A stretch of DNA of 64,000 nucleotides, from the NCBI RefSeq assembly GCF_000380505.1, contig NZ_AQYH01000001.1, forward strand, positions 1 through 64,000, read 5' to 3'. This document shows, piece by piece, positions 1 through 64,000 of this stretch. This stretch comes from Kaistia granuli DSM 23481. Lineage in GTDB: Bacteria; Pseudomonadota; Alphaproteobacteria; Rhizobiales; Kaistiaceae. The notes under the pieces are model-generated. The model saw only the letters and a program-made list of their open reading frames with translations. It was not told where the DNA came from and did not search any database. Both the position numbers and the translations under genes were made by a program. Each line of letters begins with the position of its first letter. Position 1 is the first letter of the stretch.

Positions 1-21
1 TAGGGCGTTTCTAGCTTGGCA

Positions 22-36
22 GTAAGTATTTGATTT
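22..36 (-). repeat. 15-bp motif shared with the tRNA-Phe 3' flank (copy 1)
   Basis: On the minus strand, 12 bases beyond the CCA end of tRNA-Thr, the sequence AAATCAAATACTTAC occurs. The identical 15-mer lies 15 bases beyond the CCA end of tRNA-Phe at 6729-6743, in the same orientation relative to the tRNA, and the match extends to 18 of 19 positions. Its position directly behind two tRNA genes suggests a termination, processing or integration-related sequence; the function is not known. Confidence 0.6.
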
Positions 37-48
37 TATTGAGGGAAA

Positions 49-123
<75 letters not shown>

Positions 124-677
124 GCTGCGGGGCAACGTCCCCGGACGGCGGTCTTACTGCCACAGCGAAGCGGCCGGATCAAGCCGCTCTCGCCTTGCTC
201 CCCAGCCTTTCGTCCAAGAAGTGCGAAATGTGCGAATAAATACCGGAAATCGGACTTGCAGCGGGCGAGGACCGGCGCGGAACCACGGCTCTGCCAACGC
301 AGAGTCTATCGCAACGGGCCGGGCGGCGGCAGACCGGACGCTCGGGATGAGGCAGCCGGCTGTCGAGCCGGAGGCGCATGCGAGGACAGCTCTGCCAGGA
401 TTTGATCTATAGTGGTCCGATCACGCCGTCGCCTCGATGGGCGAGGTTGTGCTACGTCCCTCGCGATCGGCCGCAGGGGCCGAAGTGCAAAGCGGAGCAG
501 GAAGAAGCCGGCCTACAATCGCGAGACGCGGGACGAACCAGCCGGATACGATCAGGCAAAACTCAGAGCTAGCCAGACCGAAACTGTCACTCCGGGCCGA
601 ATTGCCGGAAGGCCCAAGCCTCAGACTTCAAAGCCGCAAGTTCAAAGACTCAGAAACACAAGACGATCCAGACCTTC
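124..677. other. Intergenic region, no gene recognised
   Basis: About 550 bases between tRNA-Thr (minus) and the small plus-strand gene at 678. Short open frames exist in several frames but none has a ribosome binding site, a coherent composition or a recognisable product. The tRNA-Thr promoter must lie in the first hundred bases, read on the minus strand, and the promoter of the murA cluster probably lies near the far end, but I cannot point to convincing hexamers. Confidence 0.5.
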
Positions 678-1082
678 ATGACCGATCCCGACGCTGCCGA
701 CAAAACCAAGTTGAAGGCTGCCATCGCCGCGACCTCCGCCGGCGAGAGCGCGAACACCCAGGCACCGGATGCCGGGACGATCCCGGCGGGCGCGGAAGGC
801 TTCGGCGAGGCCGTCCCGACCGCAATGCCTTCTGGCGTTTCCACCGGCGCGTCAGCACCGGCTGCGGATGAAGCGAACGCTTCGGATGCCGTGGCCGCGC
901 CGGGAGATGTGTCCGCCGCCGGCAAGCCTTCCGCCGCCAAGGCCTCGGTGGCCCGCGCGGCGAAGGCGCAGGAGGATCGGCTCGCGGCGGCGCTCCGCGC
1001 CAATCTCGCCCGCCGGAAGGCGGCGTCGCGCGCGGCCCGTCAGGCCGGGCAGCAAACCGATGCCGACGATCCCGACGCCTGA
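678..1082 (+). CDS. Small hypothetical protein upstream of murA
   Basis: A 134-residue protein. The N-terminal two thirds is low-complexity Ala/Gly/Pro/Ser sequence without a signal peptide. The C-terminal third (about residues 85-125) is basic and helix-prone, with the pattern EDRLAAALRANLARRKAAS followed by Arg/Ala-rich residues. Small proteins with such an 'AALRxNLxRRK' end are, to my recollection, often found directly upstream of murA in rhizobia, which supports this frame. Function unknown; the basic tail could bind nucleic acid or a protein partner. The start is uncertain because the low-complexity N-terminus could be shorter. Confidence 0.6.
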   Translation: MTDPDAADKTKLKAAIAATSAGESANTQAPDAGTIPAGAEGFGEAVPTAMPSGVSTGASAPAADEANASDAVAAPGDVSAAGKPSAAKASVARAAKAQEDRLAAALRANLARRKAASRAARQAGQQTDADDPDA

Positions 1083-1211
1083 GCGAAAATCAAGCCGGCT
1101 TTTCCTTGTATCAGCCGCATTCCTGCATTAGAGCGACTACCATCCGGGGTGGGGCACGCATTCAATGTTCGCCGCTGCTCGACACCTTCGCTTCGAAAGG
1201 CTTGGCTGCTC

Positions 1212-2501
1212 ATGGACAGAATCCGCATCGTCGGTGGCGCGCGTCTGAACGGCACGATCCCGATCTCCGGCGCCAAGAACGCGGCCTTGCCGCTGATGAT
1301 CGCGAGCCTGTTGACCGACGAGACGCTGACGCTGGCCAATCTGCCGCGGCTCGCCGACGTCGCCCAGCTGAAGCGGATCCTCGGCAATCACGGCGTGGAC
1401 ATGACGGTGGCCGGCAAGCGCCTCGGCGAAGCGGAGCTCTCCGGCGAGACGGTGCATCTGACCGCCCGCACCATCGTCGACACGACGGCGCCCTATGAGC
1501 TGGTCTCGGCGATGCGGGCGAGCTTCTGGGTGATCGGCCCGCTCGTCGCCCGCGAGGGCTTCGCCAAGGTTTCGCTGCCCGGCGGCTGCGCCATCGGCAC
1601 CCGTCCGGTCGATCTGTTCCTCGAGGCGCTGCAGGCGCTGGGCGCCGAAATCGACATCGAGGGCGGCTATGTCATCGCCCGCGCCCCGGACGGCCTCAAG
1701 GGCGCCCATGTTACCTTCCCGAAGGTCTCGGTCGGCGCCACCCATGTGACGCTGATGGCGGCGACGCTCGCCAAGGGCGAGACGATCATCGAGAACGCGG
1801 CGCGCGAGCCGGAAGTCGTCGATCTCGCCGAGTGCCTGATCAAGATGGGCGCCAAGATCACCGGCGCCGGCACGTCGACCATCCGCATCGAGGGCGTCAC
1901 CCGCCTGAACGGCGCGCGCCATTCGGTCATGCCGGACCGCATCGAGGCGGGCACCTATGCCATGGCCGTCACCATGACGGGCGGCGACGTGCTGCTCGAA
2001 GGCGCCCGCGCCGACGATCTCAAGCGGCCGATTGAAATCCTCCGCGAGGTCGGCGCCGAGATCACCGAGACGAATGAGGGCCTGCGCGTCTACCGCAACG
2101 GCGCCGATCTGAAGCCGGTCAATATCTCGACCGAGCCGTTCCCGGGCTTCCCGACCGATCTGCAGGCGCAGCTGATGGCGCTGGTGACGCGGGCAGAGGG
2201 CACCTCGGTGATTCGCGAGACGATCTTCGAGAACCGCTTCATGCACGTGCAGGAACTCGCCCGCTTCGGCGCCGAGATCCATCTCGACGGCCAGAACGCC
2301 ACCGTTGTCGGTGTGCCGCGCCTGAAGGGCGCGCCCGTCATGGCAACCGATCTGCGCGCCTCCGTGTCGCTCGTCATCGCCGGCCTGGTGGCCGAGGGGG
2401 AGACGATCGTCAACCGCGTCTACCATCTCGATCGCGGCTTCGAGCGGCTCGAGGACAAGCTGTCGCGCTGCGGCGCGACGATCGAGCGGATTTCGGGCTG
2501 A
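1212..2501 (+). CDS. murA: UDP-N-acetylglucosamine 1-carboxyvinyltransferase
   Basis: MurA transfers enolpyruvate from PEP to UDP-GlcNAc, the first committed step of cytoplasmic peptidoglycan precursor synthesis. The protein is 429 residues, close to the 419 of E. coli MurA. Start chosen at the ATG giving [14 protein letters not shown]; an upstream in-frame ATG at 1149 adds non-conserved sequence. Visible signatures are SGAKNAALP at residues 20-27 (Lys22 and Asn23 of the substrate site) and the PEP-binding loop [13 protein letters not shown] with catalytic Cys126. Because this Cys is present rather than Asp, the enzyme is expected to be fosfomycin-sensitive. The EPSP-synthase fold covers the whole length. 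It opens the housekeeping run that continues through yacG. Confidence 0.97.
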
Positions 2502-2570
2502 TTGCCGGCGCGACGGGTCAACTGGCGGCTTTCCGCAAACGACCTGTTGCGGAGTAGCCACACAGTCCCT

Positions 2571-2602
2571 ACCTGTCGGATCAAGTAAACAGGCCGACAG
2601 GT
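2571..2602 (+). promoter_or_regulatory. Inverted repeat over the DUF2948 ribosome binding site
   Basis: ACCTGTCGG (2571-2579) and CCGACAGGT (2594-2602) form a perfect 9-bp inverted repeat with a 14-base loop. The right arm contains the only purine-rich stretch (ACAGGTG) upstream of the ATG at 2609. If formed in RNA the stem would mask the ribosome binding site; as DNA it could be an operator. Nothing in the window identifies a binding protein. Confidence 0.45.
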
Positions 2603-2608
2603 GTCACC

Positions 2609-3067
2609 ATGGATCAGCTTAAACTCGCCGCGTTCGACGCCGAGGACCTCGCCGTCGTTTCCGCTCACGTTCAGGACGCGGTACTGAAGGTTGGCGACAT
2701 CGCCTTCATTCCGAAGGAAAAGCGTTTTGCCGGCGTCATCAACCGCTTCGTCTGGGAAAAGCAGGCGGAGGGCCCGTCGAGCAAGAAGAACTGGGAGCGA
2801 CGTCGTTCGGGCTTCCATTTTGACCGCGTCCTCGCGGTCCGTTCGAGCGGCATCGACCGCAGCCGGCCCGACGCCGTTCTCGATCTTCTCGCCATCGCCT
2901 TCGAGCCCGGCGACGAACCGGCCGGCACGATCACGCTGATCTTCGCCGGCGGCGGCGCCATCGCGCTCGACGTCGAGTGCATCGAGGCGGCTGTCCGCGA
3001 TCTCGGTCCCGCCTGGTCGACCCATTGCTGCCCCGAGCACAGCCTCGGCGAAGAAACCACCGCCTGA
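2609..3067 (+). CDS. DUF2948 family protein
   Basis: A 152-residue protein starting MDQLKLAAFDAEDLAVVSAHVQDAV, typical of DUF2948. The family is largely restricted to alphaproteobacteria and of unknown function. The conserved middle (IAFIPKEKRFAGVINRFVWE, about residues 31-50) and a C-terminal ALDVECIEA segment are visible. There is no signal peptide or membrane segment, so it is probably cytoplasmic. It sits between murA and hisD in the same direction, an order I recognise from rhizobial genomes, but the neighbours do not reveal its role. An inverted repeat overlaps its ribosome binding region. Confidence 0.85.
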   Translation: MDQLKLAAFDAEDLAVVSAHVQDAVLKVGDIAFIPKEKRFAGVINRFVWEKQAEGPSSKKNWERRRSGFHFDRVLAVRSSGIDRSRPDAVLDLLAIAFEPGDEPAGTITLIFAGGGAIALDVECIEAAVRDLGPAWSTHCCPEHSLGEETTA

Positions 3068-3215
3068 CGACGCGGATGGCGGGGAGCGGGCGTGCCTGAC
3101 GCGTCCGCCCCGTTCAGCTTCGGCGAGCCGGTGTTCCCGCCTGCTGCCTTTTGCGGCCTTTCCCCTCCGCCCGAACCGCGCTAGAGACGACGCTCGCATC
3201 TGAGGAGCCGACGTC

Positions 3216-4508
3216 TTGGCCATTCGCCTGTCCCAAACCGATCCCGATTTCGAGGCGCGCTTCCGCGCGTTGCTTGCCGCCAAGCGCGAGGTCTCGGAAG
3301 ATGTCGACGCCACGGTGCGCGGCATCCTGGCCGATGTTCGGGCGCGCGGCGACGCCGCCGTGCTCGACTATACGGCGCGCTTCGACCGGCTGGAGCTTGC
3401 GGCCGGGGCGTTGCGCATCTCGGACGCCGAGTTCGAGGCGGCGGACAAGCTCGTCGACGACCGCACCCGCGCCGCCCTCGTCCTGGCGCGCGACCGCATC
3501 CAGTCGCACCACGCCCGCCAGAAGCCGGTCGACGATCGCTACACCGATGCGCTCGGCGTCGAGCTCGGTTCGCGCTGGACGGCGATCGAGGCCGTCGGCC
3601 TCTATGTGCCGGGCGGCACCGCCTCCTATCCGAGCTCGGTGCTGATGAACGCCGTGCCGGCCAAGGTCGCCGGCGTCGATCGGCTCGTCATGGTGGTGCC
3701 GACGCCCGATGGCGTGGTCAATCCGCTGGTGCTGGTCGCGGCCCGGCTCGCCGGTGTCGACGAGCTCTACCGCATCGGTGGCGCCCAGGCCGTTGCCGCG
3801 CTCGCCTATGGCACGGACACCATCAAGCCGGTCTACAAGATCGTTGGCCCGGGCAATGCCTATGTCGCGGCGGCCAAGCGCCAGGTGTTCGGCACGGTCG
3901 GCATCGATATGATCGCCGGCCCGTCGGAAGTGCTGGTGATCGCCGATGGCGACAACGATCCCGACTGGATCGCCGCCGATCTTCTGGCGCAGGCCGAGCA
4001 TGACACGGCGGCGCAGTCGATCCTGATGACGGATGATCCGAAGCTCGCCGACGCGGTCGAGCAGGCGGTCGAACGCCAGCTCAAGAGCCTGCCGCGCGGC
4101 GAGACGGCGGCGGCGAGCTGGCGCGACTATGGCGCGATCATCGTTGTCGCCTCGCTCGAGGACGCCGTGCCGCTGTCCGACCGCATGGCGCCGGAACATC
4201 TCGAAATCGCCGTCGCCGATCCGGAGCCGCTGGTCGAGAAGGTGCGCAATGCCGGCGCGATCTTCGTCGGCCGGACGACGCCGGAAGTGATCGGCGATTA
4301 TGTCGGCGGATCCAACCATGTGCTGCCGACGGCGCGCTCGGCCCGCTTCTCGTCCGGCCTCTCTGTGCTCGACTTCATGAAGCGGACTTCGATCCTCAGG
4401 ACCGGGCCGGAGCAGCTTCGCGTGCTCGGACCGGCGGCGATCGCCTTGGCCGAGGCCGAAGGGCTGGGCGCCCATGCCCGCTCGGTGGCGATCCGGCTCA
4501 ATCTGTAG
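3216..4508 (+). CDS. hisD: Histidinol dehydrogenase
   Basis: HisD catalyses the last two steps of histidine synthesis, oxidising L-histidinol to L-histidine with two NAD+ at a zinc site. The 430-residue length is normal. The start is a TTG at 3216 behind a GAGGAG ribosome binding site at 3202-3207. Recognisable blocks are [31 protein letters not shown], the NAD-site GPGNAYV, and the catalytic/zinc region including [17 protein letters not shown] (Glu-His pair) and GSNHVLPT. It is not with other his genes; in alphaproteobacteria hisD commonly sits apart in this murA-UPF0262 neighbourhood. Confidence 0.97.
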
Positions 4509-4528
4509 CAGGATCGAGCCGCCGATCG

Positions 4529-5038
4529 ATGAACGCGGAACCCGACATGGCCAACGCTTCCGAGCCTGAGATCGCCGGCAAGCTCGTTGCCGTCGACCTC
4601 GATGGCGCGACCCTTGGCCGTGCCTCGGCCGATGTCGATCACGAGCGCCGGATCGCCATCTACGATCTGGTCGAGGACAACCGCTTCACGCTGCCGGATC
4701 ATCCCGCCAGCGGCTACCGACTGCATCTCGCCATCCTCGAGAACCGGCTCGTCTTCGACGTCCGCGACGAGGGGGACGCGCCGCTGATCCTGCACGCGCT
4801 GTCGCTGACGCCGCTTCGGAAGATCGTGCGCGACTATTTCCTGATCTGCGACAGCTATTACGCCGCGATCCGGACCGCGACGCCGAGCCAGATCGAGACG
4901 ATCGACATGGGGCGGCGCGGCGTGCATGACGACGGCTCGCGCCTGCTGATGCAGCGTCTCGCCGGCAAGATCCTGGTCGATTTCGAGACGGCGCGGCGTC
5001 TGTTCACGCTGATCTGCGCGCTGCACTGGAAAGGCTGA
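4529..5038 (+). CDS. UPF0262 family protein
   Basis: A 169-residue protein of the UPF0262 family, known almost only from alphaproteobacteria and without an assigned function. Diagnostic segments are [21 protein letters not shown], the central [43 protein letters not shown] and the C-terminal [16 protein letters not shown]. It starts at the ATG at 4529, 20 bases after hisD; an internal ATG at 4547 is also possible and would remove a six-residue leader. It is soluble. The close spacing to hisD and to the phosphatase gene (3 bases) indicates one transcript. Confidence 0.88.
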
Positions 5039-5041
5039 ACC

Positions 5042-5521
5042 TTGGCCGCAGCCGATGCTCCGGGTGTGCTCCAGCCCCGCGATGCGCGGCCACCGGCCTC
5101 CGTGCTGTTCATGTGCGGCATGAACGCCATCCGCTCGCCGATGGCGGCGGCGATCACGGCGCAATTGTTTCCCCGCCTCTATGTCGCCTCCGCCGGCGTG
5201 CGCAAGGGCGATCCCGATTCCTTCGTCACGGTCGTCATGGAGGAAAGCGGTCTCGATCTGGCGCGCCACCGACCGCATACGATCGAGGAGCTCGAGGACA
5301 CGAATTTCGATCTCGTGGTGACGCTGTCGCCGCAGGCGCATCACCGCGCGCTGGAGCTCACGCGCACCATGGCGGTCATGGTCGAGTATTGGCCGACACC
5401 GGATCCGACGCTGGTCAGCGGCACGCGCGAACAGATCCTCGACGCCTATCGCGATGTCCGCGACCAGCTGCGGACGCGCATCAAGGAACGCTTCGGCTGG
5501 ACGCCGCTGCCGAGCGGCTAG
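5042..5521 (+). CDS. Low-molecular-weight phosphatase family protein
   Basis: A 159-residue protein with the LMW tyrosine phosphatase/ArsC fold. The catalytic CX5R loop reads CGMNAIRS (Cys25 to Arg31), and a late Asp-Pro pair in TPDPTL (around residue 120) fits the general acid. The start is TTG at 5042, three bases behind the UPF0262 stop. The substrate is not clear: it may dephosphorylate a tyrosine-phosphorylated protein or be an arsenate-reductase-like relative. Its fixed place between UPF0262 and maf in alphaproteobacteria argues for a housekeeping role rather than arsenic resistance, and no ars genes are near. Confidence 0.85.
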
Positions 5522-5627
5522 GGAAGGGCGGCTGCGCGCCGCGCTCCTGTTTCCTTGCTCGGGCAATTCGGCTACGGTCCGGCCGCCGCCCCGCGCGGTA
5601 TCTCTCGACTCTCGACCGGACGGAAGA

Positions 5628-6251
5628 ATGACAGGCACTCCCAAACTCCTGCTGGCATCGGGCAGCCCGCGACGGCTGCAGCTCCTCGCCCAGGCAGGGT
5701 TGGAACCGGACAGTTTGCTGCCGACCTCGGTCGACGAAAGCCCGCTCAAGAACGAATTGCCGCGCAGCCTCGCCAAGCGGCTCGCCCGCACCAAGGCGGA
5801 CGCGGCGCGGGGCATGGCGGCGCGCACGCCCGATTTCGCCGACAGCTACATTCTCGCCGCCGATACGGTGGTCGCCGTCGGCCGGCGCATCCTGCCCAAG
5901 GCGGAGTTCCACGACCAGGCGGCGGAGTGCATCCGCATGCTCTCCGGCCGCTCGCACCGGGTCTACACCGCCGTCTGCCTGCTGACGCCGAAGGGCGCCG
6001 TCCGCCAGCGCCTGGTCGAGACCAAGGTGCGCTTCAAGCGGCTTGGCCGGCCGGAGATCGATACCTATCTTGGTTCAGGAGAATGGCGCGACAAGGCGGG
6101 CGGATATGCCATCCAAGGCCTCGCCGGCACGTTCGTCGTCAAGCTGGTCGGATCCTACACATCCGTCGTCGGCCTGCCGCTCTACGAGACGATTGCCATG
6201 CTCGACGGGGAAGGCTTCCCCGTTCGCAAGGGCTGGCTCGGGCCGGCCTGA
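5628..6251 (+). CDS. maf: Maf-like nucleotide pyrophosphatase
   Basis: A 207-residue Maf/HAM1-superfamily protein. The family hydrolyses non-canonical or certain canonical nucleoside triphosphates (dTTP/UTP or m7GTP, depending on subtype) and has been linked to septum control. Motifs are [12 protein letters not shown] near the N-terminus (nucleotide/phosphate site), ADTVV in the middle with the catalytic Asp, [13 protein letters not shown], and [10 protein letters not shown] near the C-terminus. Start taken at ATG 5628, since the upstream open frame lacks similarity. It lies about 100 bases after the phosphatase gene and 15 bases before yacG. Confidence 0.93.
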
Positions 6252-6266
6252 CAAGGACAGATACCC

Positions 6267-6482
6267 ATGACTGACGACAACAAGCCCGCTGCCCCGAAGG
6301 TCGCGGAGATCCTGCCTTTGCGCGCCCCGCGACCCTGCGCCAATTGCGGCAAGGACACGGTTCGCGCCTTCTATCCGTTCTGCTCGAAGCGCTGCAAGGA
6401 TGTCGACCTGCATCGCTGGCTGTCGGGCGCCTATGCCATCCCGGTCGTCGAGCGGGACGCCGGCAATGACGAGGATGATTGA
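6267..6482 (+). CDS. yacG: DNA gyrase inhibitor YacG
   Basis: A 71-residue zinc protein. Ligands are visible as C24-x2-C27 and C39-x3-C43 (CANCGKD...FCSKRC), followed by the conserved DLHRWLSGAYAIP segment. In E. coli YacG binds gyrase B and inhibits its DNA activities. The gene follows maf by 15 bases and ends the housekeeping transcript before tRNA-Phe. The acidic C-terminal tail (NDEDD) is normal for rhizobial members. Confidence 0.93.
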   Translation: MTDDNKPAAPKVAEILPLRAPRPCANCGKDTVRAFYPFCSKRCKDVDLHRWLSGAYAIPVVERDAGNDEDD

Positions 6483-6637
6483 GGCTGGCCGACCGGCCAT
6501 TCCGCCGGCCCGGATAAAATCCGGAGTTTGTTCACAGGCTGTGATCTTCTGGCTCCCGCCCTCTGGACACGTTCTGAAGCGTCGCCTATAAGGCCGTGAC
6601 TTCGCGACTGACCCACGTTTTCCGGGTCAATCGCTGG

Positions 6638-6713
6638 GCCCAGATAGCTCAGTTGGTAGAGCAGCGGATTGAAAATCCGCGTGTCCGTGGTTCGAATCCG
6701 CGTCTGGGCACCA
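6638..6713 (+). tRNA. tRNA-Phe (anticodon GAA)
   Basis: A complete 76-base tRNA with encoded CCA. Acceptor stem GCCCAGA/TCTGGGC, anticodon stem GCGGA/TCCGC around loop TTGAAAA giving anticodon GAA (phenylalanine), and T loop TTCGAAT are all present. tRNA-Phe is a frequent integration site for rhizobial integrative elements, which matters for reading the sequence directly behind it. Confidence 0.97.
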
Positions 6714-6728
6714 CCCTTTCTCCTAATG

Positions 6729-6743
6729 AAATCAAATACTTAC
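6729..6743 (+). repeat. 15-bp motif shared with the tRNA-Thr 3' flank (copy 2)
   Basis: AAATCAAATACTTAC, identical to the motif on the minus strand at 22-36 and in the same orientation and nearly the same distance behind the tRNA 3' end. It is followed immediately by the palindrome at 6744. Confidence 0.6.
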
Positions 6744-6766
6744 CAAGTCGCAAAGTTTGCGACTTG
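6744..6766. repeat. 23-base palindrome (11-bp arms)
   Basis: CAAGTCGCAAA and TTTGCGACTTG flank a single G. The arms are perfect. As RNA a 9-bp stem with a 5-base loop could form but no T-run follows, so it looks more like a DNA site for a dimeric protein or a recombinase core than a terminator. Confidence 0.5.
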
Positions 6767-6782
6767 ATCGCCGCGTGGGCCG

Positions 6783-6865
6783 CCATGTGCCACGGCTAAC
6801 CCCTTGATAATACACCACCCCACCACCGCCCCCGGCGAACCAATGGCACATGGATGGCACATGGA
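6783..6865. repeat. Iterons based on GGCACATGG
   Basis: TGGCACATGGA is repeated in tandem at 6844-6854 and 6855-6865, and its core is present inverted as CCATGTGCC at 6783-6791. Three copies of a 9-mer in 83 bases next to a palindrome and a tRNA end resemble the arm-type binding sites of tyrosine recombinases. This is inference; no recombinase gene is seen. Confidence 0.4.
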
Positions 6866-6975
6866 ATGCGCCACGGGATGGCTTGCTTCCAACGATTCCC
6901 AACAGACCCCCGCAAATCCACGCGACATCGATGCGACATGGTTCGGGGTAGCGCGGTCTGAATTCTGGCCACGAA

Positions 6976-7011
6976 AAAGCCCGGCCCCGTACGAACACAG
7001 AGCCGGGCTTT
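6976..7011 (-). terminator. Rho-independent terminator of the gene at 7024-7380
   Basis: On the minus strand AAAGCCCGGC and GCCGGGCTTT form a 10-bp stem around a 16-base loop, ending in a run of five T residues. It lies 12 bases after the stop codon of the crystallin-like gene. Confidence 0.8.
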
Positions 7012-7023
7012 GCCACCCGAGAA

Positions 7024-7380
7024 TTATTTGCAGTCGCAGACTGCTACGCCAGCTTCGTCATATTTGTGCTTCGGCGTCTCGCCCCTATAGTCGCTCCTAG
7101 TGCTCGGGAATTTGGCGTCCTCGTAAATTATCAGCTTGCAGGAGCCAGCGACCTTGCTCGACTTAAGGTTATTGAGCCAGCTCGGATCGTTGAAAGCTCG
7201 GTATTCCTTTTCAAGACCAGACGTTCCGTTGCTATGAAAAAATACGACATCGTTCGGCTGGATGATTCCTGCGGCGCCCTGGTAGTTTGGCTGCGAATAG
7301 ATCATGCACTGCGCATAAGCTGCGTTCGACACCATGGCTAACGCCGAAGCGGCTGCGACGGTAAGAGCTAGTTTCTTCAT
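7024..7380 (-). CDS. Small secreted beta/gamma-crystallin-like protein
   Basis: A 118-residue protein starting MKKLALTVAAASALAMVSNAAYA, a clear Sec signal peptide with an AxA cleavage site, preceded by ribosome binding site AGGGGAA. The mature part has two segments matching the Greek-key pattern Tyr-x4-Tyr/Phe-x-Gly/Ser: IYSQPNYQG at the start and IIYEDAKFPS in the second half. There are three cysteines near the end and one at the mature N-terminus. The family includes calcium-binding crystallins and I36-type protease inhibitors; which applies here is unknown. Codon use is less GC-rich than in neighbours, and the gene has its own terminator, so it may be a transferred cassette. Confidence 0.7.
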   Translation of the reverse strand: MKKLALTVAAASALAMVSNAAYAQCMIYSQPNYQGAAGIIQPNDVVFFHSNGTSGLEKEYRAFNDPSWLNNLKSSKVAGSCKLIIYEDAKFPSTRSDYRGETPKHKYDEAGVAVCDCK

Positions 7381-7656
7381 GATTCCCCTAAGGCCCGCGT
7401 ATAGCGGACGGTTCTCGTGGATACCAACGAGCGTCAAGCTCGCTGATTCAACCTGAACGCGCAATGAATGACGAGGCGGTCGGGGAGCGCGGTGGGCGGT
7501 TTTCCTCAAGCCGCCATCCTGAACACGTAGTCGAAGACGGGCGGGGAGATGGTGGTGGGTAGGCTTTTGCTTTCACATCGTGGATGAGCAAGCGAGCCCA
7601 TGCTACTGGCTTGAGGGCCAGCGACAGATTGTCGTGGCCTGTATGGAGCCGGACCC
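7381..7656. other. Intergenic region upstream of two divergent genes
   Basis: This 276-base gap separates the crystallin-like gene (minus) and the flavocytochrome gene (plus) and must hold both promoters. A minus-strand open frame runs in from the flavocytochrome gene and ends at 7506, but it has no initiation signal or recognisable product and I treat it as chance or a remnant. Confidence 0.4.
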
Positions 7657-9009
7657 ATGCGACACATCCAGCTAGCCCTTGTCGGCATCCTCGTTCTCAT
7701 CTCCCTGCTTTGGATCTTGGCGGAGCCCGGGTTCCTCAAGGTGAGCGGGCTGTTCCCGATCCGGACCCTAGCGGTGCAATACACCGGCGTTCTCGCCATC
7801 GCTGCGATGAGCGTTGCGATGATGCTGGCCTTGCGGCCGCGCTGGCCCGAGCGCTGGATGGGCGGGCTCGACAAGATGTACCGCCTGCACAAATGGCTTG
7901 GCGTCACCGCCCTCATCGTCGCCATCCTCCACTGGCTGTGGTCCCGCGGTCCCAAATGGGCCGTTGGCTGGGGTCTGCTGGAGCGCCCCGCGCGTGGCCC
8001 CCGTCTGCCGATTGAAAACCCGATCGAGGCCTTCCTGTTGGGCCTGCGCGGCACGGCCGAGGACATCGGCGAATGGGCCTTCTACGTGGTCGTCGCGCTG
8101 ATCCTGCTGGCGCTGATCCGCGTGTTTCCCTACCGATGGTTCTACAAGACCCACCGGGTGCTGGCGGTCGCCTATCTGGCGCTGGTGTTCCACACGGTGG
8201 TGCTGATCAGGTTCTCCGATTGGATCACGCCGCTCGGACTCGCGATGGCGGTGCTGCTTTCCGGCGGCACGTTCGCCGCGATCATCGTGCTGCTGCGTCG
8301 GGTGGGGCGCGCGCGGCAGGTGACGGGAAGAATTGCGGAACTCAACTATTATCCCGGGGTGAAGTCGCTCGAAACCACCATCGATCTGGCGGCCGGCTGG
8401 CCGGGGCATCGGGCTGGCCAGTTTGCCTTTGCGATGTCGGATGCCGCCGAGGGGGCGCATGCCTATACCATCGCCTCGGACTGGCAGCCGGACCGTCCGC
8501 GAATCACGTTCGTGACCAAGGCGCTGGGTGACCATACCAGCCGGCTCAGGGAACGGCTCCGGGTGGGGCAAGAGGTGCGAGTGGAGGGGCCCTATGGCTG
8601 CTTCACCTTCGACGACGACTGCACCCATCAGATCTGGGTCGGTGGTGGCATCGGCATTACCCCCTTCATCGCGCGCATGAAGCATCTGGCCCTGTGCGCC
8701 GCGGCGCCGGATTGGCCGGAAGGGCAGAAAGTCGATCTGTTCCACACCACCAGCGATGTGGATGCGGCGGCGCTTGCCAGGCTCGACGCCGATGCCAAGG
8801 CGGCCGGGGCGCGCCTGCACCTGCTGATCAGCGCGCGCGACGGTCGGCTGACCGGTGCCCGCATTCGCGAGGCAGTTCCGAATTGGCGGGAGGCCAGCAT
8901 CTGGTTCTGCGGTCCCGCCGAGTTCGGCGCGGCGCTGAAACGGGACTTTGCCTCGCATGGGTTTCCCGCAGAACAGAGGTTCCACCAGGAATTCTTCGAT
9001 ATGCGCTGA
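7657..9009 (+). CDS. Ferric-reductase-like transmembrane flavocytochrome
   Basis: A 450-residue membrane protein. The N-terminal half has about six transmembrane helices with paired histidines spaced for two haems (LHKWLGVTALIVAILHW and THRVLAVAYLALVFHTVV). The C-terminal half is a ferredoxin-reductase module: FAD site in GQFAF...HAYTIAS, the GPYGCF loop, and an NAD(P)H site WVGGGIGITPFIARMK, ending FHQEFFDMR. Such proteins pass electrons from cytosolic NAD(P)H across the membrane to extracytoplasmic acceptors such as ferric iron. The acceptor here is not evident; the downstream gene is a small lipoprotein and no iron-uptake gene is adjacent. Confidence 0.88.
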   Translation: MRHIQLALVGILVLISLLWILAEPGFLKVSGLFPIRTLAVQYTGVLAIAAMSVAMMLALRPRWPERWMGGLDKMYRLHKWLGVTALIVAILHWLWSRGPKWAVGWGLLERPARGPRLPIENPIEAFLLGLRGTAEDIGEWAFYVVVALILLALIRVFPYRWFYKTHRVLAVAYLALVFHTVVLIRFSDWITPLGLAMAVLLSGGTFAAIIVLLRRVGRARQVTGRIAELNYYPGVKSLETTIDLAAGWPGHRAGQFAFAMSDAAEGAHAYTIASDWQPDRPRITFVTKALGDHTSRLRERLRVGQEVRVEGPYGCFTFDDDCTHQIWVGGGIGITPFIARMKHLALCAAAPDWPEGQKVDLFHTTSDVDAAALARLDADAKAAGARLHLLISARDGRLTGARIREAVPNWREASIWFCGPAEFGAALKRDFASHGFPAEQRFHQEFFDMR

Positions 9010-9193
9010 AGGTGGCCAGAAAAGCATCGCAAGCAAGGCCATGGCTCGTAGCCTCAAGGTCATCTTCATCGACACGCTATCTCGCGCGATGCAAATCAAT
9101 TCATTGCGTTCAAACGGCTGTTATTCCGTTAGGGAAAGTAGCGGAGGAATTTGTTAGCTATGGAATGAATGCTGCGCAAAACGGGAGGCGAAA

Positions 9194-9532
9194 ATGCGCA
9201 AGGCAGTATTGGCGCTGATCGGTCTGGTCGCGGGATGCACCACGACCCAGCCAGTTATGACGGCGGGAAGCGGGCTGGAACAGGCGCGTCGAGCGTGCCA
9301 GGCCGCCTATGACAGCGGCAGGATCACCACCCGCGAAGGGCGGGCCAATTGCCTGAGCCAGGCGGAAAACAAGTACCCGGACGATTTCGCCGACAAGCGG
9401 TTGCTGGAGCAGCAGCAGGCGCTGCGCCTGAACCTCGCCAAGAAGGTCGACAGCCGCCAGCTGACGCAGGCGCAGGCCGACGCCCAATATGCCAGCGCGA
9501 TGAGGCGGCTCGCCGCCAAGTCAGGCGGCTGA
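9194..9532 (+). CDS. Small lipoprotein, unknown function
   Basis: A 112-residue protein with a short signal sequence ending in the lipobox LVAGC (Cys at residue 15), behind a GGGAGGCG ribosome binding site. The mature part is helix-prone, with two further cysteines (ARRACQAAY and GRANCLSQAE) that could pair, and a C-terminal half rich in Gln/Ala that looks like an amphipathic helix. It is probably anchored to a membrane facing the periplasm. I do not recognise the family. Confidence 0.65.
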   Translation: MRKAVLALIGLVAGCTTTQPVMTAGSGLEQARRACQAAYDSGRITTREGRANCLSQAENKYPDDFADKRLLEQQQALRLNLAKKVDSRQLTQAQADAQYASAMRRLAAKSGG

Positions 9533-9557
9533 CCCTCAGGGCGCAAGGTTCCAGCCC

Positions 9558-9581
9558 GTCGATCACGTTCTTGTGATCGAC
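9558..9581 (+). terminator. Hairpin after the lipoprotein gene
   Basis: GTCGATCAC and GTGATCGAC form a perfect 9-bp stem with a 6-base loop, 25 bases after the lipoprotein stop codon. No T-run follows, so termination is possible but not certain. Confidence 0.45.
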
Positions 9582-9810
9582 TTAGGTGGGGATGAAATCG
9601 CCTTCGCGGGCGGCATCGCGTGACGTAGGGCAGCCTTACTGTTTCAGTCCGCGTGGCGAGCGGCGTGACACAGCTGGGGTGTGGCTGTGACGCCTTTCCC
9701 CAATCCTGCCGCAGGCCGCCCTCATTTCTACCCGGTTGTGCCTTAACCTCTTGGATCGACGCACCTATCTTGGCTTGGGCTAGGCGCATGGATCCCGGAT
9801 GGAAGGGTGG

Positions 9811-10995
9811 ATGATGAGTTCAGAAGTCTCGCGGCGCGATTTCGTCAGGGTGGGTGCGGTCGCGGGTGCGGGAGTATTCTTGGCTCAATCGGCGGCCCAT
9901 GCGGCCGCCCCCAAAGCCGCAAAAGGCACCAAGGCCGCGGCTCCGGCGGACGCCGGCTACCAGCAGCCCGTCGGCGAAGCCGCGCTGAAGATCGTCAATC
10001 TGAACGATCTCGAGGTCGCGGCGGCCGAGGTCTTGCCGAAGGGCGGCTTCGCCTATATCTCGGCCGGCGCCGACAATCAGGTCACCCTGCGCGACAACCT
10101 CGCCGCCTTCGAGCGCATCCAGCTCCGGCCGCATTATCTGGTCGGCAAACCCGCTCCCGAGACGGCCGTCACCCTGTTCGGCCAGGATCTCAGCATGCCG
10201 GTGATCACCGCGCCGATGGGCGCGCACGGGCTGGCGCACGTCACCGCCGAGATCGGCACGGCGCGCGGGACCGCCGCCGCCGGCACGCTGATGACAGTCA
10301 GCACCGCCGCCAACAAGACGCTCGAGGACGTCGCCGCCGCGTCGACCGGGCCGAAATGGTTCCAGCTCTACCTGCAGGAGGACCGCGCCTTGTCGCGCGG
10401 GCTGATCCAGCGGGCCGAGAAGGCCGGCTATTCGGCGATCGTCTTCACCATCGACGCCTTCGCCCCGGGGGCGTCGGACGAGACGGCCCGTCTCGGCTTC
10501 GCCTTTCCGCCGAGCCTGCCACTCGTCAACAGCGGCACGGCGACGTTCAAATCGAGCCTGAGCTGGGAGGATGTCGATTTCATCAAGGAAACGACGGATC
10601 TTCCGTTGATACTCAAGGGCGTCCTCTCGCCCGACATCGCCGAGAAGGCGATCAAGCGCGGAGTCAACGGCATTCAGGTCTCGAACCATGGCGGCCGCCA
10701 GCTCGACGGCGTGCAGGCGGCGATCGACGCGCTGCCGGCGGTGGCGGGCGCCGTCAAGGGCCGGGTGCCGATCATCATGGATGGCGGCGTCCGTCGTGGC
10801 ACGGATGTGTTCAAGGCGATCGCGCTCGGCGCCAATGCGGTCGCGCTCGGACGGCCCGTTCTCTACGGTCTGGCGCTCGGCGGCGCGAAAGGCGTGGAGA
10901 GCGTGTTCGGGCAGATCCAGGCCGAGCTCCGACGCACGATGATGATCGCCGGCACCGCCAATGTCGCGGAAATCAGCCGGAAATACGTGCTCTAG
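9811..10995 (+). CDS. Tat-exported FMN-dependent alpha-hydroxy-acid oxidase
   Basis: A roughly 394-residue protein of the lactate/glycolate oxidase (FMN-dependent hydroxy-acid dehydrogenase) family, which oxidises L-2-hydroxy acids to keto acids. Visible residues are AYISAGADNQVTLRDN (active-site Tyr region), ITAPMG, WFQLYLQ, the catalytic HGGR in SNHGGRQLDG, and the FMN phosphate site DGGVRRGTDVFKAIALGA with GRP. The N-terminus carries SRRDFVRVGAVAGAG, a twin-arginine signal, ending in an Ala-rich linker, so the enzyme should be exported folded with FMN. Start taken at one of the paired ATGs (9811/9814) behind GGAAGGGTGG; 9799 is an alternative. The substrate is not determined by context. 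Confidence 0.88.
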   Translation: MMSSEVSRRDFVRVGAVAGAGVFLAQSAAHAAAPKAAKGTKAAAPADAGYQQPVGEAALKIVNLNDLEVAAAEVLPKGGFAYISAGADNQVTLRDNLAAFERIQLRPHYLVGKPAPETAVTLFGQDLSMPVITAPMGAHGLAHVTAEIGTARGTAAAGTLMTVSTAANKTLEDVAAASTGPKWFQLYLQEDRALSRGLIQRAEKAGYSAIVFTIDAFAPGASDETARLGFAFPPSLPLVNSGTATFKSSLSWEDVDFIKETTDLPLILKGVLSPDIAEKAIKRGVNGIQVSNHGGRQLDGVQAAIDALPAVAGAVKGRVPIIMDGGVRRGTDVFKAIALGANAVALGRPVLYGLALGGAKGVESVFGQIQAELRRTMMIAGTANVAEISRKYVL

Positions 10996-11155
10996 TCGTC
11001 CCTGTCGCCGCGATCCTCATGGGTTGTGGCGGTACAACGGGACAATCCGACGCGGGCCGGAGCCTCGGTCCGCTGGCGGATCATGCCTTTCCCAAATCGG
11101 CACGGTGCTTGATACTGACGGTTGAGTCTGCGTCCGTCATGCGAGGTATTGAGCG

Positions 11156-12205
11156 ATGCGTCACCCTTGGCCAAGAGCGGCGCTGATCGCGTGTCTGGCG
11201 ATCCTCGGTACCGATGCGCTCTCCACCCATATCGGCCCCGGCCCGATATTCGTCTCGGAAGCGACCGCCCAGAACAAGCTGAAGAGCCTGATCGACCGGC
11301 TGCGCGGCAATCCGCTGCCGCCTGGCATCGCCCAGTCGAATGGCCGCATCGAAGGCCAGGAGATCGACGTCTCCAGCAAATATCCGGGCCGCCTGGCCTC
11401 GGTCGAGGTGCAGGAGGGCGATACGGTCGAGGCCGGCCAGGTGCTCGCCCGCATCGACGATCGCGAATACCGCGCGCAGCTGCTTGGCGCCCAGGCGCAG
11501 GTGCTGCGCGCCGAGAGCGCGCTGAGCGAGGTCGACGCCCAGATTTCCCAGCGTGACAGTGACGTGGCGCTGGCGCAGGCGAGCTTCGACCGCATCGACG
11601 CGCTGTTCAAGAAGGGCCATGCGACCGCGCAGATGCGCGACGAGGCTCAGAACAAGCTGCGGGTCGCCACCGCCGCCTACCAGGCCGCGGTCGCGGCGCG
11701 GGCGCAGGCCGAGTCGGCGATCAAGGTGGCGGAAGCCGATGTGTCGCGGCTCAATGCCATCCTCGAGGACATGGTTCTGGTGGCGCCGCGGCGAGGCCGC
11801 GTGCAGTACGAGCTGGCGCGGGCCGGCGAAGTCGTCGGCGCCGGGACGCGGGTGCTGACCCTGCTCGATCTCTCCGACATCTCGATGTCGATCTACCTGC
11901 CGGCCAAGGACGTCGCCGGCATCGCGATCGGCGACGAGGCGCGCATCATCCTCGATCCGATCCCCGACTACGTCATTCCCGCCACCGTCACCTTCGTCTC
12001 CGGCGAGGCGCAGTTCACGCCGAAGACGGTCGAGACCAAGGATGAGCGCGAGAAGCTGATGTTCCGCGTCAAGATCCAGATCCCGCGCGATCTGGTCCAG
12101 CGCTTCGAGAAGCAGGTCAAGGTGGGCGTGCGGGGCGCCGGCTTCGTGCGCACCTCGCTCGACGCCGAATGGCCGGAGAACCTCAAGGTCAACGTTCCGC
12201 AATGA
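11156..12205 (+). CDS. yhiI: HlyD-family membrane fusion protein (YhiI type)
   Basis: A 349-residue periplasmic adaptor anchored by an N-terminal hydrophobic segment. It shows the lipoyl-like halves (GRIEGQEIDVSSKYPGRLASVEVQEGDTVEAGQVLARID and VLVAPRRGRVQYELARAGEVVGAGTRVLTLLDLS) around an alpha-helical hairpin of about residues 100-200 rich in Ala, Gln and Arg, then a beta-barrel with FVSGEAQFTPKTVETKDER. It overlaps the start of the ABC gene by four bases (ATGA). The order adaptor - RbbA - YhhJ matches E. coli yhiI-rbbA-yhhJ. It would link the inner-membrane transporter to an outer-membrane channel encoded elsewhere. Confidence 0.9.
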   Translation: MRHPWPRAALIACLAILGTDALSTHIGPGPIFVSEATAQNKLKSLIDRLRGNPLPPGIAQSNGRIEGQEIDVSSKYPGRLASVEVQEGDTVEAGQVLARIDDREYRAQLLGAQAQVLRAESALSEVDAQISQRDSDVALAQASFDRIDALFKKGHATAQMRDEAQNKLRVATAAYQAAVAARAQAESAIKVAEADVSRLNAILEDMVLVAPRRGRVQYELARAGEVVGAGTRVLTLLDLSDISMSIYLPAKDVAGIAIGDEARIILDPIPDYVIPATVTFVSGEAQFTPKTVETKDEREKLMFRVKIQIPRDLVQRFEKQVKVGVRGAGFVRTSLDAEWPENLKVNVPQ

Positions 12206-14943
12206 TGGAAGCCGTCGCCCGGCTCGAGGGTGTCACCCATCGCTACGGCAAGCGGCTCGCCGTCGACGCGCTGAACCTCGCCATTCCGGCCGGTTGCATG
12301 GCCGGCCTGATCGGCCCGGACGGCGTCGGCAAGTCGACAGTGCTGGCGCTGCTCGCCGGTGTGCGCAAGCTGCAGGCCGGCTCGGTGCAGGTGCTCGGCG
12401 GCAACATGGCGGAGAAGCGCTTCCGCGACGAGGCCTCGCCGCGCATCGCCTACATGCCGCAGGGATTGGGTCGCAATCTCTATCCGACGCTCACGGTCTT
12501 CGAGAATCTCGACTTCTTCGCCCGGCTGTTCGGCCAGGGCGCTTCCGAGCGACAGGCGCGCATCCACGACCTGCTAACGGCGACCGGGCTGGACCCGTTC
12601 CCGGATCGGCCCGCCGGCAAGCTTTCCGGCGGTATGAAGCAGAAGCTCAGCCTCTGTTGCGCGCTGATCCACGACCCCGATTTCCTGATCCTCGACGAGC
12701 CGACGACCGGCGTCGACCCGCTGTCACGGCAGCAGTTCTGGGATCTGATTGACACGATCCGGGGGCGACGGCCGCAGATGAGCGTGATCGTCGCCACCGC
12801 CTATATGGAGGAGGCCGAGCGCTTCGACTGGCTGGCGGCGATGGATGACGGCAAGCTCATCGCCGTGGGCTCGCCGGACGAGGTGCGGGGCCGGGCCGGC
12901 AAAGCTTCGCTGGAGGAAGCCTTCATCGCGCTGCTGCCCGAGGAGAAACGTCGCGGCTATCAGAGCGTCGTGGTACCGCCGCGCGTCGTCGCGCCGGACG
13001 AAATTCCGGCGATCGAGGCGGAGGGACTGACCTGTCGTTTCGGCAATTTCACCGCCGTCGACAATGTTTCGTTCTGCATCTCCAAGGGTGAGATCTTCGG
13101 CTTCCTCGGCTCGAATGGCTGCGGCAAGTCGACGACGATGAAAATGCTGACGGGCCTGATCACCCCAACCGAGGGCTGGACCAAGCTGTTCGGCCAGTCG
13201 CTCGTCGGCAACGAGATGGAGATCAAGCAGAACGTCGGTTACATGTCGCAGTCATTCTCGCTCTATACCGAGTTGACGGTCCGGCAGAACCTCGACCTGC
13301 ACGCCCATCTCTTCCACATCCCCGCCGGCGAGATCGACGCGCGCATCCAGGAGATGCTGACCAGCTACGATCTCACCGAGGTCGCGGACGCGTTGCCCGA
13401 CAGCCTGCCGCTCGGCATGCGGCAGCGCCTGCAGCTTGCGGTCGCCGTCATCCACCGTCCGTCGATCCTCATCCTCGACGAGCCGACCTCGGGCGTCGAT
13501 CCGGTGGCGCGGGATTCGTTCTGGCGCACCCTGATCGGGCTGGCGCGCGACGACGGGGTGACGATCTTCATCTCGACCCATTTCATGAACGAGGCGGCGC
13601 GCTGCGACCGCATCTCGCTGATGCATGCCGGCAAGGTGTTTGCCGTCGGCACGCCGGAGGAACTGGCCGAGCGGCGCGGCAAGCCGACGCTCGAGGACGC
13701 CTTCGTCTCCTATCTGAAGGAGGCGTCCGGCATTCCGGAGGACGCACCGGCCTCGACAGCGGCGGAAAAGGCGGCGGTGGAGACAGCGCTGTCGCCGGCG
13801 CATGCCGCGCCGATGCGGCAGCGCCATTTCGATCCCGGCCGTCTCTGGGCCTATGCCCGGCGCGAGACGATGGAGTTGCTGCGCGACCGGATCCGGCTCT
13901 GGTTCGCGCTGTTCGGCCCCGTCATCCTGATGATCACCTTCGGCTACGGCATCTCGTTCGACGTCGAGAACCTGACCTTCGCCGCCTTCGACCAGGATAA
14001 GACGCAGCAGAGTCGTCAGTTGCTGGAGAAATTCTCCGCCTCGCGCTATTTCAGCGAGCGGCCGGATATAGGGTCGAGCGCCGAGTTGCAGAACCGGCTG
14101 AAGAGCGGCGAGGTCAATATCGCCATCGAGATCCCCTCCGGCTATGGCCGCGACCTGAAGGCGGGTCGGCAGCCCGAAGTCTCGGTGACGGTCGATGGCA
14201 GCATGCCGTTCCGGGCCGAGACGGCGAAGGGCTATGTCACCGGGCTGGCGACGGGCTATGCGAGCGAGTTGATGCGGCAGAGCGGCCAGTCGGTGCCGGC
14301 GATCTCGATAGAGACCCGCTTCCGCTACAATCAGGCCTTCAAGAGCGTCAACGCCATGGTGCCGAGCGTCATCATGCTGATGCTGGTGTTGATCCCGGCG
14401 ATCATGTCGGCGATCGGCATCGTGCGCGAGAAGGAAACCGGCTCGATCGCCAATTTCCACTCGACGCCCATCAGCAAGGCCGAGTTTCTGCTCGGCAAGC
14501 AATTGCCCTATATCGGCGTTTCGCTGGTGAGCGCGGCGGTCCTGTTCCTTTTGGCGGTGTTCCTGTTCCAATTGTCGCTCAAGGGCTCGTTCAGCCTGTT
14601 CGCCCTGGGTACGCTGCTCTACCTCATCGCCACGACCGGCTTCGGCCAGCTCGTCTCCACCTTCACGCGCTCCCAGGTCGCGGCGGTTGTTGCCACGGCG
14701 ATCATCTCGATCGTGCCGGCGGTCAATTTCTCCGGCCTGATCATCCCTGTCTCGTCGCTGACGGGAATGGGGCGCGCCTTCGGCCTTGCCTTCCCGCCGG
14801 CCTGGTACCAGCCGATCAGCGTCGGAGCCTTCACCAAGGGGCTCGGCTGGGGGGATCTGTGGCCCAACATGCTGGCGCTGGGAGGCTTCTGCATCCTGTT
14901 CTTCGTCCTCTCCTTGCTCCTGTTGCGCAAACAGGACGCCTGA
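12202..14943 (+). CDS. rbbA: Fused double-ATPase ABC transporter/permease (RbbA type)
   Basis: A 913-residue protein with two ATP-binding domains followed by an ABC-2 permease. Domain 1 has Walker A GPDGVGKST and signature LSGGMKQKL; domain 2 has GSNGCGKST and a signature changed to LPLGMRQRL; both have ILDEPT. A linker leads to the permease domain (about residues 550-913) with a large periplasmic insertion and five C-terminal helices. E. coli RbbA was named for ribosome association, but the architecture and neighbours indicate an exporter ATPase. Start is the ATG overlapping the adaptor stop; the second ATG is three bases further. Confidence 0.92.
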   Translation: MMEAVARLEGVTHRYGKRLAVDALNLAIPAGCMAGLIGPDGVGKSTVLALLAGVRKLQAGSVQVLGGNMAEKRFRDEASPRIAYMPQGLGRNLYPTLTVFENLDFFARLFGQGASERQARIHDLLTATGLDPFPDRPAGKLSGGMKQKLSLCCALIHDPDFLILDEPTTGVDPLSRQQFWDLIDTIRGRRPQMSVIVATAYMEEAERFDWLAAMDDGKLIAVGSPDEVRGRAGKASLEEAFIALLPEEKRRGYQSVVVPPRVVAPDEIPAIEAEGLTCRFGNFTAVDNVSFCISKGEIFGFLGSNGCGKSTTMKMLTGLITPTEGWTKLFGQSLVGNEMEIKQNVGYMSQSFSLYTELTVRQNLDLHAHLFHIPAGEIDARIQEMLTSYDLTEVADALPDSLPLGMRQRLQLAVAVIHRPSILILDEPTSGVDPVARDSFWRTLIGLARDDGVTIFISTHFMNEAARCDRISLMHAGKVFAVGTPEELAERRGKPTLEDAFVSYLKEASGIPEDAPASTAAEKAAVETALSPAHAAPMRQRHFDPGRLWAYARRETMELLRDRIRLWFALFGPVILMITFGYGISFDVENLTFAAFDQDKTQQSRQLLEKFSASRYFSERPDIGSSAELQNRLKSGEVNIAIEIPSGYGRDLKAGRQPEVSVTVDGSMPFRAETAKGYVTGLATGYASELMRQSGQSVPAISIETRFRYNQAFKSVNAMVPSVIMLMLVLIPAIMSAIGIVREKETGSIANFHSTPISKAEFLLGKQLPYIGVSLVSAAVLFLLAVFLFQLSLKGSFSLFALGTLLYLIATTGFGQLVSTFTRSQVAAVVATAIISIVPAVNFSGLIIPVSSLTGMGRAFGLAFPPAWYQPISVGAFTKGLGWGDLWPNMLALGGFCILFFVLSLLLLRKQDA

Positions 14944-14945
14944 TC

Positions 14946-16082
14946 ATGCGCAATCGGCTCCGTTGGCTTGCCAATCTCTTCCAGCTCTTCATCAAGGAAC
15001 TCCGCAGCATCAAGGCGGATCCGATCATGCTGGTCCTGGTGCTCTACGCGTTCACGCTTGCGGTCTATTCGGTGTCGACCAGTGCCTCGACGGAGCTGAA
15101 GAACCTGGCCGTAGCGGTCGTCGACGAGGACGATTCGCAATTGTCGCGCAAGATCATCAGCGCGCTGCAGCCGCCGATCTTCCAGGAGGCGGTGAAGATT
15201 TCGGCGCGCGAGGCCGATATGGCGCTGAACGAGGGGCGCTACGTGTTCGTTCTCGATATCCCGCCCAATTTCGAGCGCGACGTGCTGGCCGACAGGCCGG
15301 CCGAACTGCAGGTCGAGATCGACGCGACGGCCATCGTCTTTGCCGGCAACGGCTCCGTCGCGCTGCAGAACGTCATCGCCAACGAGATCTCCGAATTCCG
15401 CTATGGCGGCGGCCTCGCGTCGACGGCGCCGGTCAATCTCGTGATGCGTAGCGCCTTCAACCCGAACCTCAATTCGGTCTGGTTCGGCGCCTTGATGCAG
15501 GTGATGAACAACATCACCATGCTGACGCTCATTCTCTCCGGCGCGGCGCTGATCCGCGAGCGCGAGCGCGGCACGGTCGAGCATCTGCTCGTCATGCCGG
15601 TCGGCGCCGGCCAGATCGTGCTCGCCAAGATCCTGGCCAATGGCCTCGTCATCGTCGTGGCGGCGATCCTGTCGCTGGTCGTCGTCGTGCATCTGCTGCT
15701 CAGCGTGCCGATCCAGGGCTCGGTGTTGCTGTTCCTGCTCGGCACGACGATCTACACGCTGTCGATCGCCTCGATGGGCATCCTGGTCGCTACCTTTTCG
15801 ACCTCGATGGCGCAGTTCGGCCTGCTGGCGATCCCGGTACTGATTGTGCTGAACCTGCTATCCGGCGGCATGACGCCGATGGAAAGCATGCCGGTCTGGC
15901 TGCGCTACGCCATGCAGACGCTGACGACGACGCCGCATTTCGTGTCGTTCACGCAGGCCGTGCTGTTCCGCGGCGGCGGCTTCTCGCTGGTCTGGCAGTA
16001 TCTGCTGATCTTCGTCGGCTTCGGCGGCGTCTATTTCGCGCTGTCGCTGATGCGCTTCCGCAGCGCCGTGCTGAAGGGGTAG
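14946..16082 (+). CDS. yhhJ: ABC-2 type transporter permease (YhhJ type)
   Basis: A 378-residue inner-membrane permease, starting MRNRLRWLANLFQLFIKELRSIKADP two bases after the rbbA stop. It has one N-terminal helix, a periplasmic domain of about 150 residues (VAVVDEDDSQLSRKI...FRYGGG), and five or six helices from about residue 180 on, including the ABC-2 hallmark LIRERERGTVEHLLVMPV. It would pair with the permease half of RbbA. The substrate of the complex is unknown; related systems export lipids, drugs or dyes. Confidence 0.92.
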   Translation: MRNRLRWLANLFQLFIKELRSIKADPIMLVLVLYAFTLAVYSVSTSASTELKNLAVAVVDEDDSQLSRKIISALQPPIFQEAVKISAREADMALNEGRYVFVLDIPPNFERDVLADRPAELQVEIDATAIVFAGNGSVALQNVIANEISEFRYGGGLASTAPVNLVMRSAFNPNLNSVWFGALMQVMNNITMLTLILSGAALIRERERGTVEHLLVMPVGAGQIVLAKILANGLVIVVAAILSLVVVVHLLLSVPIQGSVLLFLLGTTIYTLSIASMGILVATFSTSMAQFGLLAIPVLIVLNLLSGGMTPMESMPVWLRYAMQTLTTTPHFVSFTQAVLFRGGGFSLVWQYLLIFVGFGGVYFALSLMRFRSAVLKG

Positions 16083-16114
16083 CGCCGGCCGCGACGACCG
16101 GCGCCGGGATCGGC

Positions 16115-16462
16115 TCAGGGCAGGGCAGCGACGGCCGTGATCTCGATCGTGTAGGCCGGGTTGGCGAGTGGGATTTGGCCCGTCGCCCGCGCCGGCGTGT
16201 TGGCGGGATCGACCCAGGCGTCCCAGACGCTGTTCATGGCGTCGAAATCGCCAATGTCGGCGAGCCAGATCGTCACCGAAAGCAGGCGCGACTTGTCGGT
16301 GCCGGACAGGGCGAGCACGCGGTCGATTTCCGCCAGCGCGCCGCGCGTCTGGGTCAGGATGTCGGTGCCGGCCGGGCCGACCTGGCCGGCGACATGCACG
16401 ACGCCGTCATGGGTGGCGGTCTCGCACCAGCGCAGGTCCGGTTCCAGTCTCTTGATCTCCAC
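16115..16462 (-). CDS. RidA family protein
   Basis: A 115-residue YjgF/RidA-family protein. Typical RidA enzymes hydrolyse reactive enamines/imines from PLP enzymes; many paralogues have other or unknown roles. The sequence starts MEIKRLEPDLRWCETATHDGVVHVAGQVG and ends ANPAYTIEITAVAALP, with the family's C-terminal Pro-Ala-...-Glu-Ile region; the Arg that binds substrate carboxylate in canonical RidA appears as PARATGQIPL. It is divergent from the sugar transporter operon, sharing its 352-base upstream region, suggesting joint regulation with that pathway. Convergent with yhhJ. Confidence 0.85.
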   Translation of the reverse strand: MEIKRLEPDLRWCETATHDGVVHVAGQVGPAGTDILTQTRGALAEIDRVLALSGTDKSRLLSVTIWLADIGDFDAMNSVWDAWVDPANTPARATGQIPLANPAYTIEITAVAALP

Positions 16463-16814
16463 GAAGGTCTCCTTGGTCAGGTTGCGTCGGTGCCGCCGGA
16501 GCGGCGCATCGGATCGATCTGTTAGTCGAAGCCGCTCGCCGGCGCCACCACTGCGAGCATCCGGCGTACGCGTGCCCGGCGGTCCGGGCCGCTATGTCCC
16601 TGCCACGGGGGGAACCGGCGTGTCCGGCGGCCGATTTCCAGTTGACAGGGATGCCGCTTGCTATCTGATATGAACGATAGGTCTCAAATACAAAAGTCGA
16701 GATCCGGGCCATGCGATCGAGCGGGCCAATCGGGCGACGGACGGCTTGGGGAGACCTGGATCGAGGGAGAGGCGGGAGGCGGAGTTCCGTTTTCCCGATC
16801 ACAGGGAGAGACAG
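16463..16814. other. Divergent control region, ridA / ABC operon
   Basis: A 352-base gap with no gene. A TTGACA at 16642-16647 is followed 17-18 bases later by weak -10 candidates (CTGATA/TGATAT) near 16665-16671. The stretch 16661-16680 reads CTATC-N10-GATAG, an inverted repeat lying over the presumed -10, which could be an operator. The first 150 bases after ridA contain nothing I recognise. Confidence 0.4.
16642..16671 (+). promoter_or_regulatory. Candidate promoter with overlapping inverted repeat
   Basis: A consensus TTGACA -35 with a 17-18 base spacer to a weak -10 (CTGATA or TGATAT). An inverted repeat CTATC...GATAG (16661-16680) overlaps the -10, as expected for a repressor site. No regulator gene is adjacent. 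Confidence 0.4.
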
Positions 16815-18020
16815 ATGACACTGGCGAACAGGATGAAGACAGGTCTGGCGGCCGCTGCTGGCGCCGTCGCCCTGATGAGCGGTGCGGGCCTGGCGCAGGC
16901 GGCCGAGCTGCCGCCGGCGTTCAAGACGCTGCCGGCGGAAATCCAGGCGCTCTATCTGGGCGTCGAGGAGACGATCCAGCCGTCGGCCTATGACAATTTC
17001 GGCCCGGTTGCGAAGCCCTGGAAGTGGTGCCATTCGGAATCCTACCAGGGCAATCCGTGGCGCGTTTCCGTGACGCACGAGCTGGAGCGGCTGGTCAATC
17101 TCTACAAGGAGAAGGGCTGGATCTCCGATTTCGAGATGTCGGATTCGAACGGCGACACCGGCCAGCAAATCGCCCAGATCCGCGCCTTCATCGACAAGAA
17201 GTGCAGCATCATCACCTCCTTCGCCGGCTCGTCGACGGCGCTGAACGAGGTGATCGAGGCCGCCTTCAAGGCCGGCATTCCCTTCGTCACCGGCTCGGGC
17301 GCCGTCACCAGCCCCTATGCGATCAACGTCGATTCGAACTTCGTGAAGTTCGGCTATGACGTCGCCAAGGGTGTCATCGACGGCATCGGCGGCAAGGGGA
17401 ACGTGCTGCGCATCGAGGGTATCGCCGGCAGCCCGCTGGTCGCCCAGCAGCGCGCCGGCGCCGACAAGGCCTTCGCCGAGGCGCCCGACGTCAAGGTCGT
17501 CCGCGACGTCAACGGCAACTGGTCGCCCAACGTCACCAAGACGGTGACTCTGCAGGTGCTCGCCACCACGCCGCAGCCGATCGACGGCGTCTGGACCTCG
17601 GGCTCGGAGTCGCGCATCGTCGCCGAGGCGTTCGGCCAGGCTGGCCGGCCGATCCCGGTCGTCTCCGGCTCGATCTCGGGCGACGCGCTCGGCTTCTGGA
17701 AGGAGAACCAGGACACGTTCCGCTTCACCGGCGGCGCGCTGATGCCGTCCTGGACGGCGCAGACTCTGTTCCGCGTCGGCGTCCGCGTGCTCGAGGGCCA
17801 GCAGCCCAAGCTCAACATCCTGATGATCCCGGTTCCGGCCGTGAAGCCGGACGAGCTCGGCAAGTGGCATCGCGAGTGCATGACCAAGGATGCCGTCTCG
17901 ATCTTCCCGGTCGCGCCGCAGGATCCGATGCCGGAAGATCTGATGGACGCCTATTTTGCCAAGCCGGCGCATACGGCGCTGTTCGATTACGCCCAGACGC
18001 CGGACCCCTGCGCCAAGTAG
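16815..18020 (+). CDS. Sugar-type ABC transporter substrate-binding protein
   Basis: A 401-residue periplasmic binding protein of the ribose/xylose (peripla_BP_4) type. A Sec signal peptide (MTLANRMKTGLAAAAGAVALMSGAGLAQAAE) is followed by KWCHSESYQGNPWRVSVTHELERLV and IAQIRAFIDKKCSIITSFAGSS, resembling the two-lobed fold where ligands are bound between domains. Start chosen at ATG 16815 after GGGAGAGACAG; longer frames add non-signal sequence. It heads an operon with a split ATPase, two permeases and an amidohydrolase. The ligand is unknown; the lactonase-like last gene suggests a sugar, sugar acid or lactone. Confidence 0.88.
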   Translation: MTLANRMKTGLAAAAGAVALMSGAGLAQAAELPPAFKTLPAEIQALYLGVEETIQPSAYDNFGPVAKPWKWCHSESYQGNPWRVSVTHELERLVNLYKEKGWISDFEMSDSNGDTGQQIAQIRAFIDKKCSIITSFAGSSTALNEVIEAAFKAGIPFVTGSGAVTSPYAINVDSNFVKFGYDVAKGVIDGIGGKGNVLRIEGIAGSPLVAQQRAGADKAFAEAPDVKVVRDVNGNWSPNVTKTVTLQVLATTPQPIDGVWTSGSESRIVAEAFGQAGRPIPVVSGSISGDALGFWKENQDTFRFTGGALMPSWTAQTLFRVGVRVLEGQQPKLNILMIPVPAVKPDELGKWHRECMTKDAVSIFPVAPQDPMPEDLMDAYFAKPAHTALFDYAQTPDPCAK

Positions 18021-18036
18021 GATCCAGCCGACACAG

Positions 18037-18065
18037 CGGGAGGGCCGGCCGCGCCGGCTCTCCCG
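18037..18065 (+). promoter_or_regulatory. Hairpin after the binding-protein gene
   Basis: A 13-bp stem with one G-U pair and a 3-base loop lies 16 bases after the binding-protein stop codon and 31 bases before the next start. Such stems downstream of binding-protein genes protect the upstream mRNA and lower downstream expression in other ABC operons; that role is inferred here. Confidence 0.6.
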
Positions 18066-18096
18066 TCTCCGCATCCGGACGGGAGATCGACTATCC

Positions 18097-18837
18097 ATGC
18101 TTGAGATCCGGGATCTCTCGAAGCGCTATGGCGAGACGATCGCGCTCGATGGCGCCGATGTTTCGTTCACCCCCGGAACGATCCACACCATTCTCGGCGA
18201 GAACGGCTCGGGCAAGAGCACGCTGGTCAAGCTGCTCTCGGGCATCGTCTCGCCGGATCGCGGCACGATCACCTTCGAGGGCCGGCCGATCCTCGGCCGC
18301 GACCCGGCCGACTTTCGCGCCGCCGGTTTCGCCACCGTGTTCCAGGAAGTTCTGATCGCGCCGGATCGCAGCGTCACCGACAACATCCTGCTCGGCTATG
18401 ACGGGCTGATCCGCCGCCGCGTGCCGCGCGGCGAGCGTCGCGCCTTCGCCGGGCGCGTGCTGTCGGAATTCGCCACGACCCGTGTGCCGCTCGACGAGCC
18501 AGCCGGCAACGTTCCGCTGGCCGCGCAGCAGCTGATCGTGCTCGCCCGCGCGCTGACGCGGAAGCCGCGCGTGCTCATCCTCGACGAAGTGACAGCGGCG
18601 CTCGATTTCGCCGATCGCGAGGCGGTGTTCGCACTGATGCGGCGGCTGGCGCGTGAGGGTTGCCTGATCCTTTTCATCACCCACCGCATGGACGAGGTCA
18701 CGGGCCTGTCCGACCGGGTCACGGTGCTTCGCAGCGGCCAGGTCGTGAGGACGCTGGAGAAGGGCGAACTCGTTCCCGACGACCTGCTCGCCCTAATGGC
18801 GCCGGAGACGGCGCGGGAGCTGCACCATGTCGGATAG
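18097..18837 (+). CDS. ABC transporter ATPase, first half of a split RbsA-type protein
   Basis: A 246-residue single ATP-binding domain. Walker A is GENGSGKST, the switch region is LDEVTAALD, and the signature loop is degenerate (VPLAAQQLIVLARAL in place of LSGGQ), as is usual for the first domain of RbsA/MglA proteins. In RbsA both domains are one polypeptide of about 500 residues; here the frame closes at 18837 and the second domain is a separate gene overlapping by 11 bases. The two products should assemble as a heterodimer under the two permeases. Confidence 0.88.
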   Translation: MLEIRDLSKRYGETIALDGADVSFTPGTIHTILGENGSGKSTLVKLLSGIVSPDRGTITFEGRPILGRDPADFRAAGFATVFQEVLIAPDRSVTDNILLGYDGLIRRRVPRGERRAFAGRVLSEFATTRVPLDEPAGNVPLAAQQLIVLARALTRKPRVLILDEVTAALDFADREAVFALMRRLAREGCLILFITHRMDEVTGLSDRVTVLRSGQVVRTLEKGELVPDDLLALMAPETARELHHVG

Positions 18838-19579
18838 TCCGATCACCCTTTCCGCGCGGGGGCTGTCGCTGAAGCGGGGCGCCGCGCCGTTCGACCAGGA
18901 CATCCGGCGCGGCGAGATCGTTGGTCTTGCCGGGCTCGACGGCCATGGCCAGGACGCGTTCATGGAGACTTTGGCCGGTTTACGCGCGCCGGTGACCGGC
19001 AGCGTGACGGCGCCGCTTGCGAAGGGTGGCGAGCGGGCGATCACCAGCTTCCGCCGTGCGGTGCAGAGCGGCATCGCCTATCTGCCGCGCGACCGCCGCG
19101 CCACCGGCATCTTCCCGTCGATGTCGATCCTCGACAATTTCGCGATCGCCACCGTCGGGCGCGACCGCAGGCTCGGGCTGATCAGCCCGGCCGAGCGGCG
19201 CAAGCGCTACGACTATTACCGCGAGCGCCTGTCGATCGTCGCACCCGAACCGGGCCGCAACCTGATCACCACGCTCTCCGGCGGCAACCAGCAGAAGGTG
19301 CTGCTCGCCCGCGCGCTGGCGCACAAGCCGGACGTGCTGCTGCTGAACGATCCGACCCGCGGCGTCGACATCGCCACCCGCCGAGTCCTTTATTCGGTGT
19401 TCCGCGAGCTGGCCAATGAAGGCATGGCGCTGGTGGTGCTCTCGACCGAGATCGAGGAGGCGCTGGTGCTCTGCGACCGCATCCTCGTCTTTCGCGAGCA
19501 GGAACTCGCCGCGCCGCTCGAAGGCGTCGCGCGCTCGTCCGAGCGCATCATCGCAACCATGTTCGGACGGGCGGCATGA
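18827..19579 (+). CDS. ABC transporter ATPase, second half of a split RbsA-type protein
   Basis: A 250-residue ATP-binding domain of the RbsA C-terminal kind. The P-loop is degenerate, GLDGHGQDAF, where canonical Walker A would have GKS/T, while the signature LSGGNQQKVLLARAL is intact and the Walker B end reads LLNDPTRGVDIATR. This is the complement of the first half: the composite ATP site would use Walker A of the first protein and LSGGN of the second. It overlaps the upstream gene by 11 bases and the permease gene by four (ATGA), so translation is coupled. Confidence 0.88.
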   Translation: MSDSPITLSARGLSLKRGAAPFDQDIRRGEIVGLAGLDGHGQDAFMETLAGLRAPVTGSVTAPLAKGGERAITSFRRAVQSGIAYLPRDRRATGIFPSMSILDNFAIATVGRDRRLGLISPAERRKRYDYYRERLSIVAPEPGRNLITTLSGGNQQKVLLARALAHKPDVLLLNDPTRGVDIATRRVLYSVFRELANEGMALVVLSTEIEEALVLCDRILVFREQELAAPLEGVARSSERIIATMFGRAA

Positions 19580-20565
19580 CTGTTCTCGCGACCTCATCCT
19601 CCGCCGCCGGCCGCGCGCCGGCGCTGAAGGCGATCTGGCGGCAGACCGGCTTCGCGCCGATCCTGTTCATCATCCTGCTCGCCATCAACATCTTCATCAA
19701 TCCGGCCCGCTTCGCACCCTCCGCCTGGGGAACGCTGATCGGTCTCGCCGCGCCGCTGATCGGCGCCGCGATCGCCTCGGCCCCGGCCATCCTCGGCGGG
19801 CGCGGCGGCATCGATATCTCGGTCGGCCCGATCATGGGCTTCGTCAACGCCATCGTCGTGCTGGTGCTGATCCAGAAGCTCGGCCTGACCTCGCCCTGGA
19901 TCGTCGTCGGCGCGGCTGTCGCGATCGGCGGCCTCGTCGGCGTGCTGAACGGTTTCCTGGCGACGATCCTGCGCATCCAGCCGATTGTCGCCACGCTCGG
20001 CACTTATCTCCTGCTCGTCGGCACGACGCTGACCATCCTGCCAGCGCCGACCGGGACGGTGCCGGTATGGCTGAAGGCGCTCGGCGGGCCGCTGTCGATC
20101 CTGCCGCTCGGCGCGGTGTTTCTGATCTGGTTCGGGATCCGCCGCCTGCCTTACTACGATCATCTGATGGCGGTCGGCAGCGATGACCGCGCCGCCTATA
20201 CAGCCGGTATCCCGGTCACGTTGGTGCGCTTCCTTTCCTATGTCATCACCGGCGTGTTCGCCGGCGTGGCGGGGCTGATGATGACGGCGCTGATCGGCTC
20301 GGCCGATCCGTCGATCGGCCCGACCTATACGCTGATCGCGATCTCGGCCGTGGCGCTGGGCGGCGTCAGCCTGGCCGGCGGCCGTGGCGGGCTGATCGGC
20401 GCCGCCATCGGCGCGATCGACATTTTCCTGCTGCAGAGCGCGCTGACCTACTTCAACTTCTCGACCTTCGTGCTGCAGATCGCCTATGGCTCGATCCTCG
20501 TCATCGCCATCGTGTTGACGGCGCTGCAGGACCGCTGGCTCGGCCGTTCCAGGGAGGCTCGCTGA
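19576..20565 (+). CDS. Sugar-type ABC transporter permease 1
   Basis: A 329-residue permease of the RbsC/branched-chain type (BPD_transp_2). It has about nine or ten helices and the family's repeated GGRGGIDISVGPIMG and GGVSLAGGRGGLIGAAIGA motifs, the latter near the cytoplasmic ATPase contact. It begins inside the ATPase stop codon and shares one base with the next permease (TGATG). With permease 2 it should form a heterodimeric channel. Confidence 0.9.
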   Translation: MTVLATSSSAAGRAPALKAIWRQTGFAPILFIILLAINIFINPARFAPSAWGTLIGLAAPLIGAAIASAPAILGGRGGIDISVGPIMGFVNAIVVLVLIQKLGLTSPWIVVGAAVAIGGLVGVLNGFLATILRIQPIVATLGTYLLLVGTTLTILPAPTGTVPVWLKALGGPLSILPLGAVFLIWFGIRRLPYYDHLMAVGSDDRAAYTAGIPVTLVRFLSYVITGVFAGVAGLMMTALIGSADPSIGPTYTLIAISAVALGGVSLAGGRGGLIGAAIGAIDIFLLQSALTYFNFSTFVLQIAYGSILVIAIVLTALQDRWLGRSREAR

Positions 20566-21524
20566 TGCCGCGCTTCAGCAGTGACCAGGCGCGCGTCCTC
20601 GGCGCGCTGATGGTCGCCGTCGCCCTCCATCTGACGGGCACGGCCCTGATCCAGGGCTATTCGAGCGAGTTCTCGATGCGGGCGATGCTGGTGCTCGCCT
20701 CGCTGCTCGCCATCGCCTCGATCGGCCAGACGCTGGTGGTGATCATCGGCGGCATCGACCTCTCGATCCCCTTCGTCATCGGCTTCGCCAATGTCGTCAC
20801 CGCCCAGCTCTATGGCGGCGGCATGGATTTCGGCCTGGTCTGTCTGATCGTCGTCGGCCTCGCCTTCGGGATCGGTGCGCTGAACGGGCTGATCTCGTCC
20901 AGCCTCGGCCTGCATCCCCTCATCGTGACGCTCGGCATCGGCACCATCGTGCAGGGTTCGGTGCTCTTGTGGACCGGCGGCTTCCCGTCCGGCTCGGCGC
21001 CGGACACGGTCACAGAGTTCGTGTCGATCGGTGGCTCCGTTGGCTTCCTGCCGGTGCCCTGGCTGGTGCCGTGTTTCGTCGTGCTGGCGGCCATCGTCAC
21101 CGTGGCGCTGGCGCGAACGCCTTATGGCCGGCGACTGTTCGCGCTCGGCAGTAATCCGCGCGCCGCGCCTCTGGCGCTGATCAATCCGGTGGCGATGTGG
21201 ACGGTGACGTTCGGCGTCAGCGCCGTGTTCGCCGCCGTCACCGGCATCCTGCTGCTCGGCTTCACCGGCTCGGCCTATGGCGAGGTCGGCCAGCCCTATC
21301 TGTTCCAGACCATCGCCGCCGTCGTCATCGGCGGCACGGCACTGGTCGGCGGGCGCGGCTCCTATCTCGGCACCGTCGCCGGCGCGCTGGTGCTGACCGA
21401 GATCAACACGCTCTTGATCGGCCTCGGCCTGCAGCCGTCGCTGGTGCAGGCCGTGCTCGGCGTCGTCATCGTCGTGCTGGTGTCGTTCTACGGCCGTGAC
21501 CCGCATGTCAGGACGACGATCTGA
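20565..21524 (+). CDS. Sugar-type ABC transporter permease 2
   Basis: A 319-residue RbsC-type permease with about nine or ten helices. Hallmarks are VVIIGGIDLSIPFVIGFANV and GGTALVGGRGSYLGTVAGALVLTEINTLL. It is related to permease 1 but clearly diverged, consistent with a two-permease system. Its start overlaps the stop of permease 1 by one base; 39 bases separate it from the amidohydrolase gene. Confidence 0.9.
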   Translation: MPRFSSDQARVLGALMVAVALHLTGTALIQGYSSEFSMRAMLVLASLLAIASIGQTLVVIIGGIDLSIPFVIGFANVVTAQLYGGGMDFGLVCLIVVGLAFGIGALNGLISSSLGLHPLIVTLGIGTIVQGSVLLWTGGFPSGSAPDTVTEFVSIGGSVGFLPVPWLVPCFVVLAAIVTVALARTPYGRRLFALGSNPRAAPLALINPVAMWTVTFGVSAVFAAVTGILLLGFTGSAYGEVGQPYLFQTIAAVVIGGTALVGGRGSYLGTVAGALVLTEINTLLIGLGLQPSLVQAVLGVVIVVLVSFYGRDPHVRTTI

Positions 21525-21563
21525 CCGCCGCTCCCTCGATACTCCCACGGAACTGGAAGAAAA

Positions 21564-22466
21564 ATGTCCGGCGAACTCTATAGCGGGCCGATCATCGATG
21601 CCCATCATCACTTCTGGGACCTCGGGCTCGGCAAGCATGGCTGGCTCGCCGGTGGCACGCCAGGCGACGAACTGGCGCCGATCCGCCGCAATTTCCTGCC
21701 GGTCGACTACGAGGCGCTGGCGCGGCCGGAGAACATCGTCGCCAGCGTCCATATCGAGGCGGACTGGGATCCGGCCGATCCGCCGGGCGAGAGCGTCTGG
21801 CTCGACGGTCTGCCGCGAAGCGAGGGCATTGCCAGCCGCTACGTCGCCTATGCCGCGCTCGCCGATGCCAACGCGCCCGAGATCCTGCAGCGGCATGCCG
21901 AAAATCCGCGCGTCGTCGGTATCCGCGAGATCCTGAGCTGGCATCCCGATCCCGCCAAGCGCCGCATGCCGGACAGTGACCGCATGGACGATCCGCGCTG
22001 GCGCGCCAATCTCGCCCGCTTTCGCGATCTGGGCTTCAGCTTCGATCTCCTGATCTCGCCGCACCAGCACGAGTCGGCGCGCCGCCTCGCCGACGCCTTC
22101 CCCGAAATCCGCTTCCTCGTCAATCACTGCGGCAGCCCGATGGATCGCGACGCGGAGGGCATGCGGCGCTGGCGCGAGGGATTGGTGCTGATGGCCGGCG
22201 CGGAAAATGTCGCGATCAAGATCTCCGATCCGGTCGCCTACGACCCGGACTGGACGCCGGCGAGCCTCACCGAGGTGATCGACGCCTGCATCGATGCTTT
22301 CGGTGCCGATCGCTCGATCTTTGCGACCGACCATCCCGTCGCCGCCCTGCATATCGGCCTCTCGGAATGGATCGCCGTGTTCAAGCAGGCGGTGCGTGCA
22401 TTCACCCCGGCCGAGCAGGCTGCGATGTTCGCCGGCAATGCGCGGGACTGGTATCGGCTGCCCTGA
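21564..22466 (+). CDS. Amidohydrolase family 2 protein, probable lactonase
   Basis: A 300-residue TIM-barrel metal hydrolase of the amidohydrolase-2 family, which includes L-fucono/rhamnono- and galactaro-lactonases and pyrone-dicarboxylate lactonase. The N-terminal metal motif is DAHHHFWDL (His14, His16), followed by HIEADW, VGIREILSWHPD, FLVNHCGSP (metal His), and FATDHPV near the end (catalytic Asp). Behind ribosome binding site GGAAG. As last gene of a sugar-type ABC operon it probably opens a sugar lactone taken up by that transporter; the exact substrate is inferred only. Its stop abuts the stop of the convergent deacetylase gene with no spacer. Confidence 0.85.
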   Translation: MSGELYSGPIIDAHHHFWDLGLGKHGWLAGGTPGDELAPIRRNFLPVDYEALARPENIVASVHIEADWDPADPPGESVWLDGLPRSEGIASRYVAYAALADANAPEILQRHAENPRVVGIREILSWHPDPAKRRMPDSDRMDDPRWRANLARFRDLGFSFDLLISPHQHESARRLADAFPEIRFLVNHCGSPMDRDAEGMRRWREGLVLMAGAENVAIKISDPVAYDPDWTPASLTEVIDACIDAFGADRSIFATDHPVAALHIGLSEWIAVFKQAVRAFTPAEQAAMFAGNARDWYRLP

Positions 22467-23207
22467 TTAGCGGCTCGCTTCGGTCTGCATGTCGTCGAGC
22501 TTGACGAAGACGGTGCCCCTGTCGATCAGGCGCTGGATCCCTTCGACGACACCCTTGCCGGCCGGATGCCCCGGCTGGTTGATGTGGGCGATGATGACGT
22601 CGCCCGAGCGGGCGGCGGCGATGCGCTTCGCCACCGTCGCGGCCGGCAGCGACGCGCCCATGTCGGCGTTCAGCGAGAAGCCGGCGATCGAATAGCCGGC
22701 GGACCGGATCGCCTCCAGGGCGTCCTGGCTATAGACGGCGGTGGCGCCGCGGAACCAGCGCGGCGGCTTGCCGGTCGCCTTCAGGACGGCGGAGGCGCCG
22801 CCGTCGACTTCCTTGCGGACTTCTTCCAGCGACCCGGCCGTCTTCAACCCGTAGAGCCGCGCCGTATCGGTAATCGCCGGCACGTGCTGATCGCCATGGT
22901 TCTCGATCTCGAACAGCTCGGGATGCGCCAGCAGCACGGCGGTGGTCTCCTGGTTCCGCTTCAGCCAGCGATGCGTGACGAACAGCGTCGCCGGCACCTG
23001 GTTCTTCACCAGCATGTCGAGAATGCGCCGGTCGATCGTGCCGGAGCAGGCGTCGAAGGTCAGCGCAACGACGCGCGGACCGGGCGGCGGCGCGGCGATC
23101 CGGAGCTTCAATTCGATGTCGTGCGATTTGGCGAGGGCCGTCGCGGCGGTGGTCAGCGAGGCACCGATCGCGAGCAGAGCGACGGCAAGGGCATGGGGAC
23201 GGAACAT
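22467..23207 (-). CDS. Secreted polysaccharide deacetylase family protein
   Basis: A 246-residue protein with a Sec signal peptide and a CE4/NodB-like domain. Motif 1 reads LTFDACSG rather than the usual TFDDG, so the second Asp that binds metal in classic CE4 enzymes is Ala here; motif 2 is HGDQH, a normal H-x3-H. RWFRGATAVYS fits motif 3 and VIIAHINQPG motif 5. It may deacetylate a cell-wall or exopolysaccharide sugar or belong to a variant subgroup with changed metal binding. Start moved to the Met at 23207, six bases behind GGAG. Confidence 0.85.
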   Translation of the reverse strand: MFRPHALAVALLAIGASLTTAATALAKSHDIELKLRIAAPPPGPRVVALTFDACSGTIDRRILDMLVKNQVPATLFVTHRWLKRNQETTAVLLAHPELFEIENHGDQHVPAITDTARLYGLKTAGSLEEVRKEVDGGASAVLKATGKPPRWFRGATAVYSQDALEAIRSAGYSIAGFSLNADMGASLPAATVAKRIAAARSGDVIIAHINQPGHPAGKGVVEGIQRLIDRGTVFVKLDDMQTEASR

Positions 23208-23518
23208 CGGAAACTCCGGCACGCAAGGCGCGGGAAGGAGCGCGCGGCGTCAGACATAGGCGGTGGGTGGCCGCCGCGCCATGCTGCGCGTTGTCGCGTC
23301 GCGCCAACGCGCTGTGCACTTTGCGAATGCCTGACTTGACGGTAAGGTTGCAGGGCCGGGCCTGTGGAGGGGCTCACAGATGCCCGGGCAGAGGCGAGGC
23401 GCCTCATGACCGGCAGGACGGCGAATACACGCCGCCGAGCGTGGCGACGCGATTGGGTGTTTCGGACGGGGCCGCAACGGATGCGGGCTGGTACGTTGCG
23501 CGAGCGGAGCATGCTGCC
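23208..23518. other. Divergent intergenic region, deacetylase / receiver gene
   Basis: This 311-base gap separates the deacetylase gene (minus) and the receiver gene (plus). Open frames running through it lack initiation signals. A TTGACG near 23336 could be a -35 for the receiver gene, but no matching -10 stands out. No repeats of note. Confidence 0.35.
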
Positions 23519-23917
23519 ATGACCGATCACGCCCCTCTGATCCTGCTGGTCGAAGACGAGGCGATGTTGCGTCTGGCCGCAGCGGAATTGCTTGAGGACA
23601 TGGGATTTCGCGTCGAGACGGTTGGATCGGCGCGTGAGGCGATGGCACATGTCGTTGCCGCCGGGACTGGCTACTCGGCGGTGATCATCGACGTCGGCCT
23701 TCCCGATCGGTCGGGTGCGGAACTCGCCAAGGATATTCGCGGCCGGCGGGCCGACATCCCGATCGTCATCGCCAGCGGCTATGACGAGAGCGTCCTCGAC
23801 GGCACGCTCGTCGGCGACCCGCGTGTCGGGTTTCTCGGCAAGCCATATGGGATGAAGGGCCTAACGCAGGCCTTCGCCGATCTCGGCATCGAAGTTGACC
23901 GAACGCTGCTGAGCTGA
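23519..23917 (+). CDS. Stand-alone CheY-like response regulator receiver
   Basis: A 132-residue single receiver domain. The acidic pocket is EDE at residues 12-14, the phospho-acceptor is Asp58 in VIIDVGLPDRSG, the switch Ser is in VIASGYDE (Ser86), and the conserved Lys is Lys108 in FLGKPYG. There is no output domain. Such receivers act as phosphorelay intermediates or bind partners directly. No kinase gene is adjacent; the nearest is the hybrid kinase 10 kb away. Confidence 0.88.
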   Translation: MTDHAPLILLVEDEAMLRLAAAELLEDMGFRVETVGSAREAMAHVVAAGTGYSAVIIDVGLPDRSGAELAKDIRGRRADIPIVIASGYDESVLDGTLVGDPRVGFLGKPYGMKGLTQAFADLGIEVDRTLLS

Positions 23918-24047
23918 ACACGCCCGCGGCGCGCTCCTGCTTCCCGACGCAACCATCGCGACCTTGGCGCGTCTTTCATGGGACGGCCCAATGCACGGGC
24001 AGGGCACTGACGCGCCCGTCGGCAGTCGGCCAGGGAGGTTCTGCATC

Positions 24048-24551
24048 TTGGATCTGGAATTGTATTTCGAGGCTTCGACAAGGCTGGGTGCTGCGGCGCT
24101 TTGCGGCCTGCTCATCGGCATCAACCGTGATGCGCACGAGAAGCCTGCCGGCATGCGGACGCTGGCGCTGGTAGCGCTCGGCGCGGCCATCGCCACCCTG
24201 ACGGCGCTCTGGATCCCCGGCTTCGGCGCCGAGCCGGATTCGATGAGCCGGGTGCTGCAGGGCGTGATCCAGGGTGTTCTCGCCGGCATCGGCTTCATCG
24301 GCGCCGGCGCCATCATGCGTCTCGGCCGGCAGGGCGAGAACGTTCAGGGCGTGACGACGGCGGCCACGGTCTGGGTGTCGGCGGCGCTCGGCATCGCCTG
24401 CGGCATGGGCGCCTGGCCGATCGTCCTGATCGGGGTTCTGCTGGTCTTCTTCATCCTGATCGTCGCCAAGCGCATCGAGAACTGGCTGCTCCGGCAATTG
24501 CTGCCGGAAGGGGAGAAGGGCCATCCGGACAGGACCGAGGACTCCGGCTGA
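24048..24551 (+). CDS. MgtC/SapB family membrane protein
   Basis: About 167 residues with four predicted helices. Diagnostic sequence is RLGAAALCGLLIGINRDAHEKPAGMRTLALVALGAAI and GIGFIGAGAIMRLG...VQGVTTAATVWVSAALGIACG. MgtC proteins modulate F-type ATPase or magnesium homeostasis in pathogens; the short SapB-like form without the C-terminal domain is common in rhizobia and of unknown role. The start is probably the TTG at 24048, nine bases after a strong AGGGAGG; the open frame upstream to 23964 is not similar to the family. Confidence 0.85.
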   Translation: MDLELYFEASTRLGAAALCGLLIGINRDAHEKPAGMRTLALVALGAAIATLTALWIPGFGAEPDSMSRVLQGVIQGVLAGIGFIGAGAIMRLGRQGENVQGVTTAATVWVSAALGIACGMGAWPIVLIGVLLVFFILIVAKRIENWLLRQLLPEGEKGHPDRTEDSG

Positions 24552-24575
24552 GCGGGTCGGCGGAGCGATGGGGGT

Positions 24576-25238
24576 CTAGGTCAGGACGCTGGCGCCCAGA
24601 TTGATGGCAAGCGCCAGCAAGGTCGTGTTGAAGATGAAAGACGCGATCGAATGGAACATCATCACCATTCGGAAGTCCGTCGTCCGGACGTTGACGTCGG
24701 AGGTCTGGAACGTCGCGCCGAGGCAGAAGGCGAAATAGAAGAAGTCCCAGATCACCGGCTCGGGCGTGTCCGGGAAGATCAGACCGCCGACATCGTCCTC
24801 CTTGCCGTCAGCATTGCCGTCGGTGCCGGCCGGCGCATAGTAGAGCCTAGCGTAGTGAAATGCGAACAGCGTGTTGAAGACGGTCCAGCCGAGCGGGATG
24901 CTGATGATCGCGGTCGCGAGATGGGCGGCTGAGGTGTTGGAACCGTTCAGGACCGCGAAAATCGAGTAGAACGAGAAGGCGATGGCGCCGATCGTCAGTG
25001 TGAAGATCAGCACCATGCCTTCGTCCTGGATGCGGGCGCGGCGTCGCAACTTGTCGATGCTCGACTGGTTGGCCATGCGCATCAGGAAGAACAGGTAGAT
25101 GATGAAGAAGAAGTCGCCGGCGGCGATCACGGCGAATTCGGGCACGATCAGGCGGATGACGAAATACGCCACGACCGCCACGACAACGGACTGATAGAAA
25201 TGGGTGTGCTGGTGCCAGTGGCGCTGGAAGAAGGAAAT
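24576..25238 (-). CDS. DUF1345 family membrane protein, apparent ATT start
   Basis: A membrane protein of the DUF1345 family, with about four or five helices. Conserved parts are RRRARIQDEG, FNTLFAFHYARLYY, and GGLIFPDTPEPVIWDFFYFAFCLGATFQTSDV. The first ATG/GTG/TTG in frame is a GTG at 25181, but the codons before it read FFQRHWHQHTHFYQS, which looks like the family's polar His-rich N-terminus. A strong AAGGCGGAG lies seven bases before an ATT at 25236-25238, giving 220 residues, the normal length. The frame opens right after the pbpC stop. Function unknown. Confidence 0.75.
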   Translation of the reverse strand: MSFFQRHWHQHTHFYQSVVVAVVAYFVIRLIVPEFAVIAAGDFFFIIYLFFLMRMANQSSIDKLRRRARIQDEGMVLIFTLTIGAIAFSFYSIFAVLNGSNTSAAHLATAIISIPLGWTVFNTLFAFHYARLYYAPAGTDGNADGKEDDVGGLIFPDTPEPVIWDFFYFAFCLGATFQTSDVNVRTTDFRMVMMFHSIASFIFNTTLLALAINLGASVLT

Positions 25239-25259
25239 CGGCGCGCTCCGCCTTCTGGT

Positions 25260-27494
25260 CTATTCGACGAATACCGTGACGCGATCCGACCGGCCGGCCG
25301 AATCAACCACGGACAGCGTAACAAATCCGGGACCGTCGGGCGCCCAGCTTTCGCTACGGGCGAAGGGGGTTCTCGCGATCGGCAGGCCATTGGCGAACCA
25401 GGTGAAGGGCGGCTGGCCGTTGCGGATCTTGATCATCAGCGGCATCGGGTCGCCGGCGCGGATGCCGAGGTCGACCTGGACGCCGTCCGGCGGGAAGGCA
25501 ATCTGAGGCGTGTCCGGCGCCTTGTTGGTGAGGATCTCGCTCCCGCGAAACCGCTTCAGCGGCGCCGGCAGGTCGCCATTCGCGGCGATCAGCGCGCCGC
25601 GCGGGGCGGGCGCGAGCGGGGCGCGGTCGCCGCCCAGCTTGTCGAACGCCTCGAACAGGATCGGCGCCGCCGTGCCGATGCCGGAAAGGCCCGAGACCGG
25701 CGCGCCGTCGGCCCGGCCGGCCCAGACGCCGATCACCGTGCGGCCGTCGAAGCCGATCGACCAGGCGTCGCGATAGCCATAGGAGGTGCCGGTCTTGTAG
25801 GCGATGCGGCCGCGCGCGCCGATGGTGGGCGGTGGCACGTCGGCGAGGATGTTGCCGACATACCAGGCGGCGACGGGCTCGAGCACGGGGGCGGGCTCCG
25901 CTGTCGGCGTGCGGGGCGCCGGCTCGGTGTGCAGCGTCACGGGGCGGCCGCCACGGGCGATCGCGCCATAGAGTGAAACGAGATCCCGGAGCGAGATGCC
26001 GACGCCGCCGAGGCCGACGGCTAGGCCGGCGGCCGACATGTCGGGCAGGCGCGGGCTCGCCTCGGCGCGCTTCATGCGGGCGATCAGCCGCGCCGGACCG
26101 ACCGCGTCGAGCACCTGCACCGCAGGCACGTTGAGCGATTGGGTCAGCGCATCGTGGATGGTCACGGTGCCGCGATAGAAACCGTCGAAATTGACAGGCG
26201 CGTAGCCCGCGAAGGCGGATGGCCGGTCCTCGATCAGGCTCTGCGGATGGGCGAGGCCCTGCTCGAAGGCGAGGCCGTAGATCAAGGGCTTCAGCGTCGA
26301 GCCGGGCGAGCGGATCGCCTCCGTCATGTCGACGAAGCCGTTGCGCGTGCCGTCCATGAAGCCGGCCGAGCCGACGGAGGCGAGGATGTCGCCGGTGACA
26401 TGGTCGGCGACGAGGATCGCAACGGAGGCCTTGGCCCCGGTCGCGGCGGCGCGGGCGCCGGCGAGCGCTTCGAGCTTCGCCTGCAGCCTCCCGTCGACGG
26501 TGAGCCGGATCACCGGCTCGGCCGGATGGCGCTTGCGAGCCTGGTCGCCGAGATGGGCGGCCAGCATCGGGAAAGGCTTTCTGCCCTCGGGGATGCGCTC
26601 AGTCTTGGCGGACGTCGCGGTCTCCTCGTCGAGAATGCCGGCCGCAACCAGCCGGTCGAGCACGCGGTCGCGCGCCGCCTTTGCCGCCTTCGGATCACGG
26701 TCCGGCCGCCGCGCTTCCGGGGATTGCGGCAGCGCGACGAGCAGCGCGGCCTCGGCGATCGTCAGCCGGCGCGGCTCCTTGCCGAAATAGGCAAGCGTCG
26801 CCGCGCGGATGCCTTCGAGATTGCCGCCATAGGGCGCGAGCGTCAGGTAGAGCGACAGGATCTGGTTCTTGTCGAGCCGGTCTTCCAACGCTCGCGCGTG
26901 AACAATCTGCCGGAGCTTGCTCTCCGCCTGCCGGGTCGAGCCGCCCTGCACCAGCCGCGCCACCTGCATGGTCAGCGTCGAGCCGCCCGAGACGACATGG
27001 CCGTTGCGGAGGATCTGCGCGGCGGCGCGGGCAAAGGCGCGCCAGTCGACGCCGTGGTGCTCGTTGAAGCGCCGGTCCTCGTAGCCCTTCAACATGGTGA
27101 CGAACATCGGGTCGACGTCGGAAAGCTTCACCGGCAGCCGCCAACGCCCCTCGGCGATGGTGTAGGGCCGGAGCAGCGTGTCGGCGCGGTCGACGACGAT
27201 CTGCGAGGTCGGCACCGTCGCCGGATCGGGCACCGGCGGAAGAGTCGTCTCGATCTGGCGCACGGCGTCGGAAAGCCCCGCATAGCCGAAGAAGCCCGCG
27301 AGCCCGAGCACGACACCGGCGATAGCGGCGCGGCGAGGCCATTTGCGTCCTTCTCCCTCCCCCTTGTGGGGAGGGCCGGGGAGGGGGAGCGTCGGGGGCG
27401 AATCGGACGTGTCCGGAGAGAGGGAGGCGGTACCCCCCTCTCCAACTCTCCCCCGCAAGGGGGGAGAGGGCTGGCCGTCGTGCTCCATCGACAT
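25260..27494 (-). CDS. pbpC: Penicillin-binding protein 1C
   Basis: A 744-residue bifunctional peptidoglycan synthase: one membrane helix (about residues 55-74), a GT51 glycosyltransferase with catalytic Glu139 in GYEDRRF and SGGSTLTMQVAR, a transpeptidase with Ser399 in GSTLK, and KTG in AYKTGTSYG, then a BiPBP C-terminal domain. Residues 9-49, just before the helix, are encoded by a pair of inverted repeat elements (27353-27470) and look foreign to the family. pbpC next to an alpha-2-macroglobulin gene is a well-known pairing, thought to couple wall repair with protease trapping after envelope breach. pbpC starts 15 bases after the macroglobulin stop. Confidence 0.95.
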   Translation of the reverse strand: MSMEHDGQPSPPLRGRVGEGGTASLSPDTSDSPPTLPLPGPPHKGEGEGRKWPRRAAIAGVVLGLAGFFGYAGLSDAVRQIETTLPPVPDPATVPTSQIVVDRADTLLRPYTIAEGRWRLPVKLSDVDPMFVTMLKGYEDRRFNEHHGVDWRAFARAAAQILRNGHVVSGGSTLTMQVARLVQGGSTRQAESKLRQIVHARALEDRLDKNQILSLYLTLAPYGGNLEGIRAATLAYFGKEPRRLTIAEAALLVALPQSPEARRPDRDPKAAKAARDRVLDRLVAAGILDEETATSAKTERIPEGRKPFPMLAAHLGDQARKRHPAEPVIRLTVDGRLQAKLEALAGARAAATGAKASVAILVADHVTGDILASVGSAGFMDGTRNGFVDMTEAIRSPGSTLKPLIYGLAFEQGLAHPQSLIEDRPSAFAGYAPVNFDGFYRGTVTIHDALTQSLNVPAVQVLDAVGPARLIARMKRAEASPRLPDMSAAGLAVGLGGVGISLRDLVSLYGAIARGGRPVTLHTEPAPRTPTAEPAPVLEPVAAWYVGNILADVPPPTIGARGRIAYKTGTSYGYRDAWSIGFDGRTVIGVWAGRADGAPVSGLSGIGTAAPILFEAFDKLGGDRAPLAPAPRGALIAANGDLPAPLKRFRGSEILTNKAPDTPQIAFPPDGVQVDLGIRAGDPMPLMIKIRNGQPPFTWFANGLPIARTPFARSESWAPDGPGFVTLSVVDSAGRSDRVTVFVE
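27353..27470. repeat. Inverted pair of CTCCC...GGGAG repeats inside pbpC
   Basis: Two copies of a palindromic repeat in opposite orientation: 27353-27388 and 27433-27470, separated by 44 bases. Each copy is itself a dyad around TTGTGGGG or CCGCAAGG. This REP-doublet (REPIN-like) layout is normally intergenic. Here it lies within the first 50 codons of pbpC and stays in frame, adding a Gly/Pro/Glu-rich cytoplasmic segment. Confidence 0.7.
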
Positions 27495-27508
27495 CGTCGC
27501 TCAGGGCC

Positions 27509-30500
27509 TCACTTCGTCGTCGTCGGCCCGACGATTTCGACCGAGCCGGTGTCGGTATGGGCCTGGCGCTCGGGGTCGTACATGTCCTCGACCGTCGCGG
27601 CCGGATGCACGAAGGTGCCCGGCGAGACGGCGCGGACGCCATAGGCGACCGTGAACTCCAAGGGATCGCCGGACGAGCGGGTGAGCGCCGCCACGAAGCG
27701 GTCGGTGCGCGCCTCCGTATGCGCCAGGCTGGTCGTGCCCTGCAGCCACGCATAGGACGAGGTGTCGCCCGAGCGCGAGATGTTGGGGTTCTCGATTTCG
27801 AAGCCGGCCGGCAGCGGATCGACCACCATCAGCCGTCCGAACCGGGCCTGATCGGCCGTCACCTTCAGCACCACCACCAACCGGTCGTTCTGCGCGACCG
27901 TCGATGGGTCCGCCTCGCTGCCGTCCGTGTTGAAGTAGCTGCGGGTGATGGTGAAGCCTTCGCCGCCGGCCGGCTCCGGCGATGCCGGAATGCCGGTCAG
28001 CGTCAGTGCCGCATCGAGCGCCACGTCGCTGGTGTTGGCGATGACGAGCGGCTGGTTGTCGACGTCCGAGCCAAGGAGCTTGCGGTAGAGCGGTACCTCG
28101 CCCTTGTGGCCGTCGATCTCGATCGAGGCCTGCTTCAGGTCCGACATCATCGCGGCGGCTGCCATCAGCATCCAGCCCTGTTCCTGGGTGGAGAGATAGC
28201 GGCGGTTGTCGCGGGTGGTCGCCACCTCGTTCACCAGTCTCTTCACGTCGATGCTCTTCTCGCCGCTCTCGGCGACGAGGGTGAGCACTGCCGCCTGGTC
28301 GCGCAGGCCCGAGCCATAGTCCTCACGGCCGGCGAGCTGCTGGCTGGTGGCGCGGCGGAGATTGTCGATGGCGACGCCGAGCACGGAGCCCGAGCGCGCC
28401 TTGTCGCCATAGAGCGCCAGCGCCGCGCCGATCTGCGCCTGGGCAAGCGGGGTCGCGAAGTTGCTCAGCTTCGTCTCCGCGTAGTAGCGCAGATCTCCGA
28501 TCGCCGCCTTGCCGTTGCGGGCAAGCACATAGAGCGAATAGGCGATCGCCTCGCCGCCCCGGTCGAAGTCGGAGGCGTAGCCGACCTTGTTCGAGAGGTT
28601 GTCGAGCGCGTTGTTGAACGCGACCTCGGGAACGAGATAGCCGGCCGCCTTGGCGCGGGTCAGGAAGTCGGTGACATAGGCGTCGAGCCAGAGGTCGTCG
28701 TAGCCCGGCCCCCAGAGGCCGAACGAGCCGGCCGAGGACTGGTTGTCGAGCACCTTGCCGATCGAGGCCTGGATGCGCTCGCGCAGCTCGCTGTCCTGCG
28801 CGATGCCGATCGTCGCCGCCACCTGGTTCAGGTAGAGCAGCGGCATGGCCCGTGAGGTGATCTGCTCGGTGCAGCCATAGGGGTAGCGGTCGAGCGAGGC
28901 GAGGATCGCCGCGACGTCGAGCTTGGCCGTGCCGCCGACGGCGAGCGTGGCGCTCGTCGTGCCCGGAACGAACTCGGCGAAGGCGTAGCGGTCGACGCTC
29001 AGCGTGTTGCCGGGTGCCATCGAGATCAGCGAGCGGCGCGAGACCGGCTGGCCAGCCGGCCGGATGCCCAATTGATAGGTCCGGTCGAAGGTCCGCCCAC
29101 TCTCCGGGCTCGCCAGGCTGACGGTGATCTCGTGGTCGCCAATGTCGACGGCCTTGATCGGCAGCGCGATCGTCGCGCGGCCGGCCTTTTCCAGCCGAAC
29201 CTGCTTGTCCGCGTCGCCGGGATCCATGGTAACGCCCGGCGCGTCGACGGAGAGGCGGTAGTCGCCGGCCGGCCCTTCCACATTGTTGACCTCGACGAGG
29301 ATGCGGCTCTGGTCGTCCGGCGTCATGAAGCGCGGCAGGCTCGCCATCAGCACGACCGGGTCGCGGACGATGATGTCCTGCTCGGCATGGCCCACGCCTT
29401 CCTTCGACCAGGCCATCGCCATCACACGGACCGTGCCGTTGAAGTCGGGCAGGTCGAAGGTGATGGTCGCCTTGCCGTTTTCGTCGACCTTCACCACGCC
29501 GGAATAATAGGCGATCAGCTTCTCGGTCGGCGGCGGCGACTTCAGCCCCGCCGCGCCGCCATCGCCGCCGGAGCGGAGACGGCCGGGAACGCCCTGCATG
29601 CGGTCGATCAGCAGGCCGTAGAGGTCACGGATCTCCATGCCGAGCCGGCGCTGGCTGAAATACCAGCCATCCGGATCGGGCGTCTTGAACTGGGTCAGGT
29701 TGAGGATGCCGACATCGACGGCGGCGACCGTGACATAGGCGTCCTCGCCTGCCTTCAGATTGGCGAGCGTGACGGGGATGGTCAGCGGCCCGCGCGGCCG
29801 GATCTGTGCCTCGGCGCCCAGCTGGACATCGATGCGGCGGTCAGCCGGATCGACGGGCACCCAGGCGAGGCCGAGCGCGCGCGACGGCATCCGCTTCGCC
29901 TCGACGTCCATCGGCCGGAACAGGGTGGCGGTCACATAGGCGCCCGGGCCCCATTGGGTCGTCACGTCGAGGTCGACGGTGGTGCCGCCCTCCGGCACCT
30001 CGACCGTCTTCATGTCGATGACGCGGTCGTCGATCACCATGATCTGGGCAATGCCGGGGAAGCGCGGATCGAGGCGCAGCTTGGCGGTCTCGCCGGGCTT
30101 GTAGTTCTTCTTGTCGAGCGAGACGGTCAGCATATCAGGCGTCTCGGACGCAGCGCTGGCATCGACATACCAGCCGGCGTCGAAGGCATAGCTCGACGAG
30201 GTCGGCGCGTCGCCGGCGAGCGCAACCGTCAGGCGGAAGCGGCCCCAGTTGACCTTGCTCTCGACCGTCGCCGGCTTGCCGGCCGTGAGATCGACGGTGC
30301 CGTTGGCGACGCGGGTCGCCGTGGTGATCGCCTCGTATTTCCAGGCGCCGTCGCGGCGATACCACTGGTAGTTCGTGTCGAGCTTCTCGATCGACCAGGT
30401 CGCGCCATCCGCGTCGATGCGCTGGCCGTCCGGGCCGATGGCGATCAGCTCGAAGGACGCGGCGCCGCCTTCCGGAACGCTGCCATCAAAGTTCGGTTTG

Positions 30501-33025
30501 ATGCCGATATGCGGCTTGGTGCCGTCGGCCGGCAGCGTCATCCGCCGCTCGACCGCGCGGCCGTTGGTGTCGGTGACGCGGACGATGATCTCGGCGTTGA
30601 AGAGTTTTGTGGTCTCCGGCAGCGACGGCACGGTGGCGTCGAAGCTGGCACGGCCGTCCTCGTCGGTGACGGCGCTGGCGCCGAGCGAATCCCTGATGCT
30701 CTCGACCGGATCGTCGGACAGGCCGAACGAATAGCCCGGATAGTCCGGGCTGACGCTGGTCGGCGTCGCGATGATGTCGCCGTCGACGCCGAGGCCGATC
30801 GCGTTGGCGCCGTAGAGATATTTCGCGGTGAGCTCGATCGGGAAGGTGCCGCCCGAGGTCAACCGCTCGGCGGTGGTCTTCAGTTCGAAGGCGACCCGCT
30901 CCGGCTCGAAATCGTCGATCAGCGCCGAGATCTCGGTCAGCGCCGCGCCATCGGGATCGGCATAGAGCTGGAAGCGCCAGGCGCCGCGCTGGGCGCCATC
31001 GGGGATGGCGACGTCCTGGCTGTAGCCGCCCTGGCCCTCGTCATCGAGCTTGGTGCGCAGGAACTCGACGCCGTCCGGGCGGTCGACGACGAGCGTCAGC
31101 GGCAGGCCGGCGACGGCCTTGGCCTGGCTGTCGCGCAAGAGCGCCGTCAGATGCACGGTCTCGCCGGGGCGATAAATGCCGCGCTCGGAGGTGAAGAACG
31201 TGTCGAGCGCGCCCGGCGCCGGACGGCCGTCGACGCCGCGATCGGTCAGGTCGAACGCCGTCTTCTTCATGTCGAGGAAGGCGTAGTCGCCGGCTTCCGT
31301 CTGCGCGACCAGAAGCTGGGGCGCCATGCCGCCCGTGCCGCGCGCGAGGCCCGGCTCGAAATGGACGTAGCCGTCGGCGTTGGTGGTCGCCTCGCCGAGG
31401 ATCTCGTCATTGGTCGCGACCAGCTTCACCTTGACGCCGGCCAGCGCCTTGGCGGTGTTCAGCGAGCGGATGACGGCATGGACGCCATCATTGCCCGAAA
31501 GCGCCGAAAGGCCGAGGTCGGAGACGATGAACCACTGGGTCGCGAGCGAGGAATCGTAGCCGCCGTCGCTGGAGCCCTTGGTCGCCGCCTTGGCGGTGAT
31601 GACATAGACGCCGGGTTCGATCGTCTTGACCGCGTCGCCGATCGGGATCGCCGTGGTGATGCTCTCGTTCAGCTTCTTGTTCGCGACCTCGATCTGGCCC
31701 TTCCAGACAGAGATGCCGGACTGGCCGGCGATCTGGCTGGCGGAGTAGCTGTCGAGCTGGCGCAGGAAATTGCCATCGCGCACGGCGATGGCGAGCGCGC
31801 GGTCGCCGATGCGGTAGACCTCGGCGTCGATCAGATCGGTGTTGACGCTATCGATCGGGATCGAGGCGCCCTGGCCGGCCGGCAGCACATAGGCATTGCC
31901 GGCAAAGCCGACCCACGGCGCGCGGTCGCGGATATAGCTCGTCACCTCGGCCATCTGCTGCAGCTTCTCGCCGTCGGCGGAAGGCAGACCGGCGCGGAAG
32001 CGCATGGTGTAGCGCTGGCCGTGCTTCAGCCCGTCGATGCAGATCTGGTTGTCCTGCGGCTCGACCGCGAGACCCTTGCCGCCCTCGACGACGACGAAGT
32101 CGGAGAGCGTCGGATCGGAAACGGGGAGGGGGTCAGAGAAAACGACGCACATGCGCGGCGAGGTGGCGTCGGCGTCGACCGTGTTGGAGACGATGCGGAA
32201 GCCGCGCTCGGCGATGAGCTTGTCGAAGGCGGCGCGCAGCTGCGGATCCTGCTTGTATTCGAGACTCAGGCGATAGGCCTTGATCGCCGCCTTCCACATC
32301 TCCCGTTTTTCCAGCGCCTGGCCGAGCAGGGCGAGGGCCTGCGCCTGTTCGCCGGCGCCGTCGGCGCGGAGATAAGCGTTGATCGCGGCCGACGAGGCGG
32401 CGGTCATCGCCTGCTGGCGCTGGCCATAATCGTCGGGATTGCGCTGTAGCTGCGCCGCGGCGAAGGCGCGCCAGAGCGCCGGGTCGTCCGGGGCGATGGC
32501 GAGCATGGCGCCGAGATCGCGCGCCAGCTCGGTGACGTTGCCGGTCTGGCGCGAGCGTTCCGCGCCCTGGCGGATCGTGTCGTAGCCGACGCCGTGCGAG
32601 GGATAGTCGCTGGGGAGAGCGCCGAGCTGGCGCTTCGCTTCGTCGAAGGGCGAGGGGCCGAGGAACGAGAGTTCCTCGATGCGCTTCTCCTCGATGCTCT
32701 TGTCGAGCGCCTTGGCGGTGACGATGCGGCCGGCATTCGCGCCGGAGGCGACCGCGAGCGCGCCGAAATCGCTCTTCAGGAAGCACCACTTCGCCTTGGT
32801 GTTGTAGGTGAACGCCTTACAGCTTTGGTCGTCGGCGCAAGCCGTGGCGCAGGCCTTCTGCTCGACGTCCTTCAGCGTCTGGTAATCGAAGCCCGGATAA
32901 TCGGCGTCGCGGCTGATGATGACGCGTCGGGGTCCGCTCTCCTGCGCGCTGGCTGGTGTCGCCAGGCCGCCGAGGGAGAGGGTCAGGCCGAGCACGAGCC
33001 CCAGTATCCCGCCAACACCGCGCAT
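27509..33025 (-). CDS. Bacterial alpha-2-macroglobulin with N-terminal PAN-like domain
   Basis: An 1838-residue secreted protein. A signal peptide ending TPASA-QE (not a lipobox) is followed by a PAN/Apple-like Cys-rich domain (about residues 33-92: four to five cysteines in DYQTLKDVEQKACATACADDQSCKAFTYN...WCF), macroglobulin domains, bait region, and a thioester motif YGCTEQ with Cys1385 and Gln1388 in the TED helical domain. Such proteins trap proteases after bait cleavage. Unlike E. coli YfhM there is no lipid anchor, so it is probably soluble in the periplasm. It lies directly upstream of pbpC, its usual partner. Confidence 0.95.
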   Translation of the reverse strand: MRGVGGILGLVLGLTLSLGGLATPASAQESGPRRVIISRDADYPGFDYQTLKDVEQKACATACADDQSCKAFTYNTKAKWCFLKSDFGALAVASGANAGRIVTAKALDKSIEEKRIEELSFLGPSPFDEAKRQLGALPSDYPSHGVGYDTIRQGAERSRQTGNVTELARDLGAMLAIAPDDPALWRAFAAAQLQRNPDDYGQRQQAMTAASSAAINAYLRADGAGEQAQALALLGQALEKREMWKAAIKAYRLSLEYKQDPQLRAAFDKLIAERGFRIVSNTVDADATSPRMCVVFSDPLPVSDPTLSDFVVVEGGKGLAVEPQDNQICIDGLKHGQRYTMRFRAGLPSADGEKLQQMAEVTSYIRDRAPWVGFAGNAYVLPAGQGASIPIDSVNTDLIDAEVYRIGDRALAIAVRDGNFLRQLDSYSASQIAGQSGISVWKGQIEVANKKLNESITTAIPIGDAVKTIEPGVYVITAKAATKGSSDGGYDSSLATQWFIVSDLGLSALSGNDGVHAVIRSLNTAKALAGVKVKLVATNDEILGEATTNADGYVHFEPGLARGTGGMAPQLLVAQTEAGDYAFLDMKKTAFDLTDRGVDGRPAPGALDTFFTSERGIYRPGETVHLTALLRDSQAKAVAGLPLTLVVDRPDGVEFLRTKLDDEGQGGYSQDVAIPDGAQRGAWRFQLYADPDGAALTEISALIDDFEPERVAFELKTTAERLTSGGTFPIELTAKYLYGANAIGLGVDGDIIATPTSVSPDYPGYSFGLSDDPVESIRDSLGASAVTDEDGRASFDATVPSLPETTKLFNAEIIVRVTDTNGRAVERRMTLPADGTKPHIGIKPNFDGSVPEGGAASFELIAIGPDGQRIDADGATWSIEKLDTNYQWYRRDGAWKYEAITTATRVANGTVDLTAGKPATVESKVNWGRFRLTVALAGDAPTSSSYAFDAGWYVDASAASETPDMLTVSLDKKNYKPGETAKLRLDPRFPGIAQIMVIDDRVIDMKTVEVPEGGTTVDLDVTTQWGPGAYVTATLFRPMDVEAKRMPSRALGLAWVPVDPADRRIDVQLGAEAQIRPRGPLTIPVTLANLKAGEDAYVTVAAVDVGILNLTQFKTPDPDGWYFSQRRLGMEIRDLYGLLIDRMQGVPGRLRSGGDGGAAGLKSPPPTEKLIAYYSGVVKVDENGKATITFDLPDFNGTVRVMAMAWSKEGVGHAEQDIIVRDPVVLMASLPRFMTPDDQSRILVEVNNVEGPAGDYRLSVDAPGVTMDPGDADKQVRLEKAGRATIALPIKAVDIGDHEITVSLASPESGRTFDRTYQLGIRPAGQPVSRRSLISMAPGNTLSVDRYAFAEFVPGTTSATLAVGGTAKLDVAAILASLDRYPYGCTEQITSRAMPLLYLNQVAATIGIAQDSELRERIQASIGKVLDNQSSAGSFGLWGPGYDDLWLDAYVTDFLTRAKAAGYLVPEVAFNNALDNLSNKVGYASDFDRGGEAIAYSLYVLARNGKAAIGDLRYYAETKLSNFATPLAQAQIGAALALYGDKARSGSVLGVAIDNLRRATSQQLAGREDYGSGLRDQAAVLTLVAESGEKSIDVKRLVNEVATTRDNRRYLSTQEQGWMLMAAAAMMSDLKQASIEIDGHKGEVPLYRKLLGSDVDNQPLVIANTSDVALDAALTLTGIPASPEPAGGEGFTITRSYFNTDGSEADPSTVAQNDRLVVVLKVTADQARFGRLMVVDPLPAGFEIENPNISRSGDTSSYAWLQGTTSLAHTEARTDRFVAALTRSSGDPLEFTVAYGVRAVSPGTFVHPAATVEDMYDPERQAHTDTGSVEIVGPTTTK

Positions 33026-33197
33026 GATCGTCTCCGTTCGCCGCCGTCTCGATTAGCGCGGCAGTCTACGGGGCGCGTCCCTCGCCGTAAAGCGGCGGCG
33101 GACGCCAGATCACAACGCTAAGTATTTTGGAAACAATGGAAATTAGCCACGAAAGCCGTGCCGTGTGATGGCGATCACAGAGTTGGGATCGCGCGAT

Positions 33198-34124
33198 CTA
33201 GCGTTCGCCGAGTGCGGCGAGCGCGGTGACAGCGGCCGAGGCGCGGTTCTCGACGCCGAGCTTCTGGTAGACCTGCTCGAGGTGCTTGTTCACGGTGCGC
33301 GGCGACAGGCCGAGGATCTCGGCGATGTCGCGGTTCGATTTGCCGCGCGCGATCCAGAGCAGAACCTCGGCCTCGCGCTGGGTGACGGTGAACTGGCGGC
33401 GCAGCAGCGCCTCCTGGCCGTTGTCGTCCTCGCTCGACAGGCGGAACAGGAACTCGTCCTCGCCGGTCTTGCCAACGAAGGCGAGCTGCAACTGCCGTCC
33501 GCCCTCGACCGGGATCGGGCCGGGCTGGCTGGTGCCGCTGCCGCGCTCGCCGGCCGAGACGCGCAGCCAGATGCGGATGCTCTCGGGCAGGCGGATATGG
33601 CCGTCCGAGCTCGGCAGAGTGGTTTCGAGCAGCTTCACCGCCTGCGGCGTGCACCAGCGGATCTCGCCCTCGCGATTGGCGGCGAGCAGATAGCGCCCTG
33701 CCGTGTCGAGCGCCAGGCGGGCGCTCTGTGCCGTGCGGGCATTGGCGAGGTGGACGCGGATGCGGGCGAGCAGCACATCGAGCACGATCGGCTTGGTGAC
33801 ATAGTCGACGCCGCCCGCCTCCAGCCCCTCGAGAACGTGCTCGGTCTCCGACAGGCCGGTCATGAAGATAACAGGCACATGCGCCAGCGCCGTGTTCGCC
33901 TTCAGCCGCCGGCAGGCCTCGAAGCCGTCCATGCCGGGCATGACGGCGTCCATCAGCACGATGTCCGGCGTGATCCGCTCGACCAGCGTCAGCGCCCGCG
34001 TGCCCGAGGTCGCGACCAGCACGGTGGCGCCAGAGCGCTCCAGCGCCTCGGTGAGAAAACTCAGCGTCTCCGGCGAATCGTCGACGACGAGGACGATGTC
34101 GCGGCCGTGCGTCGTCTCACTCAT
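33198..34124 (-). CDS. LuxR-type response regulator paired with the NCS1-kinase
   Basis: A 308-residue regulator with three parts: a receiver (phospho-acceptor Asp59 in IVLMDAVMPGMDG, Lys in VTKPI), a PAS-like middle (about residues 130-230, AANREGEIRWCTPQAVKLLE), and a C-terminal LuxR/NarL helix-turn-helix (TQREAEVLLWIARGKSNRDIAEILGLSPRTVNKHLEQVYQKLGV). It overlaps the kinase gene by eight bases, so the two are translated from one message. It likely binds dyads such as TACGTC-N4-GACGTA upstream of urtA; this is inference. Receiver-PAS-LuxR is less common than plain receiver-LuxR. Confidence 0.9.
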   Translation of the reverse strand: MSETTHGRDIVLVVDDSPETLSFLTEALERSGATVLVATSGTRALTLVERITPDIVLMDAVMPGMDGFEACRRLKANTALAHVPVIFMTGLSETEHVLEGLEAGGVDYVTKPIVLDVLLARIRVHLANARTAQSARLALDTAGRYLLAANREGEIRWCTPQAVKLLETTLPSSDGHIRLPESIRIWLRVSAGERGSGTSQPGPIPVEGGRQLQLAFVGKTGEDEFLFRLSSEDDNGQEALLRRQFTVTQREAEVLLWIARGKSNRDIAEILGLSPRTVNKHLEQVYQKLGVENRASAAVTALAALGER

Positions 34125-37100
34125 GCTCGCTCACCTCTTCCAGCGTCGCCTGGTATCCGTCGAAATCGAAATCGCGGAGATGCGCGCGCAATGCCGCCAC
34201 GAAGGGCTGGTTGTCCGCCTCGCTGGCAAGGGCGTCGAGCTTCGCCTCGATGCCGCGGACATAGCCGATCTGGCCGAGGTCGAGAAGCTCGCGTACATGG
34301 TCGGCGCCGGGGCTCCTGAGCGGCGCCGCTTGCGGTTCGGGATTCGGCGCCGGCGGCTCGTCGATCCAGTCAAGCTGCAGGAGCACCTGAATCCGGTCGA
34401 GCAGCTGGCGCATGTCGAATGGCTTCGGCAGCGCCGCGTCATGCGCCGCGTCCTCGGCCGGCTCCGGCTGCATCTCGCCGAGGCTCGCCGACAGCATGAC
34501 GATCGGCGCGGCGTGACCGTTGTCCCGGAGCTTCCGTGCCAGCTCGAAGCCGGTCATGCCCGGCATCGAGATGTCGAGCAGGAAGAGGTCGGGCCTTATG
34601 TCGGCGGTCAGCGCGAGGCAGGCGGGGCCGTCAGCGACGGCAAGCACGGTGAATCCGAGCGGCTCCAGGATCTGCCGCACCAACTCGCGATGATCGGGGT
34701 CGTCGTCGGCGACGAGGATGACGCGGCGCGGGCCCTGATAGCCGAAGACCCGCTTGGCCGGCGACGGCAGCGGCGCCGGCCGGTCGATGGCGGTGAGCAT
34801 GACGCGCACCTCGAACCGGCTGCCGGCGCCGGGGCGGCTGGTGAGCCGGATGTCGCCGCCCATCAGCTGCGCCAGCATCTTGGTGATGGTGAGCCCGAGC
34901 CCGGTGCCGGGGGCTGCCAGCGCCTGCGCGCCGCTGCCGCGCTCGAACGGCTCGAAGATGCGGTCGAGATCCTCGGCGGCGATGCCCGGGCCGGTGTCCT
35001 CGACGGTCAGGGTCGCGATCTGACTGCGATAGGCGACGCGGAAGGTGACGCCGCCCTGATCGGTGAACTTGATCGCGTTGGAGAGCAGATTGACCAGGAT
35101 CTGGCGCAACCGCTTTTCGTCGGTCGCCACTACCTCCGGCAGCTGCTCCGGTCGTTCAAAGCGGAAGGCGAGGCCCTTCGTCTCGGCCTGGAAGCGGAAC
35201 ATGTCGACGAGCTGGTTGAGGAAGTCGCCGAGCCGGATCTCGTCGCGCTGCAGCCGTAGCCGCCCCGTCTCGATGCGCGAGATCTCCAGGAGGCCGTCGA
35301 TGAGGCCAGAGAGGTGCTCGGCGCTGCGGCGAATGACGCTGATATTGCCCTGGCGCGTCGGCGGGATCGCCTCGTCGCGCTCCAGGATCTGGGCATAGCC
35401 GAAGACGGCGTTGAGCGGCGTGCGCAGTTCGTGGCTGAGGCCCACGAGGTAACGGCTCTTCGCCTGGTTGGCGGATTCGGCGACTTCCTTGGCGCGCTGC
35501 AATTCGGCGTCCGTCTTCCGGTGCGCCTCGATTTCGCGCAGCAGCAGTGTCGTCTGCCGCGCCGATTCCTCCTGCGCCACATGCCGGCTCTCGTTGGCGA
35601 GCACCAGGAACCAGGCGACGATGCCGGAGACGATCAAGAGGATGAAGAACGCCGCCCAGAGCGTCTGGCCGATGATGTCGCCAAAGCCGCTCTCGTGCAC
35701 GTTCTGATAGGACGTCGCCTGCACGTGGATCAGCAGAAGCACCAGGCTGATCACCGTCATGAACAAGATCAGCACGCCGGCATATTGCACGACGCGCGGG
35801 CCGACGCGAGCCGCGACCTCGGTCGGCAATACCTTGGCCACGGCGATGCTGACTTGGTTCTGCAGCCGCGCATGCGGCTTGCAGAGGTCATGGCAGCGGG
35901 CGTCGAGCGAACAGCAGAGCGAGCAGATCGGCCCGGAATAGGCCGGGCAATAGGCGCTGTCCTCCGGCTCGAAATAGTGTTCGCAGACCGTGCAGCGGAT
36001 CTCCTTCATCGCGTGCCAATGCGCGCGCGGTTTTCGCGCGAGATAGTAGCGGCCGCCCGTTCCCCAGGCGATCAGGGGGGCCGCCACGAGCGCCACGCCG
36101 AGCGCGATGAACGGGGCGAAGGCCTGCGCCACCGCCCCGGCGAGACCGACTGCCGCCATCAGGCCGAGCGCGGTGGCGATCGCCATCGCGCCGACGCCGA
36201 CCGGGTTGATGTCGTAGAGATGGGCGCGCTTGAATTCGATCCCCGGTGGCGACAGGCCGAGCGGCTTGTTGATGGCGAGGTCGGCTACGATCGTGCCGAG
36301 CCAGGCGACGGCGACTACGGAGAACAGGCCGAGCGTCTGCTCCAAGGCCCGATAGATGCCGAGCTCCATCAGGAGCAGCGCGATGGCGACGTTGAAGATC
36401 AGCCAGACGACACGGCCGGGATGGCTGTGCGTCAGACGCGAGAAGAAATTCGACCAGGCGAGCGAGCCCGCATAGGCATTCATCACGTTGATCTTCAATT
36501 GCGAGACGACGACGAAGGCGGCGGTCAGGAAGAGGGCCGCATCTTGCCAGGGCAGCACATAGCCGAAGGCGACGACATACATCCGCGCCGGCTCGGCGGC
36601 GTGCTCGGCCGGCACCCCGTGCCGCAGCGCCAGCACGGCGAGGAACGAGCCGAACAGCAGCTTCGGCGCGCCGACGAGAATCCAGCCGGCGCCGGCCAAG
36701 AGCGTCGCGATGCGGCCGCGTTTTCCTTCCAGGCCCTGGGCCGGCAGGAAGCGCAGGATGTCCACCTGTTCGCCGATCTGCGGCATCAGGCCGAGGATGA
36801 CCGAGCAGGCGGCGCCGAGCGAGATCAGCCCGAAGGCCGGGCTCGCCTCGGTCGGCGCCGGTCCCTCGAAGGCGAGCCATGCGGCGACGGCGCCCGGCTC
36901 CTGCCAGAGAATGAAGCCGACCGGCAGGATGTTGAGGATGATCCAGAGCGGCTGGGTGACGATCTGAAAGCGGCTGATCCAGGTGATGCCGTGCGTCACC
37001 AGCGGAATGACGATGACGGCGCTCAATATGTAGCCGAGCCAGATCGGGATGCCGAAGGCGATCTCCAGCGCCGTTGTCATGATCGAGGCTTCGATCGCGA

Positions 37101-37503
37101 ACAGGATGAAGGTGAAGGTGGCGTAGATCAGCGAGGTGACGGTCGAACCGATATAGCCGAAGCCTGCGCCTCGCGTCAGAAGGTCGATGTCGACACCGTA
37201 GCGCGAGGCGTAGCGGGCAATCGGCAGGCCGGTCAGCAGCAGGACGATGCCGACGATCGCGGTAGCGTAGAGGGTGGTGACCGTGCCGTGCGACAAGGTG
37301 ATGGCGCCGCCGATCGCCTCCAGCGCCAGGAAGGAGATGGCGCCGATCGCCGTCTGCGCGACACGCGGCGTGGTCCAGCGGCGGGCGCTCTTCGCGGTGA
37401 AGCGGAGCGCGTAGTCCTCCAGCGTCTGGTTCGCGACCCAGCGGTTGTAGTCGCGGCGGACGGGGAGGATCCGCTGTCGTCCGGCCATCGCGTCTCTGCT
37501 CAT
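34117..37503 (-). CDS. NCS1-permease-fused hybrid sensor histidine kinase
   Basis: A 1128-residue protein. Residues 1-490 are an NCS1 (purine/cytosine/allantoin/hydantoin) permease with about 12 helices (RRDYNRWVANQTLEDYALRF; TLSHGT; RGAGFGYIGS). Residues 504-541 hold eight cysteines (CTVC, C519, C527-x2-CC, C537, C541), probably a metal site. Two further helices (571-593, 613-636) and a coiled segment lead to the kinase: H-box His691 in LSHELRTP, N-box NLLSNAIKF, G-boxes DTGPG and GTGLGL. A receiver follows with Asp977, then a 70-residue tail. The permease half probably senses or moves a nitrogenous solute. Divergent from urtABCDE. Start 37503; 37488 is possible. Confidence 0.9.
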   Translation of the reverse strand: MSRDAMAGRQRILPVRRDYNRWVANQTLEDYALRFTAKSARRWTTPRVAQTAIGAISFLALEAIGGAITLSHGTVTTLYATAIVGIVLLLTGLPIARYASRYGVDIDLLTRGAGFGYIGSTVTSLIYATFTFILFAIEASIMTTALEIAFGIPIWLGYILSAVIVIPLVTHGITWISRFQIVTQPLWIILNILPVGFILWQEPGAVAAWLAFEGPAPTEASPAFGLISLGAACSVILGLMPQIGEQVDILRFLPAQGLEGKRGRIATLLAGAGWILVGAPKLLFGSFLAVLALRHGVPAEHAAEPARMYVVAFGYVLPWQDAALFLTAAFVVVSQLKINVMNAYAGSLAWSNFFSRLTHSHPGRVVWLIFNVAIALLLMELGIYRALEQTLGLFSVVAVAWLGTIVADLAINKPLGLSPPGIEFKRAHLYDINPVGVGAMAIATALGLMAAVGLAGAVAQAFAPFIALGVALVAAPLIAWGTGGRYYLARKPRAHWHAMKEIRCTVCEHYFEPEDSAYCPAYSGPICSLCCSLDARCHDLCKPHARLQNQVSIAVAKVLPTEVAARVGPRVVQYAGVLILFMTVISLVLLLIHVQATSYQNVHESGFGDIIGQTLWAAFFILLIVSGIVAWFLVLANESRHVAQEESARQTTLLLREIEAHRKTDAELQRAKEVAESANQAKSRYLVGLSHELRTPLNAVFGYAQILERDEAIPPTRQGNISVIRRSAEHLSGLIDGLLEISRIETGRLRLQRDEIRLGDFLNQLVDMFRFQAETKGLAFRFERPEQLPEVVATDEKRLRQILVNLLSNAIKFTDQGGVTFRVAYRSQIATLTVEDTGPGIAAEDLDRIFEPFERGSGAQALAAPGTGLGLTITKMLAQLMGGDIRLTSRPGAGSRFEVRVMLTAIDRPAPLPSPAKRVFGYQGPRRVILVADDDPDHRELVRQILEPLGFTVLAVADGPACLALTADIRPDLFLLDISMPGMTGFELARKLRDNGHAAPIVMLSASLGEMQPEPAEDAAHDAALPKPFDMRQLLDRIQVLLQLDWIDEPPAPNPEPQAAPLRSPGADHVRELLDLGQIGYVRGIEAKLDALASEADNQPFVAALRAHLRDFDFDGYQATLEEVSEHE

Positions 37504-37593
37504 CTTCTGGGCGTGCCTAGGAATTAAGCGAAGATGCGCGATCCCGTGGGGCGGCGCAAGGTGGAAGGTGGCGAAATTGGAGGCGTTCCTCCG

Positions 37594-37840
37594 CCGTAAC
37601 CCCGGCCCCGAGGCGGGGCCCATTCCACCGGGTTGCCAGGCCTTTCACGTTTTTGCTGACCTTCGCGCAACACCGAAGGGTCGCCATGCGGCCGGGGCCC
37701 ATGGGCAAGGCACCGTCGCTCCGGCGAAGGCCGGGCCCATGAACACCGGCCAGGAAGTCTTGGGCCAGAGAAGCCTTGGCCCAGCCTTCTGGCTGCCGGC
37801 CGGCGCGTCTGGATCCCGGCCTTCGCCGGGATGACGGCCG
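37594..37840. repeat. Cluster of GC-rich palindromic (REP-like) repeats
   Basis: CCGGCGAAGGCCGGG at 37721-37735 recurs inverted as CCCGGCCTTCGCCGG at 37815-37829. The latter lies in the CCCGGCCTTCGCCGGGATGAC context known from intergenic repeats in many alphaproteobacteria. Further stems are GGCCCCG-AGG-CGGGGCC near 37602 and TTGGGCCA/TTGGCCCA near 37760. The whole forms a compact repeat island between two divergent genes. Confidence 0.65.
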
Positions 37841-37887
37841 AGGGTGGGACGCATCCGTCCAGCCCAGCCTCTCTGCCCGCGCCCACC

Positions 37888-37903
37888 TACGTCAATCGAC
37901 GTA
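37888..37903. promoter_or_regulatory. Dyad TACGTC-AATC-GACGTA upstream of urtA
   Basis: A perfect 6-bp inverted repeat with a 4-base spacer, 157 bases before the urtA start codon. The TACGT half-sites resemble those of NarL/FixJ-class regulators, the class of the response regulator encoded with the NCS1-kinase. I found only this one copy of the full dyad in the window. Assignment to that regulator is inference. Confidence 0.5.
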
Positions 37904-38059
37904 TATGCTGCACTGCCAAAACTGCCGACACTTGCCCCCAAGAACGGGATCGGCCCGCTTTCGAAATCCCGCCGATCCCGTTCCACGATGTTCGAACAGA
38001 AACCGCTCCATCCGGCGCGACCCGCCGGACCAAGGGCCGAACAGGGGGAATTGATACCG

Positions 38060-39358
38060 ATGAGCTACATCAGCCGGACCATCGGCGCGCTCGCGACGGC
38101 AGCCATGATCGGCGCCGGCGTGACCAGCGCCGTCGCCGCGGAGGAGACCATCAAGGTCGGCGTCCTCCATTCGCTGTCGGGCACGATGGCGATTTCCGAA
38201 ACCACGCTCAAGGACACCGTCCTCTTCCTGATCGACGAGCAAAACAAGAAGGGCGGCGTGCTCGGCAAGAAGCTCGAGGCGGTCGTCGTCGACCCGGCCT
38301 CGAACTGGCCGCTCTTCGCCGAGAAGGCGCGCGAGCTGATCAGCCAGAACGGTGTCTCGGTCGTGTTCGGCTGCTGGACCTCGGTTTCCCGCAAGTCGGT
38401 GCTGCCGGTATTCAAAGAGCTGAACTCGATCCTGTTCTATCCCGTCCAGTATGAGGGCGAGGAGAGCGAGCGGAACGTCTTCTATACCGGCGCCGCGCCG
38501 AACCAGCAGGCGATCCCCGCCGTCGACTATCTGATGAGCGAGGACGGCGGCGCCGTGAAGCGCTGGGTGCTCGAAGGCACCGACTACGTCTACCCGCGCA
38601 CCACCAACAAGATCCTCGAGGCGTATCTGAAGTCGAAGGGCGTCGCCGCCGAGGACATCATGGTCAACTACACGCCGTTCGGCTTCTCCGACTGGCAGAC
38701 CGAAGTCGCCGCGATCAAGAAGTTCGGCTCCGCCGGCAAGAAGACCGCCGTCGTCTCCACCGTCAACGGCGACGCCAACGTGCCGTTCTACAAGGAGCTC
38801 GGCAACCAGGGCATCAAGGCGACCGACATTCCGGTCGTCGCCTTCTCGGTCGGCGAGGAAGAACTGGCCGGTATCGACACCAAGCCGCTGGTCGGCCATC
38901 TCGCCGCCTGGAACTACTTCCAGTCCGTCGACACGCCGGAGAACGAGGCGTTCATCAAGAAGTGGCGCGCCTTCATCGGCAACGAGAAGCGCACCACCAA
39001 CGACCCGATGGAAGCGACCGTCATCGGCTTCAACGCCTGGGTGAAGGCGGTCGAGAAGGCCGGCACCACCGAGCCTGACGCCGTGATCGACGGCCTGATC
39101 GGCGTCTCCGTGCCGAACCTGACCGGCGGCTTCTCGACCATCATGCCGAACCACCACATCACCAAGCCCGTCTATATCGGCGAAATCCAGGAAGACGGCC
39201 AGCTCGATGTCGTCTGGCAGACCCCCGGCCTCGTGGTCGGCGACGAATGGTCCGACTACCTGCCGGACTCGAAGGACCTGATCGCGGATTGGCGCGCTCC
39301 GATGGCCTGCGGCAACTTCAACGTCGCGACCGGCAAGTGCGGCGGCAAGGGTTCCTGA
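38060..39358 (+). CDS. urtA: Urea ABC transporter substrate-binding protein
   Basis: A 432-residue periplasmic protein with a Sec signal peptide (MSYISRTIGALATAAMIGAGVTSAVAA). The mature part, ETIKVGVLHSLSGTMAISETTLKD, and blocks FGCWTSVSRKSVLPVFKELNSILFYPVQYEGEE and NYTPFGFSDWQTEV are diagnostic of UrtA/FmdD proteins that bind urea or short-chain amides. Start ATG 38060 behind AGGGGGAA. It opens the urtABCDE operon; a hairpin and a repeat doublet separate it from urtB. Urea is the best-supported ligand because the full gene set follows. Confidence 0.95.
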   Translation: MSYISRTIGALATAAMIGAGVTSAVAAEETIKVGVLHSLSGTMAISETTLKDTVLFLIDEQNKKGGVLGKKLEAVVVDPASNWPLFAEKARELISQNGVSVVFGCWTSVSRKSVLPVFKELNSILFYPVQYEGEESERNVFYTGAAPNQQAIPAVDYLMSEDGGAVKRWVLEGTDYVYPRTTNKILEAYLKSKGVAAEDIMVNYTPFGFSDWQTEVAAIKKFGSAGKKTAVVSTVNGDANVPFYKELGNQGIKATDIPVVAFSVGEEELAGIDTKPLVGHLAAWNYFQSVDTPENEAFIKKWRAFIGNEKRTTNDPMEATVIGFNAWVKAVEKAGTTEPDAVIDGLIGVSVPNLTGGFSTIMPNHHITKPVYIGEIQEDGQLDVVWQTPGLVVGDEWSDYLPDSKDLIADWRAPMACGNFNVATGKCGGKGS

Positions 39359-39382
39359 CCCGATCCTCACGTCCCAAGAAGT

Positions 39383-39407
39383 CGGGAGGCGGCGCGTCCG
39401 CCTCCCG
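39383..39407 (+). promoter_or_regulatory. Hairpin after urtA
   Basis: CGGGAGGCGG and CCGCCTCCCG form a perfect 10-bp stem around a 5-base loop, 24 bases behind the urtA stop. No T-run follows. Like the stems after the other two binding-protein genes here, it may hold urtA message stable relative to urtBCDE, or terminate part of the transcripts. Confidence 0.55.
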
Positions 39408-39429
39408 GACTGGCTTCATCAGCGGAAAT

Positions 39430-39603
39430 GCCCCCTCCCCAAAACCGGCCATGTCGGTTTTGACCCTCCCTCAAGGGGAGGGTTCAGGGCGGAGCGATTT
39501 CGCGAGGCTGGTGAATCGCGAGACCGGATCGCCGGGTTGGGCTCCGCTTGAACCCTCCCCTTGAGGGAGGGTCGAAAACGCCCTTCGCGTTTTCGGGGAG
39601 GGG
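39430..39603. repeat. REP doublet between urtA and urtB
   Basis: A 25-bp unit at 39462-39486 is repeated as its exact reverse complement at 39549-39573. Each unit is a dyad with CCCTCCCTCAAGGGGAGGG as its core. Outside the pair are two smaller stems, AAAACCG...CGGTTTT (left) and CGAAAACGC-N5-GCGTTTTCG (right). It fills most of the 335-base gap between urtA and urtB; no gene is present in that gap. Confidence 0.75.
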
Positions 39604-39693
39604 TCGGGCAAGGACGAACTCTCCGCCGCGTTTGCGCGGGCCCCGACCGACGGGCGGCCCGCCAACTCCTGTCCAGCTACCGAGGACAAATCC

Positions 39694-41316
39694 GTGGTCG
39701 ACATGATCCAACGCTGCAAGGCCCTTTTCGCCATCCTGGCTCTCGTCCTCGTTGCTGCCATGCCGGCCCGCGCGGATGATCTGAAGCCGCTGGTCGACGG
39801 GCTCGGCAAGAATGGCTATGCGGCGCTGCGCGAGGCCGTCGGCGCGCTGGCGGCAACCGGCGATCCGGCCGTGGCGCCCGTGCTGCAGGCGCTCGGCGCC
39901 GGCGATCTCTATGTGCGCAAGTCCGATCGCGCCGTCTTCGCGGCGGTAAAGGCGGATGGCGGCTTCAGCCTCAGGGATCCGCTGACCGGCGCCGATGCCG
40001 GCACGGCCGGTTCGCGCGACGTCGAGAAGATCAGGGTCAACAATGCGATCCGCGAGGCGGTCACCACCGCGCTCGGCTCGCTGACGCTGATGAGTCCCGA
40101 TATCGCCAAGCGTCGCGCCGCGGCGGCCGACATGTTCAGGAACGGCGACCCGGCCCAGATTCCGCTGCTCGACGAGGCGATCGCCAAGGAGACCGATCCC
40201 GGCATCGCGACGACTCTGCAGATGGCGCGCGCCGCCGCCGTGCTCAAATCGGAAGCCTCCGACGCCGACAAGATCGCGGCGATCGGCGTGCTGCAGGCGA
40301 AGGGCGGCCGCGACGTGCTCGCCCAACTGACGACGATCGAGGCCGCCTCGGCGGACGGTCCGGTCAAGGCCGCGGCGCAGAGCGCGCTGACCTCGATCCA
40401 GGGAACGCTCCAACTCTGGGACGGCGCGCAGAACATCCTCTACGGCATCTCGCTCGGCTCGGTGCTGCTGCTCGCGGCCATCGGGCTCGCCATTACCTTC
40501 GGCGTCATGGGCGTCATCAACATGGCGCATGGCGAGATGGTCATGCTCGGCGCCTACACGACTTTCGTCGTGCAGGAACTCATCCGCAACAACATGCCGT
40601 GGCTGTTCGACTGGTCGCTCGCCATCTCGCTGCCGCTCGCCTTTCTCGTCGCCGGCCTGGTCGGCGTCCTGATCGAGCGCATGGTGATCCGCTATCTCTA
40701 CGGCCGGCCGCTCGAGACGCTGCTCGCCACCTGGGGCGTGTCGCTGATCCTGCAGCAGGCCGTCCGCACCTGGTTCGGCCCTAACAATCGCGAGGTCGGC
40801 AATCCCTCCTGGATGTCGGGCGCCTTCGAGCTCGGCAACCTCACCATCACCTACAACCGCATGTGGATCGTCGTCTTCGCGCTGGTGGTGTTCGCGGCGC
40901 TGATGCTGGTGCTGAAGCGCACCGCCTTCGGCCTGCAGACCCGCGCGGTGACGCAGAACCGGCCGATGGCGTCCTCCATGGGCATCCGCACGCCCTGGGT
41001 CGACGCGCTCACCTTCGGCCTCGGCTCCGGCATTGCCGGCATTGCCGGCGTCGCGCTCAGCCAGATCGACAATGTCAGCCCCAATCTCGGCCAGGGCTAC
41101 ATCATCGACAGTTTCATGGTCGTGGTGTTCGGCGGCGTCGGCAATCTCTGGGGCACGCTGGTCGGCGCCTTCACGCTCGGCATCGCCAATAAGTTCCTCG
41201 AGCCCTATGCCGGCGCCGTGCTCGGCAAGATCCTGGTTCTCGTCTTCATCATCCTGTTCATCCAGAAGCGCCCGCGCGGCCTGTTCGCGCTGAAGGGCCG
41301 GGCGGTGGAGGCATGA
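39694..41316 (+). CDS. urtB: Urea ABC transporter permease UrtB
   Basis: A 540-residue membrane protein. A signal-like segment (ALFAILALVLVAAMPARA) precedes a periplasmic helical repeat domain of about 220 residues, then a LivH-type permease of about eight helices (GVMGVINMAHGEMVMLGAYT, GRPLETLLATWGVSLIL, GYIIDSFMVVVFGGVGNLWGT). The long extracytoplasmic N-terminal domain is typical of UrtB and distinguishes it from LivH. The start is GTG at 39694, with an ATG three codons on. It pairs with UrtC. Confidence 0.95.
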   Translation: MVDMIQRCKALFAILALVLVAAMPARADDLKPLVDGLGKNGYAALREAVGALAATGDPAVAPVLQALGAGDLYVRKSDRAVFAAVKADGGFSLRDPLTGADAGTAGSRDVEKIRVNNAIREAVTTALGSLTLMSPDIAKRRAAAADMFRNGDPAQIPLLDEAIAKETDPGIATTLQMARAAAVLKSEASDADKIAAIGVLQAKGGRDVLAQLTTIEAASADGPVKAAAQSALTSIQGTLQLWDGAQNILYGISLGSVLLLAAIGLAITFGVMGVINMAHGEMVMLGAYTTFVVQELIRNNMPWLFDWSLAISLPLAFLVAGLVGVLIERMVIRYLYGRPLETLLATWGVSLILQQAVRTWFGPNNREVGNPSWMSGAFELGNLTITYNRMWIVVFALVVFAALMLVLKRTAFGLQTRAVTQNRPMASSMGIRTPWVDALTFGLGSGIAGIAGVALSQIDNVSPNLGQGYIIDSFMVVVFGGVGNLWGTLVGAFTLGIANKFLEPYAGAVLGKILVLVFIILFIQKRPRGLFALKGRAVEA

Positions 41317-41350
41317 TCGCCCGGATGCTTGCGATTGCGGCGGCAGCCGC

Positions 41351-41400
41351 CAAACCCTCACCCGGCTCTTCGAGCCGACCTTTCCCTCAGGGAGAGGCGA
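41351..41400. repeat. Short palindromic repeat between urtB and urtC
   Basis: In the 100-base urtB-urtC gap, CGGCTC-TTC-GAGCCG forms a stem flanked by CCCTCA and TTTCCCTCAGGGAGAGG. It belongs to the same CCCTC/GAGGG style of repeats as those at 27.4, 39.5 and 60.3 kb. Confidence 0.5.
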
Positions 41401-41416
41401 AGAAAGGGCTCCAGAC

Positions 41417-42571
41417 ATGGTGACCGCCTTCCTCCTGCGCGCGCTCGACCGTCGCACCGCGATCGTCCTTATCGCGATCCTCGGCGTCGGCATCCTGCTG
41501 CCGGTGCTCAACCTGACGATGGATCCCTCAAGCCCGTTCCATGTGCCGACCTATGTGCTGACGCTGCTCGGCAAGTATCTGACCTATGCGCTGCTGGCGC
41601 TCGCGGTCGACCTGGTCTGGGGCTTCTGCGGCATCCTCTCGCTCGGCCACGCCGCCTTCTTCGCGCTCGGCGGCTACGCCATGGGCATGTACCTGATGCG
41701 CCAGATCGGCGACCGCGGCACCTACGGTAATCCGCTCCTTCCCGACTTCATGGTCTTCCTGAACTGGAAGGAACTGCCCTGGTTCTGGACCGGCTTCGAC
41801 CATTTCTGGTTCGCCGCGATCATGGTGCTGCTGGTGCCGGGCCTGCTCGCCTTCGTCTTCGGCTGGTTCGCCTTCCGCTCTCGCGTCACCGGCGTCTATC
41901 TGTCGATCATCACCCAGGCGATGACCTATGCGCTGCTGCTCGCCTTCTTCCGCAACGACATGGGCTTCGGAGGTAACAACGGGCTAACGGACTTCAAGGA
42001 CATTCTGGGCTTCGACATCCAGGCGGACGCGACGCGCGGTGCGCTGTTCTTCGCCTCGGCGCTGGCGCTCGCCGCCGGCTTCTGGATCTGCCGCGCGGTC
42101 ATTGCCTCGAAGTTCGGCAAGGTGCTGGTCGCCGTCCGCGACGCCGAGGGCCGGACTCGTTTCATTGGCTACCGGGTCGAGGGCTACAAGCTGGTCGTCT
42201 GGACGCTGTCGGCCATGATGGCCGGCGTCGCCGGCGCGCTCTACGTGCCCCAGATCGGCATCATCAATCCCGGCGAATTCGCGCCGGCCAATTCGATCGA
42301 GGCGGTGATCTGGGTGGCGGTCGGCGGCCGCGGCACGCTGATCGGCCCGATCGTCGGTGCGCTGCTCGTCAATTTCGGCAAGACCTGGTTCACCAGCGGC
42401 ATGCTGGCCGAATACTGGCTGTTCGTGCTCGGCGGCCTGTTCGTGCTCGTCACCCTGTTCCTGCCCAAGGGCGTTGTCGGCACGCTTCTGGCCCGGGACC
42501 GGAAGAAGCCGGTGGAGAAGCCGATCGAGGACGTCGTGGCGCCGGGCGCCGTCGGCCAGGCAGCGGAGTGA
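41417..42571 (+). CDS. urtC: Urea ABC transporter permease UrtC
   Basis: A 384-residue LivM-type permease with about nine or ten helices. Family blocks are LVWGFCGILSLGHAAFFALGGYAMGMYLMR, LAFFRNDMGFGGNNGLTDFKDILGF and AVIWVAVGGRGTLIGPIVGALLVNFGKTWFT. The long first extracytoplasmic region and the 'NDMGFGGNNGLTDF' segment are typical of UrtC. It overlaps the GTG that may start urtD, so urtC-urtD are tightly coupled. Confidence 0.95.
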   Translation: MVTAFLLRALDRRTAIVLIAILGVGILLPVLNLTMDPSSPFHVPTYVLTLLGKYLTYALLALAVDLVWGFCGILSLGHAAFFALGGYAMGMYLMRQIGDRGTYGNPLLPDFMVFLNWKELPWFWTGFDHFWFAAIMVLLVPGLLAFVFGWFAFRSRVTGVYLSIITQAMTYALLLAFFRNDMGFGGNNGLTDFKDILGFDIQADATRGALFFASALALAAGFWICRAVIASKFGKVLVAVRDAEGRTRFIGYRVEGYKLVVWTLSAMMAGVAGALYVPQIGIINPGEFAPANSIEAVIWVAVGGRGTLIGPIVGALLVNFGKTWFTSGMLAEYWLFVLGGLFVLVTLFLPKGVVGTLLARDRKKPVEKPIEDVVAPGAVGQAAE

Positions 42572-42576
42572 GCCCC

Positions 42577-43353
42577 ATGAACACGGCAAATGCACAGATT
42601 GCGAACGCCAAGGCCAAGGATTCGCTGCTCTATCTCGACGGCGTCAGCGTTTCCTTCGACGGCTTCAAGGCGCTGCGGGGGCTGTCGCTGGTGATCGAGC
42701 CCGGCGAGATGCGCGCGATCATTGGCCCGAACGGCGCCGGCAAGACCACGATGATGGACGTCATCACCGGCAAGACCAAGCCGGATTCGGGCGACGTCTA
42801 TTTCGCAGGCGACACCGACCTGACCCGCCTCGACGAGGCGGCGATCGCCTCGCTCGGCATCGGCCGCAAGTTCCAGAAGCCGACCGTCTTCGAGAGCCAC
42901 ACGGTCTGGGACAATATCGACCTGGCGCTGGCAGGCGACCGCAAGCCGTTCGCGACGCTGTTCCACCGCACCTCGAAGGCGGAGATTGCGAGGGTGGAGG
43001 AGATCCTCGAAACCATACGCCTTTCCGACAAGCGCGACTGGCTCGCCGCCAACCTCTCGCACGGCCAGAAGCAGTGGCTGGAGATCGGCATGCTGCTGGC
43101 GCAGGAGCCGAAGCTGCTGCTCGTCGACGAGCCGGCGGCGGGCATGACCGATTCCGAGACGGCTGAGACAGCGATCCTGCTGAAGGAGATCGCCAAGACC
43201 AAATCGGTGGTAGTGGTCGAGCACGACATGACCTTCGTGCGCGACCTCGGCGTCAAGGTGACCGTCCTGCACGAGGGCTCGGTGCTCTCGGAGGGCTCGC
43301 TCGACGTCGTCTCGGCCGATCCGAAGGTGATCGAGGTCTATCTGGGGCGATGA
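42577..43353 (+). CDS. urtD: Urea ABC transporter ATPase UrtD
   Basis: A 258-residue LivG-type ATP-binding protein. Walker A is GPNGAGKTT, the signature is LSHGQKQWLEIGMLL (LSHGQ replacing LSGGQ, as in UrtD), and Walker B/switch is LLVDEPAAGMTDSE with the H-loop VVVEHDM. ATG 42577 is preferred; a GTG at 42568 overlapping the urtC stop would add three residues. Its stop codon overlaps the start of a 53-codon ORF, which is unusual in urt operons as I know them. Confidence 0.95.
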   Translation: MNTANAQIANAKAKDSLLYLDGVSVSFDGFKALRGLSLVIEPGEMRAIIGPNGAGKTTMMDVITGKTKPDSGDVYFAGDTDLTRLDEAAIASLGIGRKFQKPTVFESHTVWDNIDLALAGDRKPFATLFHRTSKAEIARVEEILETIRLSDKRDWLAANLSHGQKQWLEIGMLLAQEPKLLLVDEPAAGMTDSETAETAILLKEIAKTKSVVVVEHDMTFVRDLGVKVTVLHEGSVLSEGSLDVVSADPKVIEVYLGR

Positions 43354-43511
43354 GGAAACCCGTCAAATCCGCCGCTGACGACGCGTGCCCGCTGCCGGAG
43401 GCGCCGCAGGAAACGCCGTCCGGGCTGCGCGGGTCGCGCCGGTCGGCCGCCTGGAACCAGGCGATGGCGCGCATGGCGCAAGCGAACAAACCAGACCGCG
43501 AGAGGGGCTGA
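43350..43511 (+). CDS. Small ORF coupled between urtD and urtE
   Basis: A 53-codon frame whose ATG overlaps the urtD stop (ATGA) and whose TGA ends two bases before the urtE ATG, filling the urtD-urtE gap exactly. The product is MRKPVKSAADDACPLPEAP..., then a basic, helix-prone second half SGLRGSRRSAAWNQAMARMA, with no signal peptide or membrane segment. The Pro-rich acidic first part and basic tail do not match a family I recognise. Coding status rests on the exact fit between coupled genes; a chance frame or non-coding spacer cannot be excluded. The urtE ribosome binding site (GAGAGGGG) lies in its last codons. Confidence 0.5.
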   Translation: MRKPVKSAADDACPLPEAPQETPSGLRGSRRSAAWNQAMARMAQANKPDRERG

Positions 43512-43513
43512 TC

Positions 43514-44209
43514 ATGCTCGAAGCGAAGAACGTCGATCTTTTTTACGGAGCCGCGCAGGCGCTGCGCCATGTCTCGCTTTCGGCCGAAACCGGCAAGGTG
43601 ACCTGCCTGATGGGCCGGAACGGCGTCGGCAAGACGAGCCTGTTGCGCGCCATCGTCGGCCAGAAGCCGATCTCGGGCGGTGAGATCCTGTGGGAGGGCA
43701 AGCCACTCGGCCGCATGGCGCCGCACGAGCGCGCCAAGGCCGGCATCGCCTATGTGCCGCAGGGGCGGGAAATCTTCCCGCTCCTATCGGTGAAGGAAAA
43801 TCTCGAAACGGGTTATGCGCCGCTCGCGCGTCGCGAGCGCAACATTCCCGATTATGTGTTCGATCTGTTTCCGGTGCTGAAGGACATGCTTCGCCGGCGC
43901 GGCGGCGACCTGTCAGGCGGTCAGCAGCAGCAATTGGCCATCGGGCGCGCGCTGGTGATGCGGCCCCGACTCCTGGTCCTCGATGAGCCGACGGAGGGCA
44001 TCCAGCCGTCGATCATCAAGGACATCGGCCGTGCGATCGAATGGCTGCGCGCGCAGGGGACCATGGCGATCCTTCTGGTCGAGCAATATTTCGATTTCGC
44101 ACATGAACTGGCCGATCGTTTCGCTGTGATGGATCGCGGCGAGATCGTGGTCTCGGGCACGCAATCCGAAATGGGCTCGGAACAAGTCCGCGCCCATCTC
44201 ACCGTATGA
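43514..44209 (+). CDS. urtE: Urea ABC transporter ATPase UrtE
   Basis: A 231-residue LivF-type ATP-binding protein of the exact usual UrtE length. Walker A is GRNGVGKTS, signature LSGGQQQQLAIGRAL, Walker B LLVLDEPTEGIQPSI and H-loop VEQYFDF. Start ATG 43514 behind GAGAGGGG. Its 3' end overlaps by 11 bases the convergent small gene at 44199. No urease genes follow in this window. Confidence 0.95.
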   Translation: MLEAKNVDLFYGAAQALRHVSLSAETGKVTCLMGRNGVGKTSLLRAIVGQKPISGGEILWEGKPLGRMAPHERAKAGIAYVPQGREIFPLLSVKENLETGYAPLARRERNIPDYVFDLFPVLKDMLRRRGGDLSGGQQQQLAIGRALVMRPRLLVLDEPTEGIQPSIIKDIGRAIEWLRAQGTMAILLVEQYFDFAHELADRFAVMDRGEIVVSGTQSEMGSEQVRAHLTV

Positions 44210-44402
44210 AGCAACGCTCCATCGCCTCGAGATCACGGGCGCGATTGTGCCGCGTCTCGGTCCGGCGTTCCATCTTGTGATAGAGCGCGCGGATATCGTC
44301 CGAATGCACGCCGTCGCTTGCCATCAGCATCGCGATGATGGGTTCATGCAGCAGTTCGTTCAGTGAAGCCTCCCGTGGGAAGCAGGCGGTGGAAACGTCC
44401 AT
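44199..44402 (-). CDS. Small protein of unknown function, convergent with urtE
   Basis: A 67-residue protein, MDVSTACFPREASLNELLHEPII..., with a central amphipathic stretch LNELLHEPIIAMLMASDGVHSDDIRALYHKME. It has a strong AGGAGAA ribosome binding site eight bases before the ATG. The 'EPII..LM..DGV..DDIR.L' pattern recalls small conserved rhizobial proteins of unknown function. No signal peptide. The last 11 bases overlap the end of urtE in antisense. An inverted repeat lies upstream at 44430-44458. Confidence 0.65.
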   Translation of the reverse strand: MDVSTACFPREASLNELLHEPIIAMLMASDGVHSDDIRALYHKMERRTETRHNRARDLEAMERCFIR

Positions 44403-44429
44403 GACGGTTCTCCTGATCTCGCTTCATAG

Positions 44430-44458
44430 TCCGCATACTAAGCTGATCTCTGTGCGGA
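44430..44458 (-). promoter_or_regulatory. Inverted repeat TCCGCA-N17-TGCGGA
   Basis: Two 6-bp arms separated by 17 bases, located 28 bases upstream of the start codon at 44402. The spacing puts the arms on the same DNA face about two turns apart, as for a dimeric regulator. No consensus promoter hexamers are evident beside it. Confidence 0.4.
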
Positions 44459-44551
44459 TTTTATGACGGAGGTCACAAGCAGGGTTCACTTTCGCTTGAG
44501 GCGACGGGACGACACCGTCGTGAACCCTACTTGTTGCTTTGCCGTCGAAGC

Positions 44552-46756
44552 TTACCGGCAGCTGGCAGCCAATGTGCCGGGCGAGATCACTGTGCCCGCG
44601 ACGGCGAAGCTTGAGCCGGAATCCTGCTCCAGCTTGGTCGGCGTCCACTGGCCGGTATCTGCCACGCAGTCGCCGGCCGCCTGACGAACCTCGATATTGC
44701 CGGTGATGTTGCCGAGGATGCCGCTCAGGTGAACCGCCTCCAGGCCCGAGCTCTCCACCACGACATTGTCGAAGCTGACGTTTTCGGTCGGCATGAAGAA
44801 GCTCATCGACGGTCCGTAGAGATAGACGCCGTGGTCCTCCGCATTGCGGATCACGATGTTCGAAAAGTGGATGTCGCTCGCGCCCATGTTGAGCATGATA
44901 CCGCTGCGGCTCGGTCCGTCGATGACGACATTCGAGACGTGGATGTCGCTGGCCGGGTCGGCAAAGCCGGAGGGGCCGATGAACTGCAGGGCGTTGACGC
45001 CGCCGAGCAGGGTCAGCCCGTCCATGCTGATGCCGCTCGATGACATGATGACCATCAGATCCATCGTGCGGCCGACCGTCGAATTGTCGATCGTGAGATC
45101 CTGGATGGTGGCGCCCTGGACGCCGACGAACTGGATGGCCTCGCGCCGGGTATTGGTGATCGAAACGTTCTCGATCGTCAGCCCGCTGCTCGGGTTCGGG
45201 GCATAGGACTTCCAGTCGTCATCGTCCTCGAAGGCCGCATTGGCGAAGATGCCATAGGTGACGTCCCGGATCTCGACGTCGCGGATCGTCACATCCCGGG
45301 CCGAGAACAGCGAAATCGCCGTATTGGGAACGCTCCGGTCGGGATTGAAGATCGAGAATTCGCAGGTGGTGTTGTTGGCGCAGATCGCGAGGTCGTGGAT
45401 GCTCGTGTTCTCGATCAGCGCGCCGTCGACTTCGCTCAGGAAGATGCCGTGGCTGGCCGTCTCGGCGATGTCGAGGCCGCGCAGCGTGACGTTCTCGACA
45501 CCCTTCGCCGCGACGCCGTCGCGACCGCCGCGTATCGACAGGCCGACCGCGCCGCTGTCATCGGCCATGGCGAGCACGTCCGCATTGGAATTGGTGCCGG
45601 AGAGCGTCGCCGTCGAGCCGGCCGTGAAGATGGCGCTGCCGCCACTGCGCGCGCCGACGATCTCGAGCCCGCCCTGGTTGCCGACGATGAACTGGCCCGT
45701 TTGCAGCAGGACGGTCTGGTCGATCTGGAAAACACCGTCCGCGATGATCAGGGCGTTCTCGCCAGCGGCCTCGAGGGCAGCATTGATCAGGGCGGAATCG
45801 CCGGGGAGGGCGCCTCGCCCTGTCGGCGAGCCGGCGGATCCGGGCGCGATATGGACGACGGCGCCGACTTCCCGGCCGGTATCGGCGTAGATCGCCGCTT
45901 CGGCGTCGCCGGTGGCGCCGACGGCCGTGCGAATGAAATTGGCGCGCTCGACGCGCTGCATCAGCGGATCGCGCGCCGCGAGGGCAGGCCCAGCCTTGCC
46001 GAGCGGAATGCGCAGGCGCGCCAGGAACTGCGCCTCGGCCTTGTCCTCATTGTCATAGGTGAAGCCGGCGGACAGGCTGAAAGTGGAGCCCTGCGTGAAG
46101 CCGGGCAGGTCGGCGAAGGACAGTTCGGCCCGGGCGCTGATGCCGGTGATGTCGTCCAGCTTGTCGCCGTCGTACCAGTAGCCGCCGCCATAGAGCATCA
46201 TCTGGGTGGCGGACTTGGCGTCGAACATCGGCAGGCGGAATCCGGCCTCGGCGTCGACACCGGCCAGCGCGTGCTCCTGGCCGGCGCGGAACACCAGTCG
46301 TCCCGCTTCGATCATCGCGGCGTTGGCGTCGCTGGCCGAGCCATAGGCGTCGCCGAATGGCAGGTAGCCGTTCATGCGGAAGACCATGTCGCGCGAGATC
46401 AGCTCGGCGCCGGCCGAAATCTGGTGGAAATCATTGTCCCGGCCGGTGCGCAGATAATCGTAGTAGCCATAGGCGCCGACGGTCCAGACGCCGTCGAGGT
46501 TCATGCGCCAGCCGAGACCGAGCGACGCCTGCGTCATCTGGTCGTTGTTCATGTGGCCGCGCAGGTCGCCGAAGCCGATCGAGCCCTCGCCGAGAGCGAA
46601 GGGCAGGAAGATGTCGAAGCCGCCGACGGCGCCGTTTTCCTGGCCGCCTCCAAGCGTGATTTCGACCGTCGGCCCGATGGCGTCGGCCTTGGCGGCGGCG
46701 GTGATAGCGAGGGAAGAGGCAGCGCAGAGAAGCGCCGCGATCATGGAGGATCGCAT
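44552..46756 (-). CDS. Inverse autotransporter with beta-helix passenger
   Basis: A 734-residue secreted protein. After the signal peptide (AITAAAKA-DA) residues about 27-270 match the intimin/invasin-type inverse autotransporter barrel: GGFDIFLPFALGEGSIGFGDLRGH, VGAYGYYDYLRTGRDNDFHQISAGAEL, FRMNGYLPFGDAY. The C-terminal 430 residues are a right-handed parallel beta-helix with repeats such as VENVTLRGLDIAETASHGIFL and RDVTIRDVEIRDVTYGIFA. There are no Ig-like or C-type-lectin domains. The passenger would be exposed at the surface, perhaps binding or cleaving a polysaccharide; no catalytic site is evident. Preceded by a hairpin leader and a TATAAT on the minus strand. Confidence 0.85.
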   Translation of the reverse strand: MRSSMIAALLCAASSLAITAAAKADAIGPTVEITLGGGQENGAVGGFDIFLPFALGEGSIGFGDLRGHMNNDQMTQASLGLGWRMNLDGVWTVGAYGYYDYLRTGRDNDFHQISAGAELISRDMVFRMNGYLPFGDAYGSASDANAAMIEAGRLVFRAGQEHALAGVDAEAGFRLPMFDAKSATQMMLYGGGYWYDGDKLDDITGISARAELSFADLPGFTQGSTFSLSAGFTYDNEDKAEAQFLARLRIPLGKAGPALAARDPLMQRVERANFIRTAVGATGDAEAAIYADTGREVGAVVHIAPGSAGSPTGRGALPGDSALINAALEAAGENALIIADGVFQIDQTVLLQTGQFIVGNQGGLEIVGARSGGSAIFTAGSTATLSGTNSNADVLAMADDSGAVGLSIRGGRDGVAAKGVENVTLRGLDIAETASHGIFLSEVDGALIENTSIHDLAICANNTTCEFSIFNPDRSVPNTAISLFSARDVTIRDVEIRDVTYGIFANAAFEDDDDWKSYAPNPSSGLTIENVSITNTRREAIQFVGVQGATIQDLTIDNSTVGRTMDLMVIMSSSGISMDGLTLLGGVNALQFIGPSGFADPASDIHVSNVVIDGPSRSGIMLNMGASDIHFSNIVIRNAEDHGVYLYGPSMSFFMPTENVSFDNVVVESSGLEAVHLSGILGNITGNIEVRQAAGDCVADTGQWTPTKLEQDSGSSFAVAGTVISPGTLAASCR

Positions 46757-46802
46757 GGTCGGAAACCCCGGTTACGAAATGCGCCGGGATTTGAAACAAA
46801 TC

Positions 46803-46823
46803 GCCCGGCATGGTCTGCCGGGC
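46803..46823 (-). promoter_or_regulatory. Leader hairpin of the autotransporter gene
   Basis: GCCCGGCA and TGCCGGGC form a perfect 8-bp stem with a 5-base loop, 47 bases upstream of the autotransporter start codon. A perfect 10-bp palindrome GATTCGAATC lies just beyond it at 46830-46839. Confidence 0.45.
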
Positions 46824-46867
46824 GGTATAGATTCGAATCAAGTCATTGAAAACAAATATGTTTTTTC

Positions 46868-46873
46868 ATTATA
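46868..46873 (-). promoter_or_regulatory. Candidate -10 element for the autotransporter gene
   Basis: A perfect TATAAT on the minus strand in an AT-rich patch unlike its surroundings. At 17 bases' spacing the -35 would be GCGTAA, a poor match, so the promoter may depend on an activator. It lies just beyond the stop codon of dgoA. Confidence 0.35.
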
Positions 46874-46890
46874 CCAATGAGAAGGTAAGC

Positions 46891-47532
46891 TTACGCGACG
46901 CGAGTTGCTTCCTTGAAGGCCGCGACCAGTTTGCGGGCGCGCTCGCCGACTTCGGCCGCCGTCATGCCGGGCTTGTAGATGTTCGAGCCGATGCCGAAGC
47001 CGGCGCAGCCGGCCTGTATGAAATCGCCGAAATTGGTTTCGTTGGCGCCGCCGACCGCGAGGACCGGAACGTGCTTCGGCAGCACCGCCTTCATCGCCTT
47101 GATGCCGGAGGTGCCGATCAACTCGGCCGGGAAGAACTTCAGCGCGTCGGCGCCGGCGCCCAGCGCGGCAAACGCTTCGCTCGGGGTGAACACGCCCGGA
47201 TAGGACTCCATGCCTAGCGCCTTGGTCTTGCGGATGACCGCCAGATCGGCATTCGGGGAGACGATGAGCGTGCCGCCGATGTCCTTGACCGCGACGACCT
47301 GCTCCTCGGTCAGGACCGTGCCGGCACCGATCTTGGCGCGGCCGTCGGCGCGCTTGATCATCGCGGCGATCGAGACGAAGGGATCGGGCGAGTTGAGCGG
47401 AACCTCGATCAGCGTGATGCCGGCATCGATCAGCGCGTCGAAGACATCATTGGCCTCCGGCGGCGTGATGCCGCGCAGGATGGCGATGATCGGGATGCTC
47501 GAGCCGAACAGGGGATGGGTCATGGTGTTCAT
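46891..47532 (-). CDS. dgoA: 2-dehydro-3-deoxy-6-phosphogalactonate aldolase
   Basis: A 213-residue class I aldolase of the KDPG/KDPGal family. It cleaves 2-keto-3-deoxy-6-phosphogalactonate to pyruvate and glyceraldehyde 3-phosphate. Visible are IIAILRGITPPEA, LIEVPLNSPDPF (catalytic Glu), IGAGTVLT, SPNAD and the Schiff-base Lys in ALKFFPAE. 'SPNAD' and 'EVPLNSP' favour KDPGal over KDPG aldolase. It follows dgoK by 12 bases in one operon. KDPG aldolase for the Entner-Doudoroff pathway is not otherwise seen in the window. Confidence 0.92.
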   Translation of the reverse strand: MNTMTHPLFGSSIPIIAILRGITPPEANDVFDALIDAGITLIEVPLNSPDPFVSIAAMIKRADGRAKIGAGTVLTEEQVVAVKDIGGTLIVSPNADLAVIRKTKALGMESYPGVFTPSEAFAALGAGADALKFFPAELIGTSGIKAMKAVLPKHVPVLAVGGANETNFGDFIQAGCAGFGIGSNIYKPGMTAAEVGERARKLVAAFKEATRVA

Positions 47533-47544
47533 TTCCGGTGTCGT

Positions 47545-48480
47545 TCAGAGGAGGCCGTTGGCGCGGGCGAGGCGGACGAGGCCCCGGCGGACCAGGGCGG
47601 AGCCGTCACGGGTCTCGGCCTTGTGGCCGGCGACGCGGAAGGCGGCGTCGTAGGAGCGGGCGAGCGTGCGCGAGCCGATGACGCGGATCGGTCGTTCCGC
47701 GTCGAGCAGGCCGATCTGGCGCGCCGCGGCGATCTCGCCGCCGATGACGAGGCCGGAGAGATAGGCGAGATTGTCATCGCCGGAGACGCCGTCCAGCAGC
47801 TGGCGCACGCGGACGGAGAAGATCGCACCGAGGAAGGGCAGGCCTTCGACGACGCTGCGCCGGACGGCGAGCGCGAAGTGCGCGGAGCCGGCGATGTCGT
47901 CGGAATCCTCGGCGACCGAGTGGCGCAGCAGCGACTTGCGGGCCAGTAGATCGAAGACTTCGCCGGTCAGGAAGGTCTGGAACGTGGTGATCTTGCCGTC
48001 GGCGATGGCGGCCCATTTGGAATGGGTGCCGGGCAGGATGGCGATGCCGTTGAAATCGGGCTCTTCCTCCATCAGGCCGACCAGCTGGGTCTCCTCGCCG
48101 CGGATGACGTCGCCGTCGCGCGCCTCCGACCGCAGCACCAATCCCGGCACGATCGCCATCGGGCGATGGTCGCTGGTCTGGAACTCGAGCAGCCCGCTGG
48201 CGAGGCCGTCCGGCGAGGTGGGCACGGCGACATAGGCGGCTTCGTGCCAGCCCTGGCGGCTGCCGACCATGCCGGCCATGATGGTGGGCACCTTCGGCCA
48301 GTGGGCGACCAGCGACTGGAAGGCCTCCTCGTGACCGACGCCCCCGAGCGCGCCGATGCCGTCCGCGCTGTCCGCCTCGGCCAGAACGGCGCCGTCCTTG
48401 TCGAGCAGCATGGCGCGACAGCGGGTGGTGCCCCAGTCGACGGCGATGAGGGCAGCATTGGCGAAGGGAGCGGCGGGCAT
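47545..48480 (-). CDS. dgoK: 2-dehydro-3-deoxygalactonokinase
   Basis: A 311-residue sugar-acid kinase that phosphorylates 2-keto-3-deoxygalactonate ahead of DgoA in the DeLey-Doudoroff galactose/galactonate route. The ASKHA phosphate loop is AVDWGTTRCRAMLLDKDG near the N-terminus; MAGMVGSRQGWHEAAYV, RGEETQLVGL and LPGTHSKWA are characteristic of DgoK. No dehydratase (dgoD) or galactonate transporter is adjacent, so those steps must be encoded elsewhere. Confidence 0.92.
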   Translation of the reverse strand: MPAAPFANAALIAVDWGTTRCRAMLLDKDGAVLAEADSADGIGALGGVGHEEAFQSLVAHWPKVPTIMAGMVGSRQGWHEAAYVAVPTSPDGLASGLLEFQTSDHRPMAIVPGLVLRSEARDGDVIRGEETQLVGLMEEEPDFNGIAILPGTHSKWAAIADGKITTFQTFLTGEVFDLLARKSLLRHSVAEDSDDIAGSAHFALAVRRSVVEGLPFLGAIFSVRVRQLLDGVSGDDNLAYLSGLVIGGEIAAARQIGLLDAERPIRVIGSRTLARSYDAAFRVAGHKAETRDGSALVRRGLVRLARANGLL

Positions 48481-48575
48481 TCTTCTCTCGGTCCGTAAGT
48501 TCTAATTTCGGGTAAGATGGAACGGTTGTTCGACGATCGGGCGGCGCTGTCAAGGCGGCCCGAGGGCGCGGCTAG

Positions 48576-49007
48576 CTAGTTCGCCAGGTAGTGGCGCAGC
48601 GTCAGCGCACGGTTCTTGAACAGGTCGACATTTTGCGAAGCGATGGTGACCGCGATCAGCGTGCCGCGGTCGCGGGTCCAGGGGCCCGTCTGGAAACGGC
48701 GTTCGCCGGCGGCATAGGCTTCCCATTGCTTCTGCGTGCCGCGCAGGATCCCGCGCGAGCGCGCATCGAGCGTTGCGGACAGGGCCGTGTAGGCGCGAAC
48801 CACTTCCCGTTCCCAGGCATCGCGCGCGGTATCGAAGCAGGCGACCATGCCGACGGTGGAGCTGGAATCGGGCTGATCGAGGCATTTCGCCAGCGCCGCG
48901 TCGATCGGGTCGGGCTTATCCTCGCCCTCCTGCGCCGGAGCTGGTGTCGACAGGACGCTCGCCGCCAGAAGCAGCAGTCCAGCCAAGATGGGGCGCATCG
49001 CGTTCAA
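48576..49007 (-). CDS. Secreted LprI-like (DUF1311) protein
   Basis: A 143-residue protein with a Sec signal peptide (AGLLLLAASVLSTPAPA-QE) and a DUF1311/LprI domain: LAKCLDQPDSSSTVGMVACFDTARDAWEREVVRAYTAL, with the paired cysteines and the W..E...Y pattern of the family, then LRGTQKQWEAY. LprI of Mycobacterium inhibits lysozyme, but most DUF1311 proteins are uncharacterised. It is probably periplasmic. It lies 52 bases beyond the LacI-type regulator gene and may be co-transcribed with it. Confidence 0.8.
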   Translation of the reverse strand: MNAMRPILAGLLLLAASVLSTPAPAQEGEDKPDPIDAALAKCLDQPDSSSTVGMVACFDTARDAWEREVVRAYTALSATLDARSRGILRGTQKQWEAYAAGERRFQTGPWTRDRGTLIAVTIASQNVDLFKNRALTLRHYLAN

Positions 49008-49059
49008 CTCCGCTCGGGCAAATCACCGTCCGTGATTTCCACCCGATCGGGTGTCGCGG

Positions 49060-50085
49060 TCAATCCCGCGGCGCCGGCCCGGTCGAACCGCGGATGACGA
49101 GATCCACCGGCCAGAGTTCGTGGATGCTGTCCGGGGCGCGGCCGTCGGCGACGATCTCCATCAAGAGTTCCGCCACGCGCGTGCCTGCCGCGCGGATCGA
49201 GGAGCGGGTCGTCGACATAGTCGGCACCATGGCGTCCGGATTGAGGAAGGGAATGACGTCGTCATGGGCGATCATCGAGACGTCGCGGCCGAGCACGAGC
49301 CCGGCAGAGCGGATGGCGCGCAGCGCGCCGAGCGACATCATCATCGAGGAGACGAGCAGCGCGGTGGGACGCGGGGCCTCTGCCAGAAAACGCGCCGTCA
49401 GGCGATATCCCGTCTCGTCCGTCATGATGCCTTCGGCGATCAGCCGTTCGTCGGCGGCGACGCCGTGGGCGGCCAGCGCGTTGCGGAAGCCGCGCTCGCG
49501 GTCGATCGCGAAGGTCTGGCGGGTCTCGCCGTTGATCAGGCCGATGCGCCGGTGGCCAAGGTCGAGCAGATGCTTGGTGGCGTGGCGGAAGGCGCCCTCA
49601 TTGTCGATGTCCAGCCAGGCATGGTCGATCGGGCTGTCGGCGCGTCCATGCACGACGAAAGGCAGGCCGAGCTCCGTCAGCAGCGCGACGCGCGGGTCGC
49701 CGACCGTCGGGCTCGACAGGATGACGGCATCGACCCGCGAGCTGACCGCCATGCGCCGATAGGTCGCCATTTCGTCGCCGGCCCGGGACGGCGACAGCAC
49801 GATGTCGATCTCGTCCTTCATCAGCCTTTCGCCGAGCCCGGCCTGGAATTCCACGTAGTGTGGGTCGAGCAGCAGGTTGCGGTCGGTCGGCAGGACGATT
49901 CCGATGGCGCCGGACCTGCCGGTCGCGAGGCGGCGGGCGCTGGCGTTGGGGCGATAGTCATAGCGCCGCGCCGCGTCCAGCACGCGCTGGCGCGTCTCCT
50001 CGTTGACTTCGGGGTATCCGTTCAGCGCCCGGCTCACCGTCGTTTGCGACAGTCCGAGATGCGACGCCAGTTCCTTGAGTCTCAT
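49060..50085 (-). CDS. LacI-family transcriptional regulator of the alpha-glucoside operon
   Basis: A 341-residue repressor-type regulator. The N-terminal helix-turn-helix and hinge read MRLKELASHLGLSQTTVSRALNGYPEVNEETRQRV...RPNASARRLATG, followed by a periplasmic-binding-like sugar domain. Start placed at the Met of MRLKEL (50085), where LacI proteins normally begin. It is divergent from the alpha-glucoside transporter genes. AAAGCGCTTT operators lie 26 bases upstream of its own start and near the transporter promoter, indicating both autoregulation and operon control. It is the counterpart of AglR in rhizobial agl clusters. Confidence 0.92.
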   Translation of the reverse strand: MRLKELASHLGLSQTTVSRALNGYPEVNEETRQRVLDAARRYDYRPNASARRLATGRSGAIGIVLPTDRNLLLDPHYVEFQAGLGERLMKDEIDIVLSPSRAGDEMATYRRMAVSSRVDAVILSSPTVGDPRVALLTELGLPFVVHGRADSPIDHAWLDIDNEGAFRHATKHLLDLGHRRIGLINGETRQTFAIDRERGFRNALAAHGVAADERLIAEGIMTDETGYRLTARFLAEAPRPTALLVSSMMMSLGALRAIRSAGLVLGRDVSMIAHDDVIPFLNPDAMVPTMSTTRSSIRAAGTRVAELLMEIVADGRAPDSIHELWPVDLVIRGSTGPAPRD

Positions 50086-50110
50086 GTGGAAACGCATCCT
50101 CCCGAAATCA

Positions 50111-50126
50111 TTCAAAGCGCTTTCAA
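50111..50126. promoter_or_regulatory. LacI-type operator near the regulator gene
   Basis: TTCAAAGCGCTTTCAA contains the perfect palindrome AAAGCGCTTT (50114-50123), 26 bases upstream of the regulator start codon. The central CG flanked by A/T-rich arms is the standard LacI-family operator form. Confidence 0.75.
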
Positions 50127-50214
50127 TCGACCTTGCAAGCGCGCTGTCGTCGAGCCTGTCCCGGCATGACGGGTCTGCTGCGATGCGGCAAATGTCCATG
50201 GCAGCAAACAGGCC

Positions 50215-50243
50215 GATAAATCAAGAAACTACCCTGATTTATC
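50215..50243. promoter_or_regulatory. Inverted repeat GATAAATCA-N11-TGATTTATC
   Basis: Perfect 9-bp arms separated by 11 bases in the AT-rich middle of the divergent region. It differs from the LacI operators, so a second regulator or a promoter-associated bend is possible. Confidence 0.45.
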
Positions 50244-50301
50244 GTATGAAATTGAAAGATTATCATATTGCAGTGCACATTTGGACCGATCGGCGGCGGG
50301 G

Positions 50302-50330
50302 TTGACAGGGGCCGGGCTTGCTGATGAGAT
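50302..50330 (+). promoter_or_regulatory. Candidate promoter of the alpha-glucoside operon
   Basis: TTGACA at 50302-50307 with a 17-base spacer to TGAGAT at 50325-50330. The -10 is weak but the operator starts six bases downstream, where a repressor would block initiation. Confidence 0.45.
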
Positions 50331-50335
50331 TGCCT

Positions 50336-50349
50336 TCAAAGCGCTTTGA
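50336..50349. promoter_or_regulatory. LacI-type operator near the transporter promoter
   Basis: TCAAAGCGCTTTGA is a perfect 14-bp palindrome sharing the AAAGCGCTTT core with the site at 50111. It lies at about the expected transcription start, 222 bases from the other operator centre to centre, allowing looping. Confidence 0.78.
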
Positions 50350-50484
50350 GGACAGTGCGGAGGCAGGGCCTTCGCCGGGGGCGCTTGGAGGAGGCGGGAG
50401 GCCAGATGGCCCGGGTGCGTTGCACCGGCGGGCCGCGCGGCCTTGAGCTTCCGTCACGGATCGTCTCTCAGGGAGGTTTTCGTA

Positions 50485-51753
50485 ATGAACTTGCGCTCTG
50501 CGCTTTTGGCCTTCGGGGCCGGGCTCGTCCTCATGGGCGGGGCCGCCAACGCCGCCAATCTGTCGATCGTTTCCGGCGATACCGGCAACGGCCTTGCCGT
50601 GCTGCGCGAGCAGCTCGACGCCTTCGAGAAGGCGACCGGCAACAAGGTCACGATCGTGCCGATGCCGTCGTCGACCAGCGATCAGTTCGGCCAGTACAAG
50701 CTCTGGCTCGCCGCCGGCAATTCCGACATCGACGTCTACCAGACCGACGTCATCTGGGCGCCGCAGCTGGCCGACCAGCTGCTCGACCTGACCGACGCCA
50801 CCAAGGACGTGATCGGCGCCCATTTCCCGTCGATCGTCGAATCGCAGACGGTGAACGGCAAGCTGGTCGCCATGCCGCTCTTCACCGACGCGCCGGCGCT
50901 CTACTACCGCAAGGACCTGCTCGAAAAGTACGGCAAGACGCCGCCGAAGACCTGGGACGAACTCGCGGCCACCGCGAAGGAAATCCAGGACAAGGAACGC
51001 GAAGCCGGCTCCAAGGATATCTGGGGCTTCGTCTGGCAGGGCAATTCCTATGAAGGCCTGACCTGCAACGCGCTCGAATGGGTCAAGTCGAACGGCGGCG
51101 GCCAGATCATCGAGGCCGACGGCTCGATCTCTATCAACAATCCGCAGGCGGCCGCGGCGATCGATCGTGCCAAGGGCTGGGTCAACACCATCTCCCCGCC
51201 GGGCGTGCTCGCCTATCAGGAAGAGGAGGCGCGCGGCGTCTGGCAGACCGGCAATGCCGTGTTCATGCGCAACTGGCCCTATGCCTACGGTCTCGGCAAC
51301 GGTGCCGACTCGGCGGTGAAGGACAAGTTCGACGTCGTGCCGCTGCCGGCAGGCTCGGGCGAAGGCGCCAAGTCGGCGGCAACGCTGGGCGGCTGGAACC
51401 TCGCTGTCTCGAAATACTCCAAGAGCCCGACCGAGGCGATCGATCTGGTCAAGTTCCTCGCTTCGCCGGAGATGCAGAAGTTCAAGGCCCTCAAGGCCTC
51501 CAACCTGCCGACCGTCCAGGCTCTCTATGACGATGCAGACATCGCCAAGGAGCAGTCGATCATCCCGCGCTGGAAGGACGTCTTCCAGAACGCTGTGCCG
51601 CGTCCGTCGGCTCCGGCCAAGGTCAAGTACAACGAAGTGTCGTCCAACTTCTGGACCGCCACGCATGACACGCTGAGCGGCAATGGCTCGGCAGCCGACA
51701 ACCTCGAAATGCTCGAGGCCAAGCTGACCAAGCTCAAGGGCGCCAACTGGTAG
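50485..51753 (+). CDS. Alpha-glucoside ABC transporter substrate-binding protein
   Basis: A 422-residue periplasmic binding protein of the SBP_bac_1 (maltose-type) family. The signal peptide is MNLRSALLAFGAGLVLMGGAANA-AN, behind GGGAGG. The mature part has DVYQTDVIWAPQLADQLLDL, MPLFTDAPALYYRKDLLEKYGKTPPKTWDEL and the aromatic WPYAYG segment, typical of trehalose/maltose/sucrose binders (ThuE/AglE). The gene order with two permeases, an alpha-glucosidase and an ATPase matches aglEFGAK of Sinorhizobium; the proteins also resemble Thu transporters, so I leave the symbol open. A perfect 16-bp hairpin follows the stop. Confidence 0.9.
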   Translation: MNLRSALLAFGAGLVLMGGAANAANLSIVSGDTGNGLAVLREQLDAFEKATGNKVTIVPMPSSTSDQFGQYKLWLAAGNSDIDVYQTDVIWAPQLADQLLDLTDATKDVIGAHFPSIVESQTVNGKLVAMPLFTDAPALYYRKDLLEKYGKTPPKTWDELAATAKEIQDKEREAGSKDIWGFVWQGNSYEGLTCNALEWVKSNGGGQIIEADGSISINNPQAAAAIDRAKGWVNTISPPGVLAYQEEEARGVWQTGNAVFMRNWPYAYGLGNGADSAVKDKFDVVPLPAGSGEGAKSAATLGGWNLAVSKYSKSPTEAIDLVKFLASPEMQKFKALKASNLPTVQALYDDADIAKEQSIIPRWKDVFQNAVPRPSAPAKVKYNEVSSNFWTATHDTLSGNGSAADNLEMLEAKLTKLKGANW

Positions 51754-51761
51754 CATCGACA

Positions 51762-51797
51762 GGCCCTGCCGGTATCCGTGTGGATACCGGCAGGGCC
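51762..51797 (+). promoter_or_regulatory. 16-bp perfect hairpin after the binding-protein gene
   Basis: Perfect 16-bp arms (51762-51777 and 51782-51797) around a GTGT loop, eight bases behind the stop codon. There is no T-run. It is positioned like the malE-malF intergenic stem that stabilises the upstream message and lowers permease expression. Confidence 0.75.
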
Positions 51798-51889
51798 ATC
51801 GGATTCTTTCGCGTGGCGGATAGGCTTGTTGCCGCCATCACGATCCAGCGTCGGCCGAGGCATCGGTCCAACCAGCGAGAGCCGAGAAC

Positions 51890-52857
51890 ATGGCGGTAGC
51901 CGAAACAATTGCCGCGCCGGTCGAGGGTATGCGATCGGACCTGATGCGCCAGCGCATCCGTTCGGCCTGGATCTTCCTCGCCCCGATGCTGGCGGTGCTG
52001 GCGCTGGTCGCCGGCTGGCCGCTGGTGCGAAGCATCTATTTCTCGTTCACCGACGCGTCGCTGGCGAATATCGAGGCGGCGCAATGGGTCGGCTTCGACA
52101 ACTACCTGTCGATGACGACGCTGAAGAGCGGCAAGGTCCTCTATGACGGACTGCTGGTCGATCCGATCTGGTGGCGCGCCGTCTGGAACACCGTCAAGTT
52201 CACCATTGTCTCGGTGACGCTGGAGACGATTTTCGGCACGATCGTCGCGCTCGTTCTCAACGCCGAATTCAAGGGCCGCGGCATCGTCCGCGCCGCCATC
52301 CTCATTCCTTGGGCGATCCCGACCGTCGTCTCCGCCAAGATGTGGAGCTGGATGCTGAACGACCAGTTCGGCATCATCAACGACATCCTGATGAATCTCG
52401 GCATCATCAGCCAGAAGATCGCCTGGACGGCCAATCCGGACACGGCGATGTTCGCGGTGCTTTTGGTCGACATCTGGAAGACGACGCCGTTCATGGCCCT
52501 CCTGATCCTCGCCGGCCTGCAGATGGTGCCGGGCGATATCTACGAGGCCGCCAAGATCGATGGCGTGCATCCGGTCAAGGTGTTCTTCAAGGTGACGCTG
52601 CCGCTGATCCGCCCGGCCCTGATGGTCGCGGTGATCTTCCGCATGCTCGACGCGCTGCGCATCTTCGATCTGATCTACGTGTTGACGCCGAACAACTCCC
52701 AGACCAAGACGATGTCGGTCTATGCCCGCGAGAACCTGTTCGATTTCGACAAGTTCGCCTATGGCTCGGCCGCCGCGACCTTCCTGTTCCTGATCCTCGC
52801 GGTGATCACGGTGGTCTACATCGTCGTCGGACGCGTCAATTTCGACGGAGGCCGCTG

Positions 52858-52858
<1 letters not shown>
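51890..52858 (+). CDS. Alpha-glucoside ABC transporter permease 1
   Basis: A 322-residue MalF-type permease with six helices. The EAA loop that contacts the ATPase reads IYEAAKIDGVHPVKVFFKVTLPLIRPAL, and the family's DAL...FDLIYVLTPNNS follows. It lacks the large periplasmic P2 domain of E. coli MalF, as do most rhizobial homologues. Its stop shares one base with the start of permease 2 (TGATG). Confidence 0.93.
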
Positions 52859-53688
<830 letters not shown>

Positions 53689-53690
53689 CG

Positions 53691-55361
53691 ATGACCGAAA
53701 CAGTTTCCGGCGGCGCGACATCCCCGACGCGTGCCGCCGATGCCGACTGGTGGCGCGGCGCGGTGATCTACCAGATCTATCCGCGCTCCTTCCAGGATAC
53801 GGACGGCGACGGCGTCGGCGATCTCAAGGGCATTGCCGGCCGGCTCGACCACATTGCCTCGCTCGGTGTCGATGCGATCTGGATCTCGCCCTTCTTCAAG
53901 TCGCCGATGAAGGATTTCGGCTACGACGTCTCGGACTACTGCGCCGTCGATCCGCTGTTCGGCACGCTCGAGGATTTTGACCACCTGATCGCCGAGGCAC
54001 ATGCGAGAAACATCAAGGTCACCATCGACCAGGTGCTGTCGCACACCTCCGACCAGCATGCCTGGTTCAAGGAGAGCCGTTCGTCGAAGACCAATGCCAA
54101 GGCCGACTGGTTCGTCTGGGCCGACGCCAAGCCGGACGGCACGCCGCCCAACAACTGGCTGTCGATCTTCGGTGGCTCAGCCTGGGAGTGGGACACGACC
54201 CGCTGCCAGTACTATCTGCACAATTTCCTGACCACGCAGCCGGACATCAACTTCCATTCGATGGCCGCCCAGGACGCGCTGCTCGACAGCGTCGAGTTCT
54301 GGCTGAAGCGTGGCGTCGACGGCTTCCGCCTCGATACGGTGAACTTCTACGTCCACTCGCAGGGGCTCGAGGACAATCCGCCGTCGAAGCCGGAGGACCG
54401 CAACTCGCCCGAGGCGCCGGCGGTCAATCCGTACAACTGGCAGGACCATATCCACGACAAGAGCCAGCCGGAAAATCTCGAATTCCTGAAGCGCCTGCGC
54501 GCGCTGCTCGATCGCTATCCCGGCCAGACGACGGTGGGCGAGATCGGTGATGGTCCGCGCTCGCTGAAGACGATGGCGGCCTATACCGCCGGCGGCGACA
54601 AGCTGCACATGTGCTACACGTTCGACTTCCTGAGCCCGATCTTCACGAAGGAGCACTTCGTCAACCGGATCAAGGCGTTCGAGGCGATCGTCGGCGACGG
54701 CTGGCCGTGCTGGGCCTTCTCCAACCACGATATCGTCCGCCATGTCTCGCGCTGGACGACCGATGGCGATTACGACGGCGTCGCCAGGATCGCCGCCGGC
54801 ATCCTGCTGTCGCTGCGCGGTTCGGTCTGTCTCTACCAGGGCGAGGAGCTCGGCCTCACCGAAGCGGATATCGCCTATGAGGATCTGCAGGATCCCTACG
54901 GCATCCGCTTCTGGCCCGAATACAAGGGCCGTGACGGCTGCCGCACGCCGATGGTCTGGGAATCGAACGGCGCCCATGCCGGCTTCTCGTCGGCCAAGCC
55001 GTGGTTGCCGGTGCCGCAGGAGCATATCGCCAGGGCCGTCAACCGCGAGACGGCGGACCGGTCCTCGGTACTGGCGCACTACCGCCAGATGATCGCCTTT
55101 CGCAAGACCCATCCGGCGCTGCGGGACGGATCGATCGCTTTCGTCGATTCACCCGATGGCGTGCTCGCCTTCCTTCGGGAGCAGGGCGGCGAGAAGATCC
55201 TCTGCGCCTTCAATCTGGCCGGCTCGGGCGTGCGTTTCGCGCTTCCGGCGGGGCTGAAGGTCGCAGCGCTCGACGGCCACGGTTTCGCTGCGTCGCTCGA
55301 TACGGCAGGGCGCATCGTCACCCTGGGCGGGCGCGACGCATTCTTCGGCAAGATTGCCTGA
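53691..55361 (+). CDS. aglA: Alpha-glucosidase (GH13)
   Basis: A 556-residue cytoplasmic glycoside hydrolase of family 13. It begins [24 protein letters not shown]. Conserved regions include the nucleophile Asp in DGFRLDTVN, the acid/base Glu in TVGEIGD, and the transition-state Asp in [15 protein letters not shown] near the end is typical of alpha-glucosidases that split maltose, sucrose, trehalulose or isomaltose. No signal peptide, so it acts on disaccharides after uptake. Its place between the permease and ATPase genes matches aglA in aglEFGAK. Confidence 0.93.
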
Positions 55362-55390
55362 AAAGTAACGGGCACGGGAAGGGAACAGAC

Positions 55391-56479
<1,089 letters not shown>

Positions 56480-56517
56480 GGCCGTCAGGATCGGCGGGCG
56501 GGCACGCCCGGTGTGGA

Positions 56518-57090
56518 TCAGCGCGCGAACGGAGCCAGCGCGCTCTGGCAGCGCGACGAGAGCGAGGCGGCGTTCGCTTTCAGGCAGGCGACGACATTGC
56601 CGCCGCCGATCGGGACGCCGCGGCAGTGCGCCCGGACATCGGCGGCGCAGGACTGCCGCACGAGCGCCAGTTCCTGACGCGGTGAAAGCGCGGCCGCGGC
56701 GGGAGCGGCCGGGGCCGCCGGCGCGGATTTGGCTGCCGGGGCGGACGTGCTCTTCGCGCTATCGGCGGCGGGCTTCCCGGCCGCTGGCGTGGCGGCATCG
56801 GGTGTCGCCGCTGCGCTGCCACCCGCCGCCTGCACGGCGCCACGGCAGGCGTCGGAGAGCTTGGCGGCGTTCTGCTGCAGGCAGTCGAGCGCGGGCTTGC
56901 CGCCCGGCGGCACGCTGGCGCAATAGCTACGATAGTCGGTGGAGCAAGCCGAGCGGATGGCCGATTGCTGGGCCTTGGTCGGCGTCTGGGCGAGGGCGCC
57001 ATTCGACAGACAGACCGTGAGGATGGCGGCAAGCGCGGCGGCTCCATGAAGCGCGGCGATGTGGAGGCGAGGCAGGCGGATGGTCGACAT
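56518..57090 (-). CDS. Secreted protein with two Cys-rich (GLG1-like) repeats
   Basis: A 190-residue protein with a Sec signal peptide (ILTVCLSNGALA-QT). It has two related 45-residue Cys repeats: IRSACSTDYRSYCASVPPGGKPALDCLQQN...LSDACRGAV and VRQSCAADVRAHCRGVPIGGGNVVACLKAN...LSSRCQSAL. Each has four cysteines in the C-x6-C...C...C pattern of the golgi-apparatus-protein-1 Cys-rich repeat found in many rhizobial secreted proteins. They are joined by a long Ala/Pro/Ser/Lys linker (about residues 90-135). Probably periplasmic and disulphide-bonded. Function unknown. Confidence 0.82.
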   Translation of the reverse strand: MSTIRLPRLHIAALHGAAALAAILTVCLSNGALAQTPTKAQQSAIRSACSTDYRSYCASVPPGGKPALDCLQQNAAKLSDACRGAVQAAGGSAAATPDAATPAAGKPAADSAKSTSAPAAKSAPAAPAAPAAAALSPRQELALVRQSCAADVRAHCRGVPIGGGNVVACLKANAASLSSRCQSALAPFAR

Positions 57091-57241
57091 ACGATCTCTC
57101 CCGTCATGAACGTGAAGAGCGCCGCACCGGGCGGCGACCCGCCTGTCACTCTACGCGAGTCGTGACGTTGCGTAATCTGCGTCGCTGCGAACCACGCTTG
57201 CCGCTTGTTCTCGGCGCGAGGCTCGCTCGAATCCCCGATCG

Positions 57242-57622
57242 CTATTCTCGGCCGCTCTCGCGTTCGGGCTCCAGAAACTCCAGCCGGTTTCCGAACGGGT
57301 CATCGACGTAGAAGCGGTCATAGCCGGCCAGCGGTTCGTCGGCTTTGGGGACGTAGCCGCTGGCGACGAGCTGCTTCCGCAGCGCCGGGAGGTCGACGAC
57401 CCGAAAGGCCGGATGGGCTTTGCGGGCAGGCCGAAACTCGGCCTCGATGCCGAGATGCAGCCGGCGCGCGCCGGCCTGAAACCAGACACCGCCGCGCTTG
57501 GCGAGATTGGCGGGCTTGGGGACTTCGGGCAGCCCGAGCACCATGCCGTAGAAGCGGCGCGCCGCTTCCTCGCGGCCCTCCGGCATGGCGAGCTGGACAT
57601 GGTCGATGTCGACGATCGTCAT
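57242..57622 (-). CDS. VOC/glyoxalase family protein
   Basis: A 126-residue single VOC-fold protein, starting MTIVDIDHVQLAMPEGREEAARRFYGMVLGLPEV and ending DRFYVDDPFGNRLEFLEPE. Candidate metal ligands are His8, a second His in RRLHLGIE, and the C-terminal Glu of NRLEFLE. The family covers glyoxalases, dioxygenases, isomerases and resistance proteins; which reaction this one carries out is not deducible. Start at 57622; the longer open frame upstream overlaps the SMP-30 gene in another frame and is not similar. Confidence 0.82.
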   Translation of the reverse strand: MTIVDIDHVQLAMPEGREEAARRFYGMVLGLPEVPKPANLAKRGGVWFQAGARRLHLGIEAEFRPARKAHPAFRVVDLPALRKQLVASGYVPKADEPLAGYDRFYVDDPFGNRLEFLEPERESGRE

Positions 57623-57683
57623 TCCCGCCTCCCTGTCGGCAATGGCGGGGCTCGACGAGCCCCGCACTCCGGGTCGAAAGGGT

Positions 57684-58580
57684 TCAGCGATCGAGCCGGA
57701 ACACGTTCTCCGCCACGCCCGGCACGTCCGTCCGAACGGCGAACAGGCCGCCGGCGAGGCGCTCGAGCGGGCCGTCGCCACCCTGGGCGGTGGTGATGTA
57801 GAGCGTCTTCAGATCGGCGCCGCCGAAGGTGCAGTTGGTGATGTTCGAGACCGGCATGTCGAGGACGCTGGCGACCTTGCCATCGGGCGAGACGCGAACG
57901 ACGCAGCCGCCATGATAGCGGCAGTTCCAGACATGGCCTTCGCTGTCGATCTGCGAACCGTCCGGCGAGCCGCGCTCGAAGCCCGAGAACCAGGGCCGGT
58001 CGTTCGAGACGGCGCCGGTCGAGGGATCGTAGTCGAACTGCCAGATCTCGTTCTTCATCGTGTCGCCGGTGTAGAAGCGCTTGCGCACGACGTCCCAGCA
58101 CATGGTGTTGGTAATGCCGATCGCCGACTTGATCGTGGTCACGGCGCCGTTGCCGTCGACACGGTACAAGCTGCCGGCCTGGTTGTCGGTGATGTCGACG
58201 CCGGACCCATCCGGGGCCACGTTGTTGAACATCGTTCCGAGGATGAGGTTGCCGAAGGGATCGGGCCGGCCGTCATTGGAGCGGACCTTCGGCCAGTTTG
58301 GCTCCGGCGTCGCGAAATCAGTGCGCGTGTCGCTTGCCGGCTGCCACAGGATGACCTTCGAGCCGAGCGCCGCGACCAGTGTACCGGGCCGGTCGGTCAG
58401 GCCCAGCGTCGTCACCGGTTCGTCGAACAGCCAGTGATGCGTCGACTTCGTCGCCGGATCGTAGCGATGGATGAGGTAGCGGTTGATGTCGGTCCAGTAG
58501 ACGGCCTGCTCGGCAGCGTTCCAGAGGACGCCTTCTCCACAGCGATCGCCGGCCGGTACAACGCAAACTGGATCGGTCAT
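57684..58580 (-). CDS. SMP-30/gluconolactonase family protein
   Basis: A 298-residue six-bladed beta-propeller lactonase. Visible metal-site elements are GEGVLWNAAEQAVYWTDI (Glu), RSNDGRPDPFGNLILGTM (Asn, Asp), ITNTMCWD (Asn) and GFERGSPDGSQIDSEGHVWNCRYHGG (Asp). Such enzymes open sugar lactones, for example glucono- or arabinonolactone, using a divalent metal. Start MTDPVCVVPAGDRCGEG behind AAGGGGGAAA. No signal peptide, so cytoplasmic. It is divergent from zwf, sharing a 205-base upstream region. Confidence 0.9.
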   Translation of the reverse strand: MTDPVCVVPAGDRCGEGVLWNAAEQAVYWTDINRYLIHRYDPATKSTHHWLFDEPVTTLGLTDRPGTLVAALGSKVILWQPASDTRTDFATPEPNWPKVRSNDGRPDPFGNLILGTMFNNVAPDGSGVDITDNQAGSLYRVDGNGAVTTIKSAIGITNTMCWDVVRKRFYTGDTMKNEIWQFDYDPSTGAVSNDRPWFSGFERGSPDGSQIDSEGHVWNCRYHGGCVVRVSPDGKVASVLDMPVSNITNCTFGGADLKTLYITTAQGGDGPLERLAGGLFAVRTDVPGVAENVFRLDR

Positions 58581-58785
58581 TGTGATTTCCCCCTTGCCCG
58601 TCGACGACGGGTCTCGTCCAAATGGCTGAATTCGCTTAGCGTGCGCCAAACGCAATCTCACGCGAATCTTGTCGCAAAGATTTTATTTCGGTGCTCTAAT
58701 TTTTTCCCTCAACTTATGACGCGGACTTGATTAGGACACAGGGCAGACCAGTTGAGGTCCGGCTGAGACCGGAAAGAGGGATTTC

Positions 58786-60267
58786 ATGACCAGTCGTATC
58801 ATCGCCGTCGACCCCTTCGATCTCGTCGTCTTCGGCGCCACCGGCGATCTCGCCTACCGCAAGCTGATGCCGGCGCTGTATCATCGCCATCGCGACGGCC
58901 AGATCCCTCCGGTCGCCCGCATCATCGGCGCCTCGCGCCGCCCGATGAGCGACGAGGCCTATCAGAAGCTGACGGAAGCGGCGCTGGAGAAGTTCGTGCC
59001 GGCGGACGAGCGCGAGCCGGAGATGGTCGCCTCCTTCCTGAAGCGGATTTCTTACGTCGCCGTCGATGCCACCGCCGAGAAGGCCGGCTGGCCCGAACTC
59101 GCCAAGGCGCTCGAGGGCGGCAAGGATCGCATCCGTGCCTTCTATCTCGCCGTGGCGCCCGACCTCTTCGGCATCATCTGCGAAGGCCTCGGCGCGCACC
59201 ACCTCGTGACGCCGAAGACCCGCGTCATCATCGAGAAGCCGATTGGCAAGAGCCTCGCCTCCGCCAACGAGCTGAACGATTCGATCGGCAAGGTGTTCAA
59301 GGAAAGCCAGATCTACCGCATCGATCACTACCTCGGTAAGGAGACGGTGCAGAACCTGATGGCGCTGCGCTTCGCCAATGCGCTGTTCGAGCCAATCTGG
59401 AACGCCGGCCACATCGACAACGTGCAGATCACCGTCGCCGAGAGCCTTGGCGTCGAGGGGCGTGCCGGCTATTACGACACCGCCGGCGCGTTGCGCGACA
59501 TGGTGCAGAACCACATTCTGCAGCTGCTCTGCCTCGTCGCCATGGAGCCGCCCGGCCGCTTCGACGCCGATGCGCTGCGCGACGAGAAGCTGAAGGTGCT
59601 GCGCGCGCTGAAGCCGATCGTCGACGGCGAAGTCGACACGGTCACCGTGCGCGGCCAGTACAAGGCCGGCGCCTCGGCCGGCGGGCCGGTTCCGGGCTAT
59701 CTGGAAGAGCTCGGTCGCGACGATTCTACCACCGAGACTTTCGTCGCCATCAAGGCCGAGATCGAGAACTGGCGCTGGGCCGGCGTGCCGTTCTACATCC
59801 GCACCGGCAAGCGCCTGCCGACGCGCCTCTCCGAAATCGTCGTCAACTTCAAGACGATCCCTCACTCGATCTTCGGCGACGCCGTCGGCCAGCTCGCTTC
59901 CAACCAGCTGATCATGCGCCTGCAGCCGGACGAGGGCGTGCGGCTGTGGCTCATGATCAAGGATCCGGGCCCGGGCGGCATGCGTCTGCGCCATGTGCCG
60001 CTCGACATGAGCTTCGCCGAGACCTTCAAGGTGCGCAGCCCCGAGGCGTATGAGCGGCTGATCATGGACGTGATCCGCGGCAACGCCACGCTGTTCATGC
60101 GCCGCGACGAGGTCGAGGCGGCGTGGAAGTGGATCGATCCGATCCTGGACGGCTGGGCGGCTTCGCGCGAGGCGCCGAAGACGTATACCGCCGGCACCTG
60201 GGGCCCGTCCTCGTCGATCGCCCTGATCGAACGCGACGGTCGCACCTGGCACGAAGAAGGCGCCTGA
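58786..60267 (+). CDS. zwf: Glucose-6-phosphate 1-dehydrogenase
   Basis: A 493-residue enzyme oxidising glucose 6-phosphate to 6-phosphogluconolactone with NAD(P)+, the entry to Entner-Doudoroff and pentose-phosphate routes. The dinucleotide site is [19 protein letters not shown] at the N-terminus; the active-site peptide is RIDHYLGKE with the catalytic His-Lys set, followed by [14 protein letters not shown] and IRTGKRLP. An AT-rich stretch precedes the gene (58680-58740). In many rhizobia zwf is followed by pgl and edd; here edd follows directly after a repeat-containing gap of 173 bases. Confidence 0.96.
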
Positions 60268-60337
60268 GGAGAAACCTCGGCTGCCTTCAGGCCGAAGGCG
60301 AAGCAGCGCCGCTGCCAACGAATGACCACCGGACGGA

Positions 60338-60385
60338 AAACCCTCTCCCGTCCACGGGAGGGCGTGGGAGAGGGGTTCGAAGAGG
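60338..60385. repeat. Palindromic repeat between zwf and edd
   Basis: CCCTCTCCC and GGGAGAGGGG flank an inner dyad CCCGTCCACGGG in the zwf-edd gap. Same CCCTC/GAGGG repeat style as at 27.4, 39.5 and 41.4 kb. Confidence 0.55.
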
Positions 60386-60440
60386 GCAGGCGCCATCCTG
60401 CTTCTCCCGCAGGTTACGGTTGCCCAGGAGACACCACGTC

Positions 60441-62255
<1,815 letters not shown>

Positions 62256-62284
62256 GCGCGCCGTCAATATCACGATAAATACGA

Positions 62285-62290
62285 TATAAT
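62285..62290 (+). promoter_or_regulatory. Candidate -10 element upstream of cysG
   Basis: TATAAT in an AT-rich patch behind edd. The -35 at 16-18 bases' spacing (around 62262-62268, CGTCAAT) is a weak match. If used, transcription would start near 62297 and include the hairpin at 62310. Confidence 0.35.
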
Positions 62291-62309
62291 AGGTCGTGTA
62301 TTACCTGTT

Positions 62310-62342
62310 CTTCTTGGTCTCGCCGGCGGCGAGGCCAAGAAG
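62310..62342 (+). terminator. Strong hairpin downstream of edd
   Basis: A 15-bp stem (62310-62324 with 62328-62342) with one G-U pair and a 3-base GGC loop; one more A-T pair extends it. No T-run follows, so it may be an edd 3'-end structure, or part of a cysG leader if the TATAAT at 62285 is a promoter. Confidence 0.5.
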
Positions 62343-62572
62343 AGGGTGATCAAGGCTCGCCCAAACATCGGGATGCAACGAACAGGCGTACGGGCAATAC
62401 GCAGCTTCGTCACGTTCGTCGCCCTGCGTGGAATGTTTTTCCATGCCTCTTCGCGAGATTGGAACGGCCGACGTCGTACGAGGCCGGTTAAGTCTCTAGA
62501 AAGTCTGCAATCGTTCCAGACTTCGCACGGTCCTTTTTTTGATCGTGCCCGAGGAGAGACGGATGGCCCCGG

Positions 62573-64000
62573 CCACACGCAGCGCGCATCGCAAGCTTGG
62601 CACGTTTCCCGCCTTCCACAGGGTAGAGGGGCGAAAGGTCGTGATCGTCGGCGGTGGCGACGAAGCTGCCGCGAAAATCCGGCTGCTGGCCGAGACCAGC
62701 GCCGCACTCGTCGTCTTCGCTTCCGATCTGGAGCCGGAGGCGCGCCGGGATCTCGACGCGGCCGGCGCGACGCTGCAAGCCCGTTTCCCTGTCGTGGCCG
62801 ACCTCGCCGACGCCGCGCTCGTTTTCGCCGCGACGGGTGACCTGGATGCCGACCGCGCCGTGCGTGATCTCGCCAAGGCCGCCGGCGTGCCGATCAATGT
62901 CGTCGACCGCCCCGATCTCTGCGATTTCTTCACCCCGGCGCTGGTCAATCGCGCCCCGCTATCGATCGCGATCTCGACCGAGGGTGCTGCGCCGGTGCTT
63001 GCCCGCCATGTCCGCGCTCGCATCGAGGCGATGTTCGCCCCTCGTCTCGGCGATCTCGCCGATTTGGCCGAGCGGCTCAGGGCGCAGGTCGCCGCCAAGA
63101 TCGGCAAGGGCGAGGCGCGCCGCTTCTGGGCGCATTTCTTCACCGGGCCAACCGCCGCCAAGGTGCTCGCCGGCCAGATCGAGGAAGGCGAGATCGACGC
63201 GGTCGCTGCGATCGACCGCGCCGCCGAGACATCGCGCGTCGCCAGCGTCGGCCATGTCAGCCTGGTCGGCGCCGGTCCGGGCGCGGAGGATCTCCTGACG
63301 CTGCGCGCCCAGCGCCTGCTGCAGGAAGCCGACGTGATCGTCTATGACAAGCTGGTGCCGGAAGCGATCGTCGCCATGGGCCGTCGCGACGCACTGCGTA
63401 TCTATGTCGGCAAGGCCAAGGGCGCGCACGCGGCGAGCCAGGACGAGATCAACGCCATCCTGGTCCGCGAAGCGCAGGATGGCCGCCGCGTCGTCCGCCT
63501 GAAATCCGGCGATCCGCTGATCTTCGGCCGGGCCGGCGAGGAAATGGCGACGTTGCGTGCTGCTGGTGTGCCGTTCGACATCGTGCCCGGCATCACCGCC
63601 GCGATCGCTGCCGCTGCCGAGAACGAGATCCCGCTGACCTTGCGCGACGTCGCCTCGACGTTGGTCGTCGCCACCGGCCACGACATGCGCGGCGACACGC
63701 TGCCGGATTGGGCGGGCCTGGCGCTCTCCGGCGCGACGGTCGCCGTCTATATGGGCCGCAGCGTCGCCACCAAGGTCGCGGGTCGGCTGATCGACAACGG
63801 CCTGGCGCCGTCGACGCCGGTCGCCGTCATCGAGAACGCCTCGCGTGCCGATCGCCGCGCCTTTGCCGGCCGGCTCGACGAACTGGCTGAAATCGCCGAC
63901 CGGCCCGAACTCGACGGCCCGGTCGTCATCATTGTCGGCCGCGTGGTCGCCGAAAGCGCGCTCGGCGTCTCGCCGCTGCCGCTCATGGCCATGGCGGCGT
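62573..64000 (+). CDS. cysG: Siroheme synthase (multifunctional CysG), 3' end beyond window
   Basis: 476 codons are present and the frame is still open at the window edge. The N-terminal domain is precorrin-2 dehydrogenase/sirohydrochlorin ferrochelatase (GRKVVIVGGGDEAAAKIRLL; NVVDRPDLCDFFTPALV; STEGAAPVLARHVR). The C-terminal domain, from about residue 230, is uroporphyrinogen-III methyltransferase (VSLVGAGPGAEDLLTLRA; VYDKLVPEAIV; RLKSGDPLIFGRAGEE). The enzyme makes sirohaem for sulphite and nitrite reductases. Start ATG 62573 behind GAGGAGAGACGG. In rhizobia cysG commonly precedes sulphite-reduction genes, which would be outside this window. Confidence 0.95.

Follow-up and report, generated by a model that had tools for sequence, protein, structure and literature searches.

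What does a sensor kinase with a permease-like half detect, and which genes does it govern, when it is encoded back to back with the genes of a urea transporter? This question is raised by the window examined here (the whole analysed stretch of 64,000 nucleotides from Kaistia granuli DSM 23481, contig NZ_AQYH01000001.1), in which genes for a hybrid kinase and a LuxR-type response regulator face away from urtABCDE (Table 1). The kinase pair is probably an unstudied way of sensing urea-like nitrogen compounds, because it lies beside urea/amide uptake genes in many bacteria and travels with one DNA site ahead of those genes. The reading that we consider probable is that a two-component system with transceptor-like properties, based on an NCS1 scaffold, senses a small amide and regulates urtABCDE.

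Table 1. Positions, in the window, of the kinase pair, its parts, the proposed operator and the urt genes.
Feature	Position	Strand	Remarks
NCS1-permease / Cys segment / two-helix hairpin / HisKA-HATPase-receiver hybrid sensor kinase	34117..37503	-	1128 aa; start possibly ATG 37488
NCS1-fold sensor half	35899..37404	-	about residues 34-535; from fold matches and hhalign
Cys-rich segment	35881..35994	-	Cys 504, 507, 519, 527, 530, 531, 537, 541
Response regulator	33198..34124	-	308 aa; receiver (Asp59), PAS-like middle (unconfirmed), LuxR/GerE DNA-binding domain
Palindrome TACGTCAATCGACGTA, proposed regulator operator	37888..37903		156 bases upstream of likely urtA ATG (38060)
urtA, substrate-binding protein	38060..39358	+	ORF opens at 37844; ATG 38060 more likely
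urtB	39694..41316	+	long N-terminal region with weak HEAT-like matches
urtC	41417..42571	+	TIGRFAM
urtD	42568..43353	+	TIGRFAM
urtE	43385..44209	+	TIGRFAM

The length of the kinase (1128 residues), its His691 and Asp977, and the 8-bp overlap of its gene with that of the regulator are all as described in the initial annotation, and the same spacing is the commonest among relatives (38 of 80). The exact start is unsure because the open frame reaches further, as far as the ATG at 37623, and the proteins of many relatives start at what corresponds to M6 (ATG 37488). The HisKA, HATPase_c and receiver domains of the kinase all exceed Pfam cut-offs, as do the receiver (phosphate acceptor Asp59) and GerE (LuxR) domains of the regulator; with the kinase histidine, the receiver aspartate and a GerE output, the pair belongs to the class of hybrid kinases with NarL/FixJ-type regulators. 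The regulator gene is found in all 80 named loci and in 48 of 52 wide loci. The earlier picture of a 12-helix permease joined to a kinase core holds for the NCS1 permease fold but omits what lies between: eight cysteines within residues 504-541, and two further hydrophobic helices at about residues 567-640, ahead of the kinase core. The cysteine segment may bind zinc, and its CxxC...CSLC motif is also present in the two standalone permeases aligned. The PAS domain claimed for the middle of the regulator found no Pfam match, although the structural model has a PAS-like order of strands and helices at residues 146-231; VIA structure comparison did not confirm it, because receiver domains fill the match list.

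The assignment of the permease half to NCS1 was borne out by fold and by profile-profile comparison. The best five Foldseek rows were CodB and Mhp1, with matches covering kinase residues 33-485 and 30-517, respectively; VIA also ranked CodB/Mhp1 first, and hhalign against NCS1 gave 96.7% (E 4e-10) over 376 columns. The half has the 12-helix LeuT-type NCS1 fold and shares fold and helix order with Mhp1 (hydantoin) and CodB (cytosine), from which it differs in being fused to a kinase; no SLC5/SSS domain was found. Pfam and NCBIfam both failed to identify it, with no Pfam match even at E<=10. In addition, PF02133 matched 0 of 19 relatives at E<=1 and nothing in the genome, a PDB sequence search using the permease-half profile returned nothing useful, and L114 alone as a PDB query had no match. 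An indirect route to NCS1 is nevertheless provided by L114/L115, which are 26-27% identical and exceed the PF02133 cut-off.

All five urt genes exceed their TIGRFAM cut-offs, in agreement with their initial identification, and their linkage to the kinase is conserved. When the neighbourhoods of relatives were compared, as had been proposed, canonical urtA was present at the fetched locus of 75 of 80 named relatives, and the claim of linkage therefore stands. Urea or amide genes occur in 75 of 80 named loci and in 49 of 52 wide loci, with none found in the remaining three; the wide loci were chosen by the author from the draws with distant relatives favoured, a few genomes give two, and the counts are not independent events because the sampled genomes are related. 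The neighbours that recur are urt, urease and formamidase genes. Loci of the urease type occur, for example, in an environmental Mitsuaria-like isolate, and a relative is encoded on pSymB of Sinorhizobium meliloti. Where a urt-like set lies beside formamidase, the gene context points to another amide, such as formamide, being carried (passages of PMC3098086 and PMC13209695).

These neighbours bear on the ligand, for which allantoin or hydantoin had been suggested alongside urea. As for known NCS1 proteins, the ligand could be a cyclic ureide or nucleobase (allantoin, hydantoin, cytosine), a urea precursor then inducing urea uptake; the fold is common to CodB and Mhp1, and databases name the standalone relatives 'allantoin permease' and 'cytosine permease'. 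However, those relatives adjoin urease, formamidase or amidase genes in 7 of 9 annotated loci (the other two have no urea or amide gene nearby), and in Methylovirgula the kinase, regulator, standalone permease, formamidase and amidase all occur together. A paper on the urease of Acinetobacter lwoffii contains no occurrence of 'permease' and leaves the neighbouring one unmentioned (PMC8472584). Among the 25 commoner of 78 Pfam families listed for 92 neighbour ORFs from 15 loci (a simple longest-ORF rule, spurious frames included), none is specific to allantoin or hydantoin, and there are as many amidohydrolase matches (three) as urease alpha subunits. Pocket residues were read from a distant alignment to Mhp1, whose Trp117, Gln121, Trp220 and Ser312/Thr313 we take to be pocket or sodium-site residues, and were counted over 212 redundant kinase rows (some genomes repeated, a Methylovirgula standalone row probably included). 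The Trp117 position is Leu or Phe134, with Phe in 81 of 212 rows, so that one aromatic is partly kept, whereas the Trp220 position (Leu239) is Leu in 210 of 212 by the author's own anchoring of the alignment; Gln121 is replaced by an invariant Glu138. A cyclic ureide or nucleobase thus appears improbable as the ligand, and the suggestion of allantoin or hydantoin was not upheld.

The sodium site raises a different question, namely whether the permease half is itself a true urea/amide transporter whose turnover, rather than binding, is read by the kinase, as in CbrA. Mhp1 Ser312/Thr313 align with Lys337/Ile338, so the helix-8 Ser/Thr pair is absent by alignment, and Lys337 is invariant (212 of 212 redundant rows). 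The missing site says more about mechanism than about relatedness, because not every NCS1 member need have one. This lysine recalls the Na2-site Lys of CbrA (as described in part of PMC13022988), and Glu138, Gln242, Glu245, Lys337 and Asn339 are common to kinases and standalone permeases (ten 'standalone' rows, one of which is an A. baumannii kinase). Uptake is already supplied by urtABCDE, however, positions 57, 58 and 62 are unlike those of the standalone permeases, and a receptor without transport could have an identical-looking sequence. Sensing by turnover is therefore possible, if rather doubtful. In the tree, standalone permeases fall beside short kinases, within the kinases; because the outgroup branch is very long, the fusion could have gone in either direction.

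The proposed target of the regulator is the palindrome between the kinase gene and urtA, TACGTCAATCGACGTA, of which this is the only perfect copy in the genome. The site pattern, TACGTC-N4-GACGTA, comprises two 7-bp half-sites with 2 bp between them, a layout beginning TAC that presumably fits GerE domains of the NarL/FixJ type. With at most one arm mismatch, it occurs in 101 of 163 intergenic regions (some genomes present more than once) and in 0 of 1630 first-order resamplings, which are not exact shuffles; 26 of the 163 lack even the TACG-N8-CGTA core. Conservation is limited to the palindrome and one or two adjoining bases, and the urtA promoter is not readable from it. Perfect sites are found in 17 of 25 kinase genomes, the other eight having none, versus 5 of 96 other genomes, while with one mismatch allowed there was no genome-wide excess over a backward control. 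In the K. granuli genome itself, no copy was found in two urease-alpha stretches or in two of formamidase type. Upstream of urtA, the site is present in all 23 genomes that have the kinase nearby (a group assigned by the author from match coordinates), in 0 of 55 without the kinase and in 0 of 12 with it elsewhere, two of which (G150 and G198) carry a short kinase only. Upstream DNA came from 90 of 111 canonical urtA matches (at least 62% identity); of the 21 left out, one lacked enough upstream sequence and the rest came from near the bottom of the ranking. The site thus follows the kinase rather than urtA itself, which supports the suggested regulatory link to urtA.

The palindrome might instead belong to another regulator, or serve only autoregulation of the kinase-regulator operon, the urt linkage being historical. 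Binding of this regulator to the site is predicted from sequence; moreover, the palindrome is absent from five loci with urease as the divergent neighbour (L165, L184, L185, L188 and L228), and at 3 of 25 loci where the target gene lies more than 900 bp from the kinase (L151/L196 and L195) it sits closer to the kinase, with urtA some 1 kb or more away. Yet at 15 of these 25 it lies within 175 bp of urtA, it is missing from all 67 urtA promoters without a nearby kinase, and its layout also counts against a foreign regulator; the explanation as a whole is one that we find unlikely. In addition, urt operons are commonly under nitrogen control, and the kinase might respond to nitrogen status, such as ammonium or membrane energisation, and not to a urea-like ligand. 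In Paracoccus, for example, urt is induced on nitrate versus ammonium (passage of PMC5424462). A general sensor, however, would have no need of pocket residues matching those of urea- or amide-linked permeases, or of an operator with just one perfect copy in this genome, and this explanation seems unlikely. Of the initial interpretation, the NCS1 fold, the urt linkage and the regulatory link are retained, but not the allantoin or hydantoin ligand.

If a small amide is sensed and urtABCDE regulated, as we prefer, the permease half would bind that amide, most likely urea, with formamide or acetamide also in relatives, and binding or release would alter its conformation. The change may pass through the cysteine segment, the two-helix membrane hairpin and the dimerisation helix to set autophosphorylation of His691, and phosphate would then reach Asp59 of the regulator, either directly or via receiver Asp977. 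On TACGTC-N4-GACGTA the phosphorylated regulator would switch urtABCDE, the likelier direction being on. A sensor of this type in relatives may control a standalone permease or the second urt set, that of the formamide type.

Several known systems invite comparison. CbrA has no receiver, and its partner CbrB is an NtrC-type regulator. Like CbrA/CbrB, the present system joins a transporter half to a kinase, carries Lys at the Na2-site position and would serve nutrient sensing, but CbrA is described in part of PMC13022988 as an SLC5-STAC-PAS kinase with histidine as ligand, and NCS1 is mentioned nowhere in that paper (term count 0). Other SLC5-STAC kinases are CrbS/CrbR (MxtR/ErdR), for acetate, and RpuS/RpuR, for pyruvate (excerpts of PMC5715377, PMC9100948 and PMC7918813). 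According to these excerpts, CrbS is likewise a permease-fused hybrid kinase with a C-terminal receiver and CrbR a LuxR-type regulator, while RpuS/RpuR similarly controls a transporter operon via a conserved promoter repeat. Both differ from the present system in having an SLC5 rather than an NCS1 permease. Here, a cysteine segment and two-helix hairpin occupy the place that STAC would take, and the neighbours are urea/amide genes; the RpuR repeat is an imperfect direct one, whereas the operator proposed here is inverted. The Kuenenia ammonium sensor kinase, an Amt fused to a kinase, also reuses a nitrogen-compound transporter as a sensor, but with an Amt/Rh fold and ammonium (part of PMC5764959). 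The kinase is not treated in the passages of PMC3098086 and PMC13209695 on five-gene ABC transporters of the urt/formamide type, nor a regulator where a portion of PMC13060141 discusses the Klebsiella plasmid urt/amiF cluster. Among the matches listed from the open-licence literature, no paper was recognised as describing an NCS1-kinase fusion or the palindrome operator.

A broader proposal, to which we give an even chance, is that there is an NCS1 sub-family devoted to urea and short amides, with two kinds of member. One would consist of permeases that do not depend on sodium, with Lys at the sodium site and a Cys knuckle at the C-terminus; their genes often accompany those for urease, formamidase or amidase, and the names allantoin or cytosine permease would be wrong for them. 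The other, kinase-fused, would be widespread and would detect extracellular urea or formamide directly, as a receptor that typically acts on one operon per genome via the TACGTC-N4-GACGTA site and that shifts among urt, formamide and urease targets by neighbour swapping. If the interpretation is true, a sensor, an operator and a ligand class would be named for urea/amide uptake in many Pseudomonadota, including on Klebsiella plasmids. NCS1 would be a second family of LeuT-fold transporters, after SLC5, to have been taken over as the sensor of a kinase, and some standalone 'allantoin/cytosine permeases' may in fact be urea or amide permeases.

The kinase and regulator genes, their overlap, and residues His691 and Asp977 of the kinase were all found where the initial annotation had placed them, and the regulator carries the corresponding phospho-residue, Asp59. 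In Pfam searches the kinase core, the receivers and the GerE domain all score above cut-off, and the pair is divergent from an operon whose genes pass the TIGRFAM cut-offs for urtABCDE, as had been proposed. The sensor half has the NCS1 fold, although Pfam gave no match for it in the kinase, and the NCS1 model PF02133 had none anywhere in the genome or in the 19 relatives scanned. Architecture, fold, gene linkage and co-occurrence of a DNA site with the kinase are shown by the analysis, and from there we infer the ligand, signal path and sign of control of this system.

Features of the Kaistia granuli window discussed in this section
Feature	Position	Strand	Remarks
Alpha-2-macroglobulin gene	27509-33025	-	Large bacterial type with N-terminal PAN domain (Pfam); directly downstream of regulator
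Regulator gene	33198-34124	-	Overlaps kinase gene by 8 bp
Kinase gene	34117-37503	-	Overlaps regulator gene by 8 bp
GC-rich inverted-repeat element	~37800-37840		Between kinase start and palindrome; judged by eye
Palindrome TACGTC-N4-GACGTA	37888-37903		Proposed operator
UrtB N-terminal extension	39694-40413		~240 residues; weak HEAT-repeat matches below cut-off
Secreted beta-barrel and parallel beta-helix protein	44552-46756	-	Judged by eye

The nearest named relatives belong to Kaistia species. At the level of the order, 45 of 199 genomes have a relative, as do 26 of 385 sampled from the class and 53 of 398 from the phylum. Relatives also occur in 525 plasmid records; 342 of these are from Klebsiella and carry a relative of the sensor. 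In a first survey of 110 loci, where some genomes were counted twice, a UrtA-like gene was divergent within 700 bp in 75 loci, more distant in 27 and absent in eight (six with at most 1.5 kb of upstream DNA; two, L078 and L088, with 10 kb). A contig search yielded at least 577 confirmed stretches, of which 80 were kept; canonical urtA was present in 75 of the 80 named loci (15 of the 75 also contained ureC), bearing out a conserved linkage to urt, and all 80 contained the regulator. Three of the five loci lacking urtA were broken-off contigs. An alpha-2-macroglobulin gene likewise lies 3' of the regulator in six loci (L031-L035 and L039).

Among 52 hand-picked wide loci, 30 contained urt genes of a second, separate set, accompanied by formamidase in 29, nine contained canonical urt (four with ureC), six ureC alone, four formamidase alone and three none of these. 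The formamide-type second set was inferred earlier from gene context (PMC3098086; PMC13209695). The regulator was found in 48 of the 52; the other four loci (L111-L113 and L202) encode short NCS1-kinases of ~880-900 aa, ~50% identical in the sensor half, all with formamidase kept nearby, and a Pfam scan of two of them (L111 and L112) gave no receiver domain. Examples with annotation include urtABCDE-formamidase divergent from the kinase in the single Klebsiella plasmid region examined, urtABCDE-fmdA in Paracoccus, urt with urease in Methylosinus and a kinase-regulator pair divergent from urease in Mitsuaria; the Tistrella locus contained no urt, urease or formamidase near the kinase. The kinase is also divergent from a urease operon in L165, L184, L185, L188 and L228, four of which have long open frames (1216-1365 aa). 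K. granuli itself has three strong urease-alpha matches, on contigs C8, C20 and C3, and none in the window.

The palindrome, first spotted by reading divergent promoter regions, comprises two heptamers, each starting with TAC, spaced by two bases, a layout consistent with NarL/FixJ-type regulators. With at most one arm mismatch it occurs in 101 of 163 intergenic regions versus 0 of 1630 resampled sequences, and its core, TACG-N8-CGTA, in 137 of 163 versus 9 of 3260; conservation stops a base or two outside the palindrome. Where more than 900 bp separate the kinase from the target gene (25 loci), the site lies no more than 175 bp from the urtA match in 15, closer to the kinase in three (L151 and L196, which are one place, and L195), and was not found in seven, five of them urease-type. 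Against the proposed operator role, the five loci named above whose divergent neighbor is urease lack the site; they may use another operator.

In control comparisons the site co-occurs with the kinase. For canonical urtA, of which 90 genes from the order were used, a site with at most two mismatches precedes urtA in 23 of 23 cases with the kinase within ~6 kb, in 0 of 55 from genomes without a kinase match, and in 0 of 12 with a kinase at another place in the genome, usually the second urt set. Perfect sites were found in 17 of 25 kinase genomes versus 5 of 96 others, and 16 of those 17 have at least one copy at the kinase or urt locus. In K. granuli the window copy is the sole perfect palindrome, one mismatch adds a single place inside contig C10, and two of the urease-alpha stretches contained none. 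No wider regulon is visible in this genome, because the pattern written backward, as a control, turns up more often than the palindrome pattern itself.

The initial annotation had suggested urea, allantoin or hydantoin as the solute sensed. Standalone permeases (~535-575 aa, 38-48% identical to the sensor half) were examined at 11 loci, nine of them annotated. The same one precedes the urease operon on two Acinetobacter plasmids; others follow the urease operon (Klebsiella), adjoin fmdA (Moraxella) or an aliphatic amidase (Arthrobacter U41), lie near fmdA (Tsukamurella), or accompany kinase, regulator, formamidase and amidase (Methylovirgula). The annotated loci of Streptomyces angustmyceticus and Arthrobacter NicSoilB11 contained no urease, formamidase or amidase gene, and queries for these had no match in the unannotated S. 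chartreusis locus. In an unannotated A. baumannii record (L226:2397-8605), the kinase and regulator genes face away from a standalone NCS1 permease gene, and the gap holds the core word TACGCAAAATAACGTA, a word also found upstream of the kinase in L189 and L201. A CxxC...CSLC tail is common to the kinase and both standalone permeases aligned. On this basis, urea and short amides are likelier ligands than cyclic ureides; urea is retained from the original proposal, and allantoin and hydantoin are not supported.

To compare the predicted pocket with Mhp1, alignment rows were used for kinases (212, redundant) and for standalone permeases (10, including one that is really a kinase). In the alignment, the sodium-site residues Ser312/Thr313 of Mhp1 are replaced by Lys337/Ile338 and Gln121 by Glu138, while Trp117 becomes Leu134 in 131 kinase rows and Phe in 81 and in every true standalone row. 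Trp220 pairs with Leu239 in 210 of 212 kinase rows by our own anchoring on the following Asp, done by hand because hhalign gaps that stretch. Glu138, Gln242, Glu245, Lys337 and Asn339 are identical in all 212 kinase and 10 standalone rows, and positions 57, 58 and 62 set the two groups apart. Judging from these residues, the sensor half would be sodium-independent with a small ligand; the apparent loss of ring stacking supports this reading only in part.

The closest working analogues are CrbS/R and RpuS/R, which are SLC5-STAC kinases, together with the CbrA transceptor and the Kuenenia Amt-kinase; unlike the present kinase, none is of NCS1 type. A search of open-licence papers found nothing on an NCS1-type kinase or the proposed operator. 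The ligand class and operator of this system are now specific predictions, which take it beyond a routine kinase.
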